Shown one piece after another: positions 1 through 32,777 of a DNA stretch of 32,777 nucleotides; positions within the stretch are counted from its first letter, which is position 1; every line of letters begins with the position of its first letter. Both the position numbers and the translations under genes were made by a program. Origin of the DNA: Desulfobacterales bacterium (lineage in GTDB: Bacteria > Desulfobacterota > Desulfobacteria > Desulfobacterales > JARGFK01); NCBI GenBank assembly GCA_029211065.1, contig JARGFK010000049.1:1-32777 (forward strand), in the 5' to 3' direction. Below the pieces are notes generated by a model. It did no database searches, was not told the DNA's origin, and saw only the letters and a program-made list of their open reading frames with translations.

Positions 1-26
1 AAAAAAGGCAGTTAAGAAGTAAATCT

Positions 27-79
27 CAACCGCCTCGCTATTAATAGTTATTTAATTGTTTAAGAACGTCCCGGTTGTC
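27..79 (+). repeat. 53-bp direct repeat, copy 1
   Basis: The stretch from CAACCGCCTC to CCGGTTGTC recurs at 491-543 with the same length and three mismatches. Its ends form a short inverted repeat (CAACCG / CGGTTG) around an AT-rich core. It stops where a truncated IS701-type transposase frame begins. Its origin is unknown; it could be the end of an unrecognised mobile element or a recombination site. Confidence 0.85.
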
Positions 80-425
80 CTGGATGCAACGTCAGCGATA
101 TTGGATCGAGCGGGCGTTTGAGGATGGAAAAAGCGAATGCGGCATGGCGGATTACCAGGTTCGCAAATGGGACGCATGGCATCATCATATGGCTTTGGTG
201 ATGATGGCGATGCTGTTTATGCTCACTGAACGAATGCGCCATAAGGATACCTGCCCGCTGCTATCGTGTTCGGATATTGAAGAACTTCTCTCACATTTTC
301 TACCGCGGCGCGATATCTCAGAAGCAGAAGTTTTTCGCCAGCTCGAAGATCGGCACCGCAAACGCCAGTCCGCCATAGAATCACACACGCGAAAACAACG
401 AATGCGGGGACGGCAGAATGGCTAA
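78..425 (+). pseudogene. IS701-type transposase, C-terminal fragment
   Basis: About 115 residues remain of what is normally a transposase of roughly 400 residues. The segment QRYWIERAFEDGKSECGMAD followed by YQVRKWDAWHHHMALVMMAM is typical of the C-terminal part of IS701/DDE_5 transposases, including the Glu in the IERAFED segment that serves as the last acidic catalytic residue in this superfamily. The N-terminal part with the first two Asp residues is missing because the frame abuts the 53-bp repeat at 27-79. The apparent TTG start lies inside that repeat and is not a genuine start. It is an inactive remnant. Family assignment is from motif recognition only. Confidence 0.75.
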
Positions 426-490
426 ACAAAATTTACGAAGTCAAATTAACGAATAATGTATAATGAAGATGCGACCCTGTTGGCTATACG

Positions 491-543
491 CAACCGCCTC
501 TTTATTAATAGTTATTTAATTATTTAAGAACGTCCCGGTTGTC
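491..543 (+). repeat. 53-bp direct repeat, copy 2
   Basis: This is a second copy of the sequence at 27-79, with 50 of 53 positions identical. It also ends exactly where a truncated transposase frame begins, but here the transposase is an unrelated IS3-type one. The two repeats bracket the IS701 fragment. Confidence 0.85.
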
Positions 544-991
544 AGGATGGTTGTACTTGACGGTGATCATCGACCTGTTCTCCCGTCTGGTGGTCGGTTG
601 GGCTTTGAGCAGTTCGTTGAGCCATGAGATGGTGGTTGCGGCGCTTAAACGAGCGATCAGAAACCGTCGTCCGGGCAAAGGGGTTGTTTTTCATTCGGAT
701 CGAGGGGTTCAATATGCGTGCAATGACTTTCGCAAGGAACTCGAAAACCATAAATTTGTCCAAAGCATGTCCCGCAAGGGAGACTGCTGGGACAATGCCG
801 TGGCCGAGTCGTTTTTCGGGATTATGAAAACCGAGCTGGTTTATCATGAACGCTACGAAGGTCATCAGGACACCTTGCATTCCATTTTTGAATATATTGA
901 GGTGTTCTACAATCGGCAGAGAAGGCATTCAACGTTAGGATATCTCTGCCCGGCTGAATATGAAAAACAGAAGGTGAAACTTTGTGCTTGA
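542..991 (+). pseudogene. IS3-family transposase OrfB, C-terminal fragment
   Basis: About 148 residues of an IS3-family integrase-core (rve) domain. Visible are the block GWLYLTVIIDLFSRLVVGWA, HSDRGVQYA with the second catalytic Asp, WDNAVAESFF with the catalytic Glu, and the closing block RQRRHSTLGYLCPAEYE. The first catalytic Asp and the DNA-binding N terminus, plus the whole OrfA, are missing because the frame is cut by the 53-bp repeat at 491-543. The TTG at 539 lies in the repeat and is not a true start. The 3' end is intact and is followed at once by an IS3-like terminal repeat. It is a non-autonomous remnant. Confidence 0.88.
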
Positions 992-1011
992 CCGTGTCTA
1001 CTTTTTTCGGG
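989..1011 (+). mobile_element. IS3-like right-end inverted repeat
   Basis: The sequence TGACCGTGTCTACTTTTTTC overlaps the transposase stop codon and resembles the terminal repeats of IS3-family elements, which commonly carry a GTGTC/GTCTAC-T-rich-CGG pattern. The matching left end is not in the window, in keeping with a truncated element. Confidence 0.55.
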
Positions 1012-1133
1012 AAAATCCAATCGCGCCCTTGTCAGCGGACTGAGCCAGCCGGCTGTATAGGAAGAGATGTCCTTTACGAACCCTGGGGGGAGGCGCCTGC
1101 CAGGCGCTGCGCCGCCGCTTCAACTCTTCTTCG

Positions 1134-1322
1134 TCAACCTCCAGGTTTGACGGCCTCGGCAACCTGGCGCAGGTTGTAATGGCCGGGGACGGTGGTGCTC
1201 CAGGCGTTGGCGATGCCGATCATGGGTTTGTCCAGATCGGCATCGCCGTAGCCCATGGATTTATAGTAGGCGCGGTTGATGCTCCACTCGGGCCGGGTCA
1301 GTATCTTCTGGCTGCGTCTCAT
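1134..1322 (-). pseudogene. ilvD: Dihydroxy-acid dehydratase (IlvD/Edd), N-terminal fragment
   Basis: About 60 residues match the N terminus of IlvD/Edd dehydratases: RPEWSINRAYYKSMGYGDAD, then DKPMIGIANAWSTTVPGH and LRQVAEAVK. The intact enzyme has about 560 residues and performs the dehydration step of branched-chain amino-acid synthesis; here the frame ends after AEAVKPGG at a stop. The start is placed at the ATG at 1322 because GGAG lies about 6 nt upstream; an in-frame GTG further upstream contains that ribosome-binding site. The breakpoint coincides with an imperfect inverted repeat, CGTCAACCT/AGGTTTGACG, at about 1133-1153. Without the Fe-S ligands and catalytic region it cannot be functional. 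Confidence 0.8.
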
Positions 1323-1589
1323 CTTTAACTCCACGTTTTAAGTTTGAATCAGGGATCTATTTCCCCGCTATCTGTAAACCAAAACGGTCTAAAGGTCAAA
1401 GATAGAATAGACCCCCCTTGCTGCAACCGGCTTGGAATATGGGGGTGGGGAAGCGGGGCTGTATTTTTTAATGATTTGATGTTATGGATAGTATTGGAAT
1501 ACACACTTGTCCAAAAATGGATTCCAATCACTGTCAACACCAGTAAATATGGTGCATTGGGAAATATTCTAACCAAGGAACCAGCATCT

Positions 1590-1670
1590 GTCATTCCTGT
1601 GAAAGCAGGAATCCAGGACATACACTACACAGCGGCAGAACCCTGGATGCCCGCTTTCGCGGGCATGACG
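1590..1670. repeat. Inverted-repeat intergenic element (GTCATTCC type)
   Basis: The half GTCATTCCTGTGAAAGCAGG (1590-1609) is mirrored by GCCCGCTTTCGCGGGCATGAC at the other end, and the inner boundaries ATCCAGG / CCTGGAT also pair. Each half can itself fold into a small hairpin. This matches the widespread GTCATTCCCGCGAAAGCGGG intergenic repeats known from many proteobacterial genomes. It lies upstream of the multicopper oxidase, within the 439-bp stretch (1335-1773) that otherwise shows no gene. Confidence 0.7.
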
Positions 1671-1773
1671 TGTTGGCGGCTCTTTGTTTTTTAAACCCGA
1701 TGATCATACCTCGAAATATTTTGGACAGTAATGATTTGAATAGCCTAATATACCGTTTAGGGGGAACTGAAAA

Positions 1774-4131
1774 ATGTTACGCATCGTAATTGTTTCTATT
1801 CTGTTATTTGGCAGTATATCGGCCCAGGCGGCCGTCGTCGAATATGACCTCACAATCGAGCACCAAATGGTGAATATGACCGGGTTGCATGCAAACGGCA
1901 TGACAATTAACGGCAGCATCCCCGGTCCGACCCTGCGCTTTAGCGAAGGCGATACGGCGCATATTAAAGTGCATAACAAAATGAACGTGGATACGTCCAT
2001 CCACTGGCATGGCCTCCTGGTGCCGCCGGATATGGATGGGGTCCCTTACATCAGTTTTCCGCCCATCAAACCGGGTACGACTTTTGTTTATGAATTTCCG
2101 ATCCGTCAAAGCGGCACCTACTGGTATCATTCACATACCAACATGCAGGAACAAAGCGGGATGTACGGTGCTATTGTCATCAGTGCGAAACATGCCCACC
2201 TGACGCCGGATCGGGATTATGTGATCCTCCTGTCGGACTGGACGGATGAAGACCCTCATCAGGTCTTGCGGACGCTTAAACGGGGAAGCGAGTGGTATGC
2301 CATCCAGAAAGGAAGCGGCCAGAGTATTCTGGGAGCTGCCCGTCTCAAGTCTCTGGGCGCCTACTTCAGTCGAGAACTTCAGCGAATGCCGCCTATGGAC
2401 ATTGCCGATGTCGCCTATGACCGGTTTCTTGCCAACGGCAAACCGGAGTCCAGCCTTTTTGCGAACCCGGGCGAGACCGTGCGCCTCAGGATTATCGACG
2501 GTTCCGCCACCACCTATTTCCACCTGGATTTTGCCGGGGGGCCCATGCAGATAATCGCTGCGGACGGTCAGGATGTTGAACCCATCGAACCGGGACGATT
2601 GCTGATTGCTGTCGCCGAAACCTATGATGTGCTGATCCGGGTTCCTGATAAAGGCGCCTATGAATTCAGGGCGACTTCACACGATGGTTCCGGATATGCG
2701 ACCGTCTGGATCGGGTCCGGCAATAAATATCCGGTTTCTGATGTACCCCGGCCCAATCTCTATCATGGCATGGGTGAATCGGATATAGCGCGCATTTTTG
2801 CACTGACGCCGGCAGGGTCCATGGGTATGCCGGACAGTATGGTGTCTGCGGGCATGTTCGATAAACCCGGCATGAGCGGAATGGACCATGCCCAGGATAT
2901 GCAGGGGATGGTACACAGCCCGGAACCTTCCGGCATGAAGATGAAAAGCATGGACCATGGTCATGGGGGAGACAAAACCCTTCGACATGAAGCCATGCCC
3001 ATGAAATCGGAAGGTTCTCCAAAACAAGCCATGACCCATGATGATCATAAAATGCAAATGCCTTCGCAGGGTTTGGGGGGCGGCAAAAGATATGGTCTAA
3101 ATTTTAGTTTTCTGGGGACCGATGTGTCCGCTCATAAAGACCTTGCAATGGACGGCACGGATGCGAGCCGGCCATGGCCTCCTTATGAAAAACTGCGGGC
3201 GGTTAAGCCGACCCATTTCCAAAAGGATAAAACGGTACGCGAGATCCGGCTGACCCTTGATGGCGATATGGAACGGTACGTCTGGTTTCTAAACGACAAA
3301 CCCCTCTCAGAATCGGATTCCATCCACATACGGGAGGGTGAAACAGCACGTTTTATCATGATCAACCGTACCATGATGCACCACCCCATGCACCTGCATG
3401 GACATTTTTTTCGTGTGTTGAACGGCCAGGGCGATTATGCGCCCCTGAAACATACCGTTGACGTTGCCCCCATGTCCACCACCGTCATCGAGTTTAACGC
3501 CAACGAAATCGGGGATTGGTTTTTTCACTGTCATTTGCTGTATCACATGAAAAGCGGCATGGCCCGCATGATTCACTACGAAGACTTTCCCCTCGATCCA
3601 AAGCTGGCCAACATCCGGCAGAATCTTTATAATGATCCCTGGTATTTCTTTGGCCGGGCGGACGCCCTTACAAATATGACCGAAGGTTTTCTGAGGCTGT
3701 CCGATACCCGCAATATCATTACCGCGGATTGGGAAGCCGGCTGGCAAGGTGTGGATGATACGGAGTGGGAAACGATATTTACCTGGGACCGTTACGCCAA
3801 CCGTTTTTTTAATCTGTTTGCCGGTCTGGATGTTCTGGGGCAGGGGCAGGCTTCGGATCATACCCGTGGCATCCTTGGACTGCAATACCTGCTGCCGTTT
3901 AACATTGAATCCCGTCTCTGGGTAGATACCGACAGCGGCGCGCGGGTGTACCTTGAAAAATCATTTCATTTGACCCCGCGCCTGGAACTGCTGGGTGAAG
4001 TCCAATATGACACCCATGAACAATGGGAAGGGAGCGTGGACCTGCTTTATACCCTTACGAAAGGGATTTCCCTGGTGGGCAAATGGCATTCTGACTTTAG
4101 CTGGGGCGGGGGGGTACAGGTTCGCTTTTGA
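1774..4131 (+). CDS. copA: CopA-type multicopper oxidase fused to a C-terminal CopB-like outer-membrane domain
   Basis: A 785-residue protein; the start has AGGGGGA about 9 nt upstream. Residues 1-19 form a Sec-type signal peptide ending near AQA. Copper-oxidase cupredoxin domains follow. Copper-ligand motifs are HWHG (about 77), WYHSH (about 117), HPMHLHGHFF (about 535) and HCHLLYHMKSGMARM (about 582). A Met/His-rich insert at about 347-430 (many M-x-M and MDH units) is typical of CopA/PcoA copper-resistance oxidases, which oxidise Cu(I) in the periplasm. Unlike standard CopA (about 600 residues), it continues for about 185 residues in a strand-rich region ending GGGVQVRF, with a terminal Phe as in outer-membrane beta-barrel proteins, resembling the end of CopB. 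The fusion reading is inferred from pattern. No copper sensor is encoded nearby. Confidence 0.85.
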   Translation: MLRIVIVSILLFGSISAQAAVVEYDLTIEHQMVNMTGLHANGMTINGSIPGPTLRFSEGDTAHIKVHNKMNVDTSIHWHGLLVPPDMDGVPYISFPPIKPGTTFVYEFPIRQSGTYWYHSHTNMQEQSGMYGAIVISAKHAHLTPDRDYVILLSDWTDEDPHQVLRTLKRGSEWYAIQKGSGQSILGAARLKSLGAYFSRELQRMPPMDIADVAYDRFLANGKPESSLFANPGETVRLRIIDGSATTYFHLDFAGGPMQIIAADGQDVEPIEPGRLLIAVAETYDVLIRVPDKGAYEFRATSHDGSGYATVWIGSGNKYPVSDVPRPNLYHGMGESDIARIFALTPAGSMGMPDSMVSAGMFDKPGMSGMDHAQDMQGMVHSPEPSGMKMKSMDHGHGGDKTLRHEAMPMKSEGSPKQAMTHDDHKMQMPSQGLGGGKRYGLNFSFLGTDVSAHKDLAMDGTDASRPWPPYEKLRAVKPTHFQKDKTVREIRLTLDGDMERYVWFLNDKPLSESDSIHIREGETARFIMINRTMMHHPMHLHGHFFRVLNGQGDYAPLKHTVDVAPMSTTVIEFNANEIGDWFFHCHLLYHMKSGMARMIHYEDFPLDPKLANIRQNLYNDPWYFFGRADALTNMTEGFLRLSDTRNIITADWEAGWQGVDDTEWETIFTWDRYANRFFNLFAGLDVLGQGQASDHTRGILGLQYLLPFNIESRLWVDTDSGARVYLEKSFHLTPRLELLGEVQYDTHEQWEGSVDLLYTLTKGISLVGKWHSDFSWGGGVQVRF

Positions 4132-4492
4132 CCGGGTTCAGGTTTTCCTCCACCTGCGAGACACCATCCAATTCAGCGATCAGCGGCGGCAGATCATTTT
4201 GAACGGTTCTCCAGAGGATATCCAAGTTAATATCAAAATAGGCGTGAACCAGTCGGTGACGCATACCGACAATGTCTTCCCATGGAATCCCTGGCAGTTG
4301 AGCCCGTCCGTCTTGGGAAACTTGAAAAGCCGCTTCGCCGATGATCTCGATTGTTTTGACAAGAGCCAATACCAACTTGCGATCTCGGTTCAGATCGACG
4401 CGAGTTCTGCCCTGCACGAATTCAATGGCCTCATGCGCCGCTTCCAGCATATGCAGCAATCGAATTGTGTCATCCTTGCGCATACTGTACAT
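4097..4492 (-). CDS. hepT: HepT-family ribonuclease toxin (HEPN, DUF86)
   Basis: A 131-residue HEPN protein. The RX4HXY active site is visible as RHRLVHAY, and the helical core carries the family block [11 protein letters not shown]. HepT toxins cleave RNA and are held inactive by the MntA antitoxin, which AMPylates a Tyr near the active site. The start at 4492 overlaps the end of mntA by 23 bp and has AGAGG just upstream; an ATG at 4483 is an alternative. The last 11-12 codons (tail with [12 protein letters not shown]) are read antisense through the end of the multicopper oxidase gene, so the native C terminus may have been replaced when these DNAs were joined. The active-site region is intact. 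Confidence 0.88.
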
Positions 4493-4766
4493 CTGCCTCT
4501 TCCAATACCTGTTGGCGAAAATGTCGGCTCAGATCTTCCGGTGTTCGAAGGTCTGCCTTCCGTCCAATCAACTCTGAGAGCTCTCTTTCCATTCGCGCTA
4601 TCCCGAAAAGACCGGGTATGTGATCCGGTTCAAACTCAACCAGAAAATCCATATCGCTGTTCCCATTAAAGCTGGAATATAAAGTTGAACCAAAAATAGC
4701 CATGCGTTGAATGTGGTGTTTCCGACAGAATGCCGCCAGGTGCTGTTTAGGCACATTTATGTTCAT
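4470..4766 (-). CDS. mntA: MntA-family nucleotidyltransferase antitoxin
   Basis: A 98-residue minimal nucleotidyltransferase. The signature GS-X10-DXD is complete ([15 protein letters not shown], about residues 26-40). In the type VII MntA-HepT systems such proteins transfer AMP from ATP to a Tyr of the HEPN toxin. It precedes hepT and overlaps it by 23 bp, the usual antitoxin-first order, suggesting translational coupling. GAGGTG lies about 6 nt before the ATG. The pair sits between a multicopper oxidase and a gene-poor AT-rich stretch, as expected for a horizontally moving module. Confidence 0.9.
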
Positions 4767-5319
4767 CGCTGCACCTCATCATCTTTAAACTCTCGATGCT
4801 CGGATCTTTATGACTTCATTAATTTTCATAAAGATATTAACCAATTAAAGCAATCAGTTACAAAACCTTTTAGAATTTCAGTACAGTATAGGTTCTGTTC
4901 CGGAACTGCTTTACTATACCATAGATTTAGGCAAATCGTAAAAAATTTATTTTTGACAAACTAACAGCCAGCAGGCATCGTATTAATCTGCCGTAGACGA
5001 TCTGGTCCATTTTTACTGCATATAGATTCTCCAGATGTCCTGATCCAGATGGTATTGATAAAAATTCAGATTATACAAGATGTAATAATAGGATACTTAG
5101 TCTGCTAAACATCAAAGTCAAGTGATCATTCTTGCATTATCCTGAAATGTTGACAGCCTAAAGCTTACAAAAGATAGTCTTAAGAAATCAAGATGGTTCA
5201 GGACCGCATCATCTTTGTCATTCCCAATGGTAGTGCGGTTTAGAGGAAAAGTTCAGGCGTGAATCAGAAAATTTTCAAAATCTCAATGCAGTGAATAGCG
5301 CCTTTTCATCTATAGCGTC
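4767..5319. other. AT-rich gene-free stretch
   Basis: About 550 bp, visibly more AT-rich than the flanking genes, with no frame showing protein-like composition and no clear RNA gene. The left edge must hold the mntA promoter. No terminal repeats or further transposase pieces are seen. Confidence 0.5.
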
Positions 5320-5565
5320 TTATTTACGGGCCTTATCATGTTTAAACCCTTGGACTACCCACCAGAGCCCCCAGGAACATACCAAAGGCAGCACGCCCAT
5401 CAAAGCGAATTTCCGGAGAAACGCGGATAAGATAAAAAATTTATTCGGCTCTACAATGTAGATAAATGAGAATATGGGCCAGAAAACAGACACGAGGATC
5501 GCAAGCCGCAATGTTTCAGGCAATTGCCGGCAGCGCTCATTTAAGGTGTTTATGCTGATCGCCAT
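5320..5565 (-). CDS. Small membrane protein of unknown function
   Basis: An 81-residue frame with a short N-terminal polar segment and two hydrophobic stretches long enough to span the membrane (about residues 20-39, LAILVSVFWPIFSFIYIV, and about 51-71, KFALMGVLPLVCSWGLWWVV), then a basic tail GFKHDKARK. No family is recognised. The Shine-Dalgarno match is weak (GAAGAA). It lies 64 nt downstream of the selenoprotein gene on the same strand, so the two may be co-transcribed. Residue composition, with Trp-rich membrane helices and a positive C terminus, supports a real gene, but this rests on one sequence. Confidence 0.55.
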   Translation of the reverse strand: MAISINTLNERCRQLPETLRLAILVSVFWPIFSFIYIVEPNKFFILSAFLRKFALMGVLPLVCSWGLWWVVQGFKHDKARK

Positions 5566-5613
5566 AAGATTTCTTCAAAAGACCAATTTAAATTAATATC
5601 AGACCGACCCGGT

Positions 5614-5634
5614 CATGAGATCAAACATCTCATG
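5614..5634 (-). terminator. Hairpin overlapping the selenoprotein stop codon
   Basis: CATGAGAT and ATCTCATG form a perfect 8-bp stem around a 5-nt loop, and the terminal UGA codon (5630-5632) lies in the stem. There is no U-tract after it, so it is not a canonical intrinsic terminator. It could protect or attenuate the transcript before the downstream small membrane gene. Confidence 0.4.
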
Positions 5635-5833
5635 TGCCGCCGTATCCTATGGTCACTTTTTGACCTTCCACGATAACAGGGACCAGGCGTTTTCCTTTTG
5701 AAAACTTAAGCATCTGATCAAGTGTTTTCGGGTCTTTTTTCACATCAAGATATTCATGACCCTTGAGAGCCTCCCTGGCTCTGTTGGTATAGGGTCACCC
5801 GGACTTTCCATAGATCTTTATTTTTTCAACCAT
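5630..5833 (-). CDS. Glutaredoxin-like selenoprotein (UXX-star type) with in-frame UGA
   Basis: A 67-residue product read from ATG 5833 to TGA 5630, with an in-frame TGA at codon 13 (5795-5797). The N-terminal part reads KIYGKSG-U-PYTNRAREAL, a thioredoxin-fold first strand followed by a redox motif in which Sec takes the first Cys position and Thr the last (U-P-Y-T). The C-terminal part has the cis-Pro block RLVPVIVEG and ends GYGGT, as in glutaredoxin-like proteins. AGGAGGG stands 5 nt before the ATG. A SECIS-like hairpin directly follows the UGA. Standard gene finders would stop at the UGA and miss it. By family resemblance it is a cytosolic thiol/selenol redox protein; its partner is unknown. 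The alternative, a pseudogene with a nonsense mutation, is disfavoured by the hairpin, the strong ribosome-binding site and the intact frame. Confidence 0.87.
5757..5797 (-). promoter_or_regulatory. Bacterial SECIS element
   Basis: Starting at the UGA itself, a lower stem TGACCCT pairs perfectly with AGGGTCA. An upper stem AGAGCC pairs with GGCTCT around the G-rich loop AGGGA. The upper stem begins 12 nt after the UGA, close to the roughly 11-nt spacing known for the Escherichia coli fdhF SECIS. This is the expected signal for SelB-directed selenocysteine insertion. Confidence 0.85.
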
Positions 5834-5838
5834 GAGAT

Positions 5839-5845
5839 CCCTCCT
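5839..5845 (-). promoter_or_regulatory. Ribosome-binding site of the selenoprotein gene
   Basis: AGGAGGG lies 5 nt upstream of ATG 5833, an almost perfect anti-Shine-Dalgarno match. It fixes the start upstream of the in-frame UGA, which argues that translation is meant to reach that codon. Confidence 0.85.
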
Positions 5846-5987
5846 CGGAGATTGAAAGCGATATTGCCCCCAGCTTTAAGTTCAGGGAGCTGCAGGCGCT
5901 TGATAATTGACGGTTAGCGGATTAGATGCATGTTAATATCACAAAAGTCCCCGGTGTTGCAATATGAATTGGAAATGGTAGTCATCC

Positions 5988-6016
5988 TTGACAGAAAAAA
6001 TCGGTTTGCCTATATT
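5988..6016 (+). promoter_or_regulatory. Sigma-70-type promoter for the MFS gene
   Basis: A perfect -35 box TTGACA (5988-5993) and a -10 box TATATT (6011-6016) are separated by exactly 17 bp. The MFS start lies about 130 nt downstream, leaving a leader of about 125 nt. The rest of 5834-6149 shows no gene. Confidence 0.7.
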
Positions 6017-6149
6017 TCCGCTGCTGGATAAGGATTTCCGATATTATAGCGGTTGTCATAATTACATTCCGATTCAGCCGCCGGACAATTCCGTTTCAAT
6101 TGGAACATATTTTCGGCAACAACGCTATCACATTTTATAGAAAAAATTT

Positions 6150-7373
6150 ATGAAAGAACTGTTCGGAATTTTCGCGCGTCTCAAACCGGGATGGATGGGG
6201 TTTTCTTCAGGGCTGCTGCCCCTTTTTATGCTGGCGCATTTCGGCCATCACCTCGTGAATTCGCTTCCGATTCCACTGCTTCCCATGATCCGTCAGGACT
6301 TCGGCCTGGATTATACCCAATCCGGACTGCTGATCTCGGCATTTTCGCTCTCATACGGCCTGAGCCAGTTTCCGGCGGGCTGGCTGGCCGACCGGGTGGG
6401 GCCCCGGATTCTGCTGTTCATCGGCATCAGCGGTGTGGCCATGGCAGGGCTTCTGGCCGGGCTTTCGCAAAGCTACGGCATCCTGCTGGTCTGCCTGGTG
6501 GCCATGGGAATCACCGGCGGCGGGTATCATCCGGCTGCACCGCCCTTAATTTCCGCTGCGGTTGAACCCAAAAATCGCGGCCGGGCAATGGGGCTGCATA
6601 TGCTCGGGGGCAGCATTCCCTTTTTCCTGGCGCCGCTGATTGCCGTGGCCCTGACCGCTCTATGGGGGTGGCGGGCTAGCTTCATTGTGCTGGCTGTTCC
6701 GACCATCCTGCTGGGCGGGGTGCTCTATGTCGTCCTGGGACGGCGCCTGAAAGCGCGCGCTGTGGAATCTGCGGCCGCCGGTTCGAAGGGTGGGGCGGAG
6801 GGATCAGCGCACGGCAATTTTCATCAACTGGCGCCGATTATCATCATCAGCACCTTTGCACACGCCGTGACGTTTTGCATGGTCGCCTTTATACCCCTGT
6901 TTCTGGTTGACCGGTTCGGCCTGGAAAAGGAAGCCGCAGCCGTGTTTCTCTCTATTTTTTATTCGGCCGGACTGTGGGCCAGCCTCATGGGAGGGATACT
7001 TTCAGACCGCCTGGGGAGTGTGCCGGTTGTATTGACGGTATGTTTTATCACCGGCCCGGTCATTTATTTGCTGAATTTCATGCCGGCGGCGCTGGGTGTC
7101 GGCGGCATTCTCTTCGTGCTGGGCATATGCAACTACATTCGCACGCCGGTGACGGAAACATATCTCGTGAGCCGGACCAGCGAAAAAAACCGATCGAAGG
7201 TGCTGGGCGTCTACTATTTTTCAAATATCGAAGGCGGCGGGGTATTGACACCGGTGCTGGGGTTTCTCATTGATCGATACGGATTTTATACGAGTTTTTC
7301 AATTGCCGGTACAACGGTTTTTGTTTTGTTCCTGATCTGTTGGGTGTGGCTGCGCGGAAGCCGTAACAAATGA
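6150..7373 (+). CDS. Major facilitator superfamily transporter
   Basis: A 407-residue protein with about 12 hydrophobic segments, the usual MFS length. The loop between helices 2 and 3 carries the MFS motif GWLADRVGPR (about residue 78), and the second half contains a related GGILSDRLGS. The N-terminal block HFGHHLVNSLPIPLLPMI resembles the fosmidomycin-resistance (Fsr)-type and related subfamilies, but the substrate cannot be inferred. It has its own promoter at 5988-6016. No good Shine-Dalgarno sequence precedes ATG 6150, so a slightly later start remains possible. It stands alone between the selenoprotein gene and the broken TauE gene, so a link to the catabolic locus downstream is only a guess. 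Confidence 0.85.
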   Translation: MKELFGIFARLKPGWMGFSSGLLPLFMLAHFGHHLVNSLPIPLLPMIRQDFGLDYTQSGLLISAFSLSYGLSQFPAGWLADRVGPRILLFIGISGVAMAGLLAGLSQSYGILLVCLVAMGITGGGYHPAAPPLISAAVEPKNRGRAMGLHMLGGSIPFFLAPLIAVALTALWGWRASFIVLAVPTILLGGVLYVVLGRRLKARAVESAAAGSKGGAEGSAHGNFHQLAPIIIISTFAHAVTFCMVAFIPLFLVDRFGLEKEAAAVFLSIFYSAGLWASLMGGILSDRLGSVPVVLTVCFITGPVIYLLNFMPAALGVGGILFVLGICNYIRTPVTETYLVSRTSEKNRSKVLGVYYFSNIEGGGVLTPVLGFLIDRYGFYTSFSIAGTTVFVLFLICWVWLRGSRNK

Positions 7374-7482
7374 AGATTAATAAGGAATCCCAAAATTGGA
7401 GATTCTAATCCTATTGAGCCAAGAGATATTCCCGATTCTACAGCATTCACTTGACCCCTGGAATCCTCGTATCCTTTAGACG

Positions 7483-8234
7483 CTAGAAGCTGTTCAGCAG
7501 CTTGACAGCCATGATCAACATGGCAACGGCAAGTACGATCCGGATTGTCTTTTCTCCCTTTCGCACCGCAATCTTGGCGGACCACCAGCCGCCGGCGGCG
7601 TTTCCGACAGCAAGGGCGATGCCGTATTTCCAGTTGATATTCCCGGTCCAAGCAAAAACCATCAGGGCAGGGATTGTGTAGATGAAAAAAACGGACGCCT
7701 TGTGCATGTTGATGCGCACCAGGTCCATTTTCAGTATATGACTCAAGGCGCCGATCATTAAAAAACCGATGCCGACCTGGTGAAACCCCCCGATGAATCC
7801 GATAACCAGCATGACAGGGTAAATCAGCCATCCGTGGGCCGGTACGGCGGCCTGCCCGGTGCTGATTGTTTTCGACCTGGGATGATAACGGTCAATAAAA
7901 TAGCAAAGATGAAGATCGCCAGCACTCTTTGGAAAAGGACGCTGTCAATTTTTACCGCCAGGATAGCGCCCGCAACAGCGCCGGGAAGGGCGAAAGCCGC
8001 CAGTTTCAGGCTGGTTTTAAATTCAAAGAATTTTTCCTGTTTAAAGGACAGGATGCTGGCAATGGTCTGGATAAAAATAGCCAGGCGATTGGTGCCGTTG
8101 GCCAGGGGGCTGTCCAGGCCGAAGAAGATAAGCAGGGGAAGGGAGATGGCCGAGCCGCCGCCCGCCATGACGTTCAGGAATCCGGAAATTATCCCGACGA
8201 CAACCAGTAAGAGGAGAAAGAGGATATCCTGCAT
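7483..8234 (-). pseudogene. TauE/SafE-family sulfite exporter-like permease, frameshifted
   Basis: Two adjacent frames together make one TauE/SafE protein of about 250 residues. The first (8234 to 7824) has the N-terminal repeat with the typical segment GFLNVMAGGGSAISLPLL and then runs into an unrelated tail. The second frame resumes upstream of 7812 and gives AHGWLIYPVMLVIGFIGGFH followed by the second repeat, ending MAVKLLNSF. A one-nucleotide shift near 7845-7885 would join them. This family moves sulfite, sulfonates or other organic anions across the inner membrane. No strong slippery heptamer is present at the join, so a real mutation or a sequencing error is more likely than programmed frameshifting. 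The start ATG at 8234 has only a weak ribosome-binding site. Confidence 0.8.
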
Positions 8235-8356
8235 CAGCCAGACCTGTTAAATTATTTTTTTAACGACACTTATTCAACGGCTGATTTTATAGTTGATAAA
8301 GGTAAAAGAATCAAATAGAAAAAAAGAACCATTGGGGTAATGGAAAGGAGAACAAA

Positions 8357-9202
8357 ATGAAAATTACGGAAACGATTCACGCTTTGAAACATCGGTTTCA
8401 GATACCGGTCAGCCCTGAGCTGAAGGTGGACCGGTTTGTCTATTCTTATATCGTCTTTGGAAAAGAAGGGGTCTATCTGGTGGATAGCGGGGTGATGGCC
8501 TCTGAGAAATCCATTTATGACCATATCAGCAGCCACGGCCGATCGATTGGGGATATCAAATCGTTGATCCTGACCCATTCCCATCCGGACCACGTCGGGT
8601 CCGTGAAACCGATCAAAGAGAAGAGCGGGTGCAAATTGCTCGCCCATGCCGGTGAAAAAGACTGGATCGAAGACGTTCAAAAGCAGTTTGGCGAACGCCC
8701 GGTGCCGGGGTTCAATACCCTGGTGGCAGGATCCGCTAAGGTGGACCGGGTTGTTGCCGATGGGGATCGCATCGAACTTGAAAAGAACATCACCCTGAAG
8801 GTGGTCTACACGCCCGGGCATTCCAACGGGTCAATTTCACTCCTGTTTGAAAAGGAAGGCGTCCTGATAAGCGGCGACTGCGTGCTGCTGCCGGGACAAC
8901 TCCCGATTTATGACAATGTGATGGAGGGGGCGGCTTCCGTGAGAAAGCTGCAGGGGCTGTCGCATGTCAATGTCCTGCTGTCGGCCTGGGATGAGCCCCG
9001 GGAGGGCGCAGCCGTGGGGGAAAAGATGGACCAGAGCATCGGCTACCTTGAAAAGATCCACCGGACGATTCATGGGATTCAGGATGTCCGCAAGCTCGAC
9101 CGGGCGGCATTATGCAAACAGGTGGTTGATATCATGGGGCTGCCGGCGGACGCGGTGAATCCGCTGGTCATCCGGTCGTTATATTTAAATGCTCAGGTAT
9201 AA
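8357..9202 (+). CDS. MBL-fold metallo-hydrolase
   Basis: A 281-residue protein with the metallo-beta-lactamase signature THSHPDHVG (His74, His76, Asp78, His79), a later metal-ligand His in TPGHSNGS (about 154) and the bridging Asp in SGDC (about 174). These bind two metal ions and activate water for hydrolysis of esters, thioesters or phosphodiesters; the substrate is not evident. GGAG lies about 7 nt before the ATG. No signal peptide is seen, so it is likely cytosolic. It faces the catabolic block, with a strong shared terminator between. Confidence 0.88.
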   Translation: MKITETIHALKHRFQIPVSPELKVDRFVYSYIVFGKEGVYLVDSGVMASEKSIYDHISSHGRSIGDIKSLILTHSHPDHVGSVKPIKEKSGCKLLAHAGEKDWIEDVQKQFGERPVPGFNTLVAGSAKVDRVVADGDRIELEKNITLKVVYTPGHSNGSISLLFEKEGVLISGDCVLLPGQLPIYDNVMEGAASVRKLQGLSHVNVLLSAWDEPREGAAVGEKMDQSIGYLEKIHRTIHGIQDVRKLDRAALCKQVVDIMGLPADAVNPLVIRSLYLNAQV

Positions 9203-9220
9203 ATTCGCTTTTCGCTATTG

Positions 9221-9264
9221 AAATGACGGCCGGCAAAACTTATCGGTTTTGCCGGCCGTCATTT
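9221..9264. terminator. Strong bidirectional terminator
   Basis: ATGACGGCCGGCAAAAC (9223-9239) pairs perfectly over 17 bp with its complement at 9246-9262 around a 6-nt loop, extended by flanking A/T pairs that form a T-run on both strands. It lies between the convergent MBL-fold gene and the creatininase/hydantoinase fusion, so it can end both transcripts. Confidence 0.92.
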
Positions 9265-9271
9265 TACTTTG

Positions 9272-11188
9272 TCAATTGCGGCGAATGTATTTCCCGATTC
9301 CTTCTCCGGTGACAAGTCGACCGTTTTCGAAGACCTTGATGCCGCGAACATAGACGCTTTTAACCGCCCCCCTTACTTGCATTCCTTCGTAAATACTGAA
9401 GTCCGAAGCGGTCAGAAGATTTTTTGCCGTAATTTCCCAGACACGATCTTCATCGATGATGACAAAATCGGCATCCGAACCCGGCAAGAGGGTTCCTTTG
9501 CGAGGATAGAGGCCGAAAGCCCTGGCGGCATGGAAGCTGGTGATGCGCGCCAGCCTCTGCAATGACAAACGTTGGCGGGCAACCCCTTCGCTGAGCAGCA
9601 ACGGAAGAATGAGGCCGGTGCCGGGAAATGCCGACCGGGCGGTCCAGATGTCGACCGGGTTTTTCTCAGTGAGGGTAAACGCCACGTGGTCGGAACCGAT
9701 GGTTTCGATCAGGCCTTCCTCCAGCGCCTTCCAGACGGCAGTCTGGTCGTCGCCGGTCCGTATCGGCGGCATGACTTTGGCCGGCACGCCGACATCGGTG
9801 TCGGTGGTGAGGGTCAAATAATGCGGCCCGGTTTCGGCAATAAAATCCGTACCGCAAAGACGCGCCTCTCTCAATGCCCGGATGGCGGTGCGTGAACCGA
9901 TGTGCGGAAAATACACCGGTACATGATAGGCCCGCGACAAAACCGCCACCTGTCCGATGGCAAGGGCTTCGGCCAGAGCGGAGCAGGCGAAATTCCAGGC
10001 AGCCAGACCGTCAAGTCCGGCCCGGCGAGCCTCCTGAATCCCCTGGTACAGGACTTCACCATCTTCGCAATGAACACTGAGACGGCAGCGGGCCGGGATT
10101 TTCTGCAACATGCGAAAAGTCTCATGCAGAATGTCCGCGCTGACGTTTACGTCGTGGGGGTCCGTCTGTTGGGCGCCGGGGCGAAGGTCCATGAGGATGC
10201 CACGGCCGAGGGGCCCCTTCATGTTCAGGTAGATTTTATACGAGGTGATGCCGAAGCGTTGAACATATTCGGGAATTTCGGCAATCTGGGCGTGATTGAA
10301 AAGTGTCAGATGCAGCGCATAGTCCTGATAGTGCAGACGGTTTGCAAGATCAATCTGCTCGTCCACCCGATTTAGGTAGGATGCCGGATGTCGAAAATAC
10401 CGGATAAATGTGGTAACACCGCCGCTGATGCCGAAGGCCGACTCGGCCCGGATGCGCTCCTCGATGGGCGGCACCCAGCCGTAATGGATGTGCGGATCAA
10501 TGAGACCCGGAAGGATTACACCGCCCGCTGCGTCCAGAACTTCTGCGCCGGGGGGCTCTGCCGGGGAAGCTCCAACGGCGCTGATCCGGCCGTCAGTTAT
10601 CACCAGATTGCAGGGCATTGCCCCTGTTTCCGGCAGGACAACAACGGCATTTTTCACGACCAGGTTTTGAGCCATGCGTGGTCTCCCAATGATGGACGTT
10701 TCGCGAAAATCGGAATGGCCGGTGGGCCGGTCTTTCACGAAGTCCGGCATGAGCTGATTGACAAGGGTCATGCAGTGCGCCAGGCCCAGAAGCCGTTGGC
10801 CGGGACGTTCCTCAAAAAGTTCTTTCAGTACCGATAAAATGCAGGAATTGTTCGGGCCGTGGCCGCTGATGAAGAGGATCTTCCGGAACCCCATTTTTTC
10901 AATGCCGCTGCAAAGCTCTCTAACGACGGACGAAAAGGTCTCGTCGGAAAGAATGGCCCCTTGGAATGCCGGATGTTCGCTGACGCCGTATGCCAGCGCG
11001 GGAAAGACAACCGCACCGGTTTTGCGGCCGACCCGCCTTGCCACTTCACGGGCAGTGGCGGCATCCGTTCCCATGGGAAGATGGCTTGCGTGACGTTCAG
11101 TTGAACCGGCCGGAACCAGGGCAACGCCGATTCGTTTTGCACGGTCGCGCAATTCGTCCCAAGACAGGCCTGCAGCCTCAGCGCTCAT
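9272..11188 (-). CDS. Fusion of a truncated creatininase-like domain and a dihydropyrimidinase/hydantoinase-family amidohydrolase
   Basis: One 638-residue frame. Residues 1-171 resemble creatininase-family amidohydrolases: GSTERHASHLPMGTDA (usual GSxEQHGPHLP), ISGHGPNN (usual NGHGGN) and GHSDFRETS (usual HAGxxETS). Then they stop, about 70 residues short of the family length. From Met172 it is a complete hydantoinase/dihydropyrimidinase/allantoinase-type enzyme: GLIDPHIHYGW (metal HxH), SYKIYLN (likely carbamylated Lys), SVHCEDGE and VYFPHIGS (His ligands), and GSDHVAF (Asp). Such enzymes hydrolyse cyclic amides. ATG 11188 overlaps the upstream cupin stop (ATGA), supporting translation from the fused start; however GGGAG stands 8 nt before Met172, so the hydantoinase may also be made alone. 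The family resemblance is clear, the substrate is not. It is the last gene of its operon. Confidence 0.85.
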   Translation of the reverse strand: MSAEAAGLSWDELRDRAKRIGVALVPAGSTERHASHLPMGTDAATAREVARRVGRKTGAVVFPALAYGVSEHPAFQGAILSDETFSSVVRELCSGIEKMGFRKILFISGHGPNNSCILSVLKELFEERPGQRLLGLAHCMTLVNQLMPDFVKDRPTGHSDFRETSIIGRPRMAQNLVVKNAVVVLPETGAMPCNLVITDGRISAVGASPAEPPGAEVLDAAGGVILPGLIDPHIHYGWVPPIEERIRAESAFGISGGVTTFIRYFRHPASYLNRVDEQIDLANRLHYQDYALHLTLFNHAQIAEIPEYVQRFGITSYKIYLNMKGPLGRGILMDLRPGAQQTDPHDVNVSADILHETFRMLQKIPARCRLSVHCEDGEVLYQGIQEARRAGLDGLAAWNFACSALAEALAIGQVAVLSRAYHVPVYFPHIGSRTAIRALREARLCGTDFIAETGPHYLTLTTDTDVGVPAKVMPPIRTGDDQTAVWKALEEGLIETIGSDHVAFTLTEKNPVDIWTARSAFPGTGLILPLLLSEGVARQRLSLQRLARITSFHAARAFGLYPRKGTLLPGSDADFVIIDEDRVWEITAKNLLTASDFSIYEGMQVRGAVKSVYVRGIKVFENGRLVTGEGIGKYIRRN

Positions 11189-11631
11189 TTCGGTTCAAAC
11201 CCCGGCTCATAATGGGGGCCGGCCTTGGTACCGTCGGCCGCCATGCCGATAATGCCATGGGACATGTCTTTACAAGTGAAAAAGACGACGTCTTCATCAG
11301 GCAGCCCCGCCATCGAGTGCACAACATTGGCCGGAAGATAGATCAGCGTGCCTTCCCCGACCAGTTTCTCCGGCTGATTGTCCACCATGACGCGCACCTT
11401 GCCCTTGAGAATGTAAATCCATTGCTCGTTGGGGTGCGAGTGCGGGCGGGCGCCGGTGCCGCGTTTGAAGTCAATGAGTCCCACCTGAATCCGATCGCCT
11501 TCCACGACCGGGCCGTTTGCAGACGAATAGCCCGTGCCGGCGTCCATTTTGGCAAGCTGGGCCATATCGAAAATATATCGGCCCTTGCCGGCCAGGGTAG
11601 CGCCCTTGCTTTTTGGTTCAATATTGCTCAT
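11185..11631 (-). CDS. Cupin-domain protein
   Basis: A 148-residue single-domain cupin. Metal-ligand positions are visible in ARPHSHPNEQW (cupin motif 1) and PANVVHSM (motif 2 His). The start is set at ATG 11631 because GGAGG lies about 5 nt upstream; the frame stays open further upstream, but that part reads through intergenic repeat sequence. It overlaps the downstream fusion gene by 4 bp (ATGA), so the two are translationally coupled. Cupins in catabolic loci are often isomerases, dioxygenases or substrate-binding proteins; the exact role is unknown. It is one of three small cupins in the locus. Confidence 0.85.
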   Translation of the reverse strand: MSNIEPKSKGATLAGKGRYIFDMAQLAKMDAGTGYSSANGPVVEGDRIQVGLIDFKRGTGARPHSHPNEQWIYILKGKVRVMVDNQPEKLVGEGTLIYLPANVVHSMAGLPDEDVVFFTCKDMSHGIIGMAADGTKAGPHYEPGFEPK

Positions 11632-11818
11632 GGTTCCTCCCAATAAAAGGGTTAGAGGGTTCAGGGATTCAAGGTTCGGAAAATGCTCAGCGTTTCGCTT
11701 GGATGCTAGGATGTCTGGATGCTTGGATATTGGGGAGCGTCCTTTCGAGCTTTCCCAGCTCCCCGGCCTCATCGCTTCCCAGCTTAACAGCTTACTTCGC
11801 TTGGCCCCTTGAATCCTG
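11632..11818. repeat. Intergenic repeat sequence (GGTTCAAGG/GGATGC type)
   Basis: This 187-bp gap carries runs of GGTTCAGGGATTCAAGGTTC, several GGATGCTNGGAT units and the tail CCCGGCCTC...CCCAGCTTA. The same ordered features recur at 17022-17155, so it is a degenerate dispersed repeat rather than coding DNA. A shorter piece (CCCCTGGAATCCTCGTATCC) lies near 7455. Confidence 0.5.
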
Positions 11819-12832
11819 CTATATCTTAATCTTATACAGCCGCTTGACGTTTCCAAAAAGTATCCGGTTTTGATCCGCCTGCGCCAAACGCGACAGGCCG
11901 GGAACCTTCACCGCTTTGCCCGGGTAGCCCATGTCAAAGGGGTAGTCCGTTCCAAAAAGGACATGGCTTGCCCCCAGCGTTTTTACGGCAAATTCAAGGG
12001 CGTCGGCGTTGTGGGTGATGGTGTCGTAGTAGAACTTTTTAATGTAGCGTTCAGGGGCTTTGGCCTTATGGTCTTTGGGTTCCGGCCGGACATGATAGCC
12101 GTGCTGCCATCGGCCTCGGACCCAGGGCGTAAATCCGCCGCAGTGGGACAACAGGAACTTGATCTTGGGGAAACGATCGAACACGCCGCCAAAGATCAGG
12201 CAGGCGGCGGCAATGGTCGTGTCCAAGGGGTTGCCGATGAGGTTGCGCAGGTAATAGTCTTTAAGCCTGTCGGCGCCGCCCATTACATCCATGGGGTGGA
12301 TGGAAATCGGCACATCCAAAACAGCCGCCTTGCGCCAGACAACATCCAGAGAGCGGTCGTCGAGATTCCTGCCGGCGACGTTGGAACCGATCTGCGCTCC
12401 CAAATGACCGGCTTTCACGGCGCGGTCCAGCTCTTTTGCCGCTGCTTCGGGCGCCTGCAGGGGGATTTGGGCCATGCAGCGAAATTGCCGGGGATATTTG
12501 CGGGTGAGTTCCAGCAGGGCGTCGTTGAGTGAAGCGGACAGCTCAATGTTCAGGCCGGCATCAAGGCTGTAATGCATCATCGGCGGAACCACCGAAAGTA
12601 TCTGCATATCTACGCCCTGCTTCTTCATGTCCTTCAGGCGCAGATCTACGTTGTATGTTTCCTTCGGCAGCGGGTTTTTATGAACACGCTCTTGGCCGAG
12701 GATCGTACTCTTGACGACGAGAAGTTCCCATGATTTCCCATTTTCAATTGTGACGGCATTGCCGAATCGTTTTTTACGGACGTCTTCAATAAAACTTTCC
12801 GGTGCAACATGGGCGTGGGGGTCGATGATCAT
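11819..12832 (-). CDS. ACMSD-like amidohydrolase (amidohydrolase_2 family)
   Basis: A 337-residue TIM-barrel metal hydrolase. The N terminus has the HxH metal site in DPHAHV (His6, His8); further motifs are PISIHPMD, LLSHCGG and the late Asp in FGTDYPFDMG. The family includes aminocarboxymuconate semialdehyde decarboxylase and several aromatic-acid decarboxylases and lactone hydrolases. Here it may decarboxylate or hydrolyse an intermediate. GGAG lies 6-7 nt before the ATG, and a promoter is visible at 12885-12913. It is the first gene of a minus-strand operon with the cupin and the hydantoinase fusion. Confidence 0.87.
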   Translation of the reverse strand: MIIDPHAHVAPESFIEDVRKKRFGNAVTIENGKSWELLVVKSTILGQERVHKNPLPKETYNVDLRLKDMKKQGVDMQILSVVPPMMHYSLDAGLNIELSASLNDALLELTRKYPRQFRCMAQIPLQAPEAAAKELDRAVKAGHLGAQIGSNVAGRNLDDRSLDVVWRKAAVLDVPISIHPMDVMGGADRLKDYYLRNLIGNPLDTTIAAACLIFGGVFDRFPKIKFLLSHCGGFTPWVRGRWQHGYHVRPEPKDHKAKAPERYIKKFYYDTITHNADALEFAVKTLGASHVLFGTDYPFDMGYPGKAVKVPGLSRLAQADQNRILFGNVKRLYKIKI

Positions 12833-12884
12833 TATAGGCTCCTTTGTTTTAGATCGTTACAGGGGAAATAATACCAGTGTCGAT

Positions 12885-12913
12885 TTGATACTGGAATGGA
12901 ATAACAATGTCAA
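12885..12913 (-). promoter_or_regulatory. Promoter of the amidohydrolase operon
   Basis: On the minus strand, TTGACA (12913-12908) is followed after 17 bp by TATCAA (12890-12885), a perfect -35 and a moderate -10 box. The ATG at 12832 is about 50 nt downstream. Confidence 0.6.
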
Positions 12914-13036
12914 TGTGCAAAAATATGGTTGAAGAGGCTTTTTTATCACAAAATTGCAGGAGAAAGCACTTGAAAAGACGCTCTAAAAATCATATAGTCT
13001 AAAATAGTTGTCTGGAAAGCCTCCGTTGGGTGCTTG

Positions 13037-13245
13037 GCCGCCATAATAATCCGCTTCTACGCGTGTGAAACTCACGCATAAGCGTACGTAGCACGGAACC
13101 GAATTTAACTCGCAACATACTTTCAGGCATGAATCCTATGCAGGTGATGCCGGAAACAATCTCTATGCGGTTCCATTCAATCCCGCCATGGCGGGACTAA
13201 TGCGTTCAGACAGTCACACGCTCCGAACCGGATCACCATGGCGGC
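13037..13245. other. Structured non-coding segment between divergent operons
   Basis: Within the 507-bp divergent gap (12833-13339), a segment of about 210 bp is bounded by complementary GCCGCCAT (13037-13044) and ATGGCGGC (13238-13245). Inside lie a 12-bp-stem hairpin (13052-13084) and the palindrome CCCGCCATGGCGGG (13182-13195). One position in the first hairpin is a C-A mismatch on the plus strand but a G-U wobble on the minus strand, hinting at a minus-strand RNA. No known riboswitch or intron class is recognised, and no long reading frame covers it. It may be an RNA, a decayed mobile element end, or a regulatory region. Confidence 0.4.
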
Positions 13246-13339
13246 TGCGTTTTAGCCCGCTTGTGCTTTGTAGATAACCGCTTAATCCAAATTCAACCAG
13301 AACCGACTTGGTTACCTTTTATAACTGGAGAAAACAACG

Positions 13340-14230
13340 ATGATCAGACTCAAGGCATTTTCCTATTTTGAACCCGCTTCCCTCAAAGAAGCATCGGAAA
13401 TTCTAACCCAACATAAAGGCGAGGCCTATCCCCTGGCCGGGGGAACCGATCTTCTGGTGCGGATGAAACGAGAAGCCATCCGGCCGGCTGCGCTGGTTAA
13501 TCTCAAGCGCATCAGGGAGCTTAATGGGATCCAAAGCGAGAAAGACGGCGGCATGCGGATCGGTGCCCTGACCACGATTGCCGATATCGAGAACTCTACG
13601 GTGGTTCATACAAGCCACCCGGTCCTGGCACAGGCGGCCGGTGTCTTGGGCGCGCAGCCCCTCAGAAATTTGGCCACCATCGGCGGCAATATCGGAAGAG
13701 CATCGCCGGCGTCGGACATGGCGCCGTCTCTCATGGTCCTTCAGGCCCGGGTTGCCACTGAAGGGGCGTCCGGCCCCGGTGAGCGGGAAATCGACAAGGT
13801 TTTTGCGGGACCCGGTTCAACAACCCTCTCTGATGGCGAGATCATGACCGCCTTCTATTTTCCTGCCATGGCGCCTGCCACCGGCGCCGCCTACCTGAAG
13901 ATGGGCCGTCGCAGCGGCGGCGGCGACTGTGCCCTGGTGGGGGTTGCCGCCTTGCTGACCCTGGGATCGGGTGAGGCCAGGGCGGTCCGGATCGCCATGT
14001 CTTCGGTGGGTCCCACACCCCGGCGGGCCAATAAGGCCGAAGCAGTCATCCTGTCGGGAACGATTACGGAAGAACGCATGAGAGATGCCGCCCGCGTGGC
14101 CGCGGAGGAAGCGGCGCCCATTACCGACATGCGCTGCAGCGCCTCCTATCGAAAAGAAATCATCAAGGTACTGACATTTCGGGCGCTGCAGGAGGCAAAT
14201 CAAAAGGCTCAAGGAGGGCAGGCAACGTGA
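13340..14230 (+). CDS. Xanthine-dehydrogenase-family FAD-binding subunit
   Basis: A 296-residue flavoprotein subunit (CoxM/HcrB type). FAD-binding motifs are AYPLAGGTDLLVRMKR (about residue 30) and ATIGGNIGRASPASDMAP (about 113), and the C-terminal third has the CO-dehydrogenase flavoprotein block SSVGPTPRRA. It would carry electrons from the 2Fe-2S subunit to an acceptor. CTGGAG lies about 9 nt before the ATG. Its stop overlaps the GTG start of the Fe-S subunit (GTGA), so this is a classic medium-small-large operon. It is transcribed divergently from the amidohydrolase operon. Confidence 0.92.
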   Translation: MIRLKAFSYFEPASLKEASEILTQHKGEAYPLAGGTDLLVRMKREAIRPAALVNLKRIRELNGIQSEKDGGMRIGALTTIADIENSTVVHTSHPVLAQAAGVLGAQPLRNLATIGGNIGRASPASDMAPSLMVLQARVATEGASGPGEREIDKVFAGPGSTTLSDGEIMTAFYFPAMAPATGAAYLKMGRRSGGGDCALVGVAALLTLGSGEARAVRIAMSSVGPTPRRANKAEAVILSGTITEERMRDAARVAAEEAAPITDMRCSASYRKEIIKVLTFRALQEANQKAQGGQAT

Positions 14231-14697
14231 AAATATCCATCGATATCCATGTAAACGGGGAACAATACCCGGCGGAAGTGGAACCGCGAACGACCCTACT
14301 GGAATTTCTGCGCGGAACACTTCATCTGACGGGAACCAAGGAGGGTTGCGGCCTCGGAGATTGCGGCACTTGCATCGTGCTGCTTGACGGAAAACCGGTT
14401 AACTCCTGTCTGGTCCTGGCGGTGGATGCCAATGGGCGGCGGGTCACCACCATTGAAGGCCTGGCCGAAGACGGAAAACTCCATCCCGTGCAGCAGAGCT
14501 TTATCGACAACGGCGCGGTCCAGTGCGGCTTCTGTACGCCTGCCATGATCCTGACCACCAAGGCGCTTCTGGATAAAAATCCGGATCCTGCCGAGGGAGA
14601 GATCAAACAGGCCCTGGGCGGTATTCTCTGCAGGTGCGGCTCTTACCAGAAAATTCTCAATTCGGTTCAGGCGGTGGGCAAAGGGGAGCGGAAATGA
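14227..14697 (+). CDS. Xanthine-dehydrogenase-family 2Fe-2S subunit
   Basis: A 156-residue protein with both 2Fe-2S clusters of the family. The plant-ferredoxin-type N-terminal cluster uses Cys41, Cys46, Cys49 and Cys61 (GCGLGDCGTC...NSC). The C-terminal cluster uses Cys100, Cys103, Cys135 and Cys137 (QCGFCTP...CRCGSYQKI). It starts with GTG, overlapping the FAD gene, and its stop overlaps the ATG of the large subunit. It links the molybdenum site to FAD. There is no signal peptide, so the complex is probably cytosolic. Confidence 0.95.
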   Translation: MKISIDIHVNGEQYPAEVEPRTTLLEFLRGTLHLTGTKEGCGLGDCGTCIVLLDGKPVNSCLVLAVDANGRRVTTIEGLAEDGKLHPVQQSFIDNGAVQCGFCTPAMILTTKALLDKNPDPAEGEIKQALGGILCRCGSYQKILNSVQAVGKGERK

Positions 14698-17021
14698 TGT
14701 CTCAGAAGGGTTCAGCAGGGTATGTAGGCAAACGGGTGTTGCGGGTGGACGCGCCCGCCAAAGTGACCGGAAATGCCGTATACGGGATTGATATCGAACT
14801 TCCCGGCATGCTCCATGGTGCAACGCTCAGAAGCCCCTACCCCCATGCCGATATCGTTGAGATAGATACTTCCGCTGCGTTGAAGGCGCCGGGGGTCAGA
14901 GCGGTTGTGACGGGAAAAGACTTTCCCTGCTATTTCGGCGATATGGTCAGGGATCAGCCCTTTCTGGCCGTTGATCGGGTGCGCTTTGTGGGCGATCCGG
15001 TTGCGGCGGTTGCGGCCGAAACCGAAGCCCAGGCCCTGGAAGCGCTGGAAAAAATTCGGGTGAAATATAGAGAACTGCCGGCGGTTTTCGATCCCCGCGA
15101 GGCAATGGCCGAAGGCGCGCCGCTGATTCATCCGGATTTTGAAAAATATACGCGCAACATTCCCGCCAGCATGGTTCCCCATACGAATATCTGCGTTTCC
15201 CGCAAATTCAGCCTCGGGGATGTGGAGAAAGGGTTTGCGGAAGCGGATGAGATTTTCGAGGATTCCTTTTCGGCCCAGGCCCTGTCCCATGTGACCATGG
15301 AGCCCCATACCGCAATCGCTCAGTTCACGCCCCTGGACGGGCATTATACCGTCTGGTCGCCTAGCGACAGACCCCAGCGGCTGCATAAGGAACTGGCGGA
15401 TGCGCTGGGCCTTGCCCATACCCGGATCCGGTTTATCGTCCCATATGTGGGCGGCTCTTACGGCGGCAAGAATACGCTGCGGGCGGAAGCCATTGCCGTG
15501 GCCCTGGCCCGGTTCACCCACGGCCGGCCGGTCAAAGTGGTATTCTCCAGGGCCGAGGCGCTGACCGCCACCCAGACCCGTCTGGCTGCTTTTATGAAGC
15601 TCACCACCGGCGTCAGAAAAGACGGCACCTTTACCGCCCGCCGGGCTGAGATCGTCTGGGACAACGGGGCATATATATCCAACGCACCCGGAGTCGCCAA
15701 CCGGGGCGTCCTGACCATCCTGGGTCCCTACCGCATTCCCAACCTGGATCTGGTCTCCAGGCTCGTCTACACCAATAAGGAGACAACCGGTTCTTACCGG
15801 GGCTTCGGCACCACCCAGGTAACCTGGGCGTGCGAGGTGCAGATGGATATCATTGCCGCAAAACTGGGCATTGATCCCCTGACGATACGGCTTAAGAACG
15901 CGTATGTGGAGGGCGACGCTTACATCAATGGCCAGATTATGCGGGATGTCCGGGTAAAAGAAACCATTGAAAAAGCCGGCCGTGAGATCAAGCTTGAAAA
16001 AGACAGCACAAGTCCTTCCCCGACACGGCGCCGGGGCAAGGGGATTGCAACGATGCTAAAGAGCACGGCGACGCCCACCGATTCTTTTTGCGCCATCAAG
16101 GTCGATATGGACGGGGGGGTGACCGTCTTCAGCAGTTCATCGGAAATCGGGGCCGGCGAACAGACGATGATGGCCCAGATCGCGGCCGATGCGGTGGGGG
16201 TTCCGCTTTCGGCTGTTTCCGTTCCCAACCCGGATACTGCGATAACGCCTTACGACCACGGGGTTTCCTCCAGCCGGACGACCTATCATATGGGCAACTG
16301 CGTTCAACAGGCCGGCCGGGATGTACGCAAGCGGCTCCTTGGCATAGCCGCCGAAGTATTAGCGACAGACCCGGAGCGCCTGTCGCTGTTCGAGGGAAAC
16401 ATCATTGAAACAGGCGTCGGCCAACGAATGACCCTGAAGGAACTGCTCTCGAAAAAGTTCAACAACAAGAGCGGGGCCATTTTCGGCGAGGGACACTTTA
16501 CACCTGCCGGCAACCCGGTCCTGGAAGCCCGGGAGGGGCTTAAGGGGATCAGCAGCATTTTCTGGATGTTTGCCACCCACGCCGCTGAAGTGGAGGTGGA
16601 TACGGAGACCGGGGTTGTGAAGGTCCTGAACGTTGCAGCCGCTCACGATATCGGCCGGGCCATTAATCCGGTGGGGTGCGAGCAGCAGATAGAGGGGTCG
16701 GTTATTTTGGGGATTTCCAACACGCTCTTTGAGGAATTTAAAATGGAAAACGGGCGGATCTTAAATGACAGCCTTTCCGATTACAAGCTGGCCACCATGG
16801 AAGATCTGCCCAAGATCGTTTCCATCTTCGTGGAAGCCGAACCGGACAGGGAAGCCCTTGCGGTTGTCAAGGGGATCGGCGAGCCGGCTGCCGCCGCCAC
16901 CGCACCGGCCATTGCCAATGCCATCTACAATGCGGTGGGGGTTCGCATCAAGGATCTGCCCATTACGCCGGACAAGGTTCTGGCGGCGCTGCGGGAGAAA
17001 GACAATCAGAAGGGCCGTTAA
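14694..17021 (+). CDS. Xanthine-dehydrogenase-family molybdenum-binding large subunit
   Basis: A 775-residue Mo-pterin subunit. Family motifs are GGSYGGKN (about residue 260), GSYRGFGTTQ with the conserved Arg (about 365), the SSEIGAGEQT block (about 483) and KGIGEPAAAATAPAIANAI near the C terminus, whose Glu is the catalytic base. Such enzymes hydroxylate carbons next to ring nitrogens, aldehydes or thioesters with water as the oxygen source. The start is placed at ATG 14694, which overlaps the Fe-S subunit stop and has GGGGAG upstream; an upstream ATG at 14634 would give a long overlap. It is closely similar to the second large subunit at 26940-29246. The substrate is unknown. Confidence 0.92.
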   Translation: MMSQKGSAGYVGKRVLRVDAPAKVTGNAVYGIDIELPGMLHGATLRSPYPHADIVEIDTSAALKAPGVRAVVTGKDFPCYFGDMVRDQPFLAVDRVRFVGDPVAAVAAETEAQALEALEKIRVKYRELPAVFDPREAMAEGAPLIHPDFEKYTRNIPASMVPHTNICVSRKFSLGDVEKGFAEADEIFEDSFSAQALSHVTMEPHTAIAQFTPLDGHYTVWSPSDRPQRLHKELADALGLAHTRIRFIVPYVGGSYGGKNTLRAEAIAVALARFTHGRPVKVVFSRAEALTATQTRLAAFMKLTTGVRKDGTFTARRAEIVWDNGAYISNAPGVANRGVLTILGPYRIPNLDLVSRLVYTNKETTGSYRGFGTTQVTWACEVQMDIIAAKLGIDPLTIRLKNAYVEGDAYINGQIMRDVRVKETIEKAGREIKLEKDSTSPSPTRRRGKGIATMLKSTATPTDSFCAIKVDMDGGVTVFSSSSEIGAGEQTMMAQIAADAVGVPLSAVSVPNPDTAITPYDHGVSSSRTTYHMGNCVQQAGRDVRKRLLGIAAEVLATDPERLSLFEGNIIETGVGQRMTLKELLSKKFNNKSGAIFGEGHFTPAGNPVLEAREGLKGISSIFWMFATHAAEVEVDTETGVVKVLNVAAAHDIGRAINPVGCEQQIEGSVILGISNTLFEEFKMENGRILNDSLSDYKLATMEDLPKIVSIFVEAEPDREALAVVKGIGEPAAAATAPAIANAIYNAVGVRIKDLPITPDKVLAALREKDNQKGR

Positions 17022-17155
17022 GGGGAGAAAGGGGTTCAAGGGTTCAAGGTTCAAGGGTTTGGAAACACTCTACGTTTTGTTTGAATGACACGGTGCTTTG
17101 ACGCTAACATGTTAAAGATTATACTTTTGAGCCTCCCGGCCTCCCAGCTTATTTT
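17022..17155. repeat. Intergenic repeat sequence (GGTTCAAGG type)
   Basis: A tandem run of GGTTCAAGG-like units (about 17030-17055) is followed by a degenerate stretch and the block GCCTCCCGGCCTCCCAGCTTA. The same order occurs at 11632-11818. The gap separates convergent genes and has no clear intrinsic terminator. Confidence 0.5.
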
Positions 17156-18211
17156 TTATTTAGCTTGAACGGTGGTTTTTTCTCCCGTCCGGGCCGATTC
17201 TATTGACGTGCGGATCAGGGCCAGGGCTGCCAGCGCGCTTTCCCCGTCGGTTTCAGGCTGCGCTCCGGTCCGGATGCAGTCGGCAAACTCTTCGATTTCT
17301 TCCAAGATGGGGTTTCCCTGCTGCAGCGGGATATTTTCCGCCCCGGTTTTTCCCTTTTTGTATATCTGCAAAGAGGTGTCCGCATCGATCATTTGCCACC
17401 GGAGCAGATACGCCTCAAAAGGAAGTTCCTGAAGCGTAACCGTGCACTGCAGATTGGCTTCCGTTCCGTAAACGTAAACCCAGAGGGCTTTGGGCGACGC
17501 ATAGTTGGAACCCAGGTACCCCAGCGCGCCGGATCCAAACCGCATAATGGTGGTGGTGACGTCTTCCACCGGCGCCGGAATATAGAGTTTGGAAAAAAAA
17601 GAAAAAACGTCCGTGATGGGTCCGAAAAGATAATTAAACAGATCGGCATGGTGGATGCCCAGTGTCATCAGTGCGCCGGCCGGGCATCCGCTGTCGTTGC
17701 CGGACCAGCGGAAAGCGTCCGGCGTCAGGGCAAACCCCAGGTTCTGGGAAAAATTGGCGTCCACCTGGATGAAATCCCCAATGGCGCCGGCCAGCAGCAG
17801 CTCCTTGATTTTTCGGAAACCCGCCAGGCGGCGCAGATGCTGGCCCACCATCAGGACGACACCGGCATCGCTGCAGGCCGCGATCATTTTTTCCGCGTCG
17901 GCAATGGTATTGGCAATGGGTTTGTCCACGAACACGTGCTTGCCATGCCGGGCGGCCATTAGGGTCTGATCGGCATGCAGGGCATTTGGGGTGGTCAAAT
18001 GAACCCCTTCAACATCATCCCTTTTGAGGACGTCTGCCAGACTTTTTTCCTGATCACAGCCGAATTTTAGGCTGAACGCTTCTCTTTTCGAGACAATCGG
18101 ATCAAAACAGGTGACGAGTTTGACCCGCTCGCTTTTTACCATGGCGTTGCCGATAGCGCCCGACCATGCGCCGGTTCCGATAATTGCCAGCCGGACTCGT
18201 TTCTGTTTCAT
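17156..18211 (-). CDS. Gfo/Idh/MocA-family oxidoreductase
   Basis: A 351-residue NAD(P)-dependent dehydrogenase. The N-terminal Rossmann motif is GTGAWSGAIG (about residue 12), and the catalytic-lysine motif appears as DKPIANT (usual EKP) at about 95. The C-terminal domain has the substrate-side His in GIHHADLFNY. Members oxidise or reduce sugar-like alcohols, cyclitols or other hydroxy compounds. It starts 4 bp after the upstream cupin, is the last gene of the long minus-strand block, and converges with the xanthine-dehydrogenase-type operon. Confidence 0.88.
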   Translation of the reverse strand: MKQKRVRLAIIGTGAWSGAIGNAMVKSERVKLVTCFDPIVSKREAFSLKFGCDQEKSLADVLKRDDVEGVHLTTPNALHADQTLMAARHGKHVFVDKPIANTIADAEKMIAACSDAGVVLMVGQHLRRLAGFRKIKELLLAGAIGDFIQVDANFSQNLGFALTPDAFRWSGNDSGCPAGALMTLGIHHADLFNYLFGPITDVFSFFSKLYIPAPVEDVTTTIMRFGSGALGYLGSNYASPKALWVYVYGTEANLQCTVTLQELPFEAYLLRWQMIDADTSLQIYKKGKTGAENIPLQQGNPILEEIEEFADCIRTGAQPETDGESALAALALIRTSIESARTGEKTTVQAK

Positions 18212-18215
18212 TGCT

Positions 18216-18581
18216 TTATTTCACTTCAACAAAGTCGGCCCCGACCGGCGGGCAGGTAAAGAATTCAAGGTAGCGCAGATCCTGTTCCGATTGGTTGATG
18301 ATGGCGTGTTTTTCGCCGGCAGGGATAAACATCACATCTCCGGCCTTGACGGGGAATTCTTCACCCTCAACGATTTCAATCCCATGTCCGCTGATGATCA
18401 TCAAAACGGATTCGCGGGTTTTATGGTAATGATACGGCACTCGGCTGCCGGGAGGCAGCAGGCCGAACATGCCGCCCATGTCTTTGGCCTTGTCCTCAGC
18501 CGTTACGATATTGGGCCGATGGAGCTGGCCCGGCGTCGGGTTTTTCATCCGAATGTAGTCTTCGGTGTGGAATAATTTCAT
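18216..18581 (-). CDS. Cupin-domain protein
   Basis: A 121-residue single-domain cupin with metal-binding motif 1 as YHYHKTRESV (about residues 50-60) and motif 2 as PAGEKHAI (about 90). ATG 18581 is chosen because GAGGAGG lies about 6 nt upstream; an upstream GTG in frame would contain that site. It precedes the Gfo/Idh dehydrogenase with a 4-bp gap and follows the DapA-like lyase gene. The function is unassigned; sugar-phosphate or keto-acid isomerase activity is one possibility. Confidence 0.83.
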   Translation of the reverse strand: MKLFHTEDYIRMKNPTPGQLHRPNIVTAEDKAKDMGGMFGLLPPGSRVPYHYHKTRESVLMIISGHGIEIVEGEEFPVKAGDVMFIPAGEKHAIINQSEQDLRYLEFFTCPPVGADFVEVK

Positions 18582-18718
18582 GTTGAACCTCCTCACTCAG
18601 TCCTGCTGTCTCGTTTTTACCCGTAACTCCTGCATCTTCTCAGCCTTGTTCGGTTGCGGATCGACGGGGACGTCGCTCCCTACAACGTCATCGCCACGCA
18701 ACCCGTGACGCGCAACGC

Positions 18719-19603
18719 CTATATCATACCGGCTGCCTTCGCCGCCGCCCGGATGCTTTCTTTATCCTTTTCTTTCAGGGACAGCAAAGGTTTGCGGGGA
18801 TCGCCGCCGTGAAAGCCGCCCAGCTCCATGGCATACTTGACGCCGGCAACGCCGAAACTGCCGGACACCGACTGGTTGAGAACATAGAGGGTGTTATGGA
18901 GCTTGAGCGCAGCTGCCGCATCGCCGGCGAGGTGGCGGTCATACAGGTCACAGGATGAAGCGGGAAACGCATTGGCCAGAGATACGACGCCTCCGGTGGC
19001 CCCCAGCATCATGGAAGGGAGCAGGGTGCTCACCGTTCCGGCCAGGACGTTGAAGTCGGCCCCCTGGGCGGCCAGCAGGTAGCTGCTCATGTTGCCGGTG
19101 GAAGAGTCCTTCATGCCGGCAATATTGGGGTGGGATGCCAGAGCCTTGACCACTTTTGGGGACACCGTGACGCCCGTAAATCCTGGGGCGTTGTATATGA
19201 TGACGGGAACCGTGAGGGCCTCGGCCACCTCGGTATACATGGCGATGAGGGCGTCATCGGTCATCTGCTTTTTGAAATAAGAAGGTGTTACCACGGAGAC
19301 GCAGTCCACCCCCATCCCGGCGACTTTTTTGCTGAAGCTGATGGTCTGCCGGGTGGATTCATATCCGGTGCCGGCCATGACCATCTGGTGGTCGCCCCTT
19401 TCGGCCAGGACCACTTCGAGCAGACTGATTTTTTCACTCTCGGTCAGGCTTTTGCTTTCACCGTTGCTGCCCAGGACAAAGATGCCGGCCAGCGGGGTTT
19501 TGTTGTATTTCTGTATGTTCGATTTAAATTTTTTCAGAGAAACTTCTTCATTGACGAACGGGGTGGTGATGGGGGCAAAAACGCCCGCAAGCTTGGTTTT
19601 CAT
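18719..19603 (-). CDS. DapA/N-acetylneuraminate-lyase-family aldolase
   Basis: A 294-residue class-I aldolase-fold protein. Motifs are GVFAPITTPF at the N terminus, VLGSNGESKSLTESEK (usual GTTGE), PVIIYNAPGFTGV with the active-site Tyr (about 137), and NIAGMKDSS with the Schiff-base Lys (about 165). The family includes dihydrodipicolinate synthase, keto-deoxy-sugar-acid aldolases and hydrolases acting on 2-oxo acids, so the present member may cleave a 2-oxo-acid intermediate of the locus. Since biosynthetic dapA is usually elsewhere, a catabolic role is inferred from its neighbours. GGAGG lies 7 nt before the ATG. Confidence 0.9.
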   Translation of the reverse strand: MKTKLAGVFAPITTPFVNEEVSLKKFKSNIQKYNKTPLAGIFVLGSNGESKSLTESEKISLLEVVLAERGDHQMVMAGTGYESTRQTISFSKKVAGMGVDCVSVVTPSYFKKQMTDDALIAMYTEVAEALTVPVIIYNAPGFTGVTVSPKVVKALASHPNIAGMKDSSTGNMSSYLLAAQGADFNVLAGTVSTLLPSMMLGATGGVVSLANAFPASSCDLYDRHLAGDAAAALKLHNTLYVLNQSVSGSFGVAGVKYAMELGGFHGGDPRKPLLSLKEKDKESIRAAAKAAGMI

Positions 19604-19671
19604 TCATTACCTCCAACTTTAGTGTTTGTTACAGTATAAAATACCTAATTCTCAGAGCCTATTAATTGGTA

Positions 19672-20679
19672 CTATCGCCCCACCAGATGCTCCCAGCGTT
19701 TATTTTTCAAAACGTCGCGATTGGCGATATTCCGGGGTTCCTTTCCCGTCAGAACATCAATGACGCATTCGGCCGCTTCTGTGGCCATGCGGATGACGCA
19801 TTCACGGGTCAGGGCAGCCGTGTGCGGGGTCAGGATGACATTGTCAAGTTTCAGCAGCTTGCTGTCGGCGGCAGGCGGTTCCTGTTCCAGAACATCCAGG
19901 CCGGCGCCCCCTATCTTTTTTTCCTGCAGCGCCTCGGCCAGCGCAGCTTCATCAACAACCGGGCCGCGGGAGGTGTTGATCAGGAGCGCCTCCGGCTTCA
20001 TCATGGCGAACTCTTTGGCGCCCACCGCATGGCGTGTCCCTTCCGTCAGGGGGATATGGATGGAAATAATATCCGACTGGCTGAAGAGGGTTTCGCGGGC
20101 GACAAATTTGACGCCATTCCCGGCAGATTGTTTTAATTCTTCCGGCAGGAAGGGGTCATACGCCAGCACCTTCATCCCGAAGATCTGGCGGCAGGCCTCT
20201 CCGAGGGTCGAGCCGATCCGGCCGAAACCCATCAATCCCAGGGTCTGGCCGCGCAGGTCCCGGGGCAGGTTTTGGAAACGAACTGAAAACTGGCCGGAGC
20301 GAACCGAGCGGTCCATCAGGGAAAGTTGCTTGGACAGCGCCAGCATGAGGGACAGGGCGTGCTCCACCACACTGATCGTGTTGACGCCGACGTTGGAGGT
20401 GACGATCACCCCCCTTTCCGTCGCTGCCGCAACATCGACATTGTCAACGCCGCCGCCGGTGCGGGCGATAATCTTCAGATTTTCAGCCCGGGAGATCAGG
20501 TCCCGGGTGATTTTGATGCCGGTGCGAAGAACGATCGCTTCGGCGTCGGGCAGCAGGGGGATTACGGTTTCAGGCTTCGGATTCCGGGCCGTGACAATTT
20601 TACAGCCGGCCCCTTCCAGCAGAGCGATGGCTTCAACTTCTATCGGCTGCGGCAGCAATACGCGTTTTAATTTGCTCAA
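19672..20679 (-). CDS. D-isomer-specific 2-hydroxyacid dehydrogenase
   Basis: A 335-residue NAD-dependent dehydrogenase related to phosphoglycerate dehydrogenase. The nucleotide motif is GLMGFGRIGSTLGEA (about residue 145). The catalytic triad is present: Arg in NTSRGPVVDE, Glu in DVLEQEPP, His in LTPHTAALT. It interconverts a 2-hydroxy acid and a 2-oxo acid. The start is taken as TTG 20679 because GGAG lies about 9 nt upstream; an in-frame TTG at 20697 would put that site inside the coding region. It sits directly upstream of the DapA-like lyase, whose substrate would be a 2-oxo acid, which fits a two-step sequence. Confidence 0.9.
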   Translation of the reverse strand: MSKLKRVLLPQPIEVEAIALLEGAGCKIVTARNPKPETVIPLLPDAEAIVLRTGIKITRDLISRAENLKIIARTGGGVDNVDVAAATERGVIVTSNVGVNTISVVEHALSLMLALSKQLSLMDRSVRSGQFSVRFQNLPRDLRGQTLGLMGFGRIGSTLGEACRQIFGMKVLAYDPFLPEELKQSAGNGVKFVARETLFSQSDIISIHIPLTEGTRHAVGAKEFAMMKPEALLINTSRGPVVDEAALAEALQEKKIGGAGLDVLEQEPPAADSKLLKLDNVILTPHTAALTRECVIRMATEAAECVIDVLTGKEPRNIANRDVLKNKRWEHLVGR

Positions 20680-20731
20680 GGTTTTTTCTCCTTTCAATTT
20701 TTCCTAGTGCATCAGCGCTTTCAGCAAAGAC

Positions 20732-21001
20732 GAACCGCGAAGGCGCTAAGTACGCGAAGTTTTTTGCGCGAATCGGGTAGCCGGCCGGGAAAATAATGGC
20801 CGGCTGTCAATTCGCGCAAAGAAGTCTACCCTAAAGATTGATTCCTTGGGGTGCCGTAATCCATCTTTCATGCAATCATTCGAATTATAGCGCTTACTTC
20901 AATTTGTTTGCAAGGCATGGCTGTGTAACGTGTCCTGAGTTTCTCTTACAGGGTCGGTACAGAAAATAAACCCCCTTGCGTCCTTTGCGCCTTCGCGGTT
21001 C
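20732..21001. repeat. MITE-like element with 28-bp terminal inverted repeats
   Basis: GAACCGCGAAGGCGCTAAGT (start of the left end, 20732-20759) is matched in inverted orientation at 20974-21001 with a few mismatches. The right half, about 110 bp, is similar to 24222-24328. The interior carries a nested hairpin at 20763-20820. It encodes no protein and fills the 390-bp gap between the racemase-family gene and the hydroxyacid dehydrogenase gene. Confidence 0.6.
20763..20820. repeat. Nested inverted repeat
   Basis: An 11-bp outer arm TTTGCGCGAAT / ATTCGCGCAAA encloses a 7-bp inner arm GCCGGCC / GGCCGGC with an 11-nt loop. It lies in the leader of the hydroxyacid dehydrogenase gene and may be a folded RNA or a partial terminator in either direction. 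Confidence 0.6.
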
Positions 21002-21069
21002 AGCCCTTTAACTGTTCTTCCAAACTTTTTATTTAACCCGCAACGCGTGACGTGAAACCCGTAACTCTT

Positions 21070-21942
21070 TCAAAAAACCTTTTTTCGGCGCCATTTTTTG
21101 GGGCGTTCGCCGGGGAACTTCAAACCGCTGGCGTCAACCCCCAGGTTGACGAAGAGCTTGGCCAGCACAATGGCGCTGCTGTATCCTTCCAGAATCGGGA
21201 TTTCCCAGCCGATGTCACCCAGGCGCTTTTGCAGAAAAGACTGGAGCCAGAAAACATCCGAGCAGCCGAAGGTAATGACCTCGGCGCCGTCTTCCTCGAT
21301 GGCGGCGACGGCTTCCCTGACGGCGCGCTCCACCGCTTCGGAGGGTTCGCCGCGCAGGGCCTTGTCACGCTCCTGGTCGATGGTGCTCTCATCCTCATAG
21401 CCGGCCCGGCCGTGATAGAAGTTGATGTTGCGGATGGAAGCGCAGCGGTCGGTAAACCGGTGCTTGACCACGAGTTCATAATAGAACATATTATGAACCT
21501 CGGTAAAATCGATGATGCTGAACTTGTTGCCCAGCATGGAGGCAATGTGCATCTGGGAAAAGGCGCAGGACGTCACCGGTATGCCGAACGGCCGGGCGAT
21601 CTCGCGTGCTTCCATGAATCCGGGTTCACCGCCGCCCAGAAGGATAATGGCGTTATATTTGCCGCTTTCACAGGCTTCACGCACGATGGGCAGGCGGGCT
21701 GCGGCCACGTGGCAGAATTCTTCACGGGTTTCCACCGCCCAGTCTCCGTAAGGGGCGACCGGGCCGGGGTGAATGTCCCACTCAACGTCTTCCAGCAAAG
21801 GCCGGATATTGAGATAGTCCATTCGCAGCAGTTTTTCTTTGGACAGACCGGGCGTGTGAAACTTGTCGGCATGCCGGGCGTTCTTGGGGAGCTGAAAAGG
21901 CTGGATGAATAAAAAACGGTACTTCTTTTTCTCCTCTGACAT
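21070..21942 (-). CDS. Asp/Glu/hydantoin racemase-family protein
   Basis: A 290-residue protein. Two candidate catalytic Cys lie in the expected places: one in PVTSCAFSQMH (about residue 133) and one in VITFGCSDVFWL (about 236). The first follows a Gly-rich turn LLGGGEPG. The family contains hydantoin, aspartate and glutamate racemases, maleate isomerase and arylmalonate decarboxylase. Presence of a hydantoinase-type gene in the same locus makes a hydantoin-related racemase plausible but not proven. GAGGAG stands about 7 nt before the ATG. It is 78 bp downstream of the SDR gene. Confidence 0.75.
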   Translation of the reverse strand: MSEEKKKYRFLFIQPFQLPKNARHADKFHTPGLSKEKLLRMDYLNIRPLLEDVEWDIHPGPVAPYGDWAVETREEFCHVAAARLPIVREACESGKYNAIILLGGGEPGFMEAREIARPFGIPVTSCAFSQMHIASMLGNKFSIIDFTEVHNMFYYELVVKHRFTDRCASIRNINFYHGRAGYEDESTIDQERDKALRGEPSEAVERAVREAVAAIEEDGAEVITFGCSDVFWLQSFLQKRLGDIGWEIPILEGYSSAIVLAKLFVNLGVDASGLKFPGERPKKWRRKKVF

Positions 21943-22020
21943 GACTTTCTCCTCTATAATTATCCATTAAAAAAAGACGGGATGTGCCAACGGATTATCC
22001 CCGAAAAGGGCTTGAAGCAC

Positions 22021-22797
22021 TCAGCGAAGATACCGCCCGCCGGAGATATCGATGGTCTGGCCGGTGATATAGCCGGATTCGTCGGATGCCAGAAACACCA
22101 CGACGGCGGCGACTTCTTCCATGGTTCCCAAACGGCCGAGGGGGATGGCCGCCAGCACTTTATCCTGGGCGTCCCCGCCTTTGGCATCCCAGAGGGCCTG
22201 AATGCGGTCGCCGGTCAACGTGACCGTGGGCGCCACCGCGTTAACGCGAATGTTGGATTTTCCCCAATCAAAGGCAAGCTGCCGCGTCAGCCCCTCGGTG
22301 CCGGCCTTGGAAGCCGTGTATTGGACGCCCGCCAGCGAAGCCCGCCAGTGCCCGGCCAAAGCCGACATATTGATGATGGACCCGCTCTTCTGTTGCGCCA
22401 TGAAGGGGATTACCGCCTGGCAAAAGAAAAAAGCGCCTTTGAGATTTACATCGACAACCAGGTTCCAGTCTTTTTCCTCGATTTCAGCGAGGAGATGCGG
22501 CGTCCGCAAGGCCCCGCCGGCGTTGTTGACCAGAATATCGATATGTCCCCACAACCCGTGTACTTTTTTGACAAACTGGACAACGTCGGATTTATTTCGG
22601 ACATCGATCTTTTCTCCGATAACGCGCTTGCCGCCTTGGTCCAATTCTTTGCAGGCCGAATCCACTGCCGCCTTATCGATGTCGGCGATGGCCACATTCG
22701 CGCCCTCCTGTAAAAGGGCCTTTGCGATTGCCAACCCCATTCCCTGGGCCGCCCCGGTAACGATTGCCGCTCTATTTTCGAGCCGTTTTAACGTCAT
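22021..22797 (-). CDS. Short-chain dehydrogenase/reductase (SDR)
   Basis: A 258-residue classical SDR: cofactor motif TGAAQGMGLA (about residue 15), structural NNAGG (about 90), catalytic Ser in INMSALAG (about 143) and YTASKAG with the catalytic Tyr and Lys (about 156). The C terminus GQTIDISGGRYL is typical of 3-oxoacyl-reductase-like SDRs. It oxidises or reduces a hydroxyl/keto group with NAD(P). Its ATG overlaps the stop of the Tm-1-like gene by 4 bp (ATGA), so the two are translationally coupled, and GGAGG lies just upstream. Confidence 0.92.
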   Translation of the reverse strand: MTLKRLENRAAIVTGAAQGMGLAIAKALLQEGANVAIADIDKAAVDSACKELDQGGKRVIGEKIDVRNKSDVVQFVKKVHGLWGHIDILVNNAGGALRTPHLLAEIEEKDWNLVVDVNLKGAFFFCQAVIPFMAQQKSGSIINMSALAGHWRASLAGVQYTASKAGTEGLTRQLAFDWGKSNIRVNAVAPTVTLTGDRIQALWDAKGGDAQDKVLAAIPLGRLGTMEEVAAVVVFLASDESGYITGQTIDISGGRYLR

Positions 22798-24026
22798 TTT
22801 TCCTCCTTAGCCATAATATCCAAAAACGATTCCACGACATGATCCATGAACTCCGGATCATTGATGTGGGCGTCTATTTCCTTGATGGAAATGGTATCCT
22901 TGAGATTGTTTTTCAGGCTTTCAATGAATGCGCGGTTGCCTTCGGGCTCCCAATGGGGGAGTCCATCCCGGTCCGGGTAGGAAAAGCCCTTTAAAGGGAT
23001 AAATACCCGGCAGGCTGATCGGGACCGGTTGAGTTTGTCCGCTACGATTTTTCCGACCCGGCTGAGTTCATCCGGGGTCAATCGCACCAGGGTTAAATTC
23101 GGGTTGTGTACGATCAGCTTGCGGGAACGGATGCTTTCCGAAAGGCCCTTTAGGGGACCCAGTACCATGTAGTTGACCCCCCCCGGCACAACTACCTGGG
23201 GAATTCCCATGTCGGCAGCCGCCTCCAGGCGATCCGCGCGGATGGCGCCATGCAGCCCTCCCATAAAGCGATCGGCAACTTCATGCAGGGATAGATCCAG
23301 TACCGCCCGAAAAGCGCCGCTGCGGACCATTTCATCCATGGCCACGCCGCCGGTGCCGTTTTGATGAAAGGTCACAATTTCAAACCCCTTGTCTTCCAGC
23401 TTCTTCTTGCAATAGAGCGAACCCGGCGTGGTGGTGCCCATCATGGACATGGCAACCGGCAGGCCGACCGGTTGGATGTCTTCTTTGCAAAATTGTTCCA
23501 GCATGCCGCAGACAGCCCCGGCAGCGTTCTTCAGAATGCGACGGGTCAAAAAATTAAGCCCCTGGATGTCGGCGACCGAATGCATCAGGGTGACATCCCG
23601 GGTGCCGACAAAGGGACCAAACGGGGTCTGGCCCGAGGCAACCGTGGAAACCATGAATTTGGGCACCCCGATGGGAAGCGCCCGCATACCGGCTGTGGCG
23701 ATGTCGGTCCCCTGGGCGCCGCCGATGCCGATAGCCGCCCCAAAGCGGCCCTGTTCATACAGCTCGCGGGTGAGAACGGCAACGCCGCTCATCATGTTCA
23801 GGATAGCGGCGCCTTTGTCATTGGCAGCCAACGCCGTTTCGATGGGTGTTCCCCCGCGTTGCGCAATCGTGGCGCGGTCGATGTCAACGGGCGTGCCGGG
23901 GGGCTTTAAGATACCGGCATCCATGGTCAGTACCGCGAATTCGAGGGCTTCTATCTGGGCCTTCAGATAAAGGGCCTCGGCACTCTTGGTATCAAACGTT
24001 GCGATGAGAAGAACGGTTTTGTTCAT
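22794..24026 (-). CDS. Tm-1-like ATP-binding domain protein (UPF0261)
   Basis: A 410-residue protein matching the Tm-1-like/UPF0261 family: N-terminal VLLIATFDTKSAEALYLKAQ, the Gly-rich block AAIGIGGAQGTDIATAGM, the segment FHQNGTGGVAMDEMV, and VVPGGVNYMVLG. The plant relative Tm-1 binds ATP and blocks tobamovirus replication; bacterial members often sit in aromatic-compound catabolic clusters, frequently with a PEP-mutase/TIM-barrel-like partner that is not found here. The biochemical role is unknown. It is coupled to the SDR gene by overlap. Confidence 0.88.
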   Translation of the reverse strand: MNKTVLLIATFDTKSAEALYLKAQIEALEFAVLTMDAGILKPPGTPVDIDRATIAQRGGTPIETALAANDKGAAILNMMSGVAVLTRELYEQGRFGAAIGIGGAQGTDIATAGMRALPIGVPKFMVSTVASGQTPFGPFVGTRDVTLMHSVADIQGLNFLTRRILKNAAGAVCGMLEQFCKEDIQPVGLPVAMSMMGTTTPGSLYCKKKLEDKGFEIVTFHQNGTGGVAMDEMVRSGAFRAVLDLSLHEVADRFMGGLHGAIRADRLEAAADMGIPQVVVPGGVNYMVLGPLKGLSESIRSRKLIVHNPNLTLVRLTPDELSRVGKIVADKLNRSRSACRVFIPLKGFSYPDRDGLPHWEPEGNRAFIESLKNNLKDTISIKEIDAHINDPEFMDHVVESFLDIMAKEEK

Positions 24027-24221
24027 TTTTTGCCCTGGGTTACGATCTTTAATTTGAATTCCCTAGTTTAATCAGGGGTACAGATATCACAAGTTGCAAC
24101 CGGCAAGTCAAGAGAATCTTGCCTGTTTACTTTTCAGAAGCGCCGTGGCGAGACTGTTCGAGAAGTTGCCGCACCCAATCAGTGCCAGATTGATCATTTT
24201 GTTCTGATTCACCTCTTAATC

Positions 24222-24328
24222 GCAATTCAATTCTACATCCAGGATGGTTGTGTGCCGAGCCCTGGGACCCTCTTGCAGGGCCGGTACGAAAAATAAAACT
24301 CTTTGCGTCCTTTGCGCCTTTGCGGTTC
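24222..24328. repeat. Partial copy of the 20.9-kb intergenic repeat
   Basis: The right part of the 20732-21001 element recurs here with moderate divergence: GGTTGTGT...GCAGGGCCGGTACGAAAAATAAA, then TTTGCGTCCTTTGCGCCTTT and GCGGTTC. No left terminal repeat is seen, so it is a half copy. It occupies most of the 312-bp gap (24027-24338) between the Tm-1-like and cupin genes. Confidence 0.6.
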
Positions 24329-24338
24329 TTCTTTTTCA

Positions 24339-24674
24339 TTAAGACGTGGCGGTAACGGTGATATATTCGGTTGTATCATCGGCAATGTTGAAATTGGAAT
24401 GCTCCTCACCGCGGAGAACCAGAACCGCCTGGCCCTGCCTGAGAGGACGCCCCCCCTCTTTCGACACAAACATCATGGCGCCTTTGAGCACGATAAAAAG
24501 CTGCTCGCCGTTTTCATGGACATGGGGGTCGCACCGTCCGGTTTTTTCCATACGGGTGTAGGACACTTTAAAGGCCTTGACGCCCAGGGATTCGTCCGCA
24601 AGCACCCGGCCGAGGAGATCATAATGCTGGGGCGGGACGCGTCCCGGAATATCATCAATGGTCATGAACTTCAT
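24339..24674 (-). CDS. Cupin-domain protein
   Basis: A 111-residue single-domain cupin. Motif 1 is DPHVHENGEQLF (about residues 49-60), with three potential metal ligands, and motif 2 is LRGEEHSNFN (about 88). GGAGG lies about 7 nt before the ATG. It is the third small cupin in the locus, placed between the molybdoenzyme gene and the Tm-1-like gene on the same strand. The function is unassigned. Confidence 0.85.
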   Translation of the reverse strand: MKFMTIDDIPGRVPPQHYDLLGRVLADESLGVKAFKVSYTRMEKTGRCDPHVHENGEQLFIVLKGAMMFVSKEGGRPLRQGQAVLVLRGEEHSNFNIADDTTEYITVTATS

Positions 24675-24719
24675 GCTGAACCTCCATTAAAACGGTGACA
24701 TGTTATAAGTGACGATTCA

Positions 24720-24775
24720 CGAGTTACGGGTTACGAGTTACGGGTTACGAGTTACGGGTGACGGGTAACAAGTGA
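24720..24775. repeat. 14-bp tandem repeat (CGAGTTACGGGTTA)
   Basis: Two perfect units and a partial third of CGAGTTACGGGTTA are followed by decaying GGTAACAAGTGACAAGTAAC units up to about 24785. Single related units occur near 18618, 18703 and 21040. It is in the 178-bp gap downstream of the molybdoenzyme gene; a dispersed non-coding repeat. Confidence 0.65.
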
Positions 24776-24852
24776 CAAGTAACAAGGGATAAGCTGCGGC
24801 AGCCGACTGCCTTCTTTTCTTTGATCCTGCAACACGTAACCCGCCGACTTCT

Positions 24853-26943
24853 TCAGCCTTCAACCGATACCCCCGCTTTGATATTACACAACAGCGCCCG
24901 GAATTCCGGGAAGCCCGAAACCGGATCCACCGCCATGTCATCCGTCAGAGAGTTGGCGCTGCCGCCGGAGTCACGACTCCAGCCGCTCAAGATGGCCACC
25001 ACGCCCGGGTGGATGCTTTCGGTCAGGTGGGCGGCGGCCTGAATGCTGCCGCGCGGTGATTCGAGGGTTACGGCCTGTCCGGTCCTGATGCCGAGACGGC
25101 GGGCCGTTTGGGTGTTTAATTCCACCAGCGGGTCCGGATATAAGTTTTTTAAACTTTCCAATTGCCGGAAGCGGGAATGGGTATAGCCCTTTGTTCTGGC
25201 GCCGGTCATGAGAACATAGGGGTATTGTTTTGCAAGATCCGGTCTGCTGACGGGACTTTCCACAGGTTCATGAAAGGTCGGAAGTGGATCATAACCCAGC
25301 CGGGCCATCTTTTCCGAATAGATTTCCACTTTTTTTGAATCGGTTTTAAAGCCGTCGCGCAGATAGGTTTGAAGTTCTCTTTGCCGGAAAAGGGTCCCGC
25401 CGGGCTGTTTATTCAGATCTTCCAGGGAAAACGGCGTGGGTTCCAACAATTCGGCATTGAGTTCATCAGCGGTCTTCCATGGAAAATATTTTGTATAGCC
25501 CATGCGCCGTCCGATTTCGCACAGGATCTTCCAGTCCTCCATACAGTCGCCCACCGGTTCGATGACTTTGTTGGACTTGGCGATGAGGGGGAGGCCATTA
25601 TGGTCAAAGTACGTGTTTCGCAGGTCTTCGGTCTCCTGATCGCTTGCGGCCGGCAGAAAAATGTCGGCAATCCGGGCCGTATCGGTTATGAACAGGTCCT
25701 GAACCAGCAGAAAGTCCAGCGATTCAAAAGCCCTTTTGACTTTTTCGGAATTGGGCCAGTTGACGAGGGGATTGCCGCCGATGACCAGGACCGCCTTGAT
25801 GGGATAGGGCTTCTGGGTAAGGATGGCATCCGTTAGCCGGGTGCCGGCCGTATGCTTGCGATTTTCGGTAAAGAGCGGAAATTCGGCTCCCAGGGGCGCT
25901 GTATTTTCGACCCGGTCCGGAAGGCCCATGCTTTTCAGCTTCAGACTCGGAAACGTCAGGTTGCCGCCGGAAATTTCAAGGTTGCCGCAAATGGCCATCA
26001 GGGTTGCGATTGCCCGCATGGTCTGGATGCCGTTGCTGCAATGTTCCAGGGCAACACCGACGGATATGCTGGCGGGCTTATGGGCTGCATACATCCGTGC
26101 CAGGGCGGTTACGGTTTCGGCCGGGACCCAGGTGATGTCCGCGACCTTTTGGGGAGTGAAATTCCGGACATGTTCAACCAGCTTGTCGAAACCGATCGTC
26201 CAATTATTTACGAAATCTTTATCATACAGGTCTTCACGGATAATGACATTCAGTAAACCAAGGGCCAGGGCACAGTCGGTGCCCGGGCGGATCCGGGCAT
26301 GGATATCGGCTTTTTTCGCCAGGGGTGTTGCAACCGGGTCGATCACGATGAGCTTTGCGCCCCCGGCCAGGGAGGTCTTGACGCCCTGCCATTCCGGAGC
26401 GGAGCTGGTCTGGGGATTTTTACCCCACAGCAGCATGCATTTGTTGTCGGGGGAATAATCGGCATTGGGGAGAGAGCCCACTGTCAGTTTAAACGCCATG
26501 TCCCGGGCGGCAAAACAGGTCCAGGCGCCGGATATGAAATTGGGGCTGCCGAATGCCTGGGCAAACCGCTTGACGATCTGGGGGGTCGAGCGGCAGGCCA
26601 GTCCGTTGCCGGCAAAGGGGACAACGGCGCCGGCGCCGAATTTTTTCCGGATCGCGGTCAGCCGGTCCACCACAAACGAAAAAGCTTCTTCCCAGCCGAT
26701 TTCCTGAAAGGCCCCGTTCACCTTTCGCAGGGGGGTGGTGACCCGCTCCTTTGCGTAAATCATTTCAGGAATCGCAAGGGCCTTGGGGCACGGCCGGTGA
26801 AAGGGATGTTCCTTCATCCCGGTTATCTTTTCAATGCCGGCACTATTCAGGTGAACATCGATGCCGCAGTGGTTCGTGCACATGTTGCAGAGGGTTTTAA
26901 CGATTTTCGTATTTTCTTTTTTACCTGATTGTGCTGCAGTCAT
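24853..26943 (-). CDS. Molybdopterin-dependent oxidoreductase (DMSO-reductase family)
   Basis: A 696-residue bis-MGD enzyme. The N-terminal 4Fe-4S site uses Cys19, Cys22, Cys26 and Cys52 (CNMCTNHC...PCPKA). The likely Mo-ligand residue is Cys143 in WTCFAARD, not Sec or Ser. Later family blocks include VIGGNPLVNWPNSE and, in the C-terminal domain, LNTQTARRLGIRTGQAVTL. No Tat signal is present, so it is probably cytosolic. The general layout recalls acetylene hydratase, formate dehydrogenase and transhydroxylase relatives, but the residues do not decide between them. The start ATG overlaps the stop of the Mo large-subunit gene by 4 bp, an unusual pairing of two different molybdoenzyme families. 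Confidence 0.9.
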   Translation of the reverse strand: MTAAQSGKKENTKIVKTLCNMCTNHCGIDVHLNSAGIEKITGMKEHPFHRPCPKALAIPEMIYAKERVTTPLRKVNGAFQEIGWEEAFSFVVDRLTAIRKKFGAGAVVPFAGNGLACRSTPQIVKRFAQAFGSPNFISGAWTCFAARDMAFKLTVGSLPNADYSPDNKCMLLWGKNPQTSSAPEWQGVKTSLAGGAKLIVIDPVATPLAKKADIHARIRPGTDCALALGLLNVIIREDLYDKDFVNNWTIGFDKLVEHVRNFTPQKVADITWVPAETVTALARMYAAHKPASISVGVALEHCSNGIQTMRAIATLMAICGNLEISGGNLTFPSLKLKSMGLPDRVENTAPLGAEFPLFTENRKHTAGTRLTDAILTQKPYPIKAVLVIGGNPLVNWPNSEKVKRAFESLDFLLVQDLFITDTARIADIFLPAASDQETEDLRNTYFDHNGLPLIAKSNKVIEPVGDCMEDWKILCEIGRRMGYTKYFPWKTADELNAELLEPTPFSLEDLNKQPGGTLFRQRELQTYLRDGFKTDSKKVEIYSEKMARLGYDPLPTFHEPVESPVSRPDLAKQYPYVLMTGARTKGYTHSRFRQLESLKNLYPDPLVELNTQTARRLGIRTGQAVTLESPRGSIQAAAHLTESIHPGVVAILSGWSRDSGGSANSLTDDMAVDPVSGFPEFRALLCNIKAGVSVEG

Positions 26944-29246
26944 ATGGGGTTTCTTTCTTTTTTTCGCAACCCGGCCAGGATTTTCTCCGGTGTGATGGGC
27001 AGTTCCCTGATGCGAACCCCGACGGCATCATAGATGGCATTGGCAATGGCCGGGGCGGTGGGCGCGGCAGCCGGCTCTCCGATCCCTTTGGCGCCGAAGG
27101 GTGCTTCGCAATGGTCGGATTCCACCAGGATCGAGACGATTTCGGGCAAATCCTCCATGGTGGCCAATTTATAATCGGCCAGGGTGTCATTTACAATACG
27201 TCCGTTCTCAAACTTGAATTCCTCCAGCATGGCATTGGACATCCCCATGATGACGGCGCCTTCGATCTGCTGCTCGCATCCCCTCGGGTTGATGGCCCGG
27301 CCCACGTCATGGGCGGCCGCAACTTTTACAAGACGCACCGTTCCGGTCTCGGTATCCACTTCCACCTCCACCGCGTGGGTGGCAAATTTCCAGAAGATGC
27401 TGCTCATGGATTCAAGCCCCGAAGAGGCCGCCAGCAGGGATGATCCGGCCGGAGAAAAATGTCCTTCTGAGATGAGGGTGCCGCCCTTGCCGCCGAATTT
27501 TTTCTCCATTAAACTTTTTAAATCCAGCCGTTCATCCCTGCCGGAGACCGTCACCAGGCCGTTATCAAGGTCCAGGCCGGCGGGGTCGGCTGAAAGAATT
27601 TCCGCGGCAAGCGACAGGATCTTTTTTCTCAGCTTCATGCCGGCCCGCTTTACGGCAGTGCCCATGTGAAAGGTGGTCCGGCTGGAGGTGACGCCGAAAT
27701 CATATGGTGAAATCATGGTGTCGGAGTTGGGAACCGAGATGACGCCCAAAGGTACGCCGATTGAATCCGCGGCCATTTGCGCCAGGACCGTTTTCTGGCC
27801 GGCGCCGACTTCCACCGAACTGCAGATCAGGGTGACGCTGCCGTCCTGGTTGAGCTTGATAAAACAGCTGGAATCAGAGGGGGTCGCGGTTCCCTTTATG
27901 GTGGTGGCCATGCCCCTGCCGCGGATTTTGGTTCCGTCGCCGGCCGGCTTTTTGTCTTTCCAGCCGATACCGTTGCAGGCCTGCGTCAGGGTTTCTTTCA
28001 AGCCGACGCTGTGGAGTCGTTGGCCGTTGATGTAGGGATCACCCTCCACGTATCCGTTTTTCAGTCTGATTTCCAGGGGATCGAATCCCATCTTTTCCGC
28101 GATGATATCCATCTGCTGTTCACAGGCAAAGGTGACCTGGGTGGTGCCGTAGCCGCGGTAGGCCCCGCTGATTTCCTTGTTGGTGTAAACCAGGCGCGAT
28201 AAAAGTTCGATGTTGGGAATGCGATAAGGGCCGAAAACCGTCAATGCGCCCCGCACGGCGACATCGGGCGCTTTGGAGCTGTAGGCGCCGTTGTCCCAGA
28301 CCAGTTCGGCCCTGCGCGCCAGGAAAGTCCCGTCTTTCTTCATGCCGGTTTTCAGCTTGACCGAAGCTGCGATGCGGGTTTGCGAAGCCGTCAGCTCCTC
28401 CTCTCTGGAAAACAGCACCTTGACCGGCCGGCCCCGGGTAAACCGGGCCAGGGCCACGGCCACGGCTTCGGCCACCAGGTTTCCTTTGCCGCCGAAACCG
28501 CCGCCGGAGTAAGAGGATATGATCCGCACGTGATTGATGGGAATAGCGAGGGCATCGCTCAGCTCTTTCATGCGGCGGTGCGGCCCGTCGGTGGAGGACC
28601 AGACGGTATAGGCGTTGCCGGCGCCGTTAAACTGAGCGGCGGCCGCATGGGTTTCCATGGGGGTATGGGCGACGGCATGCACGAAAAATTCATCTTCGAA
28701 AATTTCATCCGACTCCTGAAAACCCTGATCCATGTTTCCCAGGGAATAGGTCCGCAGGGTGCAGATGTTCGAACCGGCGACGCTGTTGTAATATTTGGTG
28801 CCGTAATAATCGGCCATATGTTCATGGATAATCGGCGCGCTTTCTTTTATGGCTTCATGGGGGTCGAAAACAGCCGGCAGTTCTTCATATGTCACCTTTA
28901 TTTTTTGAACAGCCTCCTGGGCCAGCGCTTCCGTCTCAGCGGCCACCGCGGCCACCGGTTCGCCGATATAGCGAACCTTGTCCAGGGCCAGAAAAGGCTG
29001 GTCCTTGATCATGGTGCCGAAGAGAAACGGGAAATCCCTGCCGGTTACCACCGCCCGCACGCCGGGCATTTTTTTTGCGAAACTGGTATCGATGCTGCGG
29101 ATCCTGGCGTGGGGCAGCGTGCTTCTCAGGACGGCGCCATAGAGCATTCCCGGTAATTCAATATCGGCGGTATAGACCGCATGCCCGGTGACTTTATCCA
29201 GCGCATCCAACCGGGGAACCGATTTGCCGACATATGTCGTAGCCAT
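26940..29246 (-). CDS. Xanthine-dehydrogenase-family Mo large subunit, second copy without small subunits
   Basis: A 768-residue protein closely similar to the large subunit at 14694-17021 over its whole length (both begin YVGK and share DIELPGML, PGVRAVVTG and AAVAAETEA blocks). Key motifs are present: GGGFGGKG (about residue 257), GAYRGYGTTQ (about 362), SSVEVGAGQKT and KGIGEPAAAPTAPAIANAI with the catalytic Glu. No 2Fe-2S or FAD gene adjoins it; instead it is coupled by a 4-bp overlap to a DMSO-reductase-family gene. It either borrows the small subunits of the plus-strand operon or has another electron partner. GGAACGA lies upstream of the ATG. Confidence 0.92.
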   Translation of the reverse strand: MATTYVGKSVPRLDALDKVTGHAVYTADIELPGMLYGAVLRSTLPHARIRSIDTSFAKKMPGVRAVVTGRDFPFLFGTMIKDQPFLALDKVRYIGEPVAAVAAETEALAQEAVQKIKVTYEELPAVFDPHEAIKESAPIIHEHMADYYGTKYYNSVAGSNICTLRTYSLGNMDQGFQESDEIFEDEFFVHAVAHTPMETHAAAAQFNGAGNAYTVWSSTDGPHRRMKELSDALAIPINHVRIISSYSGGGFGGKGNLVAEAVAVALARFTRGRPVKVLFSREEELTASQTRIAASVKLKTGMKKDGTFLARRAELVWDNGAYSSKAPDVAVRGALTVFGPYRIPNIELLSRLVYTNKEISGAYRGYGTTQVTFACEQQMDIIAEKMGFDPLEIRLKNGYVEGDPYINGQRLHSVGLKETLTQACNGIGWKDKKPAGDGTKIRGRGMATTIKGTATPSDSSCFIKLNQDGSVTLICSSVEVGAGQKTVLAQMAADSIGVPLGVISVPNSDTMISPYDFGVTSSRTTFHMGTAVKRAGMKLRKKILSLAAEILSADPAGLDLDNGLVTVSGRDERLDLKSLMEKKFGGKGGTLISEGHFSPAGSSLLAASSGLESMSSIFWKFATHAVEVEVDTETGTVRLVKVAAAHDVGRAINPRGCEQQIEGAVIMGMSNAMLEEFKFENGRIVNDTLADYKLATMEDLPEIVSILVESDHCEAPFGAKGIGEPAAAPTAPAIANAIYDAVGVRIRELPITPEKILAGLRKKERNPI

Positions 29247-29340
29247 TATTATTCGTTCCTTTCATTGCCGTTTTGAGAGGCGTCTGCAGGGCTCCACAGC
29301 AGTTGTCCACCTTTGCTTCAAAACAATACATATTCATTCA

Positions 29341-31260
29341 TCATGCCGGGGCCGTATTTATAATCATTTTGTTTTTGTAAGCCACGGACAGCATGACAAC
29401 TATACCTACCAATTTAACCAAGGGGTCGCCGAAAAGCAGCAGACCAGCGGATAGTGTTAATAATATTCGGGTGAACCATCTTAAAGGTCCCTTAAAGAAA
29501 CCGATGATTGAAATAGCGATAACCCCGACGGCGATAAAACTGGCAATGTAACTCAGGCAGATTTCCCACCAGGCGGCATTCATCAGAAACGCGGGCCGAT
29601 ATACCATAATGAAAGGCACGACATACATGACGAAACCCAGCCGTACGGACGCAAAACCGGTCTTCATGGGATTTGCCTTGGCGATGCCGGCGCCGACGAA
29701 AGCGGCCAGGCAAAAGGGAGGCGTCAGCGGCGAAGACTGGGTGAACCAGACAATGGCGAGATGGGCCGTTAAAAGGGGGACGCCCATTTCGATCATGGCC
29801 GGCGCCGCCAGGATCGCCAGTACGACATAGGCAGGCGTAACCGTCATTCCCATGCCGAGAACATAGGCGGCCAACAGTATCAATACAAGGGCGAGGGGGA
29901 GGATATTGTGCGAATAGGAAATAATCAGGGAAGAAAACTTCAAGGCCAGGCCCGGAAAGGTGATGCCCCCGAGGATGATTCCCATGGTGCCGGCGGTGGC
30001 CCCCAGCGCCAGGGAGCCTTTGGCGCCGTTGGACAATGTCCGGATCAGCGAACGGGGTGAAAAGCGGGTCTCCTTTTTCAGCATGGCGATGACAAACATG
30101 CCGAATATTGAATAAACCGCCGCCATATGGGGGGAATAGCGCATGGCCAGCATGACGATCAGCATCACGACCGGAATCATCAGCGGCCAGCCTTTCCGGA
30201 ACGTACTCCAGAAATCAGGCAGTTCTTCTTTTTTCATTCCTGTCAGCCCGTATTTGGCGGCATAGAAATGAATCGCGACATACAGTGAAAAATACCAGAG
30301 AATTGCCGGAACAATCGATATGATGACAATATCGATGTAGGGGGTGTTCGTCAGCGAAGCCAGCAGGAATATCACCGATCCCATGACCGGCGGCGTAATG
30401 TGGCCCCCGATGGAGGCCGCTGCTTCGATGGCCGCTGCGATATGGGGTTTAAACCCCGTTTTTATCATCATGGGGATGGTAAAGATGCCGGTAATGGCTA
30501 CGTTTGCCGAACCGCTTCCCACAATGGAACCGATAAAGCCGCTGCCGAGAACGGCCACCTTGGCGGCCCCTCCCTTGCCCCGCCCCACCAGGCAGAGCGC
30601 CATATCAATAAAGAAATCCCCGGTTTTGGTGGCGATCAGAAAGGACCCGAACAGGATAAAAAGAAAAATATAGGAGGCGTACGTACGCGTGATAACCCCG
30701 AAGATGCCTTCCAGGCTGTAAAGATATTCAAACACCCGCTGCAGGGAAAAGCCTTTATGGGCCAGATCGCCGGGGAAATAAGCCCCGAACAGGCAATAGA
30801 CCAGCAGCAGCACTCCCAATCCGGGCAACAGCGGGCCGAGGACCCTTCGACAGGATTCAAGGGATACGATCACCGCAAGGGTTCCAAAAAAGAAGTCCTG
30901 TTGCGAAAGCGATCCCACGCGATCTTCCATGGCCTCGAACTGGGTGATAAAGTAGACCACCATGGCGATGGTGGCCGCTATCAGCAGGAAGTCGACCACT
31001 GTGATGCGCTCGGGCGATTTTTTTCTGGCAGGATAAAGAATGAAAACCAGCACGGTCGTCAAACCAAAATAAACCGTCAAAAATATATAAAAGGAGACGA
31101 CCGTCAATGCGCATATGATCATGAAGAGAGAAAGCGATACCGCCAGGGAAACGGTCAGTATTTCCGTAACCCCCTTGGGCGACCTTGTGTCTACCAGTTC
31201 CGAACCTAAAATTGCCAGGCATTTGTTCCAGAATTTTTGCTGGCCGTTTGTCATCACCAT
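29341..31260 (-). CDS. TRAP transporter permease, fused small and large membrane subunits (TAXI type)
   Basis: A 639-residue protein with many hydrophobic helices. The first part corresponds to the DctQ-like small subunit, and the larger part to the DctM-like subunit, with the family segments VAVLGSGFIGSIVGSGSANV, IEAAASIGGHITPPVMG and WFTQSSPLTPPFCLAAFVGA. Fused QM permeases usually work with TAXI-type binding proteins, and one is encoded just upstream. The complex imports organic acids using an ion gradient. The start AGAGGGTCAGC-ATG fits. It lies 94 bp before the second Mo large subunit. Confidence 0.93.
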   Translation of the reverse strand: MVMTNGQQKFWNKCLAILGSELVDTRSPKGVTEILTVSLAVSLSLFMIICALTVVSFYIFLTVYFGLTTVLVFILYPARKKSPERITVVDFLLIAATIAMVVYFITQFEAMEDRVGSLSQQDFFFGTLAVIVSLESCRRVLGPLLPGLGVLLLVYCLFGAYFPGDLAHKGFSLQRVFEYLYSLEGIFGVITRTYASYIFLFILFGSFLIATKTGDFFIDMALCLVGRGKGGAAKVAVLGSGFIGSIVGSGSANVAITGIFTIPMMIKTGFKPHIAAAIEAAASIGGHITPPVMGSVIFLLASLTNTPYIDIVIISIVPAILWYFSLYVAIHFYAAKYGLTGMKKEELPDFWSTFRKGWPLMIPVVMLIVMLAMRYSPHMAAVYSIFGMFVIAMLKKETRFSPRSLIRTLSNGAKGSLALGATAGTMGIILGGITFPGLALKFSSLIISYSHNILPLALVLILLAAYVLGMGMTVTPAYVVLAILAAPAMIEMGVPLLTAHLAIVWFTQSSPLTPPFCLAAFVGAGIAKANPMKTGFASVRLGFVMYVVPFIMVYRPAFLMNAAWWEICLSYIASFIAVGVIAISIIGFFKGPLRWFTRILLTLSAGLLLFGDPLVKLVGIVVMLSVAYKNKMIINTAPA

Positions 31261-31395
31261 GCTGACCCTCTTTTCCTTTTTTCCTTCTGCCGCGAGACCC
31301 TAACATATTTTCGTCAACAACGAATTGGAAACTTGTCATTTCGAAACGCAGCGGTGGCATAATCGTTATATGGGTTCGTAGGTGCGAGGGCAAAG

Positions 31396-31428
31396 GGGAG
31401 GCGCCTCTGAACAAGGAGCGCGCCTCCC
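31396..31428. terminator. Intercistronic hairpin after the TAXI gene
   Basis: GGGAGGCGC (31396-31404) and GCGCCTCCC (31420-31428) form a 9-bp GC-rich stem 24 nt after the TAXI stop codon. There is no strong U-tract. It may act as a partial terminator or RNA stabiliser, so the binding protein is made in excess of the permease. Confidence 0.55.
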
Positions 31429-31451
31429 TATTGGCATCCGCTTGCAAAAAT

Positions 31452-32465
31452 TTATTTCAAACTGGAAATATTCGCAGGAATTGCAAGACCCTTCTCTTTC
31501 CAGAATTTTTCAGCGCCGGGGTGAAGCATCAAGCCGATTTGAGACATACCCGGCAGTTTGGGGACATCATCTTCATTCAAGGTCGACCATTTGTCCGATA
31601 CGGTGATGAGCCGCTGCTTTGCCTGCGGTGTGATCATTTCCTTGATCAGTTCATATACCGCCCAATCCGGAATGTCTTTGTGCGCCAGCAGATAGGCGGG
31701 ATACCCCAGACAATTGGCGGCCTGGGTCTGTCCCACATAGGTGTTCGGCGGTATCACAACCTTCACAAAGGCGGGGTGCTCTTTGATCATTTTGGCAATC
31801 ATATCGTCATCAACGGTTACGAACATGGCCTTCTTGGCTGAAAACAGCTCCATGATGGCGGGAACCGGCGGGGCGCTGGCAAATGAGGCCACATCGATCT
31901 TGCCGTCCATCATGGCGGCGGCCGACCCGCCGAAACCCAGAGAACTCGCATGGACCTTGTCGAGGATGCCATAGGCCTTTAACGTCAATTCGGCGATATA
32001 GCGCGTATTGGATCCCGGCGCCCCCAGATTGACCCGCTTTCCGATCATGTCCTTGAAGGTTTTGATGCCCCGATCCTGAAGGGTGACAAAAGCATGTAAT
32101 GAATCGCCCGAGTTGATTACCCCCCGAATGTTGGTCAACTTGCCGTCGCTGAACTTTTCGATTCCCAGCAAGCCCGGATAGATGATGGTGGTGCCGCAGA
32201 GACCGAAATCGGTTTCACCGTTGTTTACCAGGCGGGCATTGTGGACATACCCCTTGGTCGTCTGGGCGGTCAACGCTATTTTTTGTGAATTTTTTGAAAT
32301 GTAGTCGGCGACGGCGGCTGCCTGGATATAGGCGGATTGCCCGACGCCTGCACCGGCGATGGAAAATCTCTTTTGCTCCGCAAAAGCGTGAACTGTTAAA
32401 AACACCATGCAACATGACAGAACTCCTGCATAAAGAGCGGTTTTGATCAGTGTTTTACCTTTCAT
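31452..32465 (-). CDS. TAXI-family TRAP transporter solute-binding protein
   Basis: A 337-residue periplasmic receptor. The signal peptide has a basic start MKGKTLIK, a hydrophobic core and a cleavage site near AFA-EQ. TAXI-family blocks follow: FSIAGAGVGQSAYIQAAAVA near the new N terminus and GKRVNLGAPGSNTRYIAELT in the middle. It captures a substrate for the TRAP permease encoded downstream. ATG 32465 is chosen because AAGGAG stands about 10 nt upstream; an in-frame TTG at 32483 would place that site inside the gene. As the first gene of the block, it is the best candidate to reveal the substrate. Confidence 0.92.
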   Translation of the reverse strand: MKGKTLIKTALYAGVLSCCMVFLTVHAFAEQKRFSIAGAGVGQSAYIQAAAVADYISKNSQKIALTAQTTKGYVHNARLVNNGETDFGLCGTTIIYPGLLGIEKFSDGKLTNIRGVINSGDSLHAFVTLQDRGIKTFKDMIGKRVNLGAPGSNTRYIAELTLKAYGILDKVHASSLGFGGSAAAMMDGKIDVASFASAPPVPAIMELFSAKKAMFVTVDDDMIAKMIKEHPAFVKVVIPPNTYVGQTQAANCLGYPAYLLAHKDIPDWAVYELIKEMITPQAKQRLITVSDKWSTLNEDDVPKLPGMSQIGLMLHPGAEKFWKEKGLAIPANISSLK

Positions 32466-32777
32466 CAGATTCTTCTCCTTCAAGCATTGACTGTTATTGT
32501 TGATTTGAGATTTCTATCATCATACTTTCTACATTTTAGACACCCGGTCGAATCCTGCGCACCCCCTTTCTCCTTTCCCTTGTTGCTGCGGATAAATTCC
32601 TTTAAAGCGTGAATGATCTTATTGAAGATGGCCTGATACCGAAGGCGGCAAAAGATAAATTACAAGAACCCGCCTATATTTTTGTTTTGCTGAAATTTTC
32701 TTTACTGGGTATGCAGTTAACTCAACCGCCCACTATATGTAGAGGGTTACCTCCAATAATCATTTGGCGCGACACAG
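32466..32777. other. Leader region of the TRAP/molybdoenzyme block
   Basis: About 310 bp upstream of the TAXI gene up to the window edge. It must contain the promoter of the long minus-strand block, but no consensus sigma-70 or sigma-54 site stands out. A plus-strand frame from GTG 32610 stays open to the window end (56 codons), without recognisable motifs. Confidence 0.4.

Follow-up and report, generated by a model that had tools for sequence, protein, structure and literature searches.

A predicted UXX-star family 1 double selenoprotein, with a conserved hairpin after each UGA codon, in a Desulfobacterales genome

We found that a short minus-strand gene in a Desulfobacterales draft genome almost certainly encodes a double selenoprotein of NCBIfam family NF041114, with one selenocysteine (Sec) at residue 13, in a UPYT motif, and a second at residue 68, third from the C-terminus. 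It is a further member of a known double-Sec family. The gene lies in a window of 32,777 nt (the whole stretch of DNA analysed; contig JARGFK010000049.1, assembly GCA_029211065.1). With TGA translated as U at codons 13 and 68, the product has 70 residues: MVEKIKIYGKSGUPYTNRAREALKGHEYLDVKKDPKTLDQMLKFSKGKRLVPVIVEGQKVTIGYGGTUDV. The frame from ATG 5833 with a TGA at codon 13, the segments YGKSG-U-PYT, VPVIVEG and GYGGT, and the AGGAGGG upstream of the start (5845-5839), all named in the original prediction, were recovered when the sequence was read again. That prediction described a 67-residue product with one Sec and a stop at 5632-5630; we read the TGA there as Sec68, which extends the product to 70 residues, and both this codon and the second SECIS element after it (~5593-5624) had been overlooked. 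The features of the locus, in the order of transcription, are as follows.

5839..5845, minus strand: ribosome-binding site AGGAGGG, 5 nt ahead of ATG 5833, read directly
5621..5833, minus strand: UXX-star family 1 selenoprotein gene, 70 codons plus stop, from the TGA=U translation and the NF041114 match
5795..5797, minus strand: UGA codon 13, predicted Sec, opening the UPYT active-site motif (residues 13-16)
5757..5797, minus strand: SECIS 1, apical stem AGAGCC/GGCTCT (5782-5777/5771-5766), loop AGGGA (5776-5772), lower stem TGACCCT/AGGGTCA
5630..5632, minus strand: UGA codon 68, predicted Sec, opening the tail U-D-V-stop
5621..5623, minus strand: true stop TGA, third codon past TGA68
5593..5624 (approximate), minus strand: SECIS 2, apical part 5602-5614 with stem GACCG/CGGTC (5614-5610/5606-5602) and loop GGT (5609-5607)
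5320..5565, minus strand: hydrophobic ORF of 81 aa, next downstream, from the ORF list

The family assignment comes from profile searches. The product matched NF041114 (UXX-star selenoprotein family 1) with 109.5 bits against a cut-off of 72 (E = 7.1e-32), across positions 1-70 of the 70-position profile, which bears out the kinship with UXX-star proteins proposed earlier, and the subfamily model NF041212 with 82.3 bits, above its cut-off of 66. Three other UXX-star models remained below their cut-offs: NF041211 (48 of 100 bits), NF047338 (55.1 of 97) and NF045501, the HUGP/GUXX-star fusion (51.6 of 325). The Pfam Glutaredoxin model PF00462 scored 37.8 bits (gathering cut-off 22.9), and the glutathione-dependent glutaredoxin 3 model TIGR02181 failed (32.3 bits, cut-off 90). 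The name ‘UXX-star’ probably stands for Sec, two residues and then a stop.

The table of a 2026 review (PMC13188914) names NF041114 ‘Distant Grx-like protein 1 (UXX-star selenoprotein family 1)’, with UxxT and two Sec, and credits the protein to its reference 61, a 2008 ocean survey; a passage of a 2022 review (PMC9312934) gives the same name with UxxT. The available passages of the 2008 survey (PMC2398784) describe a Grx-like family with UxxC and contain no UxxT entry, so the two-Sec statement for the family goes back to the table in PMC13188914. There, in the sections on these proteins, function is given as a suggestion only, namely metal binding or an unknown substrate for this group, and a 2025 mSystems paper is cited for other UXX-star families. 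Compared with the NF041114 family, the window protein shares the full-length profile match, UxxT, two Sec and the U-X-X-stop ending; it has D-V after Sec68, where 95 of 150 listed members have G-V, and it falls in the shorter of two length classes (29 of 150 listed), with otherwise no difference of substance. The Sec glutaredoxin with UxxC in the Grx row of the same review’s table also has Sec at the N-terminal active-site position and a glutaredoxin fold, but it has one Sec and UxxC, whereas the window protein has two Sec and UxxT.

Homologues were collected by a profile search of 389 genomes of the class, 171 of which held a match above cut-off; the aligned set (n = 150) consists of the window gene and 149 other matches listed, and because the list was ranked by a selenoprotein model, members with Cys at residue 68 may be under-represented in it. 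Among these listed genes, 142 have TGA at codon 13 and 8 have a Cys codon there, so that Sec or Cys occupies the position in 150/150 aligned members and in all 149 homologues, as the original prediction had anticipated for a selenoprotein. Codon 68, defined as the last Sec or Cys within each aligned core, is TGA in 150/150 listed members, and 142 of them share the positions of both TGAs. The distance between the Sec codons divides the listed genes into a short class of 29, including the window gene, and a long class of 121.

The codons that follow TGA68 are informative in their own right. In the listed set, a stop comes after two further codons in 146/150 genes and after three in the other 4, and when stops are counted across the 21 codons after TGA68, codon 3 accounts for 146 and the counts at the remaining 20 positions range from 0 to 19. 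The residue pair after Sec68 is GV in 95 listed genes and RV in 22; the remainder have various other pairs, DV being confined to the window. The second residue of this pair is Val or Ile in 147/150, with mostly third-base variation (its codon is G-T-N in 132/150, with the third base varying). Together, the stop peak and the third-base variation are strong evidence that TGA68 is decoded as an amino acid and that translation continues through the next two codons.

A second set of 28 loci was obtained by scanning named genomes with alignment A1 and a pattern in which residue 13 must be Cys; these loci are therefore uninformative about how frequent Cys13 is. Their labels include Deltaproteobacteria, Nitrospirae, Acidobacteria, Planctomycetes, Brocadiia, Pelotomaculum, Firmicutes and Anaeromyxobacter, among others, and three look like contigs of the first set (the proteins of L190, L196 and L204 equal those of L061, L058 and L078). 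Codon 68 is TGA in 26 of the 28, Cys in one (L198) and Ser in one (L199). In the last, at 2986-3222, Ser (TCA) replaces the C-terminal UGA beside a hairpin that can still fold, which points to a recent Sec loss or a sequencing error. Judged from these alignments, Sec68 is not strictly invariant outside the 150, and Cys counterparts exist for both Sec sites; among the members examined, the C-terminal Sec is the more constant of the two, with Sec or Cys at residue 13. Since homologues combining Cys13 with Sec68 occur in several phyla, two selenols are dispensable for the family’s role. An earlier protein scan of genome contigs confirmed no relative, and the 22 glutaredoxin-like loci returned by a viral scan carried CPYC or CPFC motifs and scored low, at 16 to 23 bits on our own profile; no UXX-star ending was seen among them.

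Bacterial SECIS elements are hairpins just past the UGA, with a small loop and a G within its first two positions. Both hairpin loops at this locus, AGGGA in SECIS 1 and GGT in SECIS 2, fit that form, and the hairpins after both UGAs are conserved as RNA. Around SECIS 1, the window sequence forms a perfect two-part hairpin, TGACCCT...AGAGCC-AGGGA-GGCTCT...AGGGTCA, with a folding energy of -17.1 kcal/mol (z = -2.63; 4 of 200 shuffles folded at least as well). We assessed its conservation with synonymous shuffles that keep each protein and the codons of each alignment column, after removing identical sequences (139 of the 142 Sec13 genes kept). Across these 139 distinct genes, pairing in the apical stem was 0.719 compared to 0.643 in the shuffles (z = 11.6), none of 1,000 synonymous shuffles paired the inner three apical base pairs as well, in the short and long class alike, and the closing pair showed U-A / C-G exchange. 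The lower stem, tried as a conserved element, was rejected (0.326 compared to 0.327 in shuffles, and no better within either length class); all 7 of its pairs form in the window alone of the 142 Sec13 genes, and 5 or 6 pairs form in 11. Of the ‘textbook’ two-part hairpin described earlier, then, both stems are present in the window and the apical stem is conserved as RNA, but the lower stem TGACCCT/AGGGTCA is not conserved.

The closing pair is formed in 137/142 Sec13 genes among the matches listed. In genes with Cys13 it is formed in 1 of 8 in the class set and 15 of 25 in the named set (16/33 together), with L190, L196 and L204 dropped from the count as L061, L058 and L078 are already in it. 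Its apparent loss with Cys13 is clear within the class and partial outside, and so is not general. A DNA search with 29 bases of SECIS 1, allowing up to 3 mismatches, found the window alone in 291 genomes, and an Rfam scan of the window returned no family at cut-off.

The second hairpin provides RNA-level evidence at the other end of the gene. In the window it reads GACCG-GGT-CGGTC, its loop begins 23 nt from the T of UGA68, and it covers the stop codon and the 3' untranslated region. Across 149 distinct genes (149/150 after removing an identical sequence), the best hairpin after UGA68 scored 15.4 on a simple pairing scale, compared to 9.8 in dinucleotide shuffles; a control position at +90 in the same loci scored 9.7 (148 genes, the other two being near a contig end). 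In 128/149 genes, the distance between the T of UGA68 and the start of the loop was 19 to 24 nt, and a G was among the first two loop bases in 126/149. Because SECIS 2 lies mostly beyond the stop codon, protein coding cannot explain its conservation. Taken alone, the window’s SECIS 2 is modest (two cuts gave z = -0.83 and -1.59), and L196 and L204 have weak second hairpins. Fisher and Mann-Whitney comparisons of the hairpins treat sequences related by descent as independent, which overstates their values.

The host genome contains the Sec pathway that the original prediction had implied: selA (610.3 bits), selB (391.6), tRNA-Sec (selC, 77.2) and selD (374.7) were all found above cut-off in a draft assembly of 4.94 Mb (269 contigs, 4.29% contamination). 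Given these genes and a SECIS element for each UGA, SelB would use Sec-tRNA to recode the pair of UGAs within a single short mRNA. The window’s gene was the only one in the host genome to pass the NF041212 cut-off. We also observed three selD genes above cut-off (L052, L053 and L054; 374.7, 369.6 and 368.4 bits), each with one in-frame TGA, which may reflect triplication or mixed bins.

To examine the fold, we discarded a single-sequence structure model (pLDDT 48) in favor of one built from an alignment of 29 sequences, with Cys substituted for Sec. This model (mean pLDDT 87.1, and 88 over residues 61-70) contains the strands and helices of the glutaredoxin core and lacks the last helix, because the chain ends at residue 70. 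Its best solved match in Foldseek, and the sole one at E <= 0.001, was the archaeal glutaredoxin 3ic4 (E = 2.9e-4). VIA-align gave Z up to 8.9, with 49 of 50 listed alignments stopping at residue 66, the second of two glycines, and one at residue 67. The profile of alignment A1 also matched solved glutaredoxins, best 2klx (5.7e-7). The glutaredoxin-like fold proposed earlier is thus upheld by both PF00462 and the structure model. Ordinary glutaredoxins such as E. coli Grx3 and its kin continue from this GG turn into a glutathione-binding C-D-D stretch and a last helix, and dithiol glutaredoxins usually carry CxxC. The window protein shares Pfam, profile and model matches with glutaredoxins (PF00462; E. 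coli Grx3, NrdH), but has UxxT, Sec in place of Cys and a chain end at residue 70.

As the alignments stop at the second glycine, Sec68 would sit close behind the turn that holds glutathione in glutaredoxins. We propose that the glutaredoxin fold would end right after the GG turn, that the C-terminal tail would bring Sec68 near residue 13, and that Sec13 and Sec68 would form and resolve an intramolecular diselenide. On this analysis, the protein could be a glutathione-independent redoxin in which Sec68 acts as the built-in resolving group for residue 13, a reading that we hold tentatively, at somewhat below an even chance. A more specific version is more doubtful still: a glutathione-free glutaredoxin cut short at its glutathione turn, in which Sec68 would replace the glutathione sulphur and cycle with Sec13 via a diselenide, with Sec68 essential and residue 13 either Sec or Cys.

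The main rival to the redoxin mechanism is that the two selenols, or a thiol and a selenol, bind a soft metal (mercury, copper or arsenic, for example), which would make the protein a chaperone or scavenger of metal instead of a redoxin. This is unlikely, at roughly three chances in ten in our estimation, and has points on both sides. Metal binding is the suggestion made for the group in the relevant part of PMC13188914, and a multicopper oxidase gene lies in the window at 1774-4131; that gene is ~1.5 kb away, however, and clusters with nothing in the flanks examined for the 149 other listed genes, and at most 4 of the 29 short-class genes share any one neighbor cluster.

Overall, the neighborhood says nothing firm about function. 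Flanks were examined over ~1.5 to 3 kb, or a shorter distance where the contig ended, and clusters were named from one scanned representative each. In the long class, a LOG/lysine-decarboxylase-like gene (PF03641) lies downstream in the same direction in 80/121 genes (for example, L171), at a median of 105 nt, and a functional link between it and the long-class UXX-star gene is possible; upstream are enzyme-I-like (75/121, opposite strand), HPr (46) and SmpB (43) genes. Within the flanks examined, none of these neighbors occurs beside the 29 short-class genes, the window’s included, and we therefore draw no function from them. The window’s own neighbors are unshared, save for a metallo-hydrolase-like gene near one other locus (L102), and the 81-aa ORF matched nothing in Pfam or NCBIfam and clustered with no gene in the flanks examined for the 149 other listed genes.

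Several other features of the window were observed. A TauE/SafE-like transporter appears to be split over two frames (7483-8234, minus strand), through decay or assembly error: ORF 7483-7812 covers positions 134-237 only of the TauE/SafE profile, and ORF 7824-8234 resembles the first half by eye. ORF 9272-11188 (minus) encodes, in a single chain, a creatininase domain (residues 8-167) and an amidohydrolase domain (224-616). A HepT-like RNase and an MntA-like nucleotidyltransferase (4097-4766, minus) are likely a toxin-antitoxin pair, with scores above the Pfam and below the NCBIfam cut-offs. The region 13340-32483 contains molybdenum hydroxylase subunits, a molybdopterin oxidoreductase and a TRAP-type transporter with an NMT1-like protein; in this cluster, Pfam matches were obtained for ORFs 24853-26943, 26940-29246, 29341-31260 and 31452-32483, and the remaining ORFs were named by eye.

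Two further explanations concern the gene itself. One is that only UGA13 is read as Sec, UGA68 being a stop and the UDV tail unmade. In its favor, TGA normally signals a stop and the window’s second hairpin is weak alone, but the constancy of TGA68 among the matches listed, the stop three codons on, the Val or Ile at the second tail position, the conserved hairpin past UGA68, an NF041114 profile that covers the tail and the Cys68 homologue L198 together make this very improbable. The other, a dead or mis-assembled glutaredoxin with chance TGAs, might draw on the 269-contig draft and the apparently split TauE/SafE-like gene nearby, and is scarcely credible given two TGAs placed alike in 142/150 listed genes and conservation at both the codon and the RNA level. 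Taken whole, the best explanation of the locus as a double selenoprotein is very probably sound, with the redox mechanism proposed for it held more tentatively.

These results indicate that the gene is real and that its family, with two Sec, is already catalogued. A reading of raw sequence caught a true selenoprotein gene that needs UGA recoding, and was right in kind while incomplete in detail. At the RNA level, the evidence is for a 213-nt gene with two distinct SECIS elements, of which the second lies largely beyond the coding region. What is constant among the members examined is the C-terminal Sec more than the active-site Sec, which leads to a testable prediction about which residue would be the reactive one.
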